DNA from: Sphingomonas sp. So64.6b
GTDB taxonomy: Bacteria > Pseudomonadota > Alphaproteobacteria > Sphingomonadales > Sphingomonadaceae
Direction of reading: 5' to 3'
Length of the DNA stretch: 64,000 nucleotides
Assembly: GCF_014171475.1 (NCBI RefSeq)
Contig: NZ_CP048817.1
Location: 4,990,501-5,054,500, forward strand
The number at the start of each line of letters is the position of its first letter. Within the stretch, counting starts at the first letter, position 1. The notes beneath the pieces were generated by a model. The model worked only from the letters and a program-made list of their open reading frames with translations, was not told where the DNA came from and did no database searches. Position numbers and translations under genes: made by a program. Positions 1 to 64,000 of the stretch are shown here, piece after piece.

Positions 1-161
1 GCGGCCTGTATCGGTCCGGCAGCCCGGCGGCGCTGATCGGCGGCGATGTCGAGCAATATTACCGCAAGTGCCAGATCAATACCTTTGGCGGGGGAACGGC
101 GGAAGTGTTGCGCGACATCGTCGCCCAGCACGGCCTCGGCACACCGCGGGTGGTGCGGTGA
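1..161 (+). CDS. Acyl-CoA dehydrogenase, C-terminal end (partial)
   Basis: Only the last ~52 codons are present; the frame is open from the window edge to TGA at 159-161. The translation contains YYRKCQINTFGGGTAEVLRD, the typical C-terminal helix of acyl-CoA dehydrogenases, whose GGT(N/A)E(V/I) segment contacts FAD. The stop overlaps the next start (TGATG), so it is probably translationally coupled to the acyl-CoA synthetase. Substrate cannot be told from the fragment; the cluster suggests beta-oxidation of a large carboxylic acid. Confidence 0.8.
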   Translation, partial: GLYRSGSPAALIGGDVEQYYRKCQINTFGGGTAEVLRDIVAQHGLGTPRVVR

Positions 162-1972
162 TGGTGGACAAATGGGATCGCGCGCTCGGGCCGCTTGACG
201 ATGCGGACCTGCAGGCGATCTTCGATCGCCGCCTGCCGATCGTGGCGCGGCATGTGCCGTCGAGCGACTTTACGTTCGCCGATCTGATCGAACAGCGTGC
301 CGCCGAACGTGGCGATGCGGTGTTCCTGATCGATGGCGATCGCCGCCGTTCATGGGCCGAGGTCGAAGCGGAAAGCCGGCGCATTGCCCATGCGGTGCGC
401 GAATTGGGTCTGGCGCGCGGCGATGTCTGCGCGATCATGCTTCAGAACCGGATTGAATATGTCACCGTGATGCTCGGGCTGGTGCGCGCTGGCGTGGTCG
501 CAGCGTTACTCAACACGAGCATCGGCGGCGCGGCGCTTGGGCACGCGATCCGTGAAACCGGCGCACGCGCACTGATCATGGGCAGCGAGTGCCAGTCGAG
601 CTTTACCGGCATCGCGGCCGATTTGCCGCGCTGGATCGTGCGTGACGGCGATGCGGCACCGTCCGATGGTCAGGTCGATCTGCTCGCCCGGGCGGATACC
701 ATCGGCGACCGGCCGATCCCGGCCGGCTGGCGGGCGGGCATCGTTGGTGAGGATACCGCCCTGTTCATCTTCACCTCGGGCACCACTGGCCTGCCCAAGG
801 CGGCGATCCTCAGCCATATGCGCTGGCTGATGGGCGGCGACATCAAAGTCGCGATGATGGAGCTGGATGAGCGCGATATGTTCTACTGCTTCCTGCCGAT
901 GTTCCATGGCGCGGTGATCATGTCCTTGTTCGCGGCGGCGGTCGCGGCGGGCGGGCCGCTGGTGATCCGCCGCCGCTTCAGCGCAAGCCGCTTCTGGGAC
1001 GATGTGCGCGAACATGGTGTGACCACCTGCCAATATGTCGGGGAGATATGCCGCTATCTGATGAACCGCCCGCCGCGTGACGACGATCGCGATCACACGC
1101 TGCGCGCGATCACCGGCACGGGAATGAGTCCCGAATTATGGGGCCCGTTCCAGCGGCGCTTCGGCGTGCCGCAAATCTATGAAGGCTGGGGTGCGACGGA
1201 ATGCAACACCTCGCTGGTCAATTACGAGAATGTGCCGGGCGCGGTCGGCCGGGTGATCGACTGGGCGCGCACCAATCTGCGCATCGTGCGTTTCGATGTG
1301 GAGACGGAAACGCATCCGCGTGATGCCGATGGTCATTTAATCCTGTGCGCGCCGGGTGAAGCGGGTGAGGCGATTGCGAAGATCACCCGCTCGCCCAGGA
1401 CCGGCGGCGGGCGGTTCGAAGGCTATACATCGGCCACCGCGACCGAGCGCAAGATTCTGCGCAACGTGTTTGTGTCCGGCGACGAATATTGGAGCTCGGG
1501 CGACCTGCTACGCTGCGAGCCGTCGGGCCAATGCTATTTCGTCGACCGGATCGGCGATACCTTTCGCTGGAAGAGCGAGAATGTCTCGACTCAGGAGGTT
1601 TCCGACCTGCTTGGCGATCTGCCCGGGCTGGAGATGATCGTGGTGTACGGCGTGAAGGTGCCCGGCGCGGAAGGCCGCGCAGGAATGGCGGCGCTGATCA
1701 TGCAGGCCGGCGCGGTATTCGATCCGGAGGCTTTCTATACGCTCGCCACCACCCGGCTGGCCACGTTCGCGGTGCCGCTTTTCGTGCGGGTGTGGCGCGA
1801 CCCCGATTTCACCGCCAGCTACAAGCTGCGCAAGGTCGATCTGCAGCGTGAGGGATATGATCCCGCTCAGGTGGATGACCCGCTGTTCGTCATCGATCAC
1901 GACCGCCATCGCTATGTGCCGATCACCCCCGCTGCGGTCGCCCGCGCGACCGGCGTCACAGTGGCGGCATGA
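161..1972 (+). CDS. AMP-dependent acyl-CoA synthetase, FATP/very-long-chain type
   Basis: A 603-residue ANL-superfamily ligase that should activate a carboxylic acid to its CoA thioester via an acyl-adenylate. The P-loop TSGTTGLPKAA lies near residue 204, the GWGATE adenylate-binding motif near 341, the SGDL aspartate near 446, and DRIGDTFRWKSENVST near 461. The last motif is characteristic of the FATP/SLC27-like branch, which takes very long or bulky acids including steroid side chains. ATG at 161 was chosen because it overlaps the upstream stop; a longer frame from 68 would run through the dehydrogenase. It lies 42 bp before the Rieske gene, probably in one operon. Substrate is unknown. Confidence 0.88.
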   Translation: MVDKWDRALGPLDDADLQAIFDRRLPIVARHVPSSDFTFADLIEQRAAERGDAVFLIDGDRRRSWAEVEAESRRIAHAVRELGLARGDVCAIMLQNRIEYVTVMLGLVRAGVVAALLNTSIGGAALGHAIRETGARALIMGSECQSSFTGIAADLPRWIVRDGDAAPSDGQVDLLARADTIGDRPIPAGWRAGIVGEDTALFIFTSGTTGLPKAAILSHMRWLMGGDIKVAMMELDERDMFYCFLPMFHGAVIMSLFAAAVAAGGPLVIRRRFSASRFWDDVREHGVTTCQYVGEICRYLMNRPPRDDDRDHTLRAITGTGMSPELWGPFQRRFGVPQIYEGWGATECNTSLVNYENVPGAVGRVIDWARTNLRIVRFDVETETHPRDADGHLILCAPGEAGEAIAKITRSPRTGGGRFEGYTSATATERKILRNVFVSGDEYWSSGDLLRCEPSGQCYFVDRIGDTFRWKSENVSTQEVSDLLGDLPGLEMIVVYGVKVPGAEGRAGMAALIMQAGAVFDPEAFYTLATTRLATFAVPLFVRVWRDPDFTASYKLRKVDLQREGYDPAQVDDPLFVIDHDRHRYVPITPAAVARATGVTVAA

Positions 1973-2014
1973 CCGGCACGACAATATTCAGTTCAAAGGC
2001 TTCAGGAGGCTGTC

Positions 2015-2971
2015 ATGGTTGAAGCACGCTCACATCTGCCGATCCCGTTCGGCTGGTTCGCGATCGGCATCTCGGACGATTTCGCGTCCGGCACCGTGCA
2101 TACGCTGAACTATTTCGACACTCAGTTCGTGCTGTGGCGCGGAGAGGATGGAGCCTTGCGCGCGCTCGATCCCTATTGCCCGCATCTTGGCGCGCATCTC
2201 GGCCATGGCGGTGAAGTCGTCGGCAACGACTTGCAATGCCCGTTCCATCACTGGACCTTCGATGGCCTGGGGATCGTCACCGGCATCCCCTATTCGCCCT
2301 CGGTCCCGCCGCTGTTGAAGCGCGCCTGTGGGCGCGGCTGGCGGGTCGAGGAGCAGCACGGCGTCGTCTATACCTGGTTCCACCCTGACAAGGCGCCGCC
2401 GCTCTGGGATCTGGCGACGGCCGAGGAACTGGACGGCGGTGACTGGGAGCGGATCGACGGCCGCAGCTGGCGCATCGGCGTCCATGTACAGGAGATTACC
2501 GAGAACGGCATCGACTATGCCCATTTCCGCGCCGTGCACGGCACCAAGTCGCCGCCCGAGCCGACCTGGGAGATCAAGGGTTATCAGCGCAACAGCCGCG
2601 TCACCACCAAGATGGAAACGCCACGCGGCCTGGTCGATGGCACGATCGTGGTGCGTAATACCGGCCCCGGCCAATCCTATATCCGCTTCCACGGCATTTC
2701 CGAACTGCTGGTGATCAACCTGCCCACCCCGATCGACCGCGGAGCGACGCTGCTGCGTGAGGAATTCTATGTGCCCAAGGGGCTGGACGGCAGCCCGCGC
2801 CGGGCGGCGCTGGGCGTCGCGCGCAACATCATGTTCCAGGTCGAACAGGACATGCCGATATGGGAGAACAAGCGCTTCGAACCGCGCCCGATCCTGGTGC
2901 GCGGCGATGGCCCGATCCTCGATTACCGCAAGCAATATGCGCAATATTATGCCGAGCCCGTGGACGCATGA
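2015..2971 (+). CDS. Rieske non-haem iron oxygenase, KshA-like
   Basis: A 318-residue oxygenase component. The Rieske [2Fe-2S] ligands are C55/H57 (YCPHLGAH) and C75/H78 (CPFHHW). The mononuclear iron site is read as D167-x2-H170-x4-H175 in NGIDYAHFRAVHG. This layout and length match the 3-ketosteroid-9-alpha-hydroxylase (KshA) type more than ring-hydroxylating alpha subunits. No reductase gene is adjacent, so electrons must come from elsewhere. A strong AGGAGG precedes the ATG. Ring hydroxylation of a steroid- or terpenoid-like intermediate is inferred from family and neighbours. Confidence 0.85.
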   Translation: MVEARSHLPIPFGWFAIGISDDFASGTVHTLNYFDTQFVLWRGEDGALRALDPYCPHLGAHLGHGGEVVGNDLQCPFHHWTFDGLGIVTGIPYSPSVPPLLKRACGRGWRVEEQHGVVYTWFHPDKAPPLWDLATAEELDGGDWERIDGRSWRIGVHVQEITENGIDYAHFRAVHGTKSPPEPTWEIKGYQRNSRVTTKMETPRGLVDGTIVVRNTGPGQSYIRFHGISELLVINLPTPIDRGATLLREEFYVPKGLDGSPRRAALGVARNIMFQVEQDMPIWENKRFEPRPILVRGDGPILDYRKQYAQYYAEPVDA

Positions 2972-2983
2972 TCGACTGAAATC

Positions 2984-3038
2984 GCATCCCGCCGGGATGC
3001 CTCAGACGTTGCGAACGACCGTAATTGTTCGCAACGTC
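2984..3038. terminator. Double hairpin between convergent genes
   Basis: Two perfect inverted repeats lie between the convergent Rieske and flavin-oxidoreductase genes: GCATCCC-gcc-GGGATGC (2984-3000), and a 12-bp stem GACGTTGCGAAC/GTTCGCAACGTC with a 10-nt loop (3005-3016/3027-3038). Neither is followed by a long T run. Position between two stop codons suggests bidirectional termination or mRNA 3'-end protection. Confidence 0.6.
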
Positions 3039-3064
3039 GTGCGACCTAAACCGTCTCCGTTCCT

Positions 3065-4207
3065 CTATTCCGCGGCCTGTGCCGTTTGCTGCGCGCGAAA
3101 ATGCGGGATCACCTCGGTGCCGATCAGTTCGATCGTCTCCATGATCCGCTCGTGCGGCACGCCGCCCATTTGCGACAGGAACAGGATCTCGTCCGCGCCG
3201 GCGTCGAGCAGGCGCTGGACATAGGCGATGCAATCCTCCGGCGTACCATAGGCGTCCTTCACTTCCTCGAAATAGCCATGGTTGGTGTGGAGCGAGATTT
3301 TGTCCTCGCCGATCACGGCGAACTTTTCCTGCTCGAGTTGTTTCAGCGCGGCGAGATGTTCGTCCGCGTCGAGATCATAGGCGGTCGGCTTGGGCAATCC
3401 CTGATACCAGTGCGCAAGCGCCTCGGCGAAGAAACGCTGGCCGCGCAGGCCGACCCGGCGCGCCAGGTCGCGATCGCGCGAGACGATCGTCGGGCACAGC
3501 GCGGCAAGGTGCTGGATCGGGCGGAAACCGACCTGATCCTCCGGTTTGCGGCTGTTCCACGCCTCGCGGTAGACGCGGCTCTTCTCGGCAATATCCTCGG
3601 GACCGCCAAAGCCCATCACCAGCGCGCCGATGCCGCGCGATCCGGCCATGCGCAGCGAATCCGGGCGCGTCGTCGCCATGTAGATCGGTGGATGCGGTGT
3701 CTGCAGCGGCTTGGGGTGGATCGGGCGCGACGGGATGTCGATGAATTCGCCATGATGCTCGATCTCGTCCTGCGTCATGATCTTGGGGATCAGGTACATC
3801 GCCTCGTCGATGATCGGCTGAAGCTCGGCAAGGTCATAGCCGAACGCGCCGGCTTCCTGCTGACTGCCGCCCTTGCCGACACCGAAATGAACGCGCCCGC
3901 CCGACAGGATATCGAGCATCGCGATCCGCTCTGCGACTTTGATCGGATGATTCATGTTGGGCATCAGGCAGACCACGCCATGCCCGATGCCGATCCGCTT
4001 GGTGCGCGCCGCGACAAAGGCGAGGAAAGTCTCCGGCGTGCTCATATGCGCATATTGGGTTAGCCCGGTATGCTCGACCGCCCAGATATTGTCGAAGCCG
4101 AACCGATCGAGTGCTTCCGCCTGGTCGACCATCTCGAGCAAGGTGCGACGCTCTTCCTCGGGTGTCGGATTGGCGACTTGCGCTTCATAGATCATCGAGA
4201 ATTTCAT
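3065..4207 (-). CDS. LLM-class flavin-dependent oxidoreductase
   Basis: A 380-residue luciferase-like monooxygenase (F420- or FMN-dependent TIM-barrel family). It begins MKFSMIYEAQ and shows the family features IWAVEHTGLTQYAHMSTPE, RIGIGHGVVCLMP and LDILSGGRVHFGVGKGG. The start at 4207 was chosen because GGAGAG lies just upstream; an in-frame ATG at 4234 would add nine residues with no ribosome binding site. It is the last gene of a leftward group (SDR, LysR, this gene). A flavin-dependent monooxygenase step in the cluster is inferred; substrate unknown. Confidence 0.82.
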   Translation of the reverse strand: MKFSMIYEAQVANPTPEEERRTLLEMVDQAEALDRFGFDNIWAVEHTGLTQYAHMSTPETFLAFVAARTKRIGIGHGVVCLMPNMNHPIKVAERIAMLDILSGGRVHFGVGKGGSQQEAGAFGYDLAELQPIIDEAMYLIPKIMTQDEIEHHGEFIDIPSRPIHPKPLQTPHPPIYMATTRPDSLRMAGSRGIGALVMGFGGPEDIAEKSRVYREAWNSRKPEDQVGFRPIQHLAALCPTIVSRDRDLARRVGLRGQRFFAEALAHWYQGLPKPTAYDLDADEHLAALKQLEQEKFAVIGEDKISLHTNHGYFEEVKDAYGTPEDCIAYVQRLLDAGADEILFLSQMGGVPHERIMETIELIGTEVIPHFRAQQTAQAAE

Positions 4208-4230
4208 CGCGCTCTCCATCATGATTGACT

Positions 4231-4244
4231 GCACCCTAGGGTGC
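4231..4244. promoter_or_regulatory. 14-bp perfect palindrome upstream of LLM gene
   Basis: GCACCCTAGGGTGC is perfectly palindromic and lies 24 bp upstream of the LLM start, in the short gap after the LysR gene. It resembles the other CCC(C/T)A..T(A/G)GGG palindrome of this cluster at 6052-6065. A regulator-binding site is plausible but inferred. Confidence 0.4.
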
Positions 4245-4267
4245 CGATGGGGGCGAAAAAATCGCTA

Positions 4268-5230
4268 TTATTGGACCATAGTATTCGCAAAATTAGATAG
4301 CTTGTCGTCGAGGAAGCGGGCGAGCCGGCCCGGCAATTCTCCGTCGGGATCGGTGCGCCACACCAGCGAAAGCTGCATCGCCATATCGAAATCTACCGGC
4401 TGGATGAACGCGACATCGGGGGGGGCATGGCCACGCAACGACGCGGGCACGAACCCGATTCCCATTGCGCGATTGACCACTGCCATGGTCACGTCGGAGG
4501 TCGGCGTCTCCATTACGATGCGCGGCGCATAGCCGCGCCGTTCGCACGCGGCGAGTAGCCGGTCGTAAAGCCGCGGGTTCTTCTTGTGCGATGCCCAGAT
4601 GATCGGTTCCTGGCCCAGATCGGCAAGCCGGATCGATTTGCGCCCGGCGAGCGGATGATCGGTGTGAATCGCGAGCAGATACGGATCGAGCATCAGCGGC
4701 CGCGCCGCGAAACGCAAGCGCGGAGAGGTGAGCGCGGCGGCGACGTCCTCCTCCGGCGCATGATAGAGGAAGCCGATATCGATACCGCCGCTTTCGAGTT
4801 CCGCGCGCTGCTCTTCCGACACCAGAGGACGGAGTTGCACGGCGATGTCCGGATGGGCCGTCCCGAAGGCCTCGAGCGCGCCGAGCATGCCTGGCTGACG
4901 CGTCACGATCTCCGCAAAGCCGACCGTGATGCTGCCGACGGTGCCGCCGGAGATGGCCTGAATCCGCGCATGCGCGCGGCCCGCGGCATCGAGAATCGCC
5001 TGTGCTTCCTCCAGCAGCGCGGCGCCGGCCGGGAGCAGGCGCATGCCGCGTGCTTCACGCGCGAACAGCGGTGTGCCGCCCAGTTCCTGCTCGAGCAGCC
5101 GGATGCGCCGCGAGATCGCCGATTGCGCGGTGTTGAGCCGGCCCGCGGCGGCAAGCAGCGACCCCGCTTCCGCCACGGCGAGGAAATAGGGCAAGTGCCG
5201 GAGGATCGCCGCGGTCGGCCGTGTCGTCAC
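4268..5230 (-). CDS. LysR-family transcriptional regulator
   Basis: A 320-residue LTTR. The N-terminal helix-turn-helix is clear (LRHLPYFLAVAEAGSLLAAAGRLNTAQSAISRRIRLLEQELG, residues ~10-52), followed by the periplasmic-binding-like effector domain (VGSITVGFAEIV onwards). It sits inside the catabolic cluster, 30 bp downstream of the SDR gene on the same strand, so it is a likely regulator of the cluster that responds to a pathway intermediate. Effector and targets are unknown; the shared palindromic motifs at 6052 and 9752 are candidate sites for it or for an unseen regulator. Confidence 0.88.
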   Translation of the reverse strand: MTTRPTAAILRHLPYFLAVAEAGSLLAAAGRLNTAQSAISRRIRLLEQELGGTPLFAREARGMRLLPAGAALLEEAQAILDAAGRAHARIQAISGGTVGSITVGFAEIVTRQPGMLGALEAFGTAHPDIAVQLRPLVSEEQRAELESGGIDIGFLYHAPEEDVAAALTSPRLRFAARPLMLDPYLLAIHTDHPLAGRKSIRLADLGQEPIIWASHKKNPRLYDRLLAACERRGYAPRIVMETPTSDVTMAVVNRAMGIGFVPASLRGHAPPDVAFIQPVDFDMAMQLSLVWRTDPDGELPGRLARFLDDKLSNFANTMVQ

Positions 5231-5260
5231 ATGTCGCGCTCCCTGTGGCGCGCCATCATA

Positions 5261-6001
5261 TCAGTGCCAGCTGCTTCCGCCATCCGCCGTCAGCACCGCG
5301 CCAGTGGTGAAGCTGGATTGATCGCTGGTCAGGAACAGCGCCATCGCGGCGATTTCCTCCGGCGTGCCCGCGCGGTTCATCGCCAGCCGAGCCAGCGTCA
5401 CGTCGCGCCGCGCCGGATCCTCGACATAAAGCGCGTCGGTCATCGGCGTGGCGATGAAGCCCGGGCACAGCGCGTTGGCGCGGATATCCGGTGCCAGTTC
5501 GGCGGCGAGGACCTTGGTGAAGGCGATCAGCCCGCCCTTCGACGCGGCATAGGCGGACATGGTGGCGTTGGGACGAAGGCCGCCGAGCGAAGCGATGTTG
5601 ACGATCGTGCCGCCCCCCGCGCTGCGCAGATGGGGAATGGCGAAGCGGCACAGCTGTGCAGGGGCAAGCAGGTTCACATCGTTGATCCGGCGCCACATCG
5701 CTTCGTCGGTATCCTCGATCGGCGCTGTGCGCAGGATGCCGGCTGCGTTGACCACGCCGTCGATCCCGCCAAGCGCATCGGCGAGCGAGTCCATCGCGAC
5801 TTTCAGCGCGGGGATGTCGGTGATGTCCAGCGCCTGTCGCGCATCGCCGATATCGGCGAGCCCACCGGCGTTGAGATCGATCGCACCGATCCGCGCACCT
5901 TCGCGCGCAAAGCGTTCGGCGACTGCCCGGCCCATGCCGGATGCCGCGCCGGTGACGATGATCCTGCGACCATGAAGCTGGCCGGCGGTCGATTGACCCA
6001 T
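5261..6001 (-). CDS. SDR-family oxidoreductase
   Basis: A 246-residue classical short-chain dehydrogenase. It has the cofactor motif TGAASGMG (17-24), NAAG (86-89), catalytic S138 and Y151-x3-K155, and the PGFIATPM loop. The start at 6001 is set by AAGGAGAGG immediately upstream; the frame stays open to 6139 but has no better start. It probably oxidises a hydroxyl or reduces a ketone with NAD(P) in the cluster's pathway. It is divergent from the acyl-CoA dehydrogenase pair, and the gap carries a palindrome shared with another promoter of the cluster. Confidence 0.87.
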   Translation of the reverse strand: MGQSTAGQLHGRRIIVTGAASGMGRAVAERFAREGARIGAIDLNAGGLADIGDARQALDITDIPALKVAMDSLADALGGIDGVVNAAGILRTAPIEDTDEAMWRRINDVNLLAPAQLCRFAIPHLRSAGGGTIVNIASLGGLRPNATMSAYAASKGGLIAFTKVLAAELAPDIRANALCPGFIATPMTDALYVEDPARRDVTLARLAMNRAGTPEEIAAMALFLTSDQSSFTTGAVLTADGGSSWH

Positions 6002-6051
6002 GATCCTCTCCTTTTCCCAGCCATTGTCGGCTAACTCCACGGTCCACACGC

Positions 6052-6087
6052 TCCCCAATTGGGGATGCGCGCTGCGCGGGTCGCATG
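6052..6087. promoter_or_regulatory. Shared palindrome element, copy 1 (SDR / acyl-CoA dehydrogenase gap)
   Basis: TCCCCAATTGGGGA (6052-6065) is a perfect palindrome. CGCATG follows at 6082, 29 bp from the CCCC start at 6053. The same pair with the same 29-bp spacing occurs at 9752/9781 before the Baeyer-Villiger-type gene. Likely a common operator plus promoter feature; inference. Confidence 0.5.
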
Positions 6088-6137
6088 TCACACCGCCGGA
6101 CAAAGCGAGGGAGAGGCGGCATGAACCGCGTAAGAGC

Positions 6138-7250
6138 ATGAACGTCGATTATGACGAGGACGTTCGCGCCCTGATGGATCACGCGCGTAAACTGCTCGAT
6201 GCGCGCGGCGCAATCGATGCGGCGCGGCGCGTGTTGGAGACGGCAGGCGACACGCATGCGACGGGGCTGTGGCGGGAACTCGGCGCACAGGGCTGGTGTG
6301 GCGTGGCGATCGATGACGCGCACGGCGGGCTTGGGATGGCCAGCGTGGCGCTGGCCGGTCTGGCCGAGGAACTTGGCCGGTCGCTCGCACCGGTGCCGTT
6401 CGCGTCGTCCATCTATGGCTTCGCCCAAGCCATCGCGCTCGCCGGCAGCGAGACTCAGCGCGCCGCGTTGTTGCCTGAAATCGCCAGCGGCGCGCTGATC
6501 GGCACGCTCGCCTTCACTGAAGGTCCTGGCACCCCCTTTGCCGCGCCGCCGACCGCGCGGGTGGAGCGCGGTCGCCTGCACGGCACCAAGCAGCCCGTGA
6601 CCGATGGCGCTATCGCTGATTGGGCGGTGGTGCTGGCCGCCACCGCGGACGGGCCGGGCCTGTTCGTCGTCGGCCTCAACGACCCCGGCGTGACGCGCCG
6701 GTCAGTCTCGACGCTGGACCCGACCCGGCCCGCCGCCCGGCTCGACTTTGCCGATGTCCCGGTCGAGCCGGTCGGCCGCACCGGCGATGGCGTCGCGCTC
6801 GCGGCGCAAATCCTTACGCGCTACGCCGTCCCGCTGGCGTTCGAAGCGATCGGCGGCGCCGACGCGTGCCTCGAAATGGCGGTCGCTTATACCAGGACTC
6901 GCTTCGCATTCGGCCGGCCGGTCGCCGGCTATCAGGCGGTCAAGCACCGGCTCGCCGACATTTACGTGAAGAACGAGATGGCACGCTCCAATGCCTATTA
7001 CGCGGCATGGGCTGCCGATCATGATCCTGCCGTGTTCGAATCCGCCACGGCGGCGGCGCGCATCGCGGCGTGCGAGGCCTATTGGTTCGCGGCGAAGGAG
7101 TTGATCCAGCTGCATGGCGGAATCGGCTTCACTTGGGAGATGGACTGCCACCTCTTCTATCGCCGCGCACGGCATCTGAGCACCGCCGCCGGAGCGCCCG
7201 ACTGGTGGCGCGCGCGACTGGCCGATCAGTTGCGACAGGTGGCGGCATGA
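6138..7250 (+). CDS. Acyl-CoA dehydrogenase, subunit 1 of a tandem pair
   Basis: A 370-residue acyl-CoA dehydrogenase with recognisable N-terminal (WRELGAQGWCGVAIDDAHGGLGM), middle (LAFTEGPGTPFA) and C-terminal parts (RFAFGRPVAGYQAVKHRLADIYV; LIQLHGGIGFTWEMDCHLFYRRA). The ATG at 6138 overlaps the stop of a possible six-codon leader (6121-6141) that is preceded by GGAGAGG, so translation may be coupled. Its stop overlaps the next gene (ATGA). Pairs of ~370- and ~400-residue dehydrogenases form alpha2beta2 heteromers in steroid side-chain degradation (FadE26/27, ChsE types), which is the inferred role here. Confidence 0.87.
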   Translation: MNVDYDEDVRALMDHARKLLDARGAIDAARRVLETAGDTHATGLWRELGAQGWCGVAIDDAHGGLGMASVALAGLAEELGRSLAPVPFASSIYGFAQAIALAGSETQRAALLPEIASGALIGTLAFTEGPGTPFAAPPTARVERGRLHGTKQPVTDGAIADWAVVLAATADGPGLFVVGLNDPGVTRRSVSTLDPTRPAARLDFADVPVEPVGRTGDGVALAAQILTRYAVPLAFEAIGGADACLEMAVAYTRTRFAFGRPVAGYQAVKHRLADIYVKNEMARSNAYYAAWAADHDPAVFESATAAARIAACEAYWFAAKELIQLHGGIGFTWEMDCHLFYRRARHLSTAAGAPDWWRARLADQLRQVAA

Positions 7251-8470
7251 CCTTCGACGACACGCCCGAACAGGCCGCCTATCGCGCGACGGCACGCACC
7301 TGGATCGCCGATCATATGCCCGCGCCGATAGACGCGGCCGATGCCCCGATCGGCTCGACCGAACATCTCGAACATATGCGGTTGTGGCAGCGCGCCAAGG
7401 CGGAGCATGGCTATGCCTGTATCGCCTGGCCGGCCGCCATCGGTGGGGGCGGCGGCACGCCGATCCAGCAAGCGATCTTCGACCAGGAGGAGGCACGTGC
7501 GGGCCTCTCGTCGAACTATTTCATGACCGGCTTGAAGATCTGCCTGCCGCCGCTGCTGAAACATGGTAGCGATGCGCAGCGCGCGCGCTTCATCGCCCCC
7601 GCGGTGCGCGGCGACGAGATCTGGTGCCAGCTCTTTTCCGAACCGAGCAATGGGTCGGATCTGGCGGCGGCGCGGACCCGTGCGGTGCGTGTTGGCGATG
7701 GCTGGCGGATCGACGGGCAGAAGGTGTGGAACAGCAACGCCGATCGTTCCGATTTCGGCCTGCTGCTTGCGCGTACCGATCCCGATCTGGTCAAGCATGC
7801 CGGCCTGACCATGTTCTGGATCGATATGCGCGCACCCGGCGTTGATGTACGCCCACTGCGTCAGATGAATGGCGGCGCTGAGTTCAACGAAGTCTATCTC
7901 GACGGCGTGATGCTGCGCGACGATCAGCGCGTGGGTGATATCGGCGAGGGCTGGGCGGTCGCGCTCACCACGCTGGCGAACGAGCGTGCCGCGCTCGGCG
8001 GGGGGACTGGGCCGACCTGGCGCGACTTGCTCGCGTTGGCACGGCTGGTGCCGTCGGGCGATAGCGTGCTCGCCGACGATCCGGTGTTCGGCCAGCAGCT
8101 CGCCGGCTTCTATACCGAAGCGGAATCCTTTCGCCTGCTCGGCCTGCGCATGCTCAGCAAATTGTCGCGCGGCGAACAGCCGGGGCCGGAGGCTTCGGCG
8201 GCGAAACTGGTCTGGTCCAACCATGTCCAGGCCTTGTCGGCGGCGGCGGTCGAACTGACCGGCGATTATGGCATGATCGACGATCCCGCGCTGGCGCCGC
8301 TGGCGGCGGCGTTCCAGGCGCGGCTGATGTGGGCGCCGGGCCTTCGCATCGGCGGCGGCACTGACGAGATACTGCGCAACATCATTGCTGAGCGGGTGCT
8401 TGGCCTTCCCGCCGATGCGCGTGCCGACAAGGGCATGGCGTTCCGTGACATCCCGCAGGGGACGCGCTGA
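7247..8470 (+). CDS. Acyl-CoA dehydrogenase, subunit 2 of a tandem pair
   Basis: A 407-residue acyl-CoA dehydrogenase starting at the ATG that overlaps the upstream stop. Visible features are WPAAIGGGGGTPIQQAIFDQE, CQLFSEPSNGSDLAAARTRA (FAD/substrate loop), DGQKVWNSNADRSDFGLLLAR, and the C-terminal GLRIGGGTDEILRNIIAERVLGLP, in which GGTDEI(L/Q)R is the canonical FAD-contact motif. Translational coupling with the 6138 gene strongly suggests a heteromeric enzyme, as in steroid-type acyl-CoA dehydrogenases. It should introduce an alpha,beta double bond into an acyl-CoA. Confidence 0.88.
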   Translation: MTFDDTPEQAAYRATARTWIADHMPAPIDAADAPIGSTEHLEHMRLWQRAKAEHGYACIAWPAAIGGGGGTPIQQAIFDQEEARAGLSSNYFMTGLKICLPPLLKHGSDAQRARFIAPAVRGDEIWCQLFSEPSNGSDLAAARTRAVRVGDGWRIDGQKVWNSNADRSDFGLLLARTDPDLVKHAGLTMFWIDMRAPGVDVRPLRQMNGGAEFNEVYLDGVMLRDDQRVGDIGEGWAVALTTLANERAALGGGTGPTWRDLLALARLVPSGDSVLADDPVFGQQLAGFYTEAESFRLLGLRMLSKLSRGEQPGPEASAAKLVWSNHVQALSAAAVELTGDYGMIDDPALAPLAAAFQARLMWAPGLRIGGGTDEILRNIIAERVLGLPADARADKGMAFRDIPQGTR

Positions 8471-8601
8471 CCGCATAAGATATGCAACAATAAGGGTGTC
8501 CTATATCTCCCCGTTCGGCGAATCGATTCAAGCGCCGGTCGACCCTCGCTATCGCGGCAATGCGGTGGTTCGTCGTGTCGCCCGGCAAGGCATGTGGAAA
8601 A

Positions 8602-9690
8602 TCAGTAGAGGATCACCGATCGCACCGCCTCGCCGCTGCGCATCATATCGAACCCATGGTTGATCTGATCAGGGCTCAGGCGATGCGAGACGAGCGGTTC
8701 CAGGTCGTAATCGCCTGTCAAATACATATCGACGAAGCGCGCGACGTCCTGCCGCTTGGCGCCGCCCATCAGCGATCCGGTCCAGCGCCGGCCGGTGAGC
8801 AGCGACATGGGTTGCGCGGCCAGTTGCGCGCCCGCGGGCATGATGCCGACACAGACCGCGACGCCCCAGGCGGGATGCGACGCCTCCAGCGCTTGCCGCG
8901 CCAGATCTGGGATGCCGACGCATTCGAAGGTGAAATCGGCGCCGGCGCCGGTCAGCGCCTGAATTCGCGCGATCGCGTCTTCCTCCGCCGGATCGATGAA
9001 GTCGGTTGCGCCGAGCACGCGTGCGACGGCCTCCTTGGCCGGATTGCGATCGACTGCGATAATCCGCCCCGCGCCCGCGATCCGCGCGCCTTGAATGACG
9101 CTGAGGCCGACGCCGCCCGTACCGAACACCGCGACCGACGATCCGGGCGTCACCTTCGCGGTGATCAATGCCGCGCCGATTCCGGTGGTCACGCCGCAGC
9201 CGATACAACAAATATGGTCGGGCCGCGCCGCCTGCTCGACCTTGCTCAGCATATCGGCCATCACCACGGTCTTTTCGGCGAAAGTGCCGAGGCCCGCGAA
9301 CGCCTTGACCGGCTGCCCGTCGAGCAGGAACGGCGCATGACCCCGCTGGATGCGCGCGCCGAATTCCACGCAGAGATTGGTCCGCCCGGACAGGCAGAAT
9401 GCGCATTTGCCGCAATCGGGGATCAGGAAAGGGACGACATGATCGCCGATCGCGAAATCGTCCACGCCCTCGCCGAGTGCGATCACTTCGCCATAACCCT
9501 CATGGCCGAGCACGACGGGGAATTGCGAATGGGATTGGCCATCGAGCACATGGAGATCGGAATGGCACAGGCCGGTGGCGATCAGCCGGATCATCACCTG
9601 GCCCGGGCCGGGATCGATCAGCTCCACGTCGCGCAGCTCCATCGGCTGATGGGGCGCGAACGCGATCGCGGCGCGTGTGGTGACTGGCAT
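8602..9690 (-). CDS. Zinc-dependent alcohol dehydrogenase (MDR family)
   Basis: A 362-residue medium-chain dehydrogenase. Catalytic zinc ligands are C42, H63-E64 and C165; structural zinc ligands are C93, C96, C99 and C107; the NAD(P) motif GTGGVG is at 190-195. The layout is that of class III-like/aryl-alcohol dehydrogenases. GGAGAGG precedes the ATG at 9690. It is convergent with the acyl-CoA dehydrogenase pair and divergent from the Baeyer-Villiger-type gene. A step oxidising an alcohol to an aldehyde or ketone in the cluster is inferred. Confidence 0.87.
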   Translation of the reverse strand: MPVTTRAAIAFAPHQPMELRDVELIDPGPGQVMIRLIATGLCHSDLHVLDGQSHSQFPVVLGHEGYGEVIALGEGVDDFAIGDHVVPFLIPDCGKCAFCLSGRTNLCVEFGARIQRGHAPFLLDGQPVKAFAGLGTFAEKTVVMADMLSKVEQAARPDHICCIGCGVTTGIGAALITAKVTPGSSVAVFGTGGVGLSVIQGARIAGAGRIIAVDRNPAKEAVARVLGATDFIDPAEEDAIARIQALTGAGADFTFECVGIPDLARQALEASHPAWGVAVCVGIMPAGAQLAAQPMSLLTGRRWTGSLMGGAKRQDVARFVDMYLTGDYDLEPLVSHRLSPDQINHGFDMMRSGEAVRSVILY

Positions 9691-9751
9691 GATGATCCTC
9701 TCCGGCTGTTACCGGCCGCCATGATCGCCGCGCAGCGGCCTCGGCTGAAGT

Positions 9752-9786
9752 CCCCAAACGGGGGTGATGCACGTGCCGCTCGCATG
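9752..9786. promoter_or_regulatory. Shared palindrome element, copy 2 (alcohol dehydrogenase / monooxygenase gap)
   Basis: CCCCAAACGGGG at 9752-9763, followed by CGCATGCG at 9781. The CCCC-to-CGCATG distance is 29 bp, identical to copy 1 at 6053/6082, and both are oriented towards the rightward gene. Candidate shared operator. Confidence 0.5.
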
Positions 9787-9873
9787 CGAATTTAGCGCCG
9801 ATAAGAACGGAGAGGAGGGCGCGGGGATCTGCCTGCCGGTTTGCCGGCGGTGGGGAATCGCGTCGAACAGAAT

Positions 9874-11679
9874 ATGGCATTACCGACCGCTGAAGAACTG
9901 GATTTCGATCCGCTTGCGCTGAAGCAGAAATACATCGCCGAGCGCGACAAGCGCCTGCGCGCCGAGGGGAGTGCGCAATATCGGCAAGTCGCTGGCGACT
10001 TCGCCCATTTCGTCGATGATCCGCACGCGCCTGAGGGCTTTTCGCGGCCGGCGCGTGAGATCGATGTCGAAGTCGCGGTGATTGGTGGCGGTTTTGGCGG
10101 CCTGATCGCGGCGGCGAAGCTGCGCGAGGCGGGCGTCGAGACGCTTTGCGTGATCGAGAAGGGCGCCGATTTCGGCGGTACCTGGTACTGGAATCGCTAT
10201 CCGGGCGCCGCGTGCGACGTCGAAAGCTATGTGTATCTGCCGTTACTCGAGGAACTGGGATATATGCCCAGCGAGAAATATGCGCGCGGGCCGGAAATCC
10301 TCGATTATGCGAAATCGATCGCGCGGCGGCACGACCTCTACGACGACGCGCTGCTCCAGACCCAGGTGACGCGCGCCGACTGGGACGACGATGCCCGCCG
10401 CTGGATCGTCTCGACCGATCGCGGCGACCGCGTCCGCGCGCGGTTCGTGGTTGCCGCCAACGGGCCACTCAATCGGCCCAAGCTGCCCGGCATCTCCGGC
10501 ATCGAGAATTTTCGCGGTCACATGTTCCACACCAGCCGCTGGGATTATGCCTATACCGGTGGATCGCCCGATGGCAGCCTGACCGGGCTGGCCGACAAGG
10601 CGGTGGGCATTATCGGTACCGGCGCGACCGCGATCCAGTGCATTCCGCATCTCGGGCGGGACGCCGGCGAGCTTTATGTCTTTCAGCGCACGCCGTCATC
10701 GATCGATTATCGCGGCAACCGGCCGACCGACCCGGATTGGGCGGCCTCGCTGAAACCTGGCTGGCACCGCGAGCGGCGCGACAATTTCAACCTGCTCGTC
10801 TCGGGCGGTCAGGCGGAGGTCGATCTGGTCGGCGATGGCTGGACCGACATCATGCGTAACTTCAGCATGATGGCGGTGAAGGCGGCAAGCAGCGGCGGCG
10901 CGGATCAGGCCGCGCTGGTCCAGCTCGCCGATTTCCGCAAAATGGAATCGATCCGCGCGCGGGTGGACGAACATGTTGCGGATCCGGCGGTCGCCGAGGC
11001 GCTGAAGCCCTGGTACAACCAGTTCTGCAAGCGGCCCTGTTTTCACGACGATTATTTGCCGACCTTCAACCGGCCCAATGTCCATCTGATCGATACCGGC
11101 GGGCGTGGGGTCGAGCGGATCACCGCTGACGGCGTGGTTGTCGGCGACACCGAACACAGGCTCGATTGCCTGATCTTCGCCACCGGGTTCGAAGTCGGCA
11201 CCAGCCATGCGCGACGGGCGGGTTATGAAATTTGCGGGCGTGACGGCGCGACGCTCAGCGATCGCTGGGAGAGCGAGATGACGACGCTCCACGGCTTCCT
11301 CACGCCCGACTTTCCCAACCTGTTCGTCTTCTCGCTCGATCAGTCGGTTGTCGCGGTAAACTTCACCCATATCCTGACCGAGCAGGCCGAACATGTCGCC
11401 TATATCATCGGCCGCTGCCGGCGGGAGGGGGTCGCTATGGTCGAGGCCAATCGCGACGCGGCGGCGGCTTGGGCGCGCATGGTAAAGGACAGCGCGCGCG
11501 ACCCGACCTATTCGCGCGAATGCACCCCCGGCTATTATAATAATGAAGGGCAGACCGGCGGCTTCACCTCACGCACTTTCGGACAGGGCCCCGTCGCCTT
11601 CTACCGGCTACTCGCCGACTGGCGCGAGGCCGGCGACATGGCCGGGATCGATCGCACGCCGATCGACTGGACGCTGTAG
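9874..11679 (+). CDS. Baeyer-Villiger-type flavin monooxygenase
   Basis: A ~601-residue class B flavoprotein. It has the FAD motif GGGFGGL, the conserved GGTWYWNRYPGAACDVES, the Baeyer-Villiger fingerprint FxGxxxHxxxWD (read as FRGHMFHTSRWD), and the NADPH-binding GTGATAIQ. It should insert oxygen next to a ketone, giving an ester or lactone with NADPH and O2. The ATG at 9874 was chosen, though its ribosome site is weak; an in-frame TTG at 9841 lies downstream of GGAGAGGAGG and is a real alternative. It completes the catabolic cluster. Confidence 0.88.
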   Translation: MALPTAEELDFDPLALKQKYIAERDKRLRAEGSAQYRQVAGDFAHFVDDPHAPEGFSRPAREIDVEVAVIGGGFGGLIAAAKLREAGVETLCVIEKGADFGGTWYWNRYPGAACDVESYVYLPLLEELGYMPSEKYARGPEILDYAKSIARRHDLYDDALLQTQVTRADWDDDARRWIVSTDRGDRVRARFVVAANGPLNRPKLPGISGIENFRGHMFHTSRWDYAYTGGSPDGSLTGLADKAVGIIGTGATAIQCIPHLGRDAGELYVFQRTPSSIDYRGNRPTDPDWAASLKPGWHRERRDNFNLLVSGGQAEVDLVGDGWTDIMRNFSMMAVKAASSGGADQAALVQLADFRKMESIRARVDEHVADPAVAEALKPWYNQFCKRPCFHDDYLPTFNRPNVHLIDTGGRGVERITADGVVVGDTEHRLDCLIFATGFEVGTSHARRAGYEICGRDGATLSDRWESEMTTLHGFLTPDFPNLFVFSLDQSVVAVNFTHILTEQAEHVAYIIGRCRREGVAMVEANRDAAAAWARMVKDSARDPTYSRECTPGYYNNEGQTGGFTSRTFGQGPVAFYRLLADWREAGDMAGIDRTPIDWTL

Positions 11680-11693
11680 CCGCCCGGCAATTC

Positions 11694-12767
11694 TCAGAAC
11701 CAGGCCCGCACGCCAATCACGACGCTGGTCGCCCCGGCATTCTCCCCCGCAAGCCGCGCATAGCGCGCCGTGTCGCCGATGCGGCGATCCCAGGACGCGC
11801 CGATATAGGGCGCGAATTCGCGCGTGACCTCATAGCGCAAGCGCAGACCGAGCTCGACATCGCTCAGGCCCGCGCCGGTGCCGGTCTCCGGCACATCCTG
11901 CGCGGCGAAATTCAGCTCGGCCCTTGGCTGCAGGACCAGCCGCTGAGTGATGCGCTGGTCATAATAACCCTCGACCCGGGCAAGCAGATCGCCCTTGTCG
12001 GACAGGAACAACGCCCCCTCGACCTCGAACCAATAGGTGGCGAGCCCCTCGAGCCCGATCGTCGCATAGGTGCGCGACGGGTTGGGCATGATGTCGTGCC
12101 GCACACCCGCCTGAAGGTTGAAATAGGGACCGATCGCGCGGCTGTAGAGTGCCTGGACCTCGGCGTCCTCGACGCCCTCGCCAAAGCTGCCTGAGCCTTC
12201 CGACTTCACCACCAGCCGGTTGATGTCGCCGCCGAACCAGCCTTCGCCGTCCCAGCGAAATCCGTCACGGCCGTCGCGCACCTGATATTCCGCCAGGTTG
12301 AACATCACTTGCGAGAAAGTGCTGCCGCCATGTTCGCGGCGCAATTGCCGGCGCGAGGCGGCCATATTCTCGCTGCCCCAAACGGTATCGGCATAATTGG
12401 CCTCCGATGCGGCCGGTGACGGGGCGTCGCCCGCCGACAGCGCCGTGCCGCTCGCGCTATGGACGGGCATGTCCGGGCTCGCGGCCGGCATGCCCGGCAT
12501 GACATGGCCGGCGTGCGGATCCTCGACCGGGGCTGGCTGCGGCATTGGCATCGACGGCATATCCGGGTTCGCTCCGGGTGCCGGCGCGACGGCCCTCGCC
12601 GAGGCAGGACGCTTCGCCGCCGGCCTGGCTTTGGGCTTGGGTTTCGCTTTTGCCGCTGGTTTCGCCGGCATCGTCATGCCAGGCATCGAATGATCCATGG
12701 TCTGCGCGCGCACCGGCGCGGCAAGCATGATCAGCGACGCGCCGGCGAGAAGGAGCAGCGTCTTCAT
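11694..12767 (-). CDS. copB: Copper resistance protein B (outer membrane)
   Basis: A 357-residue CopB-family protein. It has an N-terminal signal peptide (MKTLLLLAGASLIMLAAPVRAQ), then a Met/His-rich low-complexity stretch with copper-binding motifs such as MDHSMPGMTMP and HAGHVMPGMPAA, then a C-terminal beta-barrel domain (NLAEYQVRDGRDGFRWDGEGW to the final VIGVRAWF, ending in an aromatic as outer-membrane proteins do). Its ATG overlaps the copA stop (ATGA). It probably binds or exports copper at the outer membrane together with CopA. Confidence 0.92.
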   Translation of the reverse strand: MKTLLLLAGASLIMLAAPVRAQTMDHSMPGMTMPAKPAAKAKPKPKARPAAKRPASARAVAPAPGANPDMPSMPMPQPAPVEDPHAGHVMPGMPAASPDMPVHSASGTALSAGDAPSPAASEANYADTVWGSENMAASRRQLRREHGGSTFSQVMFNLAEYQVRDGRDGFRWDGEGWFGGDINRLVVKSEGSGSFGEGVEDAEVQALYSRAIGPYFNLQAGVRHDIMPNPSRTYATIGLEGLATYWFEVEGALFLSDKGDLLARVEGYYDQRITQRLVLQPRAELNFAAQDVPETGTGAGLSDVELGLRLRYEVTREFAPYIGASWDRRIGDTARYARLAGENAGATSVVIGVRAWF

Positions 12768-14602
12768 GCAGCCTCGCCCAGACGCGGACGGACCGTCACG
12801 ACCTGCATCATGCCGGCATGCATGTGGTAGAGCATGTGGCAGTGAAACGCCCAGTCGCCGACTGCGTCGGCGGTGACGTCGAAGGTCACCTTGCCGCCCG
12901 GCTGGACCTGCACCGTATGCTTGCGCGGCGCATGGTCGCCATGACCGATGACGAGCTCGAAGAAATGGCCGTGCAGATGGATCGGGTGACCCATCATCGT
13001 GTCGTTGACAAGGGTGACGCGGACCCGTTCATTTTCGAGGAACGGGATCGGGTCCTTCACCTCGCTGAGCTTCTCGCCGTCGAACGCCCACATATAACGT
13101 TCCATATTGCCGGTGAGGTGGATTTCCATCGCGCGGTCGGGCGCCCGCACGTCCGGATTGCGATCTATCGCCATCAGGTCGCGATAGACCAGCACCTTGT
13201 GCCCGACATCCTGCAGCCCCTGGCCGGGTTCGCCGGTGCGATCGATCGGCATGGGCGAGATGGTCTGAACCGTCGGACTCTTCCTGACCGTCGGCGCATT
13301 GGAAAAATCGCGCATCGAGTGGCTCATGCCGCTGGCGCCATGATTCATGCCGGCCATGCCGCCGGCCGCTGTCGCACCCTGATCCATCGGCACGGCTGGC
13401 GCCGGCGTACAATGGCCCATCGCCGCATGTTCCGGCGGACAGTCTGCGCCGCCGACCGGTGCTGCGCCCATATCGCCCATGCCCATATCCTTCATCGTCG
13501 CGAGCGGACGCTTGCGCAGCGGCGGCACCTCGGCGATCATGCCCTCGCGCGGCGCCAGTGTGGCGCGCGCCATGCCTGAGCGGTCGATCGCTTCGCCGAC
13601 CAACGTATAGGCGCGGTCCTCGACGGGCTCGACGATCACGTCATAGGTTTCAGCGATCGCGATCTGGAATTCGTCGACGGTGACCGGGCGTACCGGCTGG
13701 CCGTCGGCCTGGACGATGGTGAGCCTCAGCCCCGGGATGCGTATGTTGAAAGTGGTCATGGCCGACGCATTGACGAAGCGCAGCCGCACGCGTTCGCCGG
13801 GCCGGAACAAGGCGGTCCAATTGTCGTGCGGGCCATGGCCGTTGATCAGATAGCTGTAGGTCGCGCCGGTGACGTCGGAGATGTCGGTCGGATCCATCCG
13901 CATCCCGCCCCATATCAGCCGGTCCTTGAGCGGCTGGTCCTCGCCCTTGATCAGATCGACAAGCGTCTGTTTCTGATAGTTGAAATAGCCGCCCTGCTGC
14001 TTGAGCTTCTTGAAGATCATGTGCGGGTGAAGCGGGCTGTGGTCCGACAGCACGATGACATGTTCGCGGTCCGAACGGATCGGATCCACGCCGGCCGGGT
14101 CGATCACGATCGGGCCATAATGACCGATCTGCTCCTGCAGCCCGGAATGGCTGTGATACCAATAGGTGCCCGATTGCCGGACCGGGAATTCATAGACGAA
14201 GGTCGAATGCGGCTTGATGCCGGGAAAGCTGACCCCGGGCACACCGTCCATCTGGAACGGGACGAGCAGGCCATGCCAGTGGATCGAACTGTCCTCGTCG
14301 AGATCGTTGGTGACCGACAGGCGAACCGTCGTGCCTTCCTTCAGCCGCACCAGTGGCGCGGGGACGGTGCCGTTGATGCCGATCGCATGGCTTTGTCGGC
14401 CATCGACGGTCATCATCTGATGCGCGATGCGCAGCGAGATATCGGTGCCCGCCACCGTCGGCAGCGTTGCCGCGATGCCCGCCGACACTGGTTGAGCCCA
14501 GGCGGGAAACCAGGCGGACAGTCCGGCGGTCAGGGCCGCGCCGCCGCCGGCCAGCGCCGCGCCGCGCAGCAGCGTGCGGCGATCGATCATGGATAGAGTC
14601 AT
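12764..14602 (-). CDS. copA: Multicopper oxidase CopA
   Basis: A 612-residue periplasmic multicopper oxidase. The Tat signal RRTLLRG is near residues 8-14. Copper motifs are HWHGLLVPFQMDG and WYHSH (N-terminal cupredoxin), and HPIHLHGHFFEL and HCHMLYHMHAGM (C-terminal T1/T2/T3 sites). A Met-rich insert (MGMGDMGAAP; MAGMNHGASGMSHSM) is typical of CopA/PcoA. The first ATG (14602) was kept; one at 14590 is possible, and neither has a strong ribosome site. It oxidises Cu(I) in the periplasm. It follows the sigma-factor gene and overlaps copB. Confidence 0.93.
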   Translation of the reverse strand: MTLSMIDRRTLLRGAALAGGGAALTAGLSAWFPAWAQPVSAGIAATLPTVAGTDISLRIAHQMMTVDGRQSHAIGINGTVPAPLVRLKEGTTVRLSVTNDLDEDSSIHWHGLLVPFQMDGVPGVSFPGIKPHSTFVYEFPVRQSGTYWYHSHSGLQEQIGHYGPIVIDPAGVDPIRSDREHVIVLSDHSPLHPHMIFKKLKQQGGYFNYQKQTLVDLIKGEDQPLKDRLIWGGMRMDPTDISDVTGATYSYLINGHGPHDNWTALFRPGERVRLRFVNASAMTTFNIRIPGLRLTIVQADGQPVRPVTVDEFQIAIAETYDVIVEPVEDRAYTLVGEAIDRSGMARATLAPREGMIAEVPPLRKRPLATMKDMGMGDMGAAPVGGADCPPEHAAMGHCTPAPAVPMDQGATAAGGMAGMNHGASGMSHSMRDFSNAPTVRKSPTVQTISPMPIDRTGEPGQGLQDVGHKVLVYRDLMAIDRNPDVRAPDRAMEIHLTGNMERYMWAFDGEKLSEVKDPIPFLENERVRVTLVNDTMMGHPIHLHGHFFELVIGHGDHAPRKHTVQVQPGGKVTFDVTADAVGDWAFHCHMLYHMHAGMMQVVTVRPRLGEAA

Positions 14603-14662
14603 TGTCTTGGTGATCGTCCCGTAGGTGATGGCGGTTACGCAGTGGAATACGCCGCCCGGCCG

Positions 14663-15226
14663 CTAATCCCTCAACATTTTCTCCAGTTTCGCCCGTGCCC
14701 GGTATACGCGCATCTCGACCGCCTTTTCGCTGATACCGAGGATCTGGGCGGTTTCCGCCTGCGACAATTCGTCGATCGTGCGCAGGACGAGCGGCTCTTT
14801 CAGCGAGGCTGGGAGGCCGGCGATCGCGCGCATGGCGTGCGCCAGCGCCTGCTTGTCGGCCAGCATGGCGTCGGCCGGCGCGGCGCTGTCGGCGACCTGC
14901 TGCGCATCACTGAGCGGTGCGGCAAAGGTCAGGAACCGCCGCACGGCGCGGCGCCGCGCCCAGTCATGGCATTTGTTGATTGCAATCCGCGCGACCCAGA
15001 CGCGAAACGGCCGGGCCCGGTCATAGCGCGCCAGTGCCGCAAAGGCCGCAATGAAGCTGTTCTGCGTCACGTCGAGCGCCTCGTCGGCATTGCCGATCTG
15101 GCCGCGCACGATGCGGTAGACGGTATCGCGGTGGCGGCGCATCAGCTCGCCATAGGCCGACTGGCGCCCGGCCAGCGCGAGCGCGGCCAGTTCACCGTCC
15201 GAGCAGCCGGCGAGATCGCCGATCAC
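14663..15226 (-). CDS. ECF-type RNA polymerase sigma factor (CnrH-like position)
   Basis: A 187-residue sigma-70 family protein with region 2 (YGELMRRHRDTVYRIVRGQIGNADEALDVTQNSFIAAFAAL; RPFRVWVARIAINKCHD) and region 4 (LPASLKEPLVLRTIDELSQAETAQILGISEKAVEMRVYRARAKL). The GTG start at 15226 overlaps the stop of the upstream sensor gene (GTGA), so the two are coupled. The gene order anti-sigma, sensor, sigma is that of cnrYXH in Cupriavidus, but here the effectors downstream are copA-copB. It is presumably released when the sensor binds metal and then drives its own operon. Confidence 0.88.
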   Translation of the reverse strand: MIGDLAGCSDGELAALALAGRQSAYGELMRRHRDTVYRIVRGQIGNADEALDVTQNSFIAAFAALARYDRARPFRVWVARIAINKCHDWARRRAVRRFLTFAAPLSDAQQVADSAAPADAMLADKQALAHAMRAIAGLPASLKEPLVLRTIDELSQAETAQILGISEKAVEMRVYRARAKLEKMLRD

Positions 15227-15663
15227 CTGTCCTTGGCCGTCAGCGCCCCCACCACGGCTTGGTCGAATTTGACGGCCTGGTCGGGCCGCAGCACGCCGCG
15301 CATGGCGAAGATATGCTCGAGCGTCTCCTTTTGGAGCTGGCCCATCGCCTGATGCGAGCGATCGATTGCCGCCGCCACCCTCGGCCCATAACCATGCTCC
15401 GCCTCGATCGCCTCGGCGAGCCGCGCATTATCGGCCCTGAGCTCGAGCTGGAGCGCGCGACGCTGTACCGCGAAATGCTTCTCGATGAGGTCGATGCGGC
15501 CATGCTGGTCCTTGTCGAGATTGAGCTGCTCGTGCAGCAGCTCATGCAACTCATTCTCCACCGGCCGTTCGGGGACGACGAAAGCGCGGCCGACCACAAC
15601 CCCCGCGATCGCCGCCGCGAAGGCGATCAGCGCGATAAGAATGACCCGACGATAATCCCTCAC
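15223..15663 (-). CDS. Periplasmic heavy-metal sensor, CnrX-like
   Basis: A 146-residue protein with one N-terminal membrane anchor (VILIALIAFAAAIAGVVVGRAF) and a helical periplasmic domain. H40 and H44 (HELLH), E61, H117 and M121 (HIFAM) line up with the CnrX nickel ligands I recall as H42, H46, E63, H119 and M123, at a constant offset of two. This points to a CnrX/NccX-type metal sensor that controls sigma release through the anti-sigma partner. GTG start overlapping the upstream stop. Which metal it senses in a copper operon is open. Confidence 0.8.
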   Translation of the reverse strand: MRDYRRVILIALIAFAAAIAGVVVGRAFVVPERPVENELHELLHEQLNLDKDQHGRIDLIEKHFAVQRRALQLELRADNARLAEAIEAEHGYGPRVAAAIDRSHQAMGQLQKETLEHIFAMRGVLRPDQAVKFDQAVVGALTAKDR

Positions 15664-15938
15664 TCGCCGGTTTCCAGCAGCGTCGACGGGGCAAGCGCCG
15701 ATGGCGCGCCAAAGGGCGAGATGGGGGTGACGTTGGCCGGTGCGCCGGGAAGAGCGGCGCCGGCGATCCCGACGGCGAGCGCCATGACCGCTGCGACGCT
15801 GAAAGCCCGCGCGCCGAGTGGCGGCGGCGGCGCCGCCCGCGCGGCCAGTTCGTCGAATACCGCGGCATCGATCATGGCGAGCCCGGGATGGGCCGGCGCA
15901 TCCCGCAAGCGCGCGAGCATCGCGTCAATGTCGTTCAT
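15660..15938 (-). CDS. Small membrane anti-sigma factor (CnrY-like)
   Basis: A 92-residue protein with a cytoplasmic N-terminal part (MNDIDAMLARLRDAPAHPG), one membrane helix near residues 46-64 (FSVAAVMALAVGIAGAALPG) and a short Pro-rich periplasmic tail. Size, topology and position as first gene before the CnrX-like sensor and ECF sigma fit CnrY, which holds the sigma factor at the membrane. GGAG precedes the ATG. Sequence similarity to CnrY itself was not tested. Confidence 0.7.
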   Translation of the reverse strand: MNDIDAMLARLRDAPAHPGLAMIDAAVFDELAARAAPPPPLGARAFSVAAVMALAVGIAGAALPGAPANVTPISPFGAPSALAPSTLLETGE

Positions 15939-16109
15939 GAATCAGTCTCCGAACTCATATCACGTCATACGCGGCAGACATCCATCACCCTCAAATCGAC
16001 TTTCGCCAAAGTGCCGAGGGGGTAAGGCCTGGCCTTGTGTGTTTGAGCCCGTCAATTGCACATTTGGAAGTCAAATCGCCGGAGCGGTTCTGCCAAGCCA
16101 TTGAAAAAC

Positions 16110-16156
16110 TGGCGCACCCGACAGGATTCGAACCTGTGGCCTCTGCCTTCGGAGGG
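16110..16156 (-). repeat. Attachment site: 3' fragment of tRNA-Arg(CCG)
   Basis: On the minus strand this is the anticodon loop (CTCCGAA, anticodon CCG), variable region, T arm (ACAGG-TTCGAAT-CCTGT), acceptor 3' strand, discriminator G and encoded CCA. The 5' half (D arm) is absent, so it is not a functional tRNA gene. The first 47 bp are identical to 41427-41473. This copy also keeps the 5' side of the anticodon stem (to ~16160). It is the distal att site of the element to its right. Confidence 0.88.
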
Positions 16157-16248
16157 CAGAGAAACGGGCCTTTCTCGGACCTCATGAAACCTGAAATATG
16201 GCGGAATTCCTTGACTTTCTGTCTCAATTAATCCATCGTCTTCCGACC

Positions 16249-16276
16249 ATGTTTTCCGTACTTTTTCCGTACGGAG
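16249..16276. repeat. Tandem arm-type repeats, left end
   Basis: Two TTTTCCGTAC copies 11 bp apart (16252-16261, 16263-16272). A close copy with the same spacing lies at the other end (41372-41392). Position just inside the att repeats and one-helical-turn spacing fit integrase arm-binding sites. They overlap the integrase promoter region. Confidence 0.5.
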
Positions 16277-16295
16277 CTTTTCAAGGGGATCGGCG

Positions 16296-17456
16296 ATGGC
16301 GCTGGACTTGAGCAAGGTGAAGGAACGGGAAGCGCTACCATCCCGACGTGAGCCTCATTGGCAGCGCATCCGGCCGGGTTGTTTCCTGGGCTACCGACCG
16401 TCTGTACGCGAAGGCGCGGGAACTTGGATCGCACGGGCCTATGACGAAGATCAGCGCGGTTATCGGTTGAAGGCGCTAGGCGATTTTGGCGAGCTGCCCG
16501 GACGAGATCGATTTGCGGCGGCGAAGAAAGAAGCCGAAGCCTTTGTCGATTTGGTAGAGTCCGGCGGTCAGACCGAAGAGAAGGTCGAGACGGTCGAGGA
16601 TGCTTGCCGTCGCTACGCCAAGGCGAACCCCGAAGCTGATGGACGCTTTAAGCGGCACGTTTATTCCGACTCCATCGCCAAGTTGAAACTGGCGAAGGTA
16701 CGGCGAAATCATCTGAAGGATTGGCGACAGAGGTTGGCGGAAAAGCCGGCGTTGGTCAGCCGGCGCAAAAAGGGCGATCGAGTTATCCGCCCACGCGCGC
16801 CGTCGTCGATCAATCGCGACATGGCGATGCTCCGGGCGGCGCTAAACAAGATACTTGCACCCGGCGCTCCGGATACGGAAGCCGCATGGCAGGAGGCATT
16901 GAAGCCGATCCGGAATGCCGATCGGCAGCGGACCCTCTATCTGGATCGCAATCAGCGCCGCGCATTGCTCGCAAATGTTGCAGCTGAGGCCGAGCCGTTT
17001 GTGCGGGCACTCTGTTTGCTTCCCCTGCGGCCGGGTGCCGTTGCTAGTCTCACCGTTGCCGACTTTGACAAGCGAACCTCCGAATTGAGCATCGGCAAAG
17101 ACAAGAGTGGAAAGCCCCGCCGAATCCTCATTCCACGCGCCGCCGCCAAATTGTTTGCGGGACAGGCGAAGGACAAGCTCCCTGCCGCACCACTGATGAT
17201 GCAAGCCAACGGAAAGGCGTGGAACAAGGAGACGTGGAAGAAGCCGATCGCCGACGCTGTGATCAAGGCAAAGTTGCCCGATGGCGCCACCGCCTACACG
17301 TTGCGGCATAGCACGATCACGGACCTCGTGAATGGCGGGCTTCCGCTATTAACAGTGGCGCAGATCAGCGACACGAGCGCCGAAATGATTGAACGTCACT
17401 ACGGTCACCTTAGCCGCCACGCCGCAGCCGAAGCGTTGGCGGGACTCGCGCTATAA
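16296..17456 (+). CDS. Tyrosine recombinase (integrase) of the mobilizable element
   Basis: A 386-residue tyrosine integrase adjacent to the left att site and reading inward. Catalytic R245 (LLPLRPGAVASL), R337 in YTLRHS and the nucleophile Y369 in IERHYGHL are present. The usual box-II histidine (HxLRH) is tyrosine (Y334), and the usual GH(S/T) before the nucleophile reads ISDTS, so the H/W position is Asp359. This looks like an alphaproteobacterial phage/IME integrase subfamily rather than a dead enzyme. It should recombine the tRNA-Arg attB with attP. Confidence 0.88.
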   Translation: MALDLSKVKEREALPSRREPHWQRIRPGCFLGYRPSVREGAGTWIARAYDEDQRGYRLKALGDFGELPGRDRFAAAKKEAEAFVDLVESGGQTEEKVETVEDACRRYAKANPEADGRFKRHVYSDSIAKLKLAKVRRNHLKDWRQRLAEKPALVSRRKKGDRVIRPRAPSSINRDMAMLRAALNKILAPGAPDTEAAWQEALKPIRNADRQRTLYLDRNQRRALLANVAAEAEPFVRALCLLPLRPGAVASLTVADFDKRTSELSIGKDKSGKPRRILIPRAAAKLFAGQAKDKLPAAPLMMQANGKAWNKETWKKPIADAVIKAKLPDGATAYTLRHSTITDLVNGGLPLLTVAQISDTSAEMIERHYGHLSRHAAAEALAGLAL

Positions 17457-17494
17457 CCGCCCATGAGCCGGACGCGGCGGATGGGATCGGGAGC

Positions 17495-17710
17495 CTACAG
17501 GCGTGGATGATCGGCGACGCTGTAGAACATCGGATTACGCATCCAGTCGTTGACGGCAGACTCTCGCCATCCGGTGCAGCGCGTGGCGATGCGCACCTGC
17601 TTGGGAAATGTGCCGGTCTGGACTTTCCGGTAGAGCGTCGAGCGGCTGAGGCCTGTGCGATCGAGCACGGCGTTGAGACGAAGAATGCGGTCGGGCGTAT
17701 CGGTCGGCAT
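17495..17710 (-). CDS. AlpA-family excisionase/regulator
   Basis: A 71-residue protein: MPTDTPDRILRLNAVLDRTG, then LSRSTLYRKVQTGTFPKQVRI, the winged-helix AlpA/MerR-like fold typical of element-encoded regulators and excisionases. The start at 17710 was chosen for its AGGA ribosome site; the frame is open to 17758. It is convergent with the integrase, the common layout for xis-like genes. Tandem 10-bp repeats ~130 bp upstream (17838-17877) are candidate binding sites. Confidence 0.8.
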   Translation of the reverse strand: MPTDTPDRILRLNAVLDRTGLSRSTLYRKVQTGTFPKQVRIATRCTGWRESAVNDWMRNPMFYSVADHPRL

Positions 17711-17837
17711 GGCATTGTCCTGTATCGCGTGAGTTCCAATCGCTCCCCGTCGATACATTTGAGACGCAAGATCCGTTCGTGCAAGAGTGTCAAAACAGTG
17801 CCAAGCTAATGATAGAAGGCGTTTGTAGTCCAGTAGA

Positions 17838-17877
17838 GTGCACCGGAGTGCATTAGGGTGCAGCAGGGGGCATTTGA
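17838..17877. repeat. Four tandem ~10-bp direct repeats
   Basis: GTGCACCGGA, GTGCATTAGG, GTGCAGCAGG and GGGCATTTGA are contiguous, i.e. one half-site per helical turn. This is the geometry of excisionase/Cox-type cooperative binding sites. They lie in the 300-bp gap between the AlpA-like and RHH genes, which otherwise holds only AT-rich sequence (to ~17940). Confidence 0.45.
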
Positions 17878-18008
17878 GCGCGCAAAATAAATTTCTTTCG
17901 ACATTATTATTGTCGATTGAGTCTCATTTTGTCCCGGATCGTCTTGTTTAGCGCCAGACAGTGCGATGGCGTCCTACCTCGTGCACGACCTCAGCCATGC
18001 CAGCCGAA

Positions 18009-18170
18009 TTATCCGGCGCGGAGCTTCTCCAACCGCGCGACCTCTTTCTCCACCGCCTCACGGATGAAGGAAGCCCGTTTCTGTTTGCCGACCAGCACAT
18101 CGATCCGCTCGCCCAGACCTTGCGGCAGGCGAACTACTGTCGATTTCACTCCGAGTGGCGGCCGTCCCAT
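18009..18170 (-). CDS. Ribbon-helix-helix DNA-binding protein
   Basis: A 53-residue protein found by reading the minus strand: the beta strand GVKSTVVRLPQGL, then helix 1 (GERIDVLVGKQ) and helix 2 (KRASFIREAVEKEVARLEKL), the CopG/Arc RHH fold. AGGGA lies ~8 bp upstream of the ATG at 18170. The plus strand is also open here but gives no recognisable protein. It is divergent from the Tat-signal gene, and the gap holds palindromes centred on CCGATATCGG, so autoregulation and control of the divergent operon are likely. Confidence 0.75.
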   Translation of the reverse strand: MGRPPLGVKSTVVRLPQGLGERIDVLVGKQKRASFIREAVEKEVARLEKLRAG

Positions 18171-18214
18171 ATGCGATCCCTATCCGACGAAGGGAGGTTC
18201 GCAATCGAAACCCG

Positions 18215-18367
18215 AATAACCGATATCGGTTATTGACCAGAGGCGGCCAACTGCTGCATAAGCGATATCGGTTAATGCCGTCGCGAAATTCCATTTGCCT
18301 CTTGGCGAAGGCAACTCCGAATCACGACGAATGCGAAAGCGGAGATGCACATGGCCGATATCGGTTA
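18215..18367. promoter_or_regulatory. Three CCGATATCGG-type palindromic operators
   Basis: AATAACCGATATCGGTTATT (18215-18234) is a perfect 20-bp palindrome. TAAGCGATATCGGTTA (18259-18274) is the same with one mismatch, and CCGATATCGGTTA (18355-18367) overlaps the first codons of the rightward gene. Centres of the first two are 42 bp apart, four helical turns. Likely sites for the RHH protein encoded next door; inference. Confidence 0.55.
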
Positions 18368-18947
18368 CGCCACATCGCGGCGCTCTCTGTTAAAGGTGCT
18401 CTCGGTCGCGCCAATCGCGACGTTGCGGGGAACCATGGCCGCGTCGCCTTGGGATGCGGCCATCGGGGCGTTGCCTTACCATGACGAACCTGTCGTGCTT
18501 AGGCGGACCCGCGTCGGGCGCGGCGACAGCCGTTTTCGCTATCACAACGCCGAGAGCTTCTTTTCGGGGATAGAGCAGGGTATCGTGCAGGACCAGCACG
18601 ACAGGCTTTATCAGATCGGCATCGTCCTACAGCTGGGATTGAGTTCGCATCTGCTCGATATCGGCTTTACCGATCAATGGTGCGCCCGCCATGTCGGCCT
18701 CAATATCGTGAGGTCGCTCGCCTACGCGAATGCAAGCGGCTTCGGGTTCGAGTTGGCCGAGTTCGAGCTACTCGCGGCAATCATCTCGCCCTACGGCAAA
18801 TGGCGTTTCCCGCAGCCGCGCGAACGGGCCGAAAGGTTGCCTTTCACGCCCGAGCAAATTCAGATGCTCACCCGTACGTTGCTCGATCATGTGCATCAGG
18901 TGACCGGCCATCCCCGCCCGCGAGGGTGGAACGCGCGCAATGCCTGA
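18351..18947 (+). CDS. Tat-signal hypothetical protein
   Basis: A 198-residue protein of unknown function. Residues ~8-17 read TSRRSLLKVL, a good twin-arginine motif, followed by a short hydrophobic stretch (SVAPIATL). The rest is mainly helical with no motif I recognise (PWDAAIGALPYHDEPV; GIEQGIVQDQHDRLYQIGIVLQLG). The ATG at 18351 has GGAG at the right distance; another ATG at 18345 is possible. It overlaps the next gene by 8 bp, so the two form an operon under the CCGATATCGG operators. Function unknown. Confidence 0.65.
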   Translation: MADIGYATSRRSLLKVLSVAPIATLRGTMAASPWDAAIGALPYHDEPVVLRRTRVGRGDSRFRYHNAESFFSGIEQGIVQDQHDRLYQIGIVLQLGLSSHLLDIGFTDQWCARHVGLNIVRSLAYANASGFGFELAEFELLAAIISPYGKWRFPQPRERAERLPFTPEQIQMLTRTLLDHVHQVTGHPRPRGWNARNA

Positions 18948-19335
18948 CGACAAGCCACGGCTGACGGAAGAAGAACAGCGCCAATACGTCGAAGCGCTCG
19001 AAACACTTCCGCTGCTGACGCGCACAGTATTCCTACTCGCAAGTCGGGACAATTTTCCATACGCGGAAATCGGCTGGCGATGCGGGATCAGCATCGAGGA
19101 GGTGCAGGTCCGTGTGGCCGACGCTCTGGTTGCTGTGGGTCGTCACATGCGAACGGGGCCAACCTTGGCCGGCCGAATGCGACGCGCGTTGCTGCCCTGG
19201 CGCGATGCCTGGGCAACAGCGCGCGCGGGGGAAGGTGATCGGCGGCTTGCACCTTGGCTTTCGCCGGAAAACAGACCGGGCAACCGCGGCACGATTGACT
19301 GGGTTGCATGGGCGTTCGAACGCACCCTGCGATGA
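18940..19335 (+). CDS. Sigma-70 region 4-like protein
   Basis: A 131-residue protein with an N-terminal domain resembling sigma region 4 (EEEQRQYVEALETLPLLTRTVFLLASRDNF, then YAEIGWRCGISIEEVQVRVADALVAVG, a helix-turn-helix). There is no region 2, so it cannot act as a full sigma factor. The C-terminal part (WRDAWATARAGEGDRR...) is not recognised. ATG overlaps the upstream stop. It could be a transcription modulator that contacts RNA polymerase, or a remnant of a sigma factor. Confidence 0.65.
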   Translation: MPDDKPRLTEEEQRQYVEALETLPLLTRTVFLLASRDNFPYAEIGWRCGISIEEVQVRVADALVAVGRHMRTGPTLAGRMRRALLPWRDAWATARAGEGDRRLAPWLSPENRPGNRGTIDWVAWAFERTLR

Positions 19336-19458
19336 TCCGGTTGATTTAGGCGGCGGCGCAATCGTGTACCGCGCGCCAGTCCGTAACTACGTTCTAGATG
19401 CGTGGTGAACTATCCGGCGGCTTACGGGTAGGCAAGGGCAGGAAGCGGACTGCGCAGG

Positions 19459-19827
19459 TCAGCCCCTGCGTCGGTCCAGAAAGTACCGCCATGCTACCTT
19501 GCGATAGTCAGGATCCAGCGTATCGAAATTAATCCTCTCGAAATCGCTTGTCGTCTTGAGCCATCGCTTTGACCAAGCGACGAGGCGGACCTCCTGCTCC
19601 GGCGATGTGAATATTAGAACCAGGTCAACGGCCCAGCAGACTGGAACCATCGTCGCGAGGACACCCAGCCATATATATTTGTCCCGGAGCCGAGGCAGCG
19701 GTAGATTTTGCGCGAAGCTCCGAAGCTGATCAGGGTAAATCAGGCAAAGAGCGAGCGTCAATGTCAACGCCGCCGCCACGATTGTCAGGCGGCCGATCGC
19801 CCTGATCTTCTGGTTTTGATATTCCAT
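19459..19827 (-). CDS. Small two-helix membrane protein, unknown
   Basis: A 122-residue protein with two predicted membrane helices (LTIVAAALTLTLALCLIYP; YIWLGVLATMVPVCWAVDLVLIF) and a basic cytoplasmic tail (VAWSKRWLKTTSDFERINF...YFLDRRRG). The ATG at 19827 has AGGTG upstream; an in-frame GTG at 19833 is the alternative. No family recognised and no clear tie to neighbours. Confidence 0.55.
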   Translation of the reverse strand: MEYQNQKIRAIGRLTIVAAALTLTLALCLIYPDQLRSFAQNLPLPRLRDKYIWLGVLATMVPVCWAVDLVLIFTSPEQEVRLVAWSKRWLKTTSDFERINFDTLDPDYRKVAWRYFLDRRRG

Positions 19828-19924
19828 CGGCACCTGCCCGCATTTCTATTCGCGTTTATGATTCCAAGCGCGCAGGTCCGCAATCGGGAGCGCCTTGGCC
19901 CGGCTTCGCGCCTTCACATCGACG

Positions 19925-20314
19925 TTAGCTGCCGACCATCTGATAGGTGATGGTCACGCCGGAAACACGTTCCTTTTGCTTGAATAGCCTCGATTTCGCG
20001 GCATATCGGATGAGAAGGCGTTCCGGCGCAAGCCACTTCATCTCAGCCCATGACCCTTCCCAGTCTCCGACCCTAGCGGCACCGTGATCGTCGTCCGCAA
20101 CGAAGGCGTTGCCGCCCCCGGACGGTTTGGCGTTGGCGTCCAATACCGAGATCTGGGTTGAGAAGCCCGTGGTCGCTCCGCAATCACGCTCGAACAACAC
20201 CGCAACATGGTTGCCATCGGGCGAGAGGCTCCGCGAAGCCACGGTGTTCTGGCAGGCATCCGAACATCCGGAACACATTATCAACGCGGCGAGTATTGCT
20301 GCCTTCATCAGCAT
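19925..20314 (-). CDS. Putative lipoprotein, unknown
   Basis: About 129 residues, starting MLMKAAILAALIMCSGCSDA: a short signal sequence with a lipobox-like CSGC and a lipidation Cys. The mature part (SRSLSPDGNHVAVLFERDCGATTGFSTQ, with VADDDHGAAR and WLAPERLLIRY) resembles small periplasmic proteins with a beta-propeller-like SPDG strand. The start is uncertain because no good ribosome site is seen (20356, 20314 and 20308 are all in frame). Function unknown. Confidence 0.55.
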   Translation of the reverse strand: MLMKAAILAALIMCSGCSDACQNTVASRSLSPDGNHVAVLFERDCGATTGFSTQISVLDANAKPSGGGNAFVADDDHGAARVGDWEGSWAEMKWLAPERLLIRYAAKSRLFKQKERVSGVTITYQMVGS

Positions 20315-20417
20315 GATCGTAGCTTTGGAGTCGCAATCGTCAACGGCGGGCTTCACGCGCTTAAAAACGAGGCGTGGATGCCCTGAACTGGGGCGTACGT
20401 TGCCAGCTCATATTCGG

Positions 20418-20684
20418 CTAGATTTCTTCGTTAAACGCGCGCCGGCCACGCCGCCGCCACAGCGTCACATACTGAGCGCGATCTTCACCGCGCAGTTGGG
20501 CCGCAGCTTCAATCAGTAAGCCTAATATTACCGCGCGATCATCATGAGTGAGTTCGACCAGTCCGGCTTTGGCAACCAGACCGCCGAGTTCGATAAGGTG
20601 CCGAGTCCTTTCTCGCTGCTTCACCTGCCATGCCCGTGTGTCACTTCGTGCTCGTGCCGCCAAAAGCCGGTTGCGCGCTGCCAT
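20418..20684 (-). CDS. traD: Conjugal transfer protein TraD (Ti type)
   Basis: About 88 residues. The core RTRHLIELGGLVAKAGLVELTHDDRAVILGLLIEAA matches the small TraD accessory relaxosome protein of Ti-like plasmids (ELGGL..KAGL..). The start is uncertain: ATG at 20684 lies inside traC by 44 bp, and GTG codons further down are possible. It is transcribed with traC, away from traA, as in Ti plasmids. No TraG coupling gene follows, which is unusual and supports mobilizable rather than self-transmissible status. Confidence 0.72.
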   Translation of the reverse strand: MAARNRLLAARARSDTRAWQVKQRERTRHLIELGGLVAKAGLVELTHDDRAVILGLLIEAAAQLRGEDRAQYVTLWRRRGRRAFNEEI

Positions 20685-20967
20685 CGCCCGCCGGAGCGCC
20701 GCGCGCGTCGCCGCGATTGCGGCGCGCAGCGCTCCGGCGTGTCGATTGAAAGAAGGCCGCGCCGCTCTTGCGCCAGTCCTCCAGAGTTGCCGTGTCTTTG
20801 GTATCGGCCGCCGCCAACATTGCGCCGGCCAGCACATCGATCGCGAGCACATCGGCGCCGGCTGCAAGCACCAGCTCGCCAAGCTGGGTACGCTTGCGTT
20901 CTTTCAGCAGTTTGGCGCGTTCAATGAGCGCCTTCATTTCCGAATCAAAGTCGCGGGGTTTACGCAT
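20641..20967 (-). CDS. traC: Conjugal transfer protein TraC (Ti type)
   Basis: A 108-residue protein: MRKPRDFDSEMKALIERAKLLKERKRTQLGELVLAAGAD, then DTATLEDWRKSGAAFF. This is the TraC-type relaxosome accessory protein found next to oriT in Ti-like systems. GAGGA precedes two tandem ATGs (20970 and 20967). It is divergent from traA across the presumed oriT. The Arg/Ala-rich C-terminal end overlaps traD. Confidence 0.78.
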   Translation of the reverse strand: MRKPRDFDSEMKALIERAKLLKERKRTQLGELVLAAGADVLAIDVLAGAMLAAADTKDTATLEDWRKSGAAFFQSTRRSAARRNRGDARGAPAGDGSAQPAFGGTSTK

Positions 20968-21138
20968 CATACCGTCCTCGATTGAGTATCGACGACGGAC
21001 CAGTTATCGGGTGCATCGATCAAGCTCAATGCCCTGAAATGTCTTGGGATTGCCCGGTCCCGAGATAGATGAAATCTTTCGAGGGCGCGCTTATACGTCG
21101 TGCCGACGTGCTGCTTTAAGTGTAATTGGATTGCCGTC
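20968..21138. other. Predicted origin of transfer (oriT), Ti type
   Basis: The divergent traC-traA gap is where Ti plasmids keep oriT. It contains GGGCGCGCTTATACGTCG (21083-21100), close to the Ti nic region as I recall it (GGGCGCAATTATACGTC). It is followed by a perfect hairpin ACGTCG-TGC-CGACGT (21095-21109) at the position of the Ti nic inverted repeat. The nick would be expected next to the GGGCGC. Confidence 0.72.
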
Positions 21139-23997
21139 ATGGCGATCTACCATTTCTCGGCGAAGATGATCTCCCGCGCTGCCGGATCGAGCGCGGTTGC
21201 TTCCGCTGCGTACCGCTCTGCCTCGCGGCTGCACGACGAGCGGCTCGACCGCCATCACAATTTCTCGAACAAGGCGCGCGTCGTCCATTCCGAGGTGATG
21301 CTGCCAGACGGTGCGCCGGAGCATCTCTCTGACCGCGAAAAGTTGTGGAATCAGGTCGAGGCGGCCGAGAAGCGGATCGATGCGCAGCTTGCCCGCGAGA
21401 TCGAGTTCGCGATCCCGCGCGAATTGTCGAAGGAGCAAGGCATCGAGCTTGGGCGCGACTTTGTCCGCGAGGAGTTCGTCAGCCGCGGCATGATCGCCGA
21501 TCTCAACGTGCATTGGGACATCGGCGTGGATGGCCTGGCCAAGCCGCACGCCCACGTGATGCTGACCACTCGCGAGGTGGGCGAAGATGGGTTTGGCCCG
21601 AAGAACCGCGACTGGAATCGCACCGACCTGCTGGAGAATTGGCGCGAGCGCTGGGCGGAGCACGTCAACGCGCGGCTCGCCGCCTTGGATATCGATGCGC
21701 GGATCGATCATCGCTCCCTGCATGCGCAGGGCATAGACCTCGATCCGCAGCACAAAATTGGCCCGGGCGCGTCGCGCATGTCAGCGCAGGGGTTGGAGTC
21801 CGAACGGCTCGACGAACATTTGGAGATCGCTCGGTCCAACGGCGAGAAGATCGCTGCGGACCCGCGCATCGCGCTCGATGCGATCACGAAGCAGCGGGCA
21901 ACGTTCACGCAGCGCGACCTGGCGATGTTTGTGCATCGGCACAGCGACGGGAAGGATCAGTTCGATCAGGTGATGGGCGCGGTGCGGGCGTCGCCGGAAC
22001 TGGTGGCGCTGGGTAGAGACGGGCGTGGCGAGGGGCGGTTCACCAGCCGTGAGATGATCGCGATCGAGCAGCGGCTGGAACGTGCAACGGGCATCATGGC
22101 GAACCGCGACCGTCACCACGTGGCGGACCGAGACCGCGCCACCGCGCTGGCGCGCGCGGCGGCGCGCGGGATGATACTTTCGCCTGAGCAGCGCAGCGCG
22201 TACGAGCATGTCACAGAGGCAAGGGGCCTTGGCATCGTTATCGGCTATGCCGGCACCGGCAAGTCGGCGATGCTGGGGATTGCGCGCGAGGCATGGGAAG
22301 GGGCAGGCTATTCCGTCCATGGCGTCGCACTATCCGGTATCGCGGCGGAGAATCTTGAGAGCGGTTCGGGCATCGCGTCGCGCACGATCGCGAGCATGGA
22401 GCATCAATGGGATCAGGGCAGGGCCTTGCTCGACCAGCGCTCCATCTTGGTCATCGACGAAGCCGGTATGATCGGCACGCGCCAGATGGAGCGCGTCATC
22501 AGCGAAGCCGAGAAGCGCGGCGCCAAGGTCGTGCTGGTCGGCGATCCCGAACAGCTCCAGGCGATCGAGGCTGGCGCTGCGTTCCGCTCGACAGCCGAGC
22601 GTCACGGAAGCATCGAGATCACCCAGATCCGCCGCCAGCGCGACGACTGGCAGCGTGACGCGACCCGGCAACTCGCGACCGGCCGCACGGCCGAGGCGAT
22701 TGCATCCTATGACGAACGCGGGCGCGTTCATGCCGCAGATACACGCGAGCAGGCGCGCGGGCGTTTGATCGATCGCTGGGATCGTGATCGCAACGCTTCG
22801 CCTGGCGCTACGCGGTTCATCCTCACACACACCAATGACGAGGTGCGAGCGCTCAACATCGCGGCGCGCGTGCGGCTGCGATCGGCGGGCGAGCTTGGCG
22901 AGGATATCATGATCCACGCAGAACGCGGGGAGCGACAGTTCGCGACCGGCGACCGCGTCATGTTCCTCAAGAACGAGCGCGGACTTGGCGTGAAGAACGG
23001 GACCCTCGGTCAGGTGCAGTCGGTCACGTCATCACGCATGGCGGTAATGCTCGACGATGGCCGCTTGGTCGCGTTCGATGTGAAGGACTATGCCGATATC
23101 GATCACGGCTACGCCGCGACCGTTCACAAGTCGCAAGGGGTGACGGTCGACCAGGTCCATGTGCTGGCCACACCGGGTCTCGACCGACATGCCGCCTATG
23201 TCGCATTGTCGCGTCACCGCAATAGCGTCGATCTCCACTATGGTCGCGACGACTTCGCCGATCAGGGCAAGCTGGTGCGTGCGCTGTCGCGCGAACGGGG
23301 CAAGGATATGGCCTCGGACTATACCGTCACGCGGGGGCCGACACGGGCGCCCGAGCAAGGCTTGCAATCGGTCGATCGTGACGATTTAACAGACGCCGCC
23401 GTCAAGTCACCAGAGATCAATCCTTCGGTAAAAGCGCCGTCGCCGGATCGCCCGGTTGCGCCGTCATCCGCTGTGGAGCGTCACGCCCGCATCGTGCAGG
23501 CGATGCGGTTCGCGCATAGCGTCGGCGAGCCATATAGCGAAGACCAGCGCAATGAGCTGACAGCAAGCCGAACAGCGCTTGATGCGATCCGACCGCACGC
23601 GTCGCTCGATCTCGAAGCAGCCATGTCGAATGATCATCGTCTCATAGTCGAATCTGCCAAAGGTAAGACGGCAGCCACGCTTCGCGCGATGCAGCTCGAA
23701 GCGGAACTGCGCGTCGATCCTCAGTTGCGCGCTGACACGTTCGTTCAGCGTTGGCAGGCGCTGGACCGGCAACGCCGCAGTCTGTTGCGCGGCTACGAGG
23801 ACGGCAAGGCTGGCAAGGTCGCACAGCGCATGATCGGGATGGCCAGGAGCCTGGAGCGAGATCCCCAGGTTGAATCGCTGCTGCGCATTCGCAAAGTAGA
23901 ATTGGGGTTGCCGCCCATACCCTCACGCAGCGTTGGCCAGAGCCTGGCGGATATGATTGGCAGCGGCCGTAGGCGCGGTCTGGGCATCGGAATGTAA
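21139..23997 (+). CDS. traA: Relaxase/helicase TraA (MobQ, Ti type)
   Basis: A 952-residue Ti-type TraA. The N-terminal MobA/MobL relaxase domain has MAIYHFSAKMISRAAGSSAVASAAYR with candidate nucleophile Y25, and the metal-binding H137-x-H139 (KPHAHVMLTTR). A RecD-like helicase follows: Walker A GYAGTGKS near 368, Walker B VIDEAGMIG near 437, and the C-terminal GYAATVHKSQGVTVDQVHV. It should nick the adjacent oriT and unwind the transferred strand. The ATG at 21139 begins the conserved MAIYHFS N-terminus; the frame's earlier GTG lies within oriT. Confidence 0.92.
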   Translation: MAIYHFSAKMISRAAGSSAVASAAYRSASRLHDERLDRHHNFSNKARVVHSEVMLPDGAPEHLSDREKLWNQVEAAEKRIDAQLAREIEFAIPRELSKEQGIELGRDFVREEFVSRGMIADLNVHWDIGVDGLAKPHAHVMLTTREVGEDGFGPKNRDWNRTDLLENWRERWAEHVNARLAALDIDARIDHRSLHAQGIDLDPQHKIGPGASRMSAQGLESERLDEHLEIARSNGEKIAADPRIALDAITKQRATFTQRDLAMFVHRHSDGKDQFDQVMGAVRASPELVALGRDGRGEGRFTSREMIAIEQRLERATGIMANRDRHHVADRDRATALARAAARGMILSPEQRSAYEHVTEARGLGIVIGYAGTGKSAMLGIAREAWEGAGYSVHGVALSGIAAENLESGSGIASRTIASMEHQWDQGRALLDQRSILVIDEAGMIGTRQMERVISEAEKRGAKVVLVGDPEQLQAIEAGAAFRSTAERHGSIEITQIRRQRDDWQRDATRQLATGRTAEAIASYDERGRVHAADTREQARGRLIDRWDRDRNASPGATRFILTHTNDEVRALNIAARVRLRSAGELGEDIMIHAERGERQFATGDRVMFLKNERGLGVKNGTLGQVQSVTSSRMAVMLDDGRLVAFDVKDYADIDHGYAATVHKSQGVTVDQVHVLATPGLDRHAAYVALSRHRNSVDLHYGRDDFADQGKLVRALSRERGKDMASDYTVTRGPTRAPEQGLQSVDRDDLTDAAVKSPEINPSVKAPSPDRPVAPSSAVERHARIVQAMRFAHSVGEPYSEDQRNELTASRTALDAIRPHASLDLEAAMSNDHRLIVESAKGKTAATLRAMQLEAELRVDPQLRADTFVQRWQALDRQRRSLLRGYEDGKAGKVAQRMIGMARSLERDPQVESLLRIRKVELGLPPIPSRSVGQSLADMIGSGRRRGLGIGM

Positions 23998-24253
23998 CCG
24001 GCAACTGGATGGCTTTGCGAATCGCCTGCCTCGCCCCCCAAACGGCTCGCAGGCTCTCAACGCGCCAGATACGCGACAATTCCTACACTCGATCATCAAG
24101 TGCAGATCGGGCTCCACGACGATGATTAGTCAAAACTCCATCTGGCACTGTCACCCTATCCCACCGTGCCGTCCATCTCCTTAAAAATCGATGTGCAGAC
24201 AACAGGTTACCCAACAGAGGGAGCCGTTGTTTTTATCTTGCTTTCACGCTTTC

Positions 24254-24964
24254 TCAGTCCGGTTCAGCGAGGCCGATCCTTCTCAACTCCTGTAACCCCT
24301 TCAACAGCGGATCGCGCTTGGCTTTCGCAGCGCCGAGAGGTGCCACAAAGACTGTGTCCGCATCGCCATCGCCCAGGAAAAGATCGACCATAAACGGCCA
24401 TAGCTTGTTCGACGGATCGAGCTTCTGTTCCCATCCCGGCGTAGCCACTTGAAGGGCGCGCTCTCGGGTAATTAGCACTTGGGATTCGGGATCGCGACGG
24501 ATCAACCTTCCCGGAACCCCACGTATGTCGAACGCCTTGAAGCGCGCTGTGCTAATATCGAGCGCCCACTCTACCGACGAGTAAAACTGCTCTCGATAAT
24601 CGTCGAACGGTTTCTGCTTTGGATTCCCATGAGTCGATGGGTCGGCCGTAGCATTGACTTTCATCTTGCCGATCTCACCGGACAGCACAACACGATCCAG
24701 ATAAGGGCTCCACAGTATAAGCAGATCATCCGTTTTCAGATTCGATATTTTGACTTCCGATGCGATCAAAGGCCCTGCGTTACAGCCGTTTATTGCGCAA
24801 TCGACCAGCTCCACTCTTCGAACCTCTGACATCCTAGCGATGTCTTGGGTTAGAGAGAGAGCGCAATTCTCGAATAGGCACTCATGAAAGGCAACATCCT
24901 CTATTCGAAGGCGATCCCCACGGTCAAAAAGGCGAGAAAAGGTCTCATTTTTAAACTCTTTCAT
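24254..24964 (-). CDS. Candidate immunity protein for the RHS toxin
   Basis: A 236-residue protein whose ATG overlaps the stop of the giant RHS gene (ATGA), the standard place for an immunity gene. Residues ~20-105 show short repeated hydrophobic/Cys turns ([66 protein letters not shown]) suggesting a pentapeptide-like right-handed beta-helix; some proteins of that shape mimic DNA. The rest is unassigned ([29 protein letters not shown]). The role is inferred from position; no immunity family was recognised. Confidence 0.65.
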
Positions 24965-27900
24965 CGTGGGAATACCAAGCTGGGGGGGAGGCCGGGATGC
25001 GTCACATAGTCTGTATATGGCCCATACGGCCTTGCCAAATGGCTTGCTCTCCCAGCCTCGGTGGTGATGTCCAGAGTGCGAAGATTATAGCCTTCATACC
25101 CTAAAAAGTCGGGCGTCGATTTGAAGGGACGCGACTGATATGAAAGGATTTGGCTGAGTTCGGAATCGGCTTGGACATAGCGGCCCGTCAACCGTTCCAC
25201 GGCCTTGCCGTAGCTGGCCGGCGCCAGATTGGTACCCTCAACTAGATGCCGATAACTACCTGGACTCATTAAGTCGCGAGCCAGGCCGGGATTAGCCGCT
25301 AGGTCAGCCACAGCCCGATTTGTCACCCCCTGCAACGCCACCTTGGTGTTGAGAGGAAGACTCTCTGCGGCGCGACGCTCGCTCACGACGTCCAAACGGT
25401 TCTGGTTCCCGACAACTGGAAGCCGACCGCCTCTGACGACCGCAGCCGAGCCTGCCAAGCCCTCTATGGCACCTGCCATATCATGGGCAAAGACGCGGGT
25501 GCTTTCACTAGCGCCCATCTCAGTTGCCACACCATAAGCAATTCCGCTCGCTGTGCCGCCCTCCAGCATATCGAGTTCCTTGGCGAAGGCGCGACCCTTC
25601 GGGGTCATGCCGCGATAAGGATCATTTATTTCGGCCAAATTCTGTTGAGCATCGGGAACCTCATAAGTTCCCCATTGGCCGAGCCTTCTGAGTGTCGTGC
25701 TTGCTGACACATTCCTGACATCCGACATGATATTGCCGAACTGCGTGAACATGTTGTAGTTTGAGCGGCCATTGTATGGCTGACCCATGATGTCGTAGCC
25801 GCGCCCGGTGCGAACGCCCGGTTGCGCAATGCCCCTGGTCTGTTCAGATCTGGGGCTCGTAAAAGTTACCGAAAGTTTGTTGACGATGTTCTCCAAGCCG
25901 GTGTCGCGATAGTAACGCGTTGCGGTTACGATAATGTCATCCATGATGCCATTATGCTCCGGGTCAAAATAATCGCGAGCTTCAGCCGCCCAGTCCTTGA
26001 CAATTCTCGGGATACTAGTCCCGTAATTGTAGATGTCTTTCCATGACCAGTCTGAATTCTGCGCAGTCAAATTCACTGTCGAGTTGAATAAGCTGGATGT
26101 ACGCAGCTTGCCGCCGCTAATCTCCAGTGTCGGCATTCCAGTTTTAGGTAGAATAGCAGATAGGCCCATCAAAAGTGCTTGGCTTCCGCCTCCGCCCGCG
26201 CCCATGCCCGAAAAGGTGTCATAATATTGGCCTTTGAGCATGACTCCGTCATTGCTCTTGTTGAGCTCGTTCATGTTGATCTTTATCTTGCCCTGCCCAG
26301 TGACGCGATCGCCGAGCAAATTACCGATGGTCGCGCCGATCACATCGGGCAGGGCTGCTATGATATTATCGCCGAAATTTGTACCGGTAAGCACCGATCG
26401 CGTCGCGCCGCCGGCGATCGCGCCAGCCATGCCCGAAAGAGCCTGATTGGTATAAAAGGCCGCATTGCGCGGTGTGGCACTATCTATGTTGGCTGAAGCG
26501 ACACCGAGTCCATTGTTAGCCAAGGTGCGATTGGCGACCCCAGCCATAGCGCTGACCGCAGCTGCCGTTGCGACGCCTGCAAAGTCGAACTTCGATTGAA
26601 GCCCCGTGACAACCGCGATCCCCTGCATGGCAACATTGCTAACCACGCCGCGCACCACGTCGACCACCAAGCCGGAACCGTTCAGGAAATTGCCGATCTT
26701 GCCCAGAGTTCCTAAAGCCTGTTGTGCTTTCGTGGCTGCGTTCGCAGCCGCAGCACCCGCCTTGCCGGCGGCGCTCAAACCGCCGCCAACCGCGCCGCCA
26801 ATTGCGGCGAGGGCAACGCCCTTCCAACTGAACTTGTCCTGGATGCCGGTGGCGAGACCAACCACCTGGCTGACCACGCTACCTGCCGCACCGGCGGCGG
26901 CCCCACCGAGAACAGGACCGAGTGCGGCGCTCAAGGTTCCCTGACTCACAACCACGACCGCGATCGCGATCGCAGCGAGGAGTATCTGTCCAAATATGCC
27001 GCAGTTATTCTTGGCCTTTGGTTTGGGCTGGATATTGGATCCGCTGATATCGCCGACGATCTCGGAGGGATCATAGGGGCGGAAGGTGTTCGCGGTGTTG
27101 GAAGTTCTGTTTATCCCGGAGGGGATCGACAGCATCTGCCCCTCGGACAGTGCGTTGGTAGCGCCCAGGCCATTGGCCTCGGCCAGCTTGTACCAGAGAT
27201 TGGCATCGCCCCAGAGTTGGGCTGCGATGCTCGACAGCGTGTCTCCGCCCTGCACGGTGTAGCTGCCACCCGATGCACCCTGATCATAGCTTGTATAGGG
27301 ACTGACGCTCTGGTCGAAATCGGCATAGGCCTTGCCGGTCGAGGCACCGCCACGCATCAGGCCAGTGCCGGTCGCACCGCGGCTGTCGATCGAGGTCTGG
27401 TAATCTGTTTCGTCGGTGCCGTTGTTGCTGACATAGCCGAGTTGCTTGCCGCCGAAGCGAAACCACATTTCGTGCGGAGAGGGGACGCCATTATTGCCCC
27501 ATTCGTCACGGCGCACCGCCTGACCCTGCAGGTCGTTACTGTAATAGACGTAGCGAGCCTTTGCCCCGCCGACCTGGATCCGCGTCAGCGTACCGTCGCC
27601 GTCATAACTGAACGTGGTGTTATAATCGATCAGGCCGCTCGTTGAATTCACCGTGTTAAGCGTCACCGCGCCATTGTACCAGCCGATCGTATTCGTGGTC
27701 GAACCAGTCGTATAGGCGCCCCCATTCTTTGTTGTGGTGACGGACGTCGATCGTACGCTGCCGAGTGCATAGTCGGTGCTGACGCCATAATTATAATATG
27801 TCGTGTTTGAGAAATAGTCGGCACCCTGAAACTGGCCTACGACATCATGATCGATCTGACCCTTTGCATTGTAAGTGACGGTGCGTTGATATCCGGTCGT

Positions 27901-30900
27901 CGAGCCGGAGGTATAATCGACTTGATTCAGTACCCGGCCCATCGCGTCATAGGTGTAGGTCGAGCGTAGCGTATCCGTTGTCGGTATCGGAGACGGGCCG
28001 GAGTATATGTCGTATCCGCTTTCGGCCAGCGACACTGTCGCCAGGCTGCCGGCTGCATTATAGGCGTAGGTTTCTCGGATATCCGCTTGATAATCATAGG
28101 GAAACGAATAGCCCCCGAAGGGGTCGTTATAGTATCCGGATCGGGAGGCACTGGTCAGACGCTGAACCTGCTGTCCCGCCGCGTCGTACATATAGTCGGA
28201 CCCCGTCGTTCCGCGAACGATTGCTCCCGCCTGCAATATACCCTTGGCGGTCACCACCCGGTTCATCACGTCATAAAGATACCAGAGGTCCTGGTTCTTC
28301 GCCGTGGGCGTAGTGCCGGGGCTCTCCACGGTAATATAGGTCGCGTATTTATTGCGGATATTGCCGACCGCGTCATACTTCCAGGCGATGGTCGCTGCCG
28401 TTTCCCAATTGCTGCCGGCCTCAGCCCAATTGGTCATGCGTCCAAGCAGGTCATAGGTGGCGGTTGCGTTCTGATAGGTATAGTTTTCGGCAACATAATG
28501 TTCGCCGTCCGATATCCACTCGCCCCAATGATCATAATGACCGGTTTCGACCCATTGGCCAGTTGCCACGCCCATGAGCTCTGAGGTTTCGCGGCCAGTT
28601 TCATCATAGCCATAAGTTGTGCGGGTGTAGTTGAAACTTTCCTGGGCGGCGGCGGTCCCGTAAAGGCCTTTGGTGATCGTCGAAACAAGACCCGAGTTAA
28701 GATAGGTGTAAACCAGCGTGTCCGGATAAGAGCCCGGATAGGTCAGAGCAGTGAGGCGTCCGGCACTGTCATAGCTGGACTCGGCCACATTGCCGCCCAT
28801 GTCGGTCTTCGACGTGATATGTCCGAACAGGTCGCTGACCTCGATCTGAGTCCTGCCGTTGATAAAGGTCGTCGTTTGCGTCCAGCCGCCGAACGTGCCG
28901 AGCAGACTGGTCGCGATCGCGCTGTTCCAGACATAGCTGGTCGAGGTGGTGTCGCCGCCGAATGCCGCCGTCGCCCTGACCCGTCCTTGCGCGTCGTAGT
29001 CGGTTGTCTCGACATTGCCTGTGCCCAGGAAGCTGTTCCAGTGCTTCACCCGCTGGCCGAGCACGTCATAGACGTAAGTGTCGGTCAGGCCGCCAAAATG
29101 CGCCACGCTGGTCAGGTGGCCGAGCTTGTCATAGCCCATCGTGGTGACGCGGCCGATCTCGTCGGTCACTTTCTTCAGGTCGCCGAACACGTCATAGGCG
29201 CTGCTGACATTGCCTGAAAGCAGCGGGTGCCATTCCTTCGCGACCAGCGCCTCGGTACCGCCATAGCCGGTGCCCGCCAATAGTGCCCGCGTGGTACGAT
29301 AGTCGTTGGCGTCCTCCTGGCCGATCAAGCGCCCAGACAAGTCGTAGAAATATTCATCGGTCGGGGCCAGAGTGCTGGCGATGCCTGCGGTCGACGTGAC
29401 CGATACCTCCGGTCGAACGATCGAAATGACCCGGCCCATCGTGTTGTAGGTGTAGTTGGTGCGTGTCTGGCTGGTCGTATAGGCCGCCTGGCGGGCATCG
29501 CGCTCCCAGATCACCTCGCCGAACGCGTTGTAGCCGCGCGTGCTGATGAGGTCGGTCGTGGTGGCGGTGGTGGTCGCTGTGCCGATCAGCTGACGCCTCG
29601 CCAGGATCGTTGCTGTAGCTTGGTTGCGGCCGTCATATTGCATGACCGTCACGTTGATGCCGTCGACATAAGCCGCGCCGACGGTGTTCGCGCCATTGTT
29701 GGTGGCGATGGCGATCACCTGATCGAGCGTCTTGCCCGAGAGATCGGTGCCCTCGCTTTCGATCGAAAGCGACTGGTTGCCATTCTTGTCATAGGCGGCA
29801 AAGCGCCAGACGCCGTCGCCGGAATTGGTACGCCAGACGCGGCCGGCCAGGTCGTAGGCGAATTGTTCCTGGTACATCGCGGCGGCAGACGCGCCGGAGA
29901 TGCCACGCTGCGACACCTCGCCATAGGCATTATAGGCAATGTTGGTCTTGTCGCCGACCGCGCTCCAGGTCGTTCCGGAGATTGTATTGATCGTCTGCTG
30001 CGTCAGGCGGCCGAGCAAGTCGTACTGATAGGCGATGCCTTCGGTGGTGGCGACCCCGGCGCTGTTGGCGCGAGCGTATGATTCACCGATCTTGCGGCCG
30101 GCAATGTCATAGACATAGCTGCGGACCTGATTGTTGGCGTCGGTCATCGACGTCAGCCGACCGCCCGCACCATAGCTGTAGCGCGTGATATGATCGTTGC
30201 TGTTGTCGATCGTCGCGCCGCCCTGCTGCGTGCGCGTCAGGTCGCCCAGACCGTTGTAGGAATAACGCAAGGTCGGCGTGACGCTGACCGGGGTGGCGCT
30301 GTTGTCGAGATAGGGCGTGCGCGCTTCGCTGATCAGCCGACCGGCCGTATCATAGCTGTAGGTCAGCGCATCAAGCGTGGCCTCGGTCTTTTTGGTGACC
30401 TGTCCGAGGCCGTTATAGTCATAACGGATGATCGCATCGGTAACATCGGTCGACAACACACCGTTTGAAGGGTCGATCTTGTAGCTCAGTACGCCGGTAC
30501 GCTTCTCGGTCAGGCGCCGGCCGTTCAGGTCGTAAGTGAAGATGGTTTCGCGGTCCGCCGCGTTGTTCGCTACCGTAGGCGGCGTACCGATTACGACGCC
30601 GGTGGCGGCGGTGGCGTAGCGCCGCTCGGTAAGGGCGTTGCCCTCGGCATCGAGCGTCCAGGTCGTCAGATAGCCTTGCTGATCGACCGAGGCGGTTCTG
30701 CGGCCGAGCTTGTCGTAATAGCTGTAGGCCAGATTGCCGTTGGCATCGGTCGTTTTCACGGCGTTGCCGTTCGCGTCATATTGGATAGTATTCGACAGCG
30801 AACCGACCACGGTATCGTACGAACTGCCATTCCACCGACCGCTGCGCACGCCGGCCACGGTCGTTGTCGTCAGGCGATTGGCCCGGTCATAAAGATAGGT

Positions 30901-33900
30901 TGTTTCGCGATAATTCGCCGCGTTGATAGGCGTTGCCGGTATCAGCGATGTGATGCCCTCCGCAGTCGCTGTCGATGAGAGCATCCGGTGCTCGTTATAC
31001 TCGCTAAAATAGGCGCAAAGAGCTGGGCGCGTCCAACCACTGCTCATGTTGGCAAGCCAGACATTCGTTTCCGAAGTCACTGGATCGCGATGAAATGCGG
31101 TCTGATAAAGCTGGGTGATGAACGCCGCGTTGTCGGCCGCCCCCAGACGCGCTTGGACTCCGCTATCACCAAGGATTTCTCCGAAAGCGGTGGCAAGTGC
31201 ATTTGGCCCCGGATAAAGGCTTGTCATCCGGAACGTCCAGTTTGTCACCTCCAGGGCATTCGGCACGCGGCCCAGAGCCATATGATACATGCGGACGATC
31301 TGGCTGGTGATGCTTTCCGGATCGACCGGTAGCGCGGTGAGCGCGTCGCCATAAATCCGCGTCGACGCGACGTTGCCGCTGCGGTCATAAGTCCATGTTT
31401 GCAATGTGCCTGTCGCGCCAACTTCAGCCACTTTGCAATCGAGCTTGTCGTAATAGAAAAAGGAGAAGCCGCCATCGGTCGCTTGAGAAGCGATCAGGTT
31501 GCCGCGCCTGTCATAGCCAAATCGTTCGATCGGCACGGTGCTAGTGCCGGTCGTGCCGACTGGCACTGCGTCGCCGACCGTCGTGCTCAACCGGTCAAGG
31601 CTGTCATAAGTGTAAAGCGTGGCGCGCTGCTCGGTCAGGCCGAACGCCTCGATCCGCTTCTTCATATTGCCGCGGGCGTCATATTCGAATTTGTTGATGA
31701 CGCTTGTAGCCTGGACGGTGCCGTCGCTCCTGACCGAGCTGATCGGCAAGGTTTCGCTTAGCAACAGGCCGCGCTTGTCATAGGTGTATGTGGTGGTGGC
31801 GCCCGCACCAATGACCGTCGTCGACGACTTCGCGGTGACCGATGTGCGATTGCCGAACGCGTCATAAGCGTAGGATTCGTAGAATCCGACCGCGTCGGTC
31901 GACTTAGTGAGCCGATCGAGCTTGTCATAGGCAAGCGTGGTCGTTGCGGACGCCCGGGTGACCGTCGCTGTCTGGCCGCCGCGTGTATAGCTGTAGCTGG
32001 TCGGATACCCCTCGGCGTCGGTCTGGCTGCTCAATCGGCCGAGCTTGTCATAAGCAAAGCCGGTCGTGGCGTCTTTGGCATTGGCAACGACCGAGGGTGG
32101 TGTTGTGAGGTCGGCCGTGCCGGTTACGAGGTTGAAGCGCATGGTGATGGACGAGATGTCGCCGAGGTTCGAATAGCTGGTCTGGGTCAGCTGATCTTCC
32201 GCACCGCGCGCGTGCGTGACGCGACCGAGATTGTCGTACCAGCGATAGGTCGAGTTGCCGCGCGGATCGGTGACCTTCACCACATCGCCGAAACTGTTAT
32301 AAACGAACAGGGTATCGGCACGCTCGGTGACACCGAAGGCGCGGATTTCCTTGGTCATGCGCCCGAGCGCGTCATATTCCCATTTGGTCGTGGCGGCATC
32401 TGCGGTGGTCGCGGCGACGGTGCGGTCGGTCAGACGGTAGAGTTTGTCGTAGGCAAACGTCGTGATGACGGCTTCGGTCGTGCCCGAGCCGCGCGTTTCC
32501 TTGATGACATTGCCGACCGCATCATATTCATAAGCGGTGATGGTGGCGTCGCTGGTGCCGAACGCGTCGGTCGACGATACGATCTGGCCGATCTGATCAA
32601 GCACCAGCTTGGTGACGAAGCCTTCGGGGTCGGTTGTCGTCTCGAGTCGACCGGCGCTGTCGTAAGTGAACTGGGTAACGTGCGCGGTCGCAGGCGTGCC
32701 GATCAGCGTATCGATGGCCGCAACGGTCGAGGTGTCGGTGACGGTGTAGGCGCTCTCGAAGCGCGACTGGCTCAGGACGTTGCCGAGCTTGTCATATTTA
32801 TAGCCAGTGACATAGCCAAGCGCATCGACGCTATAGGCGAGCTGGCCCTTGCGGTCGTAGAGCGAGCGGCTCGTGCGGTCGTTGGTGGCGTTGGCGTTCG
32901 ATGTCAGCCAGCTGTTCATCGCCCCGAGCAGCGGGTCGCCGGTTGTCGTGTAGAGTGCGGCGATCTGTACCTGCTTGGTCAGCTGGCCCTTGGCATCATA
33001 GGTCGCGACCGTGACCTGGCCGATCGCGTCGATGCTGTATGTCAGGCGGCCGACGGCATCATAGACCATACGCGAGATGCGGGTGCCGGGGGCTGTGGCG
33101 AGGCCTGCGACCTGGCCCGCGATCCAGGTCGCGGCGTAGACGCCGGTCCCGTCGGCGCCGATCGTGCCGTCATAGGCGATCGTGCGCAGGACCTTGCCCT
33201 GCGCATTATAGGCATATTCGGTGACATGGCCGAGCCCGTCGATCTCGAAACGAAGCTGGCCGTCCTTGTCATAGGCATAGCGAGTGACGCGGTCGCCGGC
33301 ATTGGTCGCGGGCAGCGCGAGTGCTGCCTCGGTGACTTCGAGCGGCAGGCTCGCGGGATTGACCGAGGTCAGATACTCGCGCGTCGCGACCAGCCGGCCA
33401 TCGGCGTCATAGCTGTTGGTGACCACGCCGCCGAGCGCGTCGATCGTCGCGATCCTGCGCCCCGCTTTATCATAGACATAACGCGTGATCTTGCCATCTG
33501 CATCGGTGACCGCGACCAGATTGTCGCGCGCGTCATAGGCGTAGCTTGTCGGGTTGTTCAGCGCATCGGTGACGCTCGTCAGGCGACCGTCGCGGTCATA
33601 GACCGAATTGGTGATCTTGTTGTTCGGGTTGGTCAGCTGGACCGCCCGGCCGAACGCGTCATAGCCATAGCTGGTGGTGATCGCCTTGCCGCCAGCGGCG
33701 GAATCCACCACTGCGGTCTTCAGCAGCCCGCGGCGATCATAGCTGCGGGTCGAGGCGATCGTCGCGACGCCGCCCTGCGGTACCGTGCTGCCGACCAGTT
33801 CGCCAAAACTGTTGTAGGTGAAGGTCGAGATATTGCCGAGCGCATCGGTCGATTGCTTGACCGTGCCATCGACATTGAAATCGAGATGGACGGTAGTGTC

Positions 33901-36900
33901 CAACGCAGCCGACGCCAGGCCGGTGATTGCGGTGCTGACCGCCGAGATGACCTCACCGCCGGTCCAGCTGGCGATTGTCGCCGGGGCAAGCTTGTTGGCA
34001 TAGAGGATCGTATCGCTGCGCTGGCCAAAGCTGTTGTAGCGATACTCGATCACCTCGCCGAGCGCATCGATCTGATAGGCAAGATCGCCGTCGGCGGTGT
34101 AGTAATAGAGCGTCCTCGCGCCTGCGGTTTCGAGGCCGCGTGGCTCGCGCTTGGCGATCAGCCGATCCGCCTTGTCGTAGCTATAGGTCGTCCCGTAATC
34201 GATATAGACTTGGTCGATCTGTGCCTGGGTAGGGCTGGTGATCCCGGCGAGCACGGCATTACCGACGCCGGAAAGTTCGCTGGTCAGGCGGCCGAGCCCG
34301 TCATAGCGCTGGCTATAGGTTCTGGGATCGGTACCGCCCGCCTGTGTGACGGTCGAGACCAGCTGGCGCATATTATCGTAAGTATAGGTTGTGGTCGTGG
34401 TCGCCGCACCAGTCAGGCTGCGCGTCTCGGTGAGCGCCTGGCCGAACGCGTTGCGCGTCCAGCTGGTCGTTTCCAGAATGGCACTTCCGGGCACTGGCAA
34501 AGTGGCGAGCGTCGGCGGCGTCGTGATTAGACTCGCGGGATCGAGCTTCTGTCCCCGGATCTGCTGATCGAGATAGCCGGCCGGCGTATAATGAAAGCGC
34601 GTGAGACCGCCTTCGCCATCGATGGTCGCGGCGAGAAAGCCCCGCGCGTCATAGACCAAATAGTTGCGGATATCCTTGGTGTTATCGATAGTGATGCTGG
34701 CGACGAGCTGGGCGAGCGTGCCGCTGGCGCGCAGGCCGGCGCTGGTTGCGCCCGAATAGGCGATGGTCCGGGTCTTGCGACCCGACTTGTCATAGACGAC
34801 CTCGCTCAGAAAGCCTTCAGCATCAAGCGTGGCGACCAGCTGGCCGTCGGCGCCGTAGAACAGGCGTGAGACACGGTCGCTGGCCGGATCCAGAGCGGGC
34901 AGGGCGGGGGGCGCGGCTGCCGGCCGGGCGAGGACGGGATTGCCGAACAGGATCGAGTTGCCGGCGCTCGAGCCCGACGAGCCTGATCCGACATAGACGC
35001 GCGCTATTGCATTCTCGCTTTGCCGAAACGTGCGGGTGATCGAGATGCGCGTGACCGTCGTGGTGCTGAGTCCGGCAGCGAAAAGCCCACCAACCGTCTG
35101 GCTGATCGTGCCCGGCCCCGATACGATGACCGCACTCGAATCCGTGCCGGCACCCCACAGGCTGGAACTCCCCATGATACCGAGGCTCGCCATGGTGCTG
35201 GCCGCCGAACCGGCGAGCAGGTCGAGTGTGAAGGTCAGCGTATCGCCCGCGTTCACCGGCGCGGTGGTCGATGCCGCGACAAAGGCAAGACCGCTGGACG
35301 TCGCGGTCAGTCGATAGGCGGTAACGCCACTGATCAGGCCATCGGCGCCCAGCGTCGAGCCCGCCGGCGGATCCCATTGCGCGCCTACGTTGGGGTTGGT
35401 GAAGATGTTTGCTGGTGGTACGATTTTGATCAGAGCTGGATTGCCGAACAGGATCGAGTTGCCGGCGCTCGAGCCCGACGAGCCCGATCCGACATAGACG
35501 CGCGCTATTGCATTCTCGCTTTGCCGGAAAGTGCGGGTGATCGAGATGCGGGTGACCGTTGTGGTGCTGAGCCCGGCAGCGAAAAGCCCACCAACCGTCT
35601 GGCTGATCGTGCCCGGCCCCGATACGATGACTGCACTCGAATCCGTGCCGGCACCCCATAGGCTGGAACTCCCCATGATACCGAGGCTCGCCATAGTGCT
35701 GGTCGCCGAACCGGCGAGCAGGTCGAGCGTGAAGGTCACCGTGTCGCCCGCGTTCACCGGCGCGGTGGTCGATGCCGCGACAAAGGCAAGACCGCTGGAT
35801 GTAGCGACCATCCGATACGCTGTGACTCCGCTGATCAGACCATCGGCACCAAGCGTCGAGCCCGCCGGCGTATCCCATTGCGCGGCTGCGTTGGGGTTGG
35901 TGAAGATATTCGCCGGCGCGGCTGCGTTCTTGAGCGCGTTGAGGTCGGCGGCGGTCATCTTCGTCGCCAGCTCGGTCGACGAGAGCAGCTGTGACGCACC
36001 GTCATAGGTGAACATGGTGACCGCGCCGACCGCATCGATCGTCCGGATGAGGCGCTGGGAGGCGTCGTAGAAGGTCCATCCCCAGCGGTCGGCTGCCGCA
36101 TCGGCGGCGGGGCGGATCGCATCGAGCGTGACCGTGGTCGGGTTGCCGCTCGCATCAGCGAGCGTGCCGAGCTGGGTGGCGGTCAGGCGGGTGGCGTAGG
36201 TCGTGGTGCTCGTGACGTTGTTATTGGCATTGTAGCGATATTCGGTGAGTGTGCCGTCTTCGTCGACCGTGGCCACCTTGCGGCCGGCATTGTCGTAGAA
36301 GAAGAAGGTCCGGTGGCCGACCGTGCCATTGACCGCGAGTGGATCTGCGGCGATGCGCAGGCGCCCGAGCGTGTCATATTTATAGCCAGTCACCTGGGCT
36401 GTGACATCGGCCGCCGACCGGGTCGAGGTGATCAGCTGGCCGGCGAGGTTGTAGACCGATACCTCGGTCGAGAGATTGGCGAAGGTGACGGCGGTCGTCT
36501 GCAAGGGGTCTGTGAACGTGACGAGGGTAGTGCGGCCCTCGAGATCGATCGTGCGGGTGACGCGGCTCAGTCCGTCATAGGCAAAGGTCTCGGTCTTGGT
36601 CGCGCCATTGACGACGACCTGGCGCTGCATGAGTTCGCCATGCGCGCTATAGCCATAGAGCGTTTCGCTCTTCTCCGAGGTCGTGTCGAACGCGCCGGTC
36701 GCGAGCAGCTTTGCATAGCTCGTTTCGCGGATCAGTCCGCCGCGCGCGTCATAGGCTCGCTCGGTGCGGACCGCTGCGGTGCGGTCGATCGCGCCACCGC
36801 GCCAGGTGTTGAGCGTCGTGATCGCGGTCGCGTCATCGGTCGATAGCGAGGCAGCAAGGGTGTATTGCGCGACGGTGTAGGCGGTTGATGCAACTTGCTG

Positions 36901-38319
36901 GCCATAGCTGTCATATTCGAACCAGCTGACCTTGCCCTCCGCACTGATCGAATAGGCAAGGTGCCCCTTGCCGTTATAGACGTAGCGCGTGGTTTGCGGC
37001 GTGCCTGCGGTTCCGCTGCCGGCGCCATCGGGATCGGGCACGAGATAGCGGGTCTCGGTCTGGAGTTCGTTCTTCGCTGTATAGGTTCGCGTAATGGTGT
37101 TGCCGAGCGCATCGCGCTGCGAGGTGAGGTTGCCGTGCGTGTCATAGCCATAAGCGGTGACATTGCCGTCACCCATATCGACCGAGATGACATCGCCATT
37201 GCCGTTGTAGGTGAACTTGCGGATCTGCGCGGCGGTGGTCGCATTGGCCGGGGGTGCAGTGATCTGCAGCAAATTGCCATTGGCGTCGTAGCTGAGCGTG
37301 GTGGCCTGGCCGAGCGCGTCGGTGATCGTGGTGCGCTTGTTGGCCGTGTCGTAGGCAAAGGTCGTGGAACGCGTGACACCGCTTGCAACGGTCTCGATCA
37401 GCGAAGTTACGCGATAGTCGGATCCGACCAGCGTATAGCCGATCTGCAACACCGACCCATCGCTTTGGGTGATCCCGGCGATGCGCTGGCTCGCGCCGTC
37501 ATAACTGATCGTGGTTGTGTAGACTGCGTTATCGGTCTTGCTGCCGTCGAGCGGGGTGTAATCGACCTTGATCGTGCTCAGGCGGCCGCTTGTGTCATAA
37601 CCATAATAGACCCGGGTAAGCGTCGGCGTCGTACCGCCGGTTCCGGGCGAATAAGTGTCGATCTGGTTGAGGCGGCGGGTCAGCGTATCATAGCTGAGCT
37701 TCACATACTCGCCATTGGCGTCGGTGATCTGCTGCAGCACCGCGCTCGCCGTGCTGTCGGAATAGCTATAGGTGACCGTGTTGGCATCCTGGTCGACACT
37801 ATCGGTGATGCGGCCGAACAAAGTTTCGTTATAGTTTTCCTTCAGCTGGGAACCTCCGTCGGTCCAGGTCCATGTGGTGCCGGTCCTGGTCAGCGTGTCA
37901 TAGGCGCCTTGGCCGTCCGTCGTGACATAGGCGCTGGCGCCGGTGCCGTTATAGTTGACGGTCCAGGCATAGACGGTCTCGGATCCGTCCCAGTCAGTGC
38001 GCGTGACCGTCGAGCCGGCCACTCCATAGGTCCCCGACAGACCGTAAACCTTGCGGTACCCGCTCGGACGCCAGTTATCCGCGTTGTCCGGCTGGCTCGT
38101 CGCCTGGCTGTTATAGCTATTGTCGACTTCGATATCGGTGCCGCGACCGATCAGGAACTCATCTGCCCGCGTGACGAACAGATTGCCGTTGGCGGCGTTC
38201 ACATAGACCTGTTCGAGCGCTCGCCCCAAGGTCGCTGACCCAAGCAAGCCCGCTCCGCCGAGAACGCGCGCCGAACTGCGCTCGATGCCCGTTCCAGCGC
38301 CGGTGAAGATCGCAACCAT
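24961..38319 (-). CDS. Giant RHS/YD-repeat polymorphic toxin
   Basis: About 4,452 residues, 13.4 kb uninterrupted. The N-terminus has [28 protein letters not shown], then a very long YD-repeat shell (many GxxxxYxYDxxGR units) to ~3,650. Within the shell are a 2 x 167-residue tandem module (802-1135) and a DUF4214-like segment (~2337-2450: [36 protein letters not shown]). Then come a LysM domain (~3685-3735, [19 protein letters not shown]), hydrophobic Gly/Ala helices (~3772-3830), and a variable tip ending [25 protein letters not shown], which resembles PD-(D/E)xK nuclease toxins. ATG at 38319 has a GGGGG site; GTG at 38349 is possible. No signal peptide; delivery route unknown. Confidence 0.9.
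34915..35916 (-). repeat. 501-bp in-frame tandem duplication inside the RHS gene
   Basis: Copies at 35416-35916 and 34915-35415 each encode a 167-residue module starting PANIFTNPN and ending LFGNP(A/V)L. They differ by only a few residues and are nearly identical in DNA. The module ([52 protein letters not shown]) reads as an all-beta, carbohydrate-binding-like sandwich, as in phage tail proteins. Embedded between YD repeats. Confidence 0.9.
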
Positions 38320-38820
38320 CGAACTTATCCCCCGATCGACGACCAGCACGCGAACTGACGCACCGTCCCATCACAAGGAGATCAGGAGAAAACGAGCATA
38401 GTTTAGCGGTTTTTTCCAATTATTTTTTCCGAGGTTTTCGTTTTAAAGCTGGCCGCGTTCAAACCGGGCAAAAGCAGGGCTGGTCAGGCGAGCATTCTTC
38501 TCATCCAAGCTCACGCTGGGCCAAGGCAGCCAAAAGATTTTGTGGGACGAAATGTGGGTGCGAAACCTACTTAATCGCCAGAAAGCGCCGAAACGCACGT
38601 TTCCGGCTTGACGATGGTGACCCCTACGAGAAGCAGACTGGCTGAAATTGGGCCGCAAGCCGATTGGCGGCTTTTTAAGTCGTAGCGGCAATAGCTGCCC
38701 TTCCCCGCCGCGGATCAATCTCGCCATAGAGGGATGATGGTTGCAATGTTGGATTTGTTCATCTTTTGTTTTCGCCTTGTTCTATAGTACAAAGCAGAGG
38801 CAACCAGTTGGAGAAGTAAA
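38320..38820. promoter_or_regulatory. Divergent intergenic region (RHS / beta-helix genes)
   Basis: About 500 bp with no supported gene. The RHS side is AT-rich (38395-38450, runs of T and A), a plausible promoter for the giant gene. The other side is also AT-rich just upstream of the beta-helix gene (TTGTT runs and TATAGT at ~38783-38788). A 94-codon minus-strand frame (38443-38727) has no recognisable features. Confidence 0.35.
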
Positions 38821-40398
38821 ATGCCTACCGTCTCAACCGTAAACTCCAGAATGGCGATGGCCGCGCTTGCCAGCCCTACGCCGGGGACTATCGTCTTCCT
38901 CAATGAAACAGGCCGCGAAGGCCCATTCGAATGCTCGGCGGGAATGCCGCCCGTGCCAGACTCGCAACAAGGTTTGTATGTTGTATCTACGTCGGTTGCT
39001 GGCTTCTTTTGGGCGCGAGTCTGGGATGATATCCACGGTAAGCCGGAATGGTTCTATACAGGCGACTGGAAGATCGCGTTGCAGAGTTGCCATGCGCTCT
39101 GCTCGGTTATGATATTGGGAAACAGAGACTACGTAGTTGCAGGCACGGTAATATTTGATCGGGACTTTCGCACGATACGAGGTGTCAAAGGCTCGGCGGA
39201 TGTTGCCGACGGCACGCGCATTGTCATGTCTGGCCCAAACGTCGGGAGTGCGCCGATCGTCCAAGTTGGCAATATCTCGAGTGCTGGTGCATCGAGCTGC
39301 TCACGCCGGATTACTGTCGAAGGCATAAATACGATTCGTGCCGGCGCGTGCAATCCGCCGACGAGCAATAGGCGCGAGGATGCTGCCCCAGGGTGGTTGA
39401 TTTCCGGCCTGTACGAGGGGCAAATCAAGGATTGTTTCGATAAGGACTCTGCCATTGGCTTCCGCGTGGTATGGACGGTTACCTGCGTTGTACGAGACTG
39501 TGGACACGTCCGAACCACGTCGGGCACCCCCAACGGTCATCCAGATCTCGCTACCGGCTTTTGCGTAGGGGGATTTACGCCATTCGCAGGTGCCGCCGTT
39601 GGCGCGAATTGGTCACTAAAGATGGAAAACCTTTTAGAGGCGGGCAGCGCTGGCTTTGCTCCGATCGGCCTATACCTCTTTGGCGCAATCGCCGACACTT
39701 GGGTCGATCATCTTGAGACGAGCGGAACAGACTACGGCTTGTACATTGATGGTTCTGATGTTGCCGGTACGCCGATGATCGGCGACGCGAACCATCAGGA
39801 CATCCTCATTACAGATTGCGTCCTTGACGTTTGCAAGGTCGAGCCACTGACCATCCGCAATATTAACGGCGGCGGGATGATTGAAATTCGGAATACATAT
39901 GCCGCCACGACAAGCAACGTCGCGGGCTCAAAAGGGATTGTAGTTGATAACTCCATGGGTATGGTAAGCATATGTGGCGGACAAATCGTAAACAACGTCA
40001 ATGTAAACAATAATGGTATGTTGATAAACAACTCAAAGCAAATCAGAGTAGTTGGCACGCAATTTAAGAACTTTTATCAAGGAGTGGTTGGATCAAATTC
40101 CCATATCGTGCACCTGGAACCCATGATAACCCGAACGAGAGTCGGCGGAGGATCTGCCATTGTGCTTTTGGGGTGCACTAGATCTCATGTTTTTCCTCAA
40201 GTTGGCGGCAGCGCTCAAGTGTGGTCGAACGGAATTTCACTGGATGTGGGCAGCGCTAATAATGAAACGAATATTACCCAGATCGACATCGGGGTTTTGG
40301 CCAGCAGCTCTGCTGGTGACAAGCTGCGGTATAACGGATCTCCGGTTACTGCCGCGAATTATGGAATCGGGAACGTTAGATCAGGAGTAGCCACGTAA
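38821..40398 (+). CDS. Right-handed beta-helix (tailspike/pectate-lyase-like) protein
   Basis: A 525-residue protein. After an N-terminal head (TPGTIVFLNETGREGPFECSAG..YYVVSTS-type phage head-binding look), repeated short strands rich in G, N and V follow (ILITDCVLDV, LTIRNINGGGMIEIRNT, IVVDNSMGMVSICGGQIVNN, MLINNSKQIRVVGTQFKNF), as in parallel beta-helix tailspikes. GGAGAAG precedes the ATG. GC is visibly lower than in the neighbours, suggesting a separate origin. It may bind or cleave a surface polysaccharide; no catalytic residues are assigned. No signal peptide seen. Confidence 0.7.
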   Translation: MPTVSTVNSRMAMAALASPTPGTIVFLNETGREGPFECSAGMPPVPDSQQGLYVVSTSVAGFFWARVWDDIHGKPEWFYTGDWKIALQSCHALCSVMILGNRDYVVAGTVIFDRDFRTIRGVKGSADVADGTRIVMSGPNVGSAPIVQVGNISSAGASSCSRRITVEGINTIRAGACNPPTSNRREDAAPGWLISGLYEGQIKDCFDKDSAIGFRVVWTVTCVVRDCGHVRTTSGTPNGHPDLATGFCVGGFTPFAGAAVGANWSLKMENLLEAGSAGFAPIGLYLFGAIADTWVDHLETSGTDYGLYIDGSDVAGTPMIGDANHQDILITDCVLDVCKVEPLTIRNINGGGMIEIRNTYAATTSNVAGSKGIVVDNSMGMVSICGGQIVNNVNVNNNGMLINNSKQIRVVGTQFKNFYQGVVGSNSHIVHLEPMITRTRVGGGSAIVLLGCTRSHVFPQVGGSAQVWSNGISLDVGSANNETNITQIDIGVLASSSAGDKLRYNGSPVTAANYGIGNVRSGVAT

Positions 40399-40734
40399 CG
40401 ATTTGAGGCTCGCAATCTCTCCGCGCGAACTTGCGATGCTACGGATTCGCCGTCGCTCGCAGGCGAGGCTAAAATATATATAGGCCCAGCCGAAAATCCG
40501 GATCCAAGCGAGAGATTGTAGAATTCCATAACTGTATCGCGGACTGGCTCTTCAGCCAAGCTGGGGAGTTAGTCGCTCAGATGAGCGATTATCGCTAGTA
40601 TTCACAGTCTCCCATTTGTCGACGTCCGATAGCCGGACAAACTCATGGCCGCTTTCGGGATTCGAATCGACCGACTCAGCAACCGCAAGTGGGGTGCAAA
40701 CGGGTCATTTATCCACACGCATTAAGATCGCCCG
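40399..40734. other. Intergenic region without a recognised gene
   Basis: About 336 bp of moderate-GC sequence between the beta-helix and Excalibur genes. A 66-codon minus-strand frame (40359-40559) overlaps the beta-helix gene and has no features. No RNA gene or repeat recognised. Confidence 0.4.
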
Positions 40735-41046
40735 ATGGCCACTCGCAGTCGACTTTCGGTGATGACGTTTCTCGCGGGCGGTGTAGCAATTGGCGCGACG
40801 GTTGGTGTAGGTTCTTTGGCGATCTCTTCAGATGGATGCGCTGACATCGCCCATGGGGCGAGCAAAGTCGCCGTCGCCGCTGGACCAAAGCGGCAGCGTG
40901 AGCCGCAGGTGGATGACTATTGGAGCGGGTGCAAAGAAGCTCGCGAAGCGGGAATTGCGCCGATCTACCGCGACGAACCGGGTTATCGCTCCGAGATGGA
41001 CGGCGATAACGACGGGATCGCTTGCGAGCTGTATCACGGACAATAA
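40735..41046 (+). CDS. Excalibur calcium-binding domain protein
   Basis: A 103-residue secreted or membrane-anchored protein. A hydrophobic N-terminal segment (LSVMTFLAGGVAIGATVGVGSLAI) is followed by an Excalibur domain (residues ~62-98) with paired C66 and C97 and the calcium loop DGDNDGIACE at 89-98. Excalibur domains occur in surface nucleases and related extracellular proteins, but no nuclease domain is present here. Weak ribosome site. It is the last gene before the right att site. Confidence 0.78.
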   Translation: MATRSRLSVMTFLAGGVAIGATVGVGSLAISSDGCADIAHGASKVAVAAGPKRQREPQVDDYWSGCKEAREAGIAPIYRDEPGYRSEMDGDNDGIACELYHGQ

Positions 41047-41368
41047 GAGCGCAGTTTAGCTCTCCGTTCGCCGCAAACGCATGACTGCTTCCAGATCGCC
41101 GCAGTGGCCCGATAACGGCGACACTGCGGCGGGCAGCCGTCACAAGTCGTTCCGGAGCGCTTCAGAAAATCTCATTTGCAGTGTGGGGGAAATGTCGGGT
41201 AGTGAATAGCGGGGTTCTCAATTTCCTTTTGAGATCAAATCGTTAGAGCGGGATCTGGGATTCCTCCCGCGCATCCGAAGCCGTTTGGCACGGTGATTCG
41301 GGCCGGGACCACATAGATAGACCGAAAACCTTCAATTGGGTTGTCATTTACGCCCAAGCCGTCCGATG

Positions 41369-41396
41369 ATGTTTTTCGTACATTTTCCGTACAGAG
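41369..41396. repeat. Tandem arm-type repeats, right end
   Basis: TTTTTCGTAC (41372-41381) and TTTTCCGTAC (41383-41392), 11 bp apart, in the same orientation as the left-end pair at 16252-16272. They lie 35 bp inside the right att repeat, in a 380-bp stretch (41047-41426) that holds no gene. Confidence 0.5.
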
Positions 41397-41426
41397 TGCG
41401 ACAGCTGTCGCTAAGTCATTGAAAAC

Positions 41427-41473
41427 TGGCGCACCCGACAGGATTCGAACCTGTGGCCTCTGCCTTCGGAGGG
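41427..41473 (-). repeat. Attachment site: second 3' fragment of tRNA-Arg(CCG)
   Basis: 47 bp identical to 16110-16156: acceptor 3' strand with CCA, T arm, variable region and anticodon loop (CCG) on the minus strand. It breaks off at the anticodon stem and continues with unrelated sequence, so it is also a fragment. It is the junction between two tandem elements inserted in the same tRNA gene. Confidence 0.88.
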
Positions 41474-41512
41474 ATTATCGCTAGCTCCGCCGATTAGCGC
41501 AAGGAGCCGCCG

Positions 41513-41659
41513 ATGACCGCCTATCCCACTATAAACATTAGAGAATTTGATTTTTGGAGCCGCCACAGGTATCCATTGTCCCGCAGCGATTTCCGTCCTG
41601 CTGCTTACGTGGTGCTTACGCGAGAACGCAGCATCACGCTGGAGGTGTCCAATGGCTAA
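41513..41659 (+). CDS. Possible 48-codon leader ORF before integrase
   Basis: ATG at 41513 with AAGGAG six bases upstream encodes 48 residues (MTAYPTINIREFDFWSRHRY...) and ends in TAA at 41657-41659, overlapping the integrase ATG at 41652 by 8 bp. Overlap and ribosome site suggest possible translational coupling. No family recognised, and a chance frame is possible. Confidence 0.3.
   Translation: MTAYPTINIREFDFWSRHRYPLSRSDFRPAAYVVLTRERSITLEVSNG
41602..41620. repeat. Tandem TGCTTACG repeats upstream of second integrase
   Basis: TGCTTACG at 41602-41609 and 41613-41620, 11 bp apart. Same geometry as the TTTTCCGTAC pairs of the first element but a different sequence, consistent with arm sites of the second integrase. 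They lie between the tRNA fragment and the integrase. Confidence 0.4.
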
Positions 41660-43010
41660 GATCACGAAGAGGGTCGTAGACGCGGCGGATACCCGCGAGA
41701 AGGACTATGTCGTCTGGGACGACGAACTCCCTGGTTTCGGCCTCCGCGTATTCGCCTCGGGCAAGCGCAGCTACGTCATTCAGTATCGATTGGCGGGCCG
41801 CTCGCGTCGCTTCACCATCGGCCTCCACGGCGTCTGGACGCCCGAGCGTGCTCGCCAGGAGGCGAAGGCTCAATTGGGTCGCGTGGCGCAAGGTGAAGAC
41901 CCGGCCGAGGAGAAGCAGATCGACCACAAGGCGCTTACCGTCAAAGAGCTGTGCGATCTGTATCTCGCCGACCTGAAGGCCGGCCTCATTCTCGGCAAGG
42001 GCGACCGCCCGAAGAAACCGAGCACCATCGTCACCGACACGGGTCGCATCGAGCGCCACATCATTCCCTTGCTCGGTACTCGGCGGGTCAAGGACCTGAC
42101 CAAGCCCGATATCGCCAAGGCCTTGAAGGACATCATGGCGGGCAAGACCCGCTGCAGCGTCAAGACGAAGAAGCTGAGGGGCAGGGCCATCGTGCGCGGC
42201 GGCGCCGGCACCGCGACGCGCACCATTGGGCTGTTCGGCGGCATCCTGACCTATGCCGTCGAGAACGGGATCATTGAGGTCAATCCGGCCCGTGGCGTGC
42301 GACGCCCCAAGGACAATGTGCGAGGACGACGACTGACCGAGGCCGAATATCGCACGCTCGGCGCCATCCTCCAGGGTGCGGTAGAGAACGAGAAGTATGA
42401 GATGTCGGTGGAGATCATCCGCCAACTCGCGCTCACCGGATGCCGCCGCACCGAAATGGTGAAGCTGCAATGGGTCGAGGCCGACACGGAATCGAGCTGC
42501 CTTCGCCTCATCGACAGCAAGGAAGGAATGTCGATCAGGCCGATGGGGCTGCCGGTCGTGGAGTATTTCGAAAGCCGGCGGCATGCGGAGGTCGGAACCT
42601 ATGTCTTCGCCGGCCAGGGCGACGACAACGCCTTCGGCAGCTTCCCGAACCACTGGGAACAGATATTCGAGGACACCGCGCTCGCCGACATCACGCCCCA
42701 TGTCCTGCGGCACAGCTTCGCCAGCATAGCCAATGATCTCGGCTTCACCGAAGTGACGATCGCGGCGCTGGTCGGCCACTCGAAGGGGTCGGTCACCAGC
42801 AACTACATCCACACCCTCGACACGGCGCTGATCATGGCGGCGGACACGATCTCGGGCTACATTCAGGGGCTGCTCGACGGGATCGAGTTCAAGCAGACCG
42901 CCTATGCGCTCGACCGCGACTCCCGCAAGGCGGCGCTGGCCCGCTTCCTCCAGAAGGCCGCTGCCGATTCCGACGATGCGGTCGACGCCGATCAGCGTCT
43001 CGCCGCATGA
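41652..43010 (+). CDS. Tyrosine integrase, P4/DUF4102 type
   Basis: A 452-residue integrase. The N-terminal DUF4102 arm-binding domain is clear (LPGFGLRVFASGKRSYVIQYR, GRSRRFTIGLHG), then a core-binding domain (LCDLYLADLKAGLI...), and a catalytic domain with R in ALTGCRRTEM, HVLRHSFAS, LVGHS and nucleophile Y in NYIHTLD. All canonical residues are present, unlike the other integrase in this window. GGAGG precedes the ATG at 41652. It reads inward from the tRNA-Arg fragment and should integrate this element at tRNA-Arg(CCG). Confidence 0.92.
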   Translation: MAKITKRVVDAADTREKDYVVWDDELPGFGLRVFASGKRSYVIQYRLAGRSRRFTIGLHGVWTPERARQEAKAQLGRVAQGEDPAEEKQIDHKALTVKELCDLYLADLKAGLILGKGDRPKKPSTIVTDTGRIERHIIPLLGTRRVKDLTKPDIAKALKDIMAGKTRCSVKTKKLRGRAIVRGGAGTATRTIGLFGGILTYAVENGIIEVNPARGVRRPKDNVRGRRLTEAEYRTLGAILQGAVENEKYEMSVEIIRQLALTGCRRTEMVKLQWVEADTESSCLRLIDSKEGMSIRPMGLPVVEYFESRRHAEVGTYVFAGQGDDNAFGSFPNHWEQIFEDTALADITPHVLRHSFASIANDLGFTEVTIAALVGHSKGSVTSNYIHTLDTALIMAADTISGYIQGLLDGIEFKQTAYALDRDSRKAALARFLQKAAADSDDAVDADQRLAA

Positions 43011-43081
43011 CCCACTCTCCAGCGTTTCAGTTATTGCAGTTAAGCTCCATTCGTCCTATATTGACTGGCAAGGAGAAGTCC

Positions 43082-43528
43082 ATGACCAGCCAAGTCGTCC
43101 AGTTCGCCGGCCTGTCCGACCGGGACCGCAAGAAGGTGGCGCCGCTGGCCAAGCTGGCGGAGGGCGATCATGTCGAGTTGCATGTTCGCCGCCGCGACGG
43201 CGGCGAGCAAACCTTGTCGCTGCCGTCGGCCGCCAACGGTGTCGTCGAGACGCTGCTCTTGCGCCTGCTCAGCGGCGAGCGCGTCGCGGTGCTCACCGAA
43301 GATCAGGAACTGAGCCCGACCGAAACCTCGACCGTGCTCGGCATCTCGCGGCCGCTCGTCGTTCACCGGATGGATATCGGCGACCTGCCGTTTCGCTATG
43401 TCGGCAAGCATCGCCGCGCGCTGCTGAAGGACGTGCTGGCGCTCAAGGAACGGCTCGATGCCCGCCAGAAGGCGCTCGACGCCTTGGCCGAAGACACAGA
43501 GGATCTCATCGTCAATCATGGCCTCTAA
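43082..43528 (+). CDS. Antitoxin with excisionase-like helix-turn-helix
   Basis: A 148-residue protein upstream of and overlapping a PIN-domain gene. It has a helix-turn-helix of the excisionase type (LSPTETSTVLGISRPLVVHRMDIGDLPFRYVGKHRRALLKDV) and a helical C-terminal tail (ALKERLDARQKALDALAEDTEDL) suited to gripping the toxin. AAGGAG precedes the ATG at 43082. It likely neutralises the toxin and autoregulates the pair. Confidence 0.78.
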   Translation: MTSQVVQFAGLSDRDRKKVAPLAKLAEGDHVELHVRRRDGGEQTLSLPSAANGVVETLLLRLLSGERVAVLTEDQELSPTETSTVLGISRPLVVHRMDIGDLPFRYVGKHRRALLKDVLALKERLDARQKALDALAEDTEDLIVNHGL

Positions 43529-44096
43529 ACCGCCGGTCGCGGTCTATGATGCCTGCGTCCTCTATCCCTTCCATCTCCGCAATATCCTGATCCAGTGCGC
43601 GGTCGACGGCTTGGTCTTCGCGCGCTGGACGGACGAGATCCATGCGGAGTGGATACGCAACCTGGTCGCCAATTCGCCGACGACCTCCATCAATCGCCTG
43701 GAGGCGACCCGCGACAGGATGAAGGCTGTCCTGCCGGATGCCGATGTCGCCGGCTATGAAGCGTTGATTCCAAACCTCTCGCTGCCCGATCGCGATGACC
43801 GGCATGTTCTGGCCGCCGCGATCACAGGCAACGCCGGGGTTATCGTGACGTGGAACCTGAAGGATTTTCCCACTTCGCACACCGCGCAACATGGGATCGC
43901 CTGCATCTCTCCGGACGACTTCCTCGTGAGCCTTCACAGGACATTCCCGAAATTGCTGGTCGCCAGCGTCGCGCGCGCTCGACAGAACCTCCGGAAGACC
44001 ATGCCATCGGTCAAAGAGTTCATAGAGGCGCTGGAGCGCCAAGGCCTCGCGGCCTTTGCCACGACCCTTCGGCGGTACGAAGCGCAACTGGCTTGA
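43518..44096 (+). CDS. PIN-domain toxin (putative ribonuclease)
   Basis: A 192-residue PIN protein with acidic-site residues D11 (VAVYDACVLYP), E44 (IHAEWIRNL), D91/D93/D94 (LPDRDDRHVLAAA) and N113/D116 (TWNLKDFP). It starts 11 bp inside the antitoxin gene, typical of coupled type II toxin-antitoxin pairs. The C-terminal extension after ~125 (DFLVSLHRTFPKLLVASVARARQNL...) is longer than in VapC. Probably an RNase that stabilises the element. Confidence 0.82.
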   Translation: MASKPPVAVYDACVLYPFHLRNILIQCAVDGLVFARWTDEIHAEWIRNLVANSPTTSINRLEATRDRMKAVLPDADVAGYEALIPNLSLPDRDDRHVLAAAITGNAGVIVTWNLKDFPTSHTAQHGIACISPDDFLVSLHRTFPKLLVASVARARQNLRKTMPSVKEFIEALERQGLAAFATTLRRYEAQLA

Positions 44097-44428
44097 TCGA
44101 TAGTAGGCCGCCGACACTGCCGCCAGCGTGTGTAATTCTGAAGCCGAAGCACACTCCGACCGCCTGTAAAAGATGGATTCCGTCTGCGACCATAATGGTC
44201 GTCCTCGATAAAGCCGCGTTCGCAGATTTGCTGAGTTTCGAATGGATCTAGGGATTGGTCGTTAAGGGGGAAGGTCTTCCCCTGCGTCCGAGCCTGTCGT
44301 CTCGGTCGACCCCTTCTGCGGGGAGGCCCCGCAACGCCCCTTTTAGAGGAAGAGGACGGACCGGCTTTGCCGTGACGGGTTGAGGGTTGGAGAAGAGGTC
44401 TCCGGCGCCCGTCGTGGAGATTGGTCCC
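44097..44428 (+). promoter_or_regulatory. Intergenic region with structured 5' leader 1 (DUF932 gene)
   Basis: 332 bp without a gene. The last ~94 bp (44335-44428) closely resemble the leader of the ParB-like gene (45704-45796). The predicted fold has an outer stem GACGGG (44374-44379)/CCCGTC (44408-44413) and an inner stem GTTGGAGA (44386-44393)/TCTCCGGC (44399-44406). GGAGA (44416-44420) then lies 8 bp before the ATG. A C/G-rich inverted repeat is also present near 44320-44335. Confidence 0.6.
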
Positions 44429-45625
44429 ATGACCCAGGTTTCAGTTCTAGAGGCCCGCCGCGACACCAGCGGCGGCTACAAAGTGGATGTCGGCCGCGGC
44501 GAGCGGATCGGCCGCGTCTCGTCCGAATGGTTCTCCCGCCCGGCCGACGAGCGATATCTGTCGCTGTCCGAACTGGCGCACTCAGTTCGCGACCGCGCCG
44601 ATCGCAGCCGGACGCGCCTCGTGGAGAGCGCGCTCATCCATGTGGAGGCGAACCGCAGCGACCCCGAGCGGCTGGCGTTGATACTGCCCGGCACGGATAC
44701 GCCCGTCGCCCCGACCCATTGGAGCTTCGGCCAACTGGCCAGCCTGGTCGGCGCCCCGGCAGCCTATCTGCGCCAACTCCCCGCACCACTCGCCGCGATC
44801 AACCTGCAATATGGCCTGACGTCCAATCGGGCAGAGCAGATCAAGACGCTGGAAACCGACAATGGCCGGGTCGAACTGCGCGCCGTCACCGGCCCGGACT
44901 ATGGCCGCATCTACGACCACGAGCTGGTCGAGGCCGTGCAGCGCATCGCCGGCAACGGCACGGGCGACACCCGCTGGAAAGTGCCCGGGGTGCTCGACTG
45001 GTCGACGGGAATCTACAATCCCCGCGTCGACATCACCAAGGATACGACGACGCTCTACGCCTCCGACCGCGACGTCTTCCTTTTCCTCGTCGATGACCTG
45101 AACCCGATCGAGGCCGGTCGCCTGCCAGACGGCTCGCCGGATCTCTATTTCCGGGGCTTCTACTGCTGGAATTCAGAGGTCGGCGCCAAGACCCTCGGCA
45201 TGGCGAGCTTCTATCTGCGCGCGGTCTGCCAGAACCGGAATCTCTGGGGCGTGGAGGATTTCGAGGAGATCACCATCCGTCATTCCAAACATGCCGCCAA
45301 CCGCTTCGCCCATGAGGCGGCGCCGGCGCTGGCGAACTTCGCCAATTCCTCGCCGCTGCCGTTCGTCAACGGCATCAAGGCGGCCCGCGAGCGGATCGTG
45401 GCGCGCAGCGACGAGAATCGCACTGACTTCCTGCGCCGCCGCGGTTTCTCGAAGGCCGAAACCGGCAAGATCATCGACACGGTGTTGGCCGAGGAAGGGC
45501 GGCCGCCCGAGAGCATCTTCGATTTCGTGCAGGGCATCACCGCCGTCGCGCGCGACAAGCCCCATCAGGACGCCCGCCTCGACATGGAGGCCAAGGCGAA
45601 GAAGCTGCTCAATCGAGCCGCCTGA
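44429..45625 (+). CDS. DUF932 domain protein
   Basis: A 398-residue protein of the DUF932 family (phage/plasmid-related, unknown biochemical role), recognised from WSFGQLASLVGAPAAYLRQLPAPLAAINL, LRAVTGPDYGRIYDHELVEAV, LYASDRDVFLFLVDD and FYCWNSEVGAKTLGMASFYLRAVCQNRNLWG. Start at the first ATG after the structured leader and GGAGA. It is common in alphaproteobacterial ICE backbones upstream of a ParB-like gene, as here. It shares its leader structure with that gene, suggesting co-regulation. Confidence 0.82.
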   Translation: MTQVSVLEARRDTSGGYKVDVGRGERIGRVSSEWFSRPADERYLSLSELAHSVRDRADRSRTRLVESALIHVEANRSDPERLALILPGTDTPVAPTHWSFGQLASLVGAPAAYLRQLPAPLAAINLQYGLTSNRAEQIKTLETDNGRVELRAVTGPDYGRIYDHELVEAVQRIAGNGTGDTRWKVPGVLDWSTGIYNPRVDITKDTTTLYASDRDVFLFLVDDLNPIEAGRLPDGSPDLYFRGFYCWNSEVGAKTLGMASFYLRAVCQNRNLWGVEDFEEITIRHSKHAANRFAHEAAPALANFANSSPLPFVNGIKAARERIVARSDENRTDFLRRRGFSKAETGKIIDTVLAEEGRPPESIFDFVQGITAVARDKPHQDARLDMEAKAKKLLNRAA

Positions 45626-45703
45626 CATCCGCATAGCCGGAGATGCGGTTTTCCGTGTCTCCGGCTTTGCGCTTCCGCGTGTCCCAATTCCGTTCCGTGG
45701 CGC

Positions 45704-45796
45704 TGCCCCCTTTAGAGGAAGAGGGCGGCGCTTCGCTTCGTGACGGGTTTAGGGCTGAGAGAGAGTCTCTCGGCGCCCGTCGCGGAGACTACCCCG
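45704..45796 (+). promoter_or_regulatory. Structured 5' leader 2 (ParB-like gene)
   Basis: Near-copy of the DUF932 leader (shared TTTAGAGGAAGAGG, GTGACGGGTT, GGCGCCCGTCG.GGAGA). The outer stem is GACGGG (45742-45747)/CCCGTC (45776-45781). The inner stem is a 9-bp GCTGAGAGA (45754-45762)/TCTCTCGGC (45766-45774) with loop GAG. Inner-stem base changes relative to leader 1 keep pairing (GGAGA/TCTCC becomes GAGAGA/TCTCTC), which supports RNA structure. Confidence 0.62.
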
Positions 45797-47920
45797 ATGG
45801 CTACTGCCGTTCAGAAGATCACCCTGTCGTCCTCGCGCGACATCCCCTTCAACAAGCTGGTCCTGTCCCAGTCCAACGTCCGGCGCGTGAAGGCCGGCGT
45901 CTCGATCGAGGACCTCGCGGCCTCGATCGCCCGTCGCGGCCTAATCCAGAGCCTCAGCGTCCAGCCCGTCGTCGATGCCGATGGCGTCGAGACCGGCATG
46001 TTCGAGGTCCCGGCCGGGGGCCGGCGCTACCGGGCGCTCGAACTGCTCGTAAAGCAGAAGCGCCTCGCCAAGATCGCGCCGGTGCCCTGCATCGTGCGCG
46101 ACCACGACAGCGATATCCTCGCCGAGGAGGTCTCGCTCGCGGAGAATATCGAGCGTGCCCCGCTTCATCCTCTCGATCAGTACCGCGCCTTCCAGGACAT
46201 GCGCGGCAAGGGCATGACAGAGGAGGAAATCGCCGCGGCGTTCTTCGTCCCGGTGAATGTGGTGAAGCAGCGGCTGCGTCTCGCGTCGGTGTCGCAATCG
46301 CTCCTCGACGTCTATGCCGAAGACGGCATGACGCTGGAGCAGCTCATGGCGTTCACGGTCTCCGACGACCATGCCCGCCAGCAGCAGGTCTGGGACGCGA
46401 TCAAGGACGCCTGGGCCAAGGAGCCCTATCAGATCCGGCGCATGCTGACCGAGACGACGGTGCGCGCGTCCGAAAAGCGCGCTGTGTTCGTCGGCATCGA
46501 GGCCTATGAGACGGCGGGCGGCATTGTCATGCGCGACCTGTTCCAGTCCGACGATGGCGGATGGCTGCAGGACCCGGCGCTCCTCGACCGCCTCGTTAAC
46601 GAGAAGCTGAAGGCCGAAGCCGAGACGATCGCGGCCGAAGGCTGGAAGTGGATCGAGGTGGCCGTGAGTTTCCCGTACGATGCGGCACGCAGCCTGCAGG
46701 AGATCACCGGAACGCCGCTGGACCTCTCGGCCGAAGAGCAGGCGACCATCGACGCGTTGAATGCCGAGATGGCGAAGCTGGAAGCCGAATATCAGGACGC
46801 CGACGAGCTGCCGGACGAGATCGATCAGCGCCTCGGTGAAATCGAGACCGCGCTCGCGAACTTCGAGAATCGTCCGGTTCACTACGAGCCGGCCGATATC
46901 GCCATCGCCGGCGTGTTTGTCAGCATCGACGCCGACGGCTCGCTCACGGTCGATCGCGGCTTTGTCCGTCCCGGGGACGTTCCGGCCAACCCGGTCGACG
47001 GCGACGGCAACACCGCGTCGGGGCCCGATGGCGCATCGCGCGAACCAGCCGGCCCGACGGTGCAGCGCGCCGTCATCACCATCGGCGGCCAGCCCGCCGA
47101 GCCGGACGATGACGACGAAGACGACATGATCAAGCCGCTGCCCGAACGCCTGGTCATCGAGCTGACCGCCTACCGCACGCTCGCGCTGCGCGATGCCGTG
47201 GCGAGCAACCCGCACATCGCCATGACAGCGCTGCTGCACAAGCTCGTCTCGGATCGGTTCATGACCCGCATGTATAACGGCGCCATGGAGATGGGTGTGA
47301 AGCACATCTACTTCCCTGCCCAGGACGAGGGTCTGACGGACAGCCCCTCCGCGCGCGCGGTGCGGGAGCGGCACGACGCCTGGGCCGCCGATATCCCCAA
47401 AGACGACGACGCACTTTGGTACTGGCTCGCCGGCCTCGACGATGCCAGCCGCATGGCGCTGCTGGCGCACTGCGTCAGCTACGGCGTGAACGCGCTCTAC
47501 GAGCGGCCGAATCCGCACAGCTCCAGCGGCGTGTCGCAGTATACGCTCGACATGCGGCTGGCCCAGGCCGACCGCCTGACGCGGGCGACCGGGCTCGATA
47601 TGGTGGAGGCGGGCTGGCGTCCGACCTTCGGCAACTACCTCAATCGGGTGACCAAGCCGCGCATCCTCGAGGCCGTCCGCGAGGCGAAGGGCGAACAGGC
47701 CGCGCAGCTCATCGACCACCTCAAGAAGGGCGACATGGCGAAGGAGGCCGAACGGCTCCTGGCTGACAGCGGCTGGCTGCCCGAGCCGCTGCGCCTCGCT
47801 GATCCCGTCGATCAGCCTGACGCCGGTGACGCCCAGGCGTTGCCCGACTTCCTCGCCGATGACGATGACGAGGTGGCCGAAGCCGATGAAGACACGTCTG
47901 AACTCATCGCAGCCGAATAG
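45797..47920 (+). CDS. ParB/RepB/Spo0J-family nuclease-like protein
   Basis: A 707-residue protein. The N-terminal ParB domain (residues ~15-130) shows FNKLVLSQSNVRRV, IARRGLIQSLSVQP, VPAGGRRYRALE and EEVSLAENIER (ParB boxes with the CTP/DNA-binding GGRRYR). A KorB-like helix-turn-helix follows (MTEEEIAAAFFVPVNVVKQRLRLASVS). The long C-terminal part includes an acidic linker (EPDDDDEDDM) and a distinct domain (FMTRMYNGAMEMGVKHIYFPAQ...). It is larger than partition ParB, and no parA is adjacent. Typical ICE/plasmid backbone gene, likely a regulator or nuclease. Confidence 0.83.
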   Translation: MATAVQKITLSSSRDIPFNKLVLSQSNVRRVKAGVSIEDLAASIARRGLIQSLSVQPVVDADGVETGMFEVPAGGRRYRALELLVKQKRLAKIAPVPCIVRDHDSDILAEEVSLAENIERAPLHPLDQYRAFQDMRGKGMTEEEIAAAFFVPVNVVKQRLRLASVSQSLLDVYAEDGMTLEQLMAFTVSDDHARQQQVWDAIKDAWAKEPYQIRRMLTETTVRASEKRAVFVGIEAYETAGGIVMRDLFQSDDGGWLQDPALLDRLVNEKLKAEAETIAAEGWKWIEVAVSFPYDAARSLQEITGTPLDLSAEEQATIDALNAEMAKLEAEYQDADELPDEIDQRLGEIETALANFENRPVHYEPADIAIAGVFVSIDADGSLTVDRGFVRPGDVPANPVDGDGNTASGPDGASREPAGPTVQRAVITIGGQPAEPDDDDEDDMIKPLPERLVIELTAYRTLALRDAVASNPHIAMTALLHKLVSDRFMTRMYNGAMEMGVKHIYFPAQDEGLTDSPSARAVRERHDAWAADIPKDDDALWYWLAGLDDASRMALLAHCVSYGVNALYERPNPHSSSGVSQYTLDMRLAQADRLTRATGLDMVEAGWRPTFGNYLNRVTKPRILEAVREAKGEQAAQLIDHLKKGDMAKEAERLLADSGWLPEPLRLADPVDQPDAGDAQALPDFLADDDDEVAEADEDTSELIAAE

Positions 47921-47980
47921 TCCACTCGGCGGGGAGCGACCCTGATCGCTTCCCGCCGCTTCGTCTCAAGGAACCTTCAG

Positions 47981-48202
47981 ATGGATATCTCCGGCACCGA
48001 AGCGCCGCGACGCATCGTCTTCCAATATCTCGTTCCGGTCTATGTCGAGGTCGAAGATGGCCTTGTCTGCCGCGTGACCGTGATCGACGAAACGCCTGTG
48101 CGTGATCCCACGCTCGTCGAGGGCGACAGCGCCTATCTCGACGAGGCCGTCCGCGCCTCCGACGACGGGCAGCCGTGGCCGTCCTGGCAGTTCGGCTACT
48201 GA
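47981..48202 (+). CDS. Small conserved-looking hypothetical protein
   Basis: A 73-residue acidic protein (MDISGTEAPRRIVFQYLVPVYVEVEDG, ending SWQFGY) preceded by AAGGAA. It lies 60 bp after the ParB-like gene and before a terminator-like hairpin. No known domain recognised; short beta-rich proteins in this position are common in sphingomonad element backbones. Confidence 0.65.
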   Translation: MDISGTEAPRRIVFQYLVPVYVEVEDGLVCRVTVIDETPVRDPTLVEGDSAYLDEAVRASDDGQPWPSWQFGY

Positions 48203-48228
48203 CGCCACCACACCCTCTCATCCAGCTC

Positions 48229-48255
48229 GAGCCCGGTCATTCGCCGGGCTCTTTT
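48229..48255 (+). terminator. Rho-independent terminator-like hairpin
   Basis: GAGCCCGG (48229-48236)/CCGGGCTC (48244-48251), an 8-bp stem with a 7-nt loop, followed by TTTT (48252-48255). It lies between the 47981 gene and the next start at 48273, whose CAGGAG follows immediately. Confidence 0.7.
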
Positions 48256-48272
48256 CGTTTCAGGAGACCGCC

Positions 48273-48686
48273 ATGGCGGAGTATTTCACACGCTTCTCGC
48301 GCCTGCTGGACGTGGGCACGGTCGAGAACGCCGCGCGCGCCCTCGACATCTACAATGCGCAGATGGTGCAAAACGCCGCCGAAGATCCTCCGGCCGAGCC
48401 GTTCCTACTCTCGATCGAGCCGGAACGTGGCCCCACGCGCCTGTGGATGCGTGACCCCGGCACCGCCGATCCCCAGCTCCTCATCACCTTCGTGACGCGG
48501 TGCGCCGAGACGTTTGGCCTCGCCGGACGTTGGGGCTTCCAGTGGGCCGGCATCGCATCGGAGCCGCGCATCGACGGCTTTTCCGGAGGCGCCCATGTCC
48601 TCGACCTGACGACCGGGCAGACCATCGAATGGATGAGCAGCGGCCGTTGGCTCGCCGACCGCCTCGCTGCGGGAGGCGCGTCATGA
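48273..48686 (+). CDS. Hypothetical protein of the ICE backbone
   Basis: A 137-residue protein (MAEYFTRFSRLLDVGTVENAARALDIYNA..; GFQWAGIASEPRIDGFSGGAHVLDLTTGQTIEWMS). ATG at 48273 follows CAGGAG. It overlaps the next gene (ATGA), so the two are co-translated. No biochemical role recognised; the mixed alpha/beta content suggests a small globular cytoplasmic protein. Confidence 0.72.
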   Translation: MAEYFTRFSRLLDVGTVENAARALDIYNAQMVQNAAEDPPAEPFLLSIEPERGPTRLWMRDPGTADPQLLITFVTRCAETFGLAGRWGFQWAGIASEPRIDGFSGGAHVLDLTTGQTIEWMSSGRWLADRLAAGGAS

Positions 48687-48919
48687 GTATCCCCGATCAT
48701 GCGCGGGACAATTTCCAGACGCTGCTCCGCGCCGCAGCCGATGGCAATCTGGCGCTTATGGAATGCACGGACTCGACCACCGGAGAGACCCGCTACGTCA
48801 TCTGCGCGGTCGGCCGCGACGATGGCGATTATGTCTTCACCCCGTTCGGTCATCTCGCCAACGGCGATCCTTACGAGGCCTATACGCCTCCGAGTGGCGG
48901 CGATGACATCGCGGATTGA
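48683..48919 (+). CDS. Small DUF6117-like protein
   Basis: A 78-residue protein: IPDHARDNFQTLLRAAADGNLALMECTD, then RYVICAVGRDDGDYVFTPFGHLANGDPYEAY. From memory this matches the DUF6117 family of element-borne proteins (function unknown). Translationally coupled to the 48273 gene through an ATGA overlap. Confidence 0.72.
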   Translation: MSIPDHARDNFQTLLRAAADGNLALMECTDSTTGETRYVICAVGRDDGDYVFTPFGHLANGDPYEAYTPPSGGDDIAD

Positions 48920-48925
48920 TATCCG

Positions 48926-49282
48926 CTACCAGACCGCCACCTCCCACTGGTCGTTGACGCGAGCGAAGCCGACCGGCCTGTTCTGCGGTGTGGCGTTGGC
49001 CTTGGTCGTATCCATCGTGAGCTGCGTCATGCACGTCACGCCGGGACCGACGCCACCCGGAGAGCAATCGCCGAGCTTCAGGGTCGCATTCGCGAGCGGC
49101 GTTCCCGTGAGGAGCCGATGGCGACGAACGGCGGCCATCGCTTCTTCCTCGGTAGGCTGCGCAACGCCGGCGACGGCGGCCGCCGATCCGCCCGGCGCAA
49201 TCATCGGTCGGACCACGAACCCTGCGCCGAACCCCACCACCAGGCATCCCGCCGCCACAATGCCGATCGCGCTTCCCGTCAT
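48926..49282 (-). CDS. Membrane-anchored hypothetical protein
   Basis: A 118-residue protein with an N-terminal hydrophobic anchor (IGIVAAGCLVVGFGAGFVV) and an extracytoplasmic domain with two cysteines (LKLGDCSPGGVGPGVTCMTQLTMD), probably a disulfide, ending FARVNDQWEVAVW. GGGAGAG precedes the ATG at 49282. It is transcribed against the backbone genes. Function unknown. Confidence 0.68.
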   Translation of the reverse strand: MTGSAIGIVAAGCLVVGFGAGFVVRPMIAPGGSAAAVAGVAQPTEEEAMAAVRRHRLLTGTPLANATLKLGDCSPGGVGPGVTCMTQLTMDTTKANATPQNRPVGFARVNDQWEVAVW

Positions 49283-49446
49283 ATCCGTCTCTCCCTTGTC
49301 CTCGCCCGGTGAAGCGCGCGCGTCCTCGATCGTCGAGGCTGCCGCCCGCCATGTTCTGGATGACGGAATGTAGCGCCGCGCAGCCGACCTCGGAAGACGA
49401 AGCGGTCAAAAGGTCATTGCGCGCGCCAGAGTGAGAGGTTCGCCGG

Positions 49447-49522
49447 GACGGGTTCGAGCCGGTGCGGTCGAGAGAGAGCGCCTGCCGGCTCCTCCGTTTC
49501 CCGCTCTCCCGAGGTGTCCTCC
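49447..49522 (+). promoter_or_regulatory. Structured 5' leader 3 (helicase gene)
   Basis: Shares GACGGGTT and a GGTCGAGAGAGAG segment with leaders 1 and 2. It can form GAGCCGG (49456-49462)/CCGGCTC (49485-49491) just upstream of GAGGTG and the ATG at 49523. Similarity is weaker than between leaders 1 and 2, and the outer GACGGG has only a partial partner (CCCG near 49500). Confidence 0.4.
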
Positions 49523-52500
49523 ATGACCATCGCTTCCGCATCCGCGGCCGTTCCGGCTGCGCCGTTTCCGCTTGCCGCGAGCCCGGCACCGGCCGCCATC
49601 CTCGCCGCCGCCCACAGCCTTCTCCCCCATCTCGAACGCGGCCAGCGCGTCGATGCCGCAACCTTGCGCGGCGCGATGGAGGCAGCTCTCGGCGCCTCCG
49701 ACACGTCCGGCGCCTGGAACTGGAAGACGGCCTACGAGGCCTGCGAAGCGGCAACGGTGCTGTTTCTGCGCAAATACGGAAAGGCGGTTATGCGCAAGTC
49801 CGGGTCTCCGGCTGCCAGCCTGCCCATGCTGGCCAGGATCGCGAGCCTGATGCCGACGCATACGCGGCGCGCGGAGGAGACGCAGGCCTTCCAGCAGTTC
49901 TCGACGCCGATGCCGTTCGGTCTCGCTGCGCTCACAGCGGCTGCGATCACGCCCGCCGACTGCGTGCTGGAGCCCTCGGCCGGGACCGGGCTGCTCGCCG
50001 TCCTGGCCGAGATTGCCGGGGCGAGGCTGATGCTCAACGAGCTGGCAGACACGCGCGCAGACCTTCTGTCCTCCCTCTTCCCGGCCATTCCCGTCACTCG
50101 CTTCGACGCCGCCCAGATCGACGATCACCTCGAAGCGACCGCGGTGCCGAGCGTCGTGTTGATGAATCCGCCGTTCTCGGTGATGGCGAACGTCTCCGGC
50201 CGCATGACTGAGGCCGCCTATCGCCACGTCGCCTCAGCGCTGGCGCGTCTGGCGGATGGTGGACGGCTCGTGACGATCACGGGCGCCAGCTTCGCGCCGG
50301 ACGCACCGGCCTGGCGCGACGCGTTTGCCCGGCTGCAGGAGCGCGGCACTGTTGTGTTCACCGCAGCGATCGACGGCTCGGTTTATGCCAAGCACGGTAC
50401 GACGATCGAGACACGCCTGACGGTGATCGACAAGACGCCCGCCGACGATCCCACCGTGTTCCCGCCATCGGCCGGGGTCGCGCCCGATGTCGCGACGGTG
50501 CTCGGATGGATCGAAACCCAGGTGCCGGCAAGGCTCCCGGTCACACTGCCGCGGACGATATCTGCCGTCTCGGCGCCTCGCACCGTGCGCGGTTATCTCG
50601 CTCGCGCCGCGTCGTCGCCGGCCCGCACCATCGCCGAACCCGAAGGCGTCGAACTCGCCTATGAAACCGTCGACTGGACCCCGCCCGAGGGTGGCCGGCT
50701 GACCGATGCCATCTATGAGGAATACGGGCTTCAGGCGATCCGTATTCCCGGCGCTCAGGCGCACCCGACCAAGCTGGTCCAGTCCGCTGCTATGGCCTCG
50801 GTCGCACCGCCGAAGCCGAGCTACCGGCCGATGCTCCCCGCCAGCATCGTCATCGACGGCATCCTGTCCGACGCCCAGCTCGAAACGGTGATCTATGCCG
50901 GCGACGCCCATGGCGAATTCCTCGCAGGCTCATGGACCGTGGATGAGACCTTCGACCTCGTCTCGGCCGCGCCCGACGATGCCCAGAACGCCGTCCGCTT
51001 TCGCCGCGGCTTCATGCTCGGCGACGGCACCGGCGCCGGCAAAGGCCGCCAATCGGCCGGCATCATCCTCGACAACTGGATGCGCGGACGTCGCAAGGCG
51101 GTCTGGATTTCCAAATCCGAAAAGCTGCTGGAAGACGCGCAGCGCGACTGGTCGGCGCTCGGCATGGAACGCCTGCTGGTAACGCCGCTGTCGCGCTTCC
51201 CGCAGGGCAAGCCGATCACGCTCGGCCAAGGCGTCCTATTCACCACCTATGCCACGCTACGATCCGACGATCGTGGCGAGAAGCTTTCGCGCGTCAAGCA
51301 GATCGTCGAATGGTTGGGCTCCGATTTCGATGGAGTGATCATCTTCGACGAGAGCCACGCCATGCAGAACGCCGCTGGCGGCAAGGGCGAACGCGGTGAC
51401 GTCGCCGCCTCGCAACAGGGCCGTGCCGGCCTGCGGCTCCAGCACGCTTTGCCGAACGCGCGCGTCGTGTACGTTTCGGCGACCGGCGCCACGACGGTCC
51501 ACAATCTTGCCTATGCGCAGCGGCTCGGCCTCTGGGGCGGCGAGGATTTCCCCTTCGCCACGCGGGCCGAATTCGTGGAAGCCATCGAGGACGGCGGCGT
51601 TGCGGCAATGGAAGTGCTGGCCCGCGACCTGCGCTCGCTCGGCCTCTACACCTCTCGCTCGCTCTCCTATGACGGCGTCGAATATGAACTGGTCGAGCAC
51701 CAGCTCACGCCCGAGCAGACGCGCATCTACGATGCCTATGCCGGGGCGTTCGCAATCATCCACAAGAATCTCGACGCCGCGATGCAGGCCGCCAACATCA
51801 CTGGCGACACCGGCACGCTGAACCGGCAGGCCAAGTCCGCCGCCCGCTCGGCCTTTGAGAGCGCCAAGCAGCGTTTCTTCGGCCATCTCCTCACCAGCAT
51901 GAAGACGCCGACCCTGATCCGCTCGATCGATCAGGACCTGGCCGATGGCCATGCCGCCGTGATCCAGATCGTCTCCACCGGCGAGGCGCTGATGCAACGC
52001 CGCCTGGCCGAGATCCCGACCGAGGAATGGAACGACGTCCGCGTCGACATCACGCCGAGGGAATATGTCCTCGATTACCTCGCTCATTCCTTCCCGGTGC
52101 AGCTCTACGAGCCGTTCACCGATAGCGAGGGCAATCTGTCGTCGCGCCCGGTCTATCGCGATGGCCAGCCCGTCGAAAGCCGCGAGGCTGTCGCACGCCG
52201 TGACAGCCTGATCGAGACGCTGGCCAGCCTGCCGCCGGTCCCCGGCGCGCTCGACCAGATCGTCCAGCGCTTCGGCACGGACATCGTCGCGGAAGTCACC
52301 GGCCGATCGCGGCGGATCGTCCGCAAGTCGCGTGCCGACGGCAGGGGCGATCGCCTCGCCGTCGAGAACCGCGCCGCTTCCGCCAATCTGGCGGAAACCT
52401 CCGCCTTCATGGACGACCTGAAGCGCATCCTCGTCTTCTCGGATGCTGGCGGCACGGGCCGCAGCTATCACGCCGACCTGTCGGCGCGGAACCAGCGGCT

Positions 52501-53854
52501 GCGCGTCCACTATCTCCTCGAACCGGGCTGGAAAGCCGATGCTGCGATCCAGGGCCTCGGTCGCACCAATCGCACAAACCAGCAGCAACCGCCGCTGTTC
52601 CGGCCGATCGCGACCAACGTCAAGGCCGAGAAGCGCTTCCTCTCCACCATCGCCCGTCGGCTCGACACCCTCGGCGCCATCACCAAGGGCCAGCGCCAGA
52701 CCGGCGGCCAGGGCCTGTTCAGGCCCGAGGACAATCTGGAGAGCCACTATGCCCGCGACGCACTGCGCCAGCTCTACCTGTTGCTGGTCCGGGGCAAGGT
52801 CGAGGGCTGCTCACTGCAGATGTTCGAGGATGCAACCGGCCTGTCGCTGATGGATTCGGGCGGCATCAAGGATGAGCTGCCGCCGATCACAACCTTCCTC
52901 AACCGGTTGCTGGCGCTGACCATCTCGCTACAGGGCATCCTGTTCACGGCGTTCGAACAACTTCTCAACGCCAAGATTGAGGGCGCCATCGCCAGCGGCG
53001 TCTATGACCTCGGGCTGGAGACGCTCCAGGCCGAGAGCTTCATCGTCACCGACCGGACGACCATCCATGTCCATCCGGGCACCGGCGCCGAGACGCAGTT
53101 GCTCAGGATCATGCGGCGCGAACGCAACCGGCCCACCTCACTCGACGGCGCGTTCGGTCTTGTCGGCGACCGCCAAGCAAAGCTATTGGTCAACGGCCGC
53201 TCCGGCCGAGCTGCCGTACAAATTCCGGCATCGTCCATCATGCTCGACGACGGCGAGATCGAGCGTCGCGTCGCGCTGATCCGCCCGATGGAACAGCACC
53301 ACGCCACCCTGCGCTCGATGGACGAGAGCCATTGGCAGGAAGCCGAACGGAACAGCTTTGTGGAGGCTTGGACCGCCGAGATGGCGGAAGTGCCGGAATT
53401 CTCCGACAGCACGATCCATATCGTCGCCGGGCTTCTCCTGCCGATCTGGAAGCGTCTGCCGAACGAATCGACCCGGGTTTACCGGCTCCAGACCGACCCG
53501 GGCGAACGCATCATTGGCCGCCGCGTATCGCCGGCCTGGGTCGCGGGCGCATTGGCGACGGGCGCAAATACGCTGACGCCGGACGACGCGTTCAAGGCGT
53601 TGATAGACGGCCGCACAATCCTCGACATCGCCGAGGGCATGCAGCTTCGCCGTGTTCGCGTCATGAGCGCCAACCGCATCGAACTCTCGGGCTTCACCGA
53701 CGCGATGCGTGACCGCCTTCGCGCCTATGGCCTGTTCAGCGAGATCATATCGTGGAAGCTGCGCTTCTTCGTGCCGACCGACGCTACCGGTCCCACGATC
53801 CTCACCAAGGTGCTGGAGCGCTACGCGATCGAGCGCGTCAGTGAGGCCGCATGA
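49523..53854 (+). CDS. Methyltransferase / strawberry-notch-type SNF2 helicase
   Basis: A 1,443-residue protein. The N-terminal third is an SAM-methyltransferase-like domain with VLEPSAGTGLLAVLAE and the N6-adenine-type motif NPPF near residue 214. The rest is a strawberry-notch-like SF2 helicase: Walker A GDGTGAGKGRQ near 500, DESH near 607, and GLGRTNRTNQQQ (motif VI) near 1011. Such fused proteins are backbone genes of large alphaproteobacterial plasmids and ICEs. They may act in DNA protection or replication after transfer, but no role is established here. GAGGTG precedes the ATG; the stop overlaps the next gene. Confidence 0.86.
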   Translation: MTIASASAAVPAAPFPLAASPAPAAILAAAHSLLPHLERGQRVDAATLRGAMEAALGASDTSGAWNWKTAYEACEAATVLFLRKYGKAVMRKSGSPAASLPMLARIASLMPTHTRRAEETQAFQQFSTPMPFGLAALTAAAITPADCVLEPSAGTGLLAVLAEIAGARLMLNELADTRADLLSSLFPAIPVTRFDAAQIDDHLEATAVPSVVLMNPPFSVMANVSGRMTEAAYRHVASALARLADGGRLVTITGASFAPDAPAWRDAFARLQERGTVVFTAAIDGSVYAKHGTTIETRLTVIDKTPADDPTVFPPSAGVAPDVATVLGWIETQVPARLPVTLPRTISAVSAPRTVRGYLARAASSPARTIAEPEGVELAYETVDWTPPEGGRLTDAIYEEYGLQAIRIPGAQAHPTKLVQSAAMASVAPPKPSYRPMLPASIVIDGILSDAQLETVIYAGDAHGEFLAGSWTVDETFDLVSAAPDDAQNAVRFRRGFMLGDGTGAGKGRQSAGIILDNWMRGRRKAVWISKSEKLLEDAQRDWSALGMERLLVTPLSRFPQGKPITLGQGVLFTTYATLRSDDRGEKLSRVKQIVEWLGSDFDGVIIFDESHAMQNAAGGKGERGDVAASQQGRAGLRLQHALPNARVVYVSATGATTVHNLAYAQRLGLWGGEDFPFATRAEFVEAIEDGGVAAMEVLARDLRSLGLYTSRSLSYDGVEYELVEHQLTPEQTRIYDAYAGAFAIIHKNLDAAMQAANITGDTGTLNRQAKSAARSAFESAKQRFFGHLLTSMKTPTLIRSIDQDLADGHAAVIQIVSTGEALMQRRLAEIPTEEWNDVRVDITPREYVLDYLAHSFPVQLYEPFTDSEGNLSSRPVYRDGQPVESREAVARRDSLIETLASLPPVPGALDQIVQRFGTDIVAEVTGRSRRIVRKSRADGRGDRLAVENRAASANLAETSAFMDDLKRILVFSDAGGTGRSYHADLSARNQRLRVHYLLEPGWKADAAIQGLGRTNRTNQQQPPLFRPIATNVKAEKRFLSTIARRLDTLGAITKGQRQTGGQGLFRPEDNLESHYARDALRQLYLLLVRGKVEGCSLQMFEDATGLSLMDSGGIKDELPPITTFLNRLLALTISLQGILFTAFEQLLNAKIEGAIASGVYDLGLETLQAESFIVTDRTTIHVHPGTGAETQLLRIMRRERNRPTSLDGAFGLVGDRQAKLLVNGRSGRAAVQIPASSIMLDDGEIERRVALIRPMEQHHATLRSMDESHWQEAERNSFVEAWTAEMAEVPEFSDSTIHIVAGLLLPIWKRLPNESTRVYRLQTDPGERIIGRRVSPAWVAGALATGANTLTPDDAFKALIDGRTILDIAEGMQLRRVRVMSANRIELSGFTDAMRDRLRAYGLFSEIISWKLRFFVPTDATGPTILTKVLERYAIERVSEAA

Positions 53855-54900
53855 TGGCCCGTCACAATGCTTTCGAACTGGCGCAACGTCTCGGCCGACA
53901 GGCCGAGGCGGTCTGCCGCCATTACCTCTCCGCCGGACATCGCGAGGGCCGCTACTGGCTGGTCGGCGATGTCCGCAACACGCCGGGCCGCTCAATGTTC
54001 GTCCGGCTGAAGGGTGGCGATGCCGGCAAGGGCGCGGCGGGCAAATGGACCGACGCCGCCACCGGCGAGCATGGCGATCTCCTCGACGTCATCCGCGAAA
54101 GCTGCGGCCTTGTCGACTTCAAGGACGTCACTGACGAGGCGCGCACATTCCTGTCGATGCCACATCCCGAACCTGACGACCCGCATGGTGGCGAGCGCAA
54201 ACCACCGGCGCCAACCGGATCGCCGGAAGCGGCGCGACGGCTCGTAGGCATGTCACAGCCAATCTTGGGAACTGTCGTGGAAGCGTATCTGCGGGAACGT
54301 GCGATTACGGCTTTGCACGGAACCGGATCGCTGCGATTCCATCCCCGTTGCTATTACCGGCCCGACGAGCATTCCCCGACCGAGACCTGGCCGGCAATGA
54401 TCGCCTCCGTCACCGACCTGGCGGGCCGGATCACCGGCGCACATCGCACCTGGCTCGCCCCGGACGGCTCGGACAAGGCGCCGATCGACACACCGAGGCG
54501 AGCGATGGGCGACCTTCTTGGGCACGCGGTCCGATTTGGTGTACCGGGCGACGTAATGGCGGCGGGCGAAGGCATCGAGACGGTGCTGTCGCTGCGACGC
54601 GTCCTGCCCGACATGGCGATGGCGGCGGCGCTCTCGGCAGCACACCTCTCCGCCATCCTGTTCCCCGAAACACTGCGCAGGCTTTATATTGCGCGCGACA
54701 ACGATCCGGCAGGCGACGGAGCGATGGCCACGCTGATCGAACGGGCGAAAGCGGCCGGGATCGAGGCGATCGTCGTGTCTCCGAGACTGGGCGACTTCAA
54801 CGAGGATCTCTGCTTGGCTGGTCTGGAGAGCCTGAGGGCAGCGGCGCGGGTGCAGATAGCACCGCAGGACGTCGCGCGCTTCATGGCACTGGCGGCATAG
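53851..54900 (+). CDS. Toprim-domain protein (primase-like)
   Basis: A 349-residue protein with a zinc-less N-terminal part (FELAQRLGRQAEAVCRHYLSAGHREGRYWLVGD, DAATGEHGDLLDVIRESCG) and a C-terminal Toprim domain: GEGIETVLSLRRV with the catalytic Glu, and RLYIARDNDPAGDGA with the DxD. Starts inside the helicase stop. Similar DUF7146/Toprim proteins sit next to strawberry-notch helicases in plasmids and may prime or process element DNA. Confidence 0.82.
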   Translation: MMARHNAFELAQRLGRQAEAVCRHYLSAGHREGRYWLVGDVRNTPGRSMFVRLKGGDAGKGAAGKWTDAATGEHGDLLDVIRESCGLVDFKDVTDEARTFLSMPHPEPDDPHGGERKPPAPTGSPEAARRLVGMSQPILGTVVEAYLRERAITALHGTGSLRFHPRCYYRPDEHSPTETWPAMIASVTDLAGRITGAHRTWLAPDGSDKAPIDTPRRAMGDLLGHAVRFGVPGDVMAAGEGIETVLSLRRVLPDMAMAAALSAAHLSAILFPETLRRLYIARDNDPAGDGAMATLIERAKAAGIEAIVVSPRLGDFNEDLCLAGLESLRAAARVQIAPQDVARFMALAA

Positions 54901-55217
54901 CCGGAAGGGAATGCTGGTGACGGCAACGCCGTCGCTTGGCACTCGTTCGGATGCTCCCAGGTGTCGGGTAGAGCCGCAACCCGGCCTTCGAGAGGGCGAT
55001 CGGCCAGCAAACGGCCCGGACCAGCAACGTCGGCGCCCGACTATTTTCCGGCGGCCCTGCGGCCCTTTCCATCGCGAAGCAAAATAGCCGGGCTTCGCCG
55101 TCCTCCGCTGCGCTCCGGCCCTCTCGCTTCGCTCCGGGTGCAGGTCCGGTCCGCCTGCCGGCTTTCGTCGCCAGAAGGCCGCGAGGGTCGCGGTCACACC
55201 GACGAAGGAGCATCCCG
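54901..55217. other. Intergenic region with hairpins
   Basis: 317 bp without a gene. It contains CGAAGC..GCTTCG (around 55075-55098) and repeated GCT(G/T)CGCTCCGG segments (around 55108-55138) that can pair locally. GAAGGAG at the end serves the DUF2493 gene. Possibly another structured leader; evidence is weak. Confidence 0.35.
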
Positions 55218-56153
55218 ATGAGCGAGCACGACGACAGCTACGAGCCGCATCATGAATCATCCCCCACCGACCACGTCCTCCACGAGCTTCAGCTTTATGG
55301 CTACCGTCCCTTTGCGGACGAACCCGACGGAAGACCGCTACCCGAAGGCAACCAGGTCGCAGGGGCCATCGCAGATATCTTCGACGCCCTGATCGTCACC
55401 CTGGAAGACACCCGCCTCGAGCCCGACCTCGATGATCTCCTCTGGTCGACCGTCAACGTCTTCCACCGCGCCACCGACCGGATCGAGCGCGAGCTGGACG
55501 ACAACGAGCAGGCACAGCGCCGCGGGCAACGTGAACAGGACGGCTCCGAGGTGAAGGCCGTCGAGCTCGAACGCCTGACGGCCGAAGGCCAGACGATGAT
55601 CGAACGTCGCAACGCCTTCGAGCTGATGCGCGACCAGGCCGCCGAGCATTACGAACGGCACACCAGATCACCCTGGCGTCCCCGTAGCGGATCGATGGTC
55701 AACCATCGCAACCTGACCTCGGCGATGATCGACAGCCGCGACTTCCTCGCCGCCAAGCGTCGCGCCGACAAGGAGGTGCTGCTGCCCGCCGGACCCAAGA
55801 TCGCCTTCACCGGCGGGTTCGATTTCAACGACCACAAGCTGATCTGGGATCGGCTCGACAAGGTTCATGCCAAGCATCCCGACATGGTTCTTTTGCACGG
55901 AGGCTCACCCAAGGGCGCCGAACTGATCGCAGCCAAGTGGGCCGACACCCGCAAAGTGCCGCAGGTGGCCTTCAAGCCCGACTGGACCAAGCACGCCAAG
56001 GCCGCGCCGTTCAAACGCAACGATCAGATGCTCGACATCCTGCCTATCGGGGTGATCGTCTTCCCCGGCACCGGCATCCAGGACAATTTCGCCGACAAAG
56101 CGAAGAAGCTGGGCATTCCGCTGTTCGACTTTCGGAAACGAGGCGGCGCGTGA
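55218..56153 (+). CDS. DUF2493 (SLOG-fold) protein
   Basis: A 311-residue protein. The C-terminal half is a DUF2493/YspA-like Rossmann domain: KIAFTGGFDFNDHKLIWDRLDKVHAKHPDMVLLHGGSPKGAELIAAKWADTRKV, then IGVIVFPGTGIQDNFADKAKKLGIPLFDF. This SLOG family binds nucleotide-derived ligands. The N-terminal half is helical and acidic (residues ~60-160). GAAGGAG precedes the ATG. Common ICE backbone gene; the ligand is unknown. Confidence 0.82.
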   Translation: MSEHDDSYEPHHESSPTDHVLHELQLYGYRPFADEPDGRPLPEGNQVAGAIADIFDALIVTLEDTRLEPDLDDLLWSTVNVFHRATDRIERELDDNEQAQRRGQREQDGSEVKAVELERLTAEGQTMIERRNAFELMRDQAAEHYERHTRSPWRPRSGSMVNHRNLTSAMIDSRDFLAAKRRADKEVLLPAGPKIAFTGGFDFNDHKLIWDRLDKVHAKHPDMVLLHGGSPKGAELIAAKWADTRKVPQVAFKPDWTKHAKAAPFKRNDQMLDILPIGVIVFPGTGIQDNFADKAKKLGIPLFDFRKRGGA

Positions 56154-56178
56154 GCCCGCCTCCGACCCGTCAGCGCCG

Positions 56179-56586
56179 CTACGGTGTAATCAGCTCGTGA
56201 TCGAAGATCAGCGTCGCGAGCTGGGCAACCAGTTTGGCGGCGACACATGGCTTGATGCAGAAGGCCAGATCGGGAAAGCGCGCGGCCAAGTCGGGCGGCA
56301 GACCGACTCCGGTTTGGAGAATGACCGGAATGCCGAGGCCCATCAATATCTCCACGACCGGCGAAATATCGCCATCGGTCAGGTTCACGTCAAGAATTGC
56401 GGCCGCGATGGGCTTGGCTTCGATTAGAGCGAGGGCTTCCTTGACACTCCCGACCGGCCCCGCAACTTCGCCGCTGGCATCTTCGATGGCCAGCGCCACA
56501 TCCAAGGCAATGAACGGTTCATCTTCGACGACGAGGACGAGCACATGGTTCAGCAATGAAATGTCCCGGCTGGGGGGAGAGGTCAA
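56179..56586 (-). CDS. Single-domain response regulator
   Basis: A 135-residue receiver domain with no output domain. Acidic residues E21/D22, phospho-acceptor D66 (AAILDVNLTDG), T92 (ILQTG) and K112 (CIKP) are all present. It starts 12 bp after the stop of the hybrid kinase gene, so it is likely its phosphotransfer partner. Stand-alone receivers next to HWE kinases often act as phosphate sinks or feed the general stress response; which applies here is not shown. Confidence 0.85.
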   Translation of the reverse strand: MTSPPSRDISLLNHVLVLVVEDEPFIALDVALAIEDASGEVAGPVGSVKEALALIEAKPIAAAILDVNLTDGDISPVVEILMGLGIPVILQTGVGLPPDLAARFPDLAFCIKPCVAAKLVAQLATLIFDHELITP

Positions 56587-56598
56587 GTCATCAACCGC

Positions 56599-59500
56599 TC
56601 ACGGCATCAGCCGTTCCGCCGCCGCCGAAAGACGGACGGTCAATCCCTCGGCATCCCAGTCGAACTCTAGCTGTCCGCCGAGCTGACCATTGATGCTCCG
56701 GCGAGCGAGCAGACTGCCGAACCCTTCGCGCTCCGGCGCGCCGTTGACCGGTGGTCCGCCCCGCTCTTGCCATGCCAATTCTAGTTTGCCCTTGTTCAGC
56801 GTCCAGGAAATACGGACTCGTCCCCCCGGTGTAGAGTAAGCTCCGTATTTGACGGCGTTGGTCGCCAGCTCATGCAAGATGAGTGCGAGGCTGGTGGCCG
56901 CGTCGCCGCCAACCGCAACTTCCGGCCCTTCGATCATGGCGCGGGCATCGCCATCGGTCGCGCCCGGATCGACGTGAGGCGCCAGTATCGCCCGGACCAG
57001 CGCGTCGAGCGTGGATTCCCGCTTGTCACCCGCACCCGGTTTCGTCGTCCGGATCAGGACATGCGCGCTGGCCAGCGCGCCGAGCCGCCCCTGGATCGTG
57101 CTAACCATTTCTTTTGGCGTCTTCGCCGACCGTGCACTCAGTGTCACCACTCCGCCGACAATGGCGAAGAGATTTTTGACCCTATGATCCATTTCCTTGA
57201 GGAGCAGTTCCTGTAGTTCCTCGCTGCGTCGCTGGTCCTCGATGTCCGTATTGGTGCCGAACCAGCGAACGATCTTTCCGCTCTCGTCACGGATTGGCTC
57301 GGCGCGGGAGAGGAACCAGCGATAGGCTCCATCGGAGCCGCGCAGCGGGAAGGTATCTTCCCAAACCTCACCCGTCTCGACCGAGCGTTTCACGCCCGCG
57401 ACTACGCGATCGACCTCCGCTGGGTCTAGGACGCTGCGCCAGCCCCACCCCTTCATGTCTTCGAGAGTGGTGCCCGTGTAGTCAGACCAACGTCGATTGA
57501 ACCAGAAGGCCGAGCCTTCCCCGTCCAGGATCCAGGCCAATTGTGGAATGGACTCTGCCAGGGCGTGAAACTGCCGCTCGCTTTGGCGTAGGGCCTCGTC
57601 GATTGCATTGCGCTCGCTGATATCGACGAAGGTGAGCACCACGCCGTCGATGACGTTGTCGATCGTGCGGTAGGGGCGGATACGCAAAACGAAACTCGCA
57701 CCCGGCTCCTTGAGCCTCACCTGCCGCTCGACCATAGTCAGCTTGCGAAGCACGGTTTTCACGTCCTTCTGCAAATCTCCATAGTCGAGCAGGCTGACGA
57801 TCTCCGTGACCGGGCGGCCTACGTCGCCATCGCGCAGATGGAAGATGTCGGTAAGGCCCGGCGTAAAGCTCTTGACCCGCAATTGTCCATCAAGGAACAG
57901 GGTCGCGATCTCCGTGCTTTCCAGGAGATTTTTCAGGTCGCTGTTCAGGTTCGTTAGCAGCTCGTTCTTGCTGGCCATCTCTGAATTAATGGTCTGCACC
58001 TCTTCGTTGACCGACTGCATCTCTTCCTTGGCGGTCTCCAATTCCTCATTGGAGGATTGCAGCTCCTCGTTGACTGACTGGTGTTCCTCGTTCGAGGATT
58101 TCAGTTCCTCGTTGGCGACCTCAAGCTCGTCGATGGTCGATTGGAGCTGCGCCCGGGTGGTCCGTAATTCCTGTTCGAGAGCCTTGACCATATCGGTCGA
58201 GCTCCCGCGACCCTGTGCCGGCCCGCCGGGGTTTCCTGCGCCGACATCTTGAAACACCAGGGCGATCAACCCAGCGTCCGCGCCTTGGTCGGCCAGCGGT
58301 TCGGCGATCAGCGTGACCAGGCGGGTGTGGCCGTCGATCCGAATGGGCACATTTTCGTGCCGGACCACGGCTCTGGAGGCTTTCACCTCCTTCAGCGCCG
58401 CCCGCGTGGCCGGACGCAGGGACTTCCGCAGAATGTCGAACAGCGCGTAGCTCGGGGCTCCCGAGGCCAGCTCGACATACTGGCCCATCGTGGCCCCGGA
58501 GAAGCGCACTATCTGGTCGCGTCCATCGACCACGACGTGGGGTGGATTGTATTTCTCCGTCGCCCGCCGCGCGCTCTTGTCGATCCGATCGTCGCCCGGC
58601 GCCCGCGGCGCGTCTTGCGAGGCCGACGGCTCCAGTCTGCGGCCGATGCCCGAGAGATCGGGAAGGGACGCGCCTTCGATTTCGCGTCGCTGGAAGATCC
58701 GGTGCTTCTTGTCCCCGACACCGAACAGCTTGGTGGCGCGCGTGACCGATTCGGAGGAGCCCAGAAACAGATGGCCACCCGGTTTGAGCGAGTAATGGAA
58801 GGTCCGCATCACGCGGTCCTGCATCTCGGCGTCGATGTAGATCAGCAGGTTGCGACAGGAGATCAGGTCAAGCTTGGAGAACGGCGGGTGCTTGATGATG
58901 CTGTGGATCGAGAACACGCACATCTCGCGGATTTCGGGGAGGACGCAATAGTCGCCGCCCTCTTCGCTGAACCAGCGGTCGAGGCGCTCGGCGGACAACC
59001 CCGCCACGGGCTTGCGGTAGCGGCCGACCCGCGCGAGCGCGATGGCACGGTCGTCAATGTCGGTGCCGAAGATCTGCACCTTTGGTTTGGGCCGACGGCT
59101 GTCCATGGCCTCGCGGATCAGGATCGCCAGGCTGTAGGCTTCCTGTCCTGTCGAACAGCCCGGAACCCAGACGCGGATGTCGTCGTCGGCGCCTTTTCCG
59201 GCCACCAGACTCTTGATCACCTCTGTGGCCAGAGCTTCAAAGGCGGCGGGATCGCGGAAGAACTGCGTGACCCCGATCAGCAGTTCGCGGAACAGCATGT
59301 CCAATTCTTCGGGCTGCTTGCGAAACCGTTCGATGTAGGCGCCAGGGGTTTCCACTTGCAGCACCTGCATCCGGCGCTGAAGCCGGCGAAGCAGGGTCTT
59401 TTCCTTGTATTCACTGAAATCGTGGCCGCTGCGGGCGCGCAGCGCTCCCATTATCGTCACCAGGTGCGACGCCGCATCTTGCCGCAAGCCATTGCCATCC

Positions 59501-60183
59501 TTGTTGCCGGCGACGCCTGTCAAGTGCTTGTGGTAGGCGACGACCCTGGCTGGCATCGTCTCGACGGCAAGCACCTCGTCGACCTGGCCGGTGGCCGTCG
59601 CGCTTTGCGGCATTCCGGGCAGCGCGTGGTGGTCGAACTCCGCCTGGGCCAGGGTCAGGCCGCCGCGTTCCTTGATCGCTGTCAGGCCCAGGGTGCCGTC
59701 GCTGCCCGTGCCTGCGAGGATGATGGCGATCGCGTTCTCGCCCTGATCTTCGGCCAGGGACTGGAAGAAGGTGTCAATCGGCCGCCGCCGTTCACGCGGC
59801 GGCGCCGGCCGGGCGACCTTGAGGCGTCCGCCGTGGATCGTCAGCGTGGCGTCGGGGGGAATGATGAAGACGCAGTTCGGCTTGACTTCCGTATCATCGG
59901 CCGCCTCGATCACGCCCATCGTGGTCGTCCTGCCGAGCAGTTCGGCCAGCATCGACTTGTGGTCCGGCGACAGGTGCTGGACCAGGACGAAGGCCATGCC
60001 GGTGTCGGCCGGTGTGTTGGCGAAGAAGCTCTTGAAGGCGTCCAGACCGCCGGCCGACGCGCCGATGCCGACGATCAACAACACGTCGGATTTATCCTTG
60101 TGTCCAGATGAGGAACGTACTTTTCGCGCGCCCTCGGCGAGAGCACTTACTGACTTGGACGGTCCAAGGGACTTCGATGCCAT
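56599..60183 (-). CDS. CheB-CheR-PAS-HWE hybrid sensor kinase
   Basis: A 1,194-residue multidomain protein. It has a CheB methylesterase (S43 in GASAGG, H70, D162), a CheR methyltransferase (~245-500; VPGCSTGQEAYSLAIL near 340), and a coiled coil of repeated SNEELQS/ANEELKS units (~680-745). PAS domains follow (~750-980), then an HWE/HisKA_2 kinase with phospho-acceptor H1000 (EMDHRVKNLFAIV) and ATP-site HELATNAVKYG near 1104. No membrane helix, so cytoplasmic. It likely senses light, redox or another cue through PAS and signals to the adjacent receiver. Carried as cargo on the element. Confidence 0.9.
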   Translation of the reverse strand: MASKSLGPSKSVSALAEGARKVRSSSGHKDKSDVLLIVGIGASAGGLDAFKSFFANTPADTGMAFVLVQHLSPDHKSMLAELLGRTTTMGVIEAADDTEVKPNCVFIIPPDATLTIHGGRLKVARPAPPRERRRPIDTFFQSLAEDQGENAIAIILAGTGSDGTLGLTAIKERGGLTLAQAEFDHHALPGMPQSATATGQVDEVLAVETMPARVVAYHKHLTGVAGNKDGNGLRQDAASHLVTIMGALRARSGHDFSEYKEKTLLRRLQRRMQVLQVETPGAYIERFRKQPEELDMLFRELLIGVTQFFRDPAAFEALATEVIKSLVAGKGADDDIRVWVPGCSTGQEAYSLAILIREAMDSRRPKPKVQIFGTDIDDRAIALARVGRYRKPVAGLSAERLDRWFSEEGGDYCVLPEIREMCVFSIHSIIKHPPFSKLDLISCRNLLIYIDAEMQDRVMRTFHYSLKPGGHLFLGSSESVTRATKLFGVGDKKHRIFQRREIEGASLPDLSGIGRRLEPSASQDAPRAPGDDRIDKSARRATEKYNPPHVVVDGRDQIVRFSGATMGQYVELASGAPSYALFDILRKSLRPATRAALKEVKASRAVVRHENVPIRIDGHTRLVTLIAEPLADQGADAGLIALVFQDVGAGNPGGPAQGRGSSTDMVKALEQELRTTRAQLQSTIDELEVANEELKSSNEEHQSVNEELQSSNEELETAKEEMQSVNEEVQTINSEMASKNELLTNLNSDLKNLLESTEIATLFLDGQLRVKSFTPGLTDIFHLRDGDVGRPVTEIVSLLDYGDLQKDVKTVLRKLTMVERQVRLKEPGASFVLRIRPYRTIDNVIDGVVLTFVDISERNAIDEALRQSERQFHALAESIPQLAWILDGEGSAFWFNRRWSDYTGTTLEDMKGWGWRSVLDPAEVDRVVAGVKRSVETGEVWEDTFPLRGSDGAYRWFLSRAEPIRDESGKIVRWFGTNTDIEDQRRSEELQELLLKEMDHRVKNLFAIVGGVVTLSARSAKTPKEMVSTIQGRLGALASAHVLIRTTKPGAGDKRESTLDALVRAILAPHVDPGATDGDARAMIEGPEVAVGGDAATSLALILHELATNAVKYGAYSTPGGRVRISWTLNKGKLELAWQERGGPPVNGAPEREGFGSLLARRSINGQLGGQLEFDWDAEGLTVRLSAAAERLMP

Positions 60184-60663
60184 AACGCGGGCAGCCTTAA
60201 CTGTGGGCAGATTGTGGCGATGCGATGTATCTATAGCATTATGTAAACGCTGGTTTCGAGTCCTGAACAGGTGACCTGATCAGGAGTCTGCTGATTCAGA
60301 AAACGACAAACGATCCCAACAAACAAATGGCCGGACACGGCCTCGCAAGACTCGCTAATCACCAGCGTGGATCCGACAAGGATTGCGGAGATCCCCCAAG
60401 CGCCGCGGGTTCGACCACTACCCGCTCATGGATGCCTCGTCTTATGGCTGGCCTCCGGCTACTTGGAACGGCGACTAAGCCCGCTCTCATTGGCGCTATC
60501 CTTGGTTCGACCCAATGCCTGACGCCATCAACCCGTAAAGGGTCCGCTACGCGAGCGTGCGGCCTTGAGGCTTACGCCTCGGCGGTGATTGCGGCCTTGC
60601 GCCGAACGCATCGGGCACCTGTCGAGCGGGGATGGTCCCCGCCTCCAGACAGGAGCCGGAACG
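60184..60663. promoter_or_regulatory. Intergenic region with Shine-Dalgarno-overlapping double stem
   Basis: 480 bp without a supported gene. Just before the 60664 start, an outer stem CCTGTC (60618-60623)/GACAGG (60648-60653) encloses a perfect inner stem GCGGGGA (60626-60632)/TCCCCGC (60636-60642). The AGGAG ribosome site (60651-60655) overlaps the outer stem, so folding would hide it. GAGGC..GCCTC near 60567-60580 is a second hairpin. Confidence 0.5.
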
Positions 60664-60828
60664 ATGTCCCTCACCGACGCACACGCCTTCGCCTTCAGCC
60701 TCGCTACCACCCTGATGGCCGTCATCGTCATCTTCAAGGCAGGCGACGGCACACATTCGGTCACCCCCGCCAACGAGTTCGACGGCGACGCCGAGATCGT
60801 CGCGGAGATCGATCCGTTCGCCCCTTGA
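60664..60828 (+). CDS. Small membrane protein, unknown
   Basis: A 54-residue protein: one N-terminal membrane helix (AFAFSLATTLMAVIVIF), then an acidic tail (ANEFDGDAEIVAEIDPFAP). AGGAG lies nine bases upstream and is part of a predicted hairpin. Too small for family assignment by eye; it looks like a conserved ICE accessory protein because of its strong leader and distinct composition. Confidence 0.6.
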   Translation: MSLTDAHAFAFSLATTLMAVIVIFKAGDGTHSVTPANEFDGDAEIVAEIDPFAP

Positions 60829-60926
60829 TGGGGCGACACCTGCGGCGATGCGGAGATCCCTATCGGATTTCCGCTCCATCGCCACTCTTCTTCGGCTATA
60901 CACGGAATGCGCCGCGGTGGAGGTGG

Positions 60927-61055
60927 ATGCCCACCGACACATGGCAGATCATCTTCTCCGTCATCGGCGCAATCGCCGTCGGCATCACGGCGCTGATCCG
61001 GGTGACAGCAATAGCCGCGCCCGGGCCATCCGGGCAGAACATCGCGCGCGCCTGA
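60927..61055 (+). CDS. Possible 42-residue membrane peptide
   Basis: MPTDTWQIIFSVIGAIAVGI followed by TALIRVTAIAAP: a single hydrophobic helix with a short polar tail. GGAGG is three bases from the ATG, closer than ideal. It lies 98 bp after the 60664 gene on the same strand. Could be a real small membrane protein or a chance hydrophobic frame. Confidence 0.4.
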   Translation: MPTDTWQIIFSVIGAIAVGITALIRVTAIAAPGPSGQNIARA

Positions 61056-61636
61056 CATCGTCACTCGCGGCGGCAGGACAGGAGCTGATGCCTTACCTCT
61101 CGCTCGCGCTCCTCGTCTGCAGGGTGCGCTTGCATGGCGTTGATCGGGTCCACGGTTAGCCCAGACCGGCGTGCCATCCTTTCGAAAAGCGGTACTGGAA
61201 GCGGCGCGGTGATAGCATTGCCGGCGTTGCGAGTGGCGATAGCGTGCGATCTCGCGCGCCCGTGCAGAAGTCGGCGGACATTTGGTTTGACGGTGCTGGG
61301 TGACGTCGCGATGGCTCGATGCGGCCACGGTCATATCGGTCGAAGATGGGCGCCACGTTCTCCTGTGATGCGTCTCTGTCAGGTCGACCGCTCCAAAACG
61401 GCCTCTTCAATGGGCTGCTCTGGCCGAAGGTCGGCTGCGCCTCGATCGCCTATGCCGCAACAGCGGCGTCGAAACTTTCATCCCCTGCCGGCTGCGCCGT
61501 CATTCCTCGCGAAACAAGAAAGCCCCTCCTTTGCTGTCAGGCCCCTTTGGGGTGCGCCGTCAATCGCCTCCGGCCTGTCGATCGCCATCGAGGCCGCAAT
61601 GGTGCGGGCTCGGAACAGAGTTCAAGGAGAACTACC
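61056..61636. other. Intergenic region upstream of DUF736 gene
   Basis: 581 bp in which no open frame shows protein-like features. Three related GG(C/G)TGCGCC(T/G) segments recur at ~61432, ~61490 and ~61553, each near pyrimidine-rich CCCC stretches, and may pair with GGGGTG. A structured or regulatory leader is possible; nothing firm. Confidence 0.3.
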
Positions 61637-61960
61637 ATGGCGACCATCGGCACCTTCAAGAAGACCGGCAACAACGAGTTCACCGGCGAAATCGTCACCC
61701 TCAGCCTCCAGACCAAGAACGTCCGCATCGTCCCCGATGCCCGCGCCACCGGCGAGAACGCCCCCAGCCACCGCGTCTTCGTCGGCCGCGCCGAGATCGG
61801 CGCCGCCTGGTCCAAGACCTCCAACGAGGGCCGCGCCTATCTGGGCCTGAAGCTCGACGACCCCAGCTTCAACGCCCCGATCTACGCCAACCTCTTCGAC
61901 GACGAAGAAAGCGAAGGCTTCAGCCTTGTGTGGAGCCGTCCCGCTAAGCACCGTGATTGA
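61637..61960 (+). CDS. DUF736 family protein
   Basis: A 107-residue DUF736 protein: MATIGTFKKTGNNEFTGEIV, LQTKNVRIVPD, HRVFVGRAEIGAAWSKTSNEGRAYLGLKLDDPSFNAPIYANLF. AAGGAG precedes the ATG. This family is a marker of conjugative plasmids and ICEs in Alpha- and Gammaproteobacteria, usually near transfer genes. Its function is unknown; a small beta-rich fold is likely. A strong hairpin follows the gene. Confidence 0.9.
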   Translation: MATIGTFKKTGNNEFTGEIVTLSLQTKNVRIVPDARATGENAPSHRVFVGRAEIGAAWSKTSNEGRAYLGLKLDDPSFNAPIYANLFDDEESEGFSLVWSRPAKHRD

Positions 61961-61967
61961 AGGATCA

Positions 61968-61993
61968 GGGGCCGCCCGCGAGCGGGCGGCCCC
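61968..61993 (+). terminator. Strong GC hairpin after DUF736 gene
   Basis: GGGGCCGCCC (61968-61977)/GGGCGGCCCC (61984-61993), a perfect 10-bp stem with a 6-nt loop, 7 bp after the stop codon. No T run follows, so it may act as a 3'-end stabiliser or weak terminator. Confidence 0.65.
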
Positions 61994-62308
61994 AAGGCCT
62001 CTGGTATCGAGCCCGACTTCAGCCTTGGCGGGCGAGCCCGGAGATTAGCATGGTGTCGACACCATCGAGCCTGAGGCCCGAACACTGCTCGGGATCCAAC
62101 CCGAACTCACAATGATGGGACAAACTTAAGGCCGCGAAAGTCGCGCTGACCGCATGGATGAGAAAGCCGCGGGCGATCCTGAATGCAATGGTTCGCGATG
62201 GACGATAGTCGCGGCAAACGGCTGCAAACGGTCTCGTAGATGGCTTGTCGCGTTGCCCAAACTTGCCGTTGATTCAGTATTCGCACTCTGCTGGGTCCGG
62301 GCGGCCCC
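61994..62308. other. Intergenic region with a 16-bp palindrome
   Basis: 315 bp without a gene between DUF736 and the convergent azoreductase gene. It contains a perfect palindrome ATGGTGTCGACACCAT at 62050-62065; otherwise nothing recognised. Confidence 0.4.
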
Positions 62309-62923
62309 TCAGGCGGCTTCGGCCTCGATCTCGCCTTGGAACTTGTTCAGAAAGTCCTCGCGTCCGATCTCCCCGAGATCGACCGCCTTGGCGCCGCCTG
62401 CCGCGATCAAGGTCACGTCGGTGATGCCGATGACACCCAGGATCAGGCGCAGATATTGGCTTGCGAGGTCACGGTCGCGGATCGGCGAGCCTTCGGTGTA
62501 GACGCCGCCAGAGGCGAGCAGCACCGTCGCCTTTTTGCCCGTCACGAGGCCGCTGCCGTCCATGCCAAGCGTTAGCCCTTTGCGAACGATATGGTCGATC
62601 CAAGCTTTGAGCGCGGCAGGCACATTGTAGTTGTATACCGGCGTGGCAATGACGAGGTGGTCGGCCGCCAATAGCTCGGCGACGAGTTCGTCCGACAGGC
62701 GAAGCATCTCCTTCATGTCTGGCGAATGCTGTTCGGGCGGCGTGAAATAAGCCTGGAGCCAAGGCGCGTTCACGAAAGGCAGGTCCGTTTCCATCAGGTC
62801 GCGGTGGACGATCTGCCCGACCGGGTGCGCCGTTCGCCACTCGTCGACAAAACGACGGGTGAGATTGCGCGAGATCGAATGGTTGCCGCGCGGGCTGGTC
62901 TCGACGACGAGAAGCCGGGTCAT
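62309..62923 (-). CDS. azoR: FMN-dependent NADH-azoreductase
   Basis: A 204-residue flavodoxin-like quinone/azo reductase. It has the N-terminal phosphate loop [20 protein letters not shown], the flavin-contact [28 protein letters not shown], and [17 protein letters not shown] precedes the ATG. AzoR enzymes reduce azo dyes and quinones with NADH and protect from thiol and quinone stress. It heads leftward beside a broken dioxygenase gene and opposite a LysR gene that probably controls it. Confidence 0.9.
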
Positions 62924-62945
62924 AGTTAGTCTCCTTGAGATTGGG

Positions 62946-63421
62946 TCAACCGAAGCGAAAGCCAGAGATCGGCTTGCCGAGGGCGTGCCCGTGGAAGTGA
63001 ACGGCGCCGTGCTCGCCCGATGCGGCGCCGGCGGCCACCATGAGAGGCATCAAGTGATCCTCGTGCGGCTGCGCATTGCGCGCGCAGGCTCGCTGCCACT
63101 GCGGATGCCCGCTGCCGCGAGCAGGTCGCGCACCCGGGCGGCGAGCGCGGGATCGCCCGGCGCCGGCCAGGTCAGCCGGTAGGTGTAGTCCGGAAAGCCG
63201 TCATAATCGAAGAGCAGCGGCGGATGCGCGCCGGTATTGACGGTCGGCGCCTGTTCTTCCCAATGGCCGGAGACGGCGAGAATGGCGCGCGGTAGCTCGT
63301 CCAGCGTGTTCGCGAAGCCGCGAAGATAGGCTTCGAGATCGTGCCAGGCGGCACGCATCGGCCCCGGCTCCAGAAAGAAGCATGGGCCGCCACCGTGATT
63401 GATGAATAAGGTCGGCTGCAT
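62946..63421 (-). pseudogene. LigB/DODA-type extradiol dioxygenase, internal deletion
   Basis: The N-terminal part (MQPTLFINHGGGPCFFLEPGP..AVSGHWEEQAPTVNT..RVRDLLAAAGI) is a class III ring-cleavage dioxygenase of the DODA family, with two metal-ligand histidines. The C-terminal part ([36 protein letters not shown]) is in another frame. They join near 63098-63105, with roughly 90 residues missing including the active-site histidine region, so the gene is inactive. An in-frame ATG at 63448 is an alternative start. Confidence 0.82.
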
Positions 63422-63469
63422 GGCTGCAATCTGGCCTCTCGACGCCATCTGCAGAAGTGATATATATCA

Positions 63470-63482
63470 GATAGTTTCTATC
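63470..63482. promoter_or_regulatory. Palindrome in azoR/LysR divergent promoter
   Basis: GATAG-TTT-CTATC lies 15 bp before the divergent LysR start, next to an AT-rich TATATATC stretch (63460-63467). Symmetric AT-rich sites here are typical of LysR binding; likely the autoregulatory and activator site. Confidence 0.45.
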
Positions 63483-63496
63483 GGCTGAGATGATGT

Positions 63497-64000
63497 ATGA
63501 TCGGCAATCTCACTCTCGACCAGCTTCGTGTGCTGGTGACGATCGCCGAAAACGGCAGCTTCTCTGCTGCGGGCCGCAAGCTCCGCCGCGCCCAATCGGC
63601 GATCAGCCAAGCCGTTGCGACCCTCGAAGAAGTCCACGGCGTCACGTTGTTCGACCGCGCCGGCCACCGTCCCCGCCTCACGGGAGTTGGTCGTGTGCTG
63701 GTTGGGCAAGCTCGAGTGGTGCTCGCGGGCGCGAACCACTTCGAGGCGATGGCTGCGGCCACGCGCGAGGGCATCGAGCCCGAGTTGGCAGTCGCGATCG
63801 ATCCGTTGGTGCCAACCACCGCCTTCATCGACAGCCTGCACGCGCTCCGCGCCGCTTTTCCCCATCTGCCGGTGAGCTTCTCGACCGAAGGGCTTGGAGG
63901 CGCCGAACGACGACTGCGCCGGGGAGAGGCTGCGCTCGCTTTCTGCATCCTGCTTCCGACTGTGCCCGAGGATATCGCCGCCCTGCCACTGCTCGGCGTC
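63497..64000 (+). CDS. LysR-family regulator (partial, runs off window)
   Basis: 168 codons are visible. The helix-turn-helix is LTLDQLRVLVTIAENGSFSAAGRKLRRAQSAISQAVATLE (residues ~5-44), followed by the effector domain start (GIEPELAVAIDPLVPTTAFIDSL). The ATG at 63497 is the first in frame before the HTH. It is divergent from the dioxygenase pseudogene and azoR, the usual layout for a LysR regulator with its target. The frame is still open at 64000. Confidence 0.88.
   Translation, partial: MIGNLTLDQLRVLVTIAENGSFSAAGRKLRRAQSAISQAVATLEEVHGVTLFDRAGHRPRLTGVGRVLVGQARVVLAGANHFEAMAAATREGIEPELAVAIDPLVPTTAFIDSLHALRAAFPHLPVSFSTEGLGGAERRLRRGEAALAFCILLPTVPEDIAALPLLGV

Follow-up and report, generated by a model that had tools for sequence, protein, structure and literature searches.

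Structured 5' leader RNAs shared by unrelated, antirestriction- and establishment-like genes of alphaproteobacterial mobile elements

Why should genes whose products are unrelated begin with nearly the same leader? The question arises in a 64,000-nucleotide stretch of the genome of Sphingomonas sp. So64.6b (contig NZ_CP048817.1; hereafter the window), which carries on its forward strand a DUF932-type gene (44429-45625; Pfam PF06067 with an E value of 0.0023, i.e. below the cut-off, relatives being called DUF932 in plasmid records), a ParB-like gene (45797-47920; Pfam ParB_N, E 6.4e-8) and a strawberry-notch-like helicase gene (49523-53854; Pfam AAA_34, E 1.6e-122, and Helicase_C_4, E 1e-96). 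Directly upstream of the leaders, 41547-44096 encodes a tyrosine integrase with an Arm domain and a PIN-domain protein, and this region is perhaps an end of the element. Elsewhere in the window we observed a mobilization gene away from the leaders (21100-23997, forward strand), in which a MobA/MobL relaxase domain is fused to RecD/TraI-type helicase domains, a very large reverse-strand open frame (24961-38346) whose 4461-aa product would contain RHS repeats and a LysM domain, and a reverse-strand CheB-CheR-PAS-histidine kinase fusion (56599-60183), flanked by the helicase module on one side and a DUF736 gene (61637-61957) on the other.

The initial annotation had described the regions before 44429 and 45797 as near-copies, and indeed 44335-44428 and 45703-45796 are copies of one element with 78 identical columns among 99 aligned. 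A blastn search of the own genome with the DUF932 leader matched the ParB leader at 82% identity (E 2.9e-13; positions 12-96 of the 111-nt query) and, beyond it, found only a 26-nt match (E 0.49). While the copies stand, the proposed start about 94 bp before the genes does not, since the element begins at an AGAG-NN-AGAG repeat (44345, 45714 and, before the helicase gene, 49428). This repeat occurs four times on the forward strand of the window and not at all on the other strand, and three of the four occurrences are the leaders. Taken from the repeat to the start codon, the DUF932 leader spans 44343-44431 (90.5 bits with the class I covariance model R1, of which it is a training sequence) and the ParB leader 45712-45799 (94.8 bits, likewise a training sequence), both on the forward strand.

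Folding predicts for both copies the outer stem and inner hairpin that had been described. In the DUF932 leader, the repeat (44345-44354) is followed by the 5' strand of the outer stem P2 (44370-44379), whose first bases are the partners of the Shine-Dalgarno GG, by the hairpin P3 with AGAG in its apical loop (44387-44405) and by the 3' strand of P2 (44408-44417), which ends in the GG of the Shine-Dalgarno sequence GGAG (44416-44419). The ParB leader has the same arrangement, with P2 strands at 45738-45747 and 45776-45785, P3 at 45754-45774 and the GG of the Shine-Dalgarno sequence (45784-45787) covered by the 3' strand of P2. In addition, its repeat (45714-45723) is enclosed in a predicted hairpin, P1 (45699-45732); a hairpin of this kind surrounds the repeat in 91% of 100 ParB leaders and in 45% of 87 DUF932 leaders.

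The helicase leader proved to be a relative as well, as had been suspected, yet one of a distinct kind. R1, built from an alignment of 64 leaders (A2), found no match to it in the window at E values up to 10, and together with its orthologues it forms a second leader class. For this class II we built the covariance model R2 from 33 helicase-type leaders (alignment A3), i.e. the window sequence plus 32 of 45 pattern matches, the rest being near-identical or too long. R2 matches 49426-49525 on the forward strand with 100.3 bits (E 4.7e-30; a training sequence) and nothing else in the own genome at E values up to 5. In other loci, R2 also matches class I leaders, none of which were used to build it, and these matches end where the class I leaders do, at the start codon (best E 4.7e-6).

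Compared with shuffled sequences, the fold energy is exceptional for the ParB copy only (z -5.16, against -0.70 for the DUF932 and -0.48 for the helicase leader), so the case for a structured RNA rests on comparison. Class I was represented by 130 leader copies, of which 79 were left after removal of near-identical ones; 76 of these entered alignment A1, and A2 holds the 64 sequences mentioned. In A2, 96.0% of 1081 cells pair, whereas slid versions never exceed 48%, and all seven P3 pairs have changed on both sides; the inner part of P2 is almost invariant and is therefore a weak witness for pairing. On a tree of 199 of the 223 class I matches we counted 31 compensatory events, compared with a mean of 2.9 for permuted partners (0 of 500 permutations as high) and at most 4 for slid, off-register partners. 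P2 alone contributed 9 events versus 1.3 (2 of 500 as high) and P3 22 versus 4.3 (0 of 500). Pair-breaking events numbered 99 against a permuted mean of 71, a count not exceeded in 475 of 500 permutations, which we attribute to the true pairs being mostly paired at the outset. Evidence for covariation beyond phylogeny is thus mixed: it comes from the compensatory events, but not from an R-scape-like all-pairs G-test of the same 199-leader alignment against a substitution-replay null, in which no pair reached an E value below 0.05; we think that the deep split between DUF932 and ParB leaders raises the null in this test. Class II on its own covaries weakly.

The kind of imperfect pair tells which strand folds. 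In class I, Watson-Crick pairs have changed to G.U in 114 cases, to A.C in 28 and to other mismatches in 53, while in unpaired columns the corresponding transitions number 229 and 272, respectively; class II cells show 81 G.U against 35 A.C. The excess of G.U indicates that the mRNA-sense strand folds, and it is predicted neither by a DNA palindrome nor by a fold of the complementary strand. This weighs against the view that the leaders are double-stranded DNA sites, operators or partition-like, whose inverted repeats merely resemble RNA stems. Such sites would suit a leader that precedes the ParB-like gene in 24 of the 26 genomes tabulated, an association which also makes self-regulation possible, but the position and orientation of the leader are fixed at the start codon, and the few compensatory events of off-register pairings add to the strand bias in making this explanation very improbable. 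From the aligned sequences we conclude that the leaders are a real family of structured RNAs that fold on the sense strand.

The situation is different for a conserved region with three inverted repeats upstream of the DUF932 leader (about 44265-44333, forward strand). This 5' extension of about 77 nt is strongly conserved and precedes 44 of 90 DUF932 and 9 of 13 ArdC leaders, but none of 107 ParB leaders. By a manual count, its two outer repeats hold 20 G.U cells against 29 of A.C, and without a sense-strand bias a role at the DNA level fits better than one as RNA. The extension is possibly a promoter or operator of the DUF932 and ArdC genes. 

To assess whether the family had already been described, we searched Rfam 15. 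At the gathering score no family has a match in the window, and six further loci yielded rRNA and tRNA only. Below the cut-off, the matches overlapping leaders are at chance level, namely mir-605 (18.3 bits against a cut-off of 98) and, on class II, RF_site1, Atu_C7 (10.6 bits, cut-off 45) and GHRLOS; in 14 more loci, a single match below the cut-off touches the edge of a leader. In the openly licensed literature, we found no title or abstract on the leader, and strings of its sequence turned up only in unrelated papers. The proposal of an undescribed structured RNA in front of unrelated genes is thus supported by compensatory change, by the G.U bias and by the lack of an Rfam match at the cut-off, and a new cis-regulatory RNA family is the best reading of these data.

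Across an even draw of genomes from the class, R1 matches 29 of 385, including the own genome and two genomes with weak matches (E 0.0018 and 0.0095), and in the class sample R2 matches 23 of 372, five of them only at E values above 1e-4 and probably due to chance. In a sample of the phylum, 25 of 299 genomes match R1, all from the class of the window, the share of other classes in the draw not being given. Among 72,556 plasmid records, a distant blastn search located the DUF932 leader in 91 and the ParB leader in 98, at up to five places per record, and the genera among the matches listed are alphaproteobacterial. In the genome collection, the closest DUF932 loci carry the leader before DUF932 in 80 of 80 cases and also before the ParB-like gene in 75, which is no census because the loci were picked by the DUF932 protein and many of them were used in model building. 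Among 50,697 phage records, none matched the ParB leader; two contigs of a viral collection (L190 and L191) both contain the exact class I pattern. For class II, R2 searches covered 94 sources, plus 23 of the 80 DUF932 loci, which were searched separately. The helicase start was located in 64 sources and is preceded by an AGAG-like repeat and a GA-rich loop in 47, to which the model added one locus (L115), while 16 of the 64, mostly sphingomonad records, show neither of the leader patterns nor an R2 match upstream. Other sphingomonad loci do have the helicase leader (L010, L029 and L053).

Which genes follow the leaders? The 223 class I matches stand before 107 ParB-like, 91 DUF932 and 13 ArdC genes, three genes of a 185-aa family and nine others, so that 214 end at a gene from one of four families; the nine comprise three short N-termini, two reads in the wrong frame, one RadC and three single proteins. 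The genes behind class II leaders are those for the helicase, ArdB/KlcA (in several loci in tandem with the helicase) and DUF6878 and, in one genome, a RadC-like gene as judged by eye. Pfam searches with representatives confirmed ArdC, the RadC of class I, ArdB (Antirestrict) and DUF6878. Taken together, at least seven unrelated protein families lie downstream of the two classes, which supports the initial proposal of an RNA shared by unrelated genes. The 182-185-aa family behind class I leaders (L115:23337-23971 and L114:20066), whose L115 member is without a Pfam match, is a candidate establishment gene.

The target set looks like the antirestriction and establishment-like genes of conjugative elements. 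KlcA-type antirestriction genes have been reported in leading-region islands (PMC11541004); DUF932, ArdC and RadC are not mentioned in the main text of that paper. In the Sphingopyxis indica plasmid pMC4, the order is tRNA, ArdC, DUF2958, ParB-like, 185-aa gene, helicase, toprim and DUF2493, followed by DUF736, DUF2285, RepA, ParA, DUF2840, signal peptidase, DUF736, DUF3363, TraG and Trb genes, the DUF3363 gene being the relaxase by context. All leader genes of pMC4 are oriented towards the DUF3363 (relaxase-like) and TraG genes. This orientation would suit Frpo/ssi-like leaders, i.e. single-stranded DNA promoters or initiation sites that fold on the strand transferred and work upon entry; moreover, part of the gene set is leading-region-like, and structured elements precede several such genes, as with Frpo (PMC11541004). 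By the Frpo model, however, it is the template strand that would have to fold, where every G.U becomes an A.C, and the 114 versus 28 bias lies with the sense strand; this argument takes the transferred strand from gene order in one plasmid, pMC4. A scan for -35/-10 boxes of the sigma-70-like type, which an Frpo hairpin would hold, gave no site between 44000 and 49700, a result of little weight since only 0.5 sites were expected by chance. As the element also ends at the Shine-Dalgarno sequence, we regard a single-stranded DNA site as very unlikely for the leader itself. The 5' extension before DUF932 and ArdC, with no sense bias in its outer repeats, may be such a site.

If the leaders are RNA, their likely point of action is the ribosome-binding site. 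P2 takes up the two Gs at the start of GGAG, the first in 63 and the second in 60 of 64 sequences. In 196 unique leaders with a recognizable Shine-Dalgarno sequence, which are related to each other, the median probability that this sequence is unpaired is 0.039, compared with 0.305 for 222 control genes taken from these loci and 0.293 after shuffling of the upstream parts of 60 leaders, whereas start codons are equally unpaired in leaders and control genes. The predicted folds thus show the Shine-Dalgarno sequence occluded by P2. The second conserved trait is the sequence AGAG itself: among 206 unique class I leaders, 173 have the exact repeat, with NN taking eleven different forms, and 181 carry an AGAG between the two arms of P2. 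Furthermore, only 44-48 nt separate the DUF932 stop codon from the ParB leader in 17 of 75 loci, which leaves little room for a separate promoter and makes action within the operon mRNA plausible.

Control could also be exerted before translation, with a transcription attenuator or antitermination site inside the leader. The leaders are rich in hairpins, and a terminator-like hairpin at 45629-45648 lies after the DUF932 gene and before the ParB leader, but the copies in the window have no U-run after P2 and P3, the structure overlaps the ribosome-binding site, and terminator-like sites are at chance level in the region (2 found, 2.6 expected). We consider attenuation highly implausible. Two further ideas were dropped. 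A small upstream frame inside P2 (GTG/ATG-ACG-GGT-TGA), spotted by eye, is not conserved in ParB leaders. Nor is a general switch claimed for the alternative hairpin that the strand facing the Shine-Dalgarno sequence could form: this hairpin was counted in 48 of 70 DUF932 leaders versus 20 expected and in 10 of 64 ParB leaders, below the 19 expected, with 14 DUF932 and 29 ParB leaders not parsed. The ArdC count is void, since in 6 of 12 leaders the pattern picked up a GACGG further upstream, and some DUF932 rows may be affected in this way too.

Occlusion by P2, conservation of AGAG and the short gap together favour translational control in the operon mRNA by an AGAG-binding factor, and regulation of the target genes through their leaders is likely. 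In such a scheme, the leader would be transcribed with its gene, P2 would by default hold the two leading Gs of GGAG and so keep the ribosome off, and the AGAG-NN-AGAG repeat together with the AGAG of the P3 loop would be the likely handle for a trans-acting RNA-binding factor, which may stabilize or open P2 in answer to a signal. One putative factor could then set ArdC, ArdB, RadC, DUF932, ParB-like and helicase genes together, for instance low in a resident element and high after entry. That the leaders form a family acting in cis on translation through a factor that reads AGAG is the reading we hold to be somewhat probable; the result of the all-pairs test, the weak covariation of class II and the 16 helicase genes that have no leader count against it.

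As to the identity of the factor, two candidates did not pass as general partners. CsrA is rejected as such, because its gene is present in only 4 of 29 leader-bearing genomes and missing from the own genome. DUF736, a small protein with two genes in pMC4, occurs in 21 of 29 leader-bearing genomes and in 1 of 14 others, which were not a random draw; it is linked to the leaders but not required, being absent from 8 of the 29. A sequence search of DUF736 against solved structures gave one match (E 0.059). As ways in which AGAG might be read, TRAP-like binding and pairing with 16S rRNA were also considered. The failure of both candidates is in line with a constitutive structural leader, whose hairpins shield the mRNA or offer a purine-rich standby site without switching and without a partner, and the 5' AGAG repeat is indeed rich in purines and predicted to be unpaired by about half. 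However, strong occlusion of the Shine-Dalgarno sequence, as predicted, would cost translation unless it were opened, and such a leader does not account for AGAG tetramers that stay the same from one unrelated gene to the next as the two bases separating them change. We therefore take a purely structural leader to be unlikely, though a serious alternative to control by an AGAG-reading factor.

A more specific version of that control can be put forward tentatively, with rather more doubt than belief: a single RNA-binding factor would read AGAG and release the antirestriction and establishment regulon translationally on entry. Its gene would lie on the element or in the host, and the factor may itself be among the target proteins. 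Such control would do at the RNA level what single-stranded promoters do in F-type plasmids. The whole target set may be one establishment regulon, which the shared leader would mark by sequence. The covariance models provide the means to find further members, as with DUF6878 and the 185-aa family, and the common leader makes post-transcriptional control at entry directly testable.

To our knowledge, no common control of antirestriction and establishment genes has been described for alphaproteobacterial conjugative elements. Other leaders that occlude the ribosome-binding site resemble the present ones in their conserved 5' structure, in compensatory change and in a Shine-Dalgarno sequence placed in a stem, but here one leader is common to many unrelated genes of one mobile-element module. 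CsrA/Rsm-controlled leaders likewise have a stem that contains the Shine-Dalgarno GGA; in contrast, the conserved motif of the present leaders is AGAG, and 25 of the 29 genomes are without a CsrA gene. In ICEMlSymR7A, an element with DUF2285/DUF6499 genes as in pMC4, translational control is exerted by a programmed frameshift inside the coding sequence, which makes FseA (PMC10359603), and the main text of that paper does not contain the word 'leader'. The Frpo/ssi single-stranded promoters (PMC11541004) share with our leaders a structured element before leading-region, anti-defence genes, whereas the leaders described here are constrained as sense-strand RNA and are seated on the ribosome-binding site.
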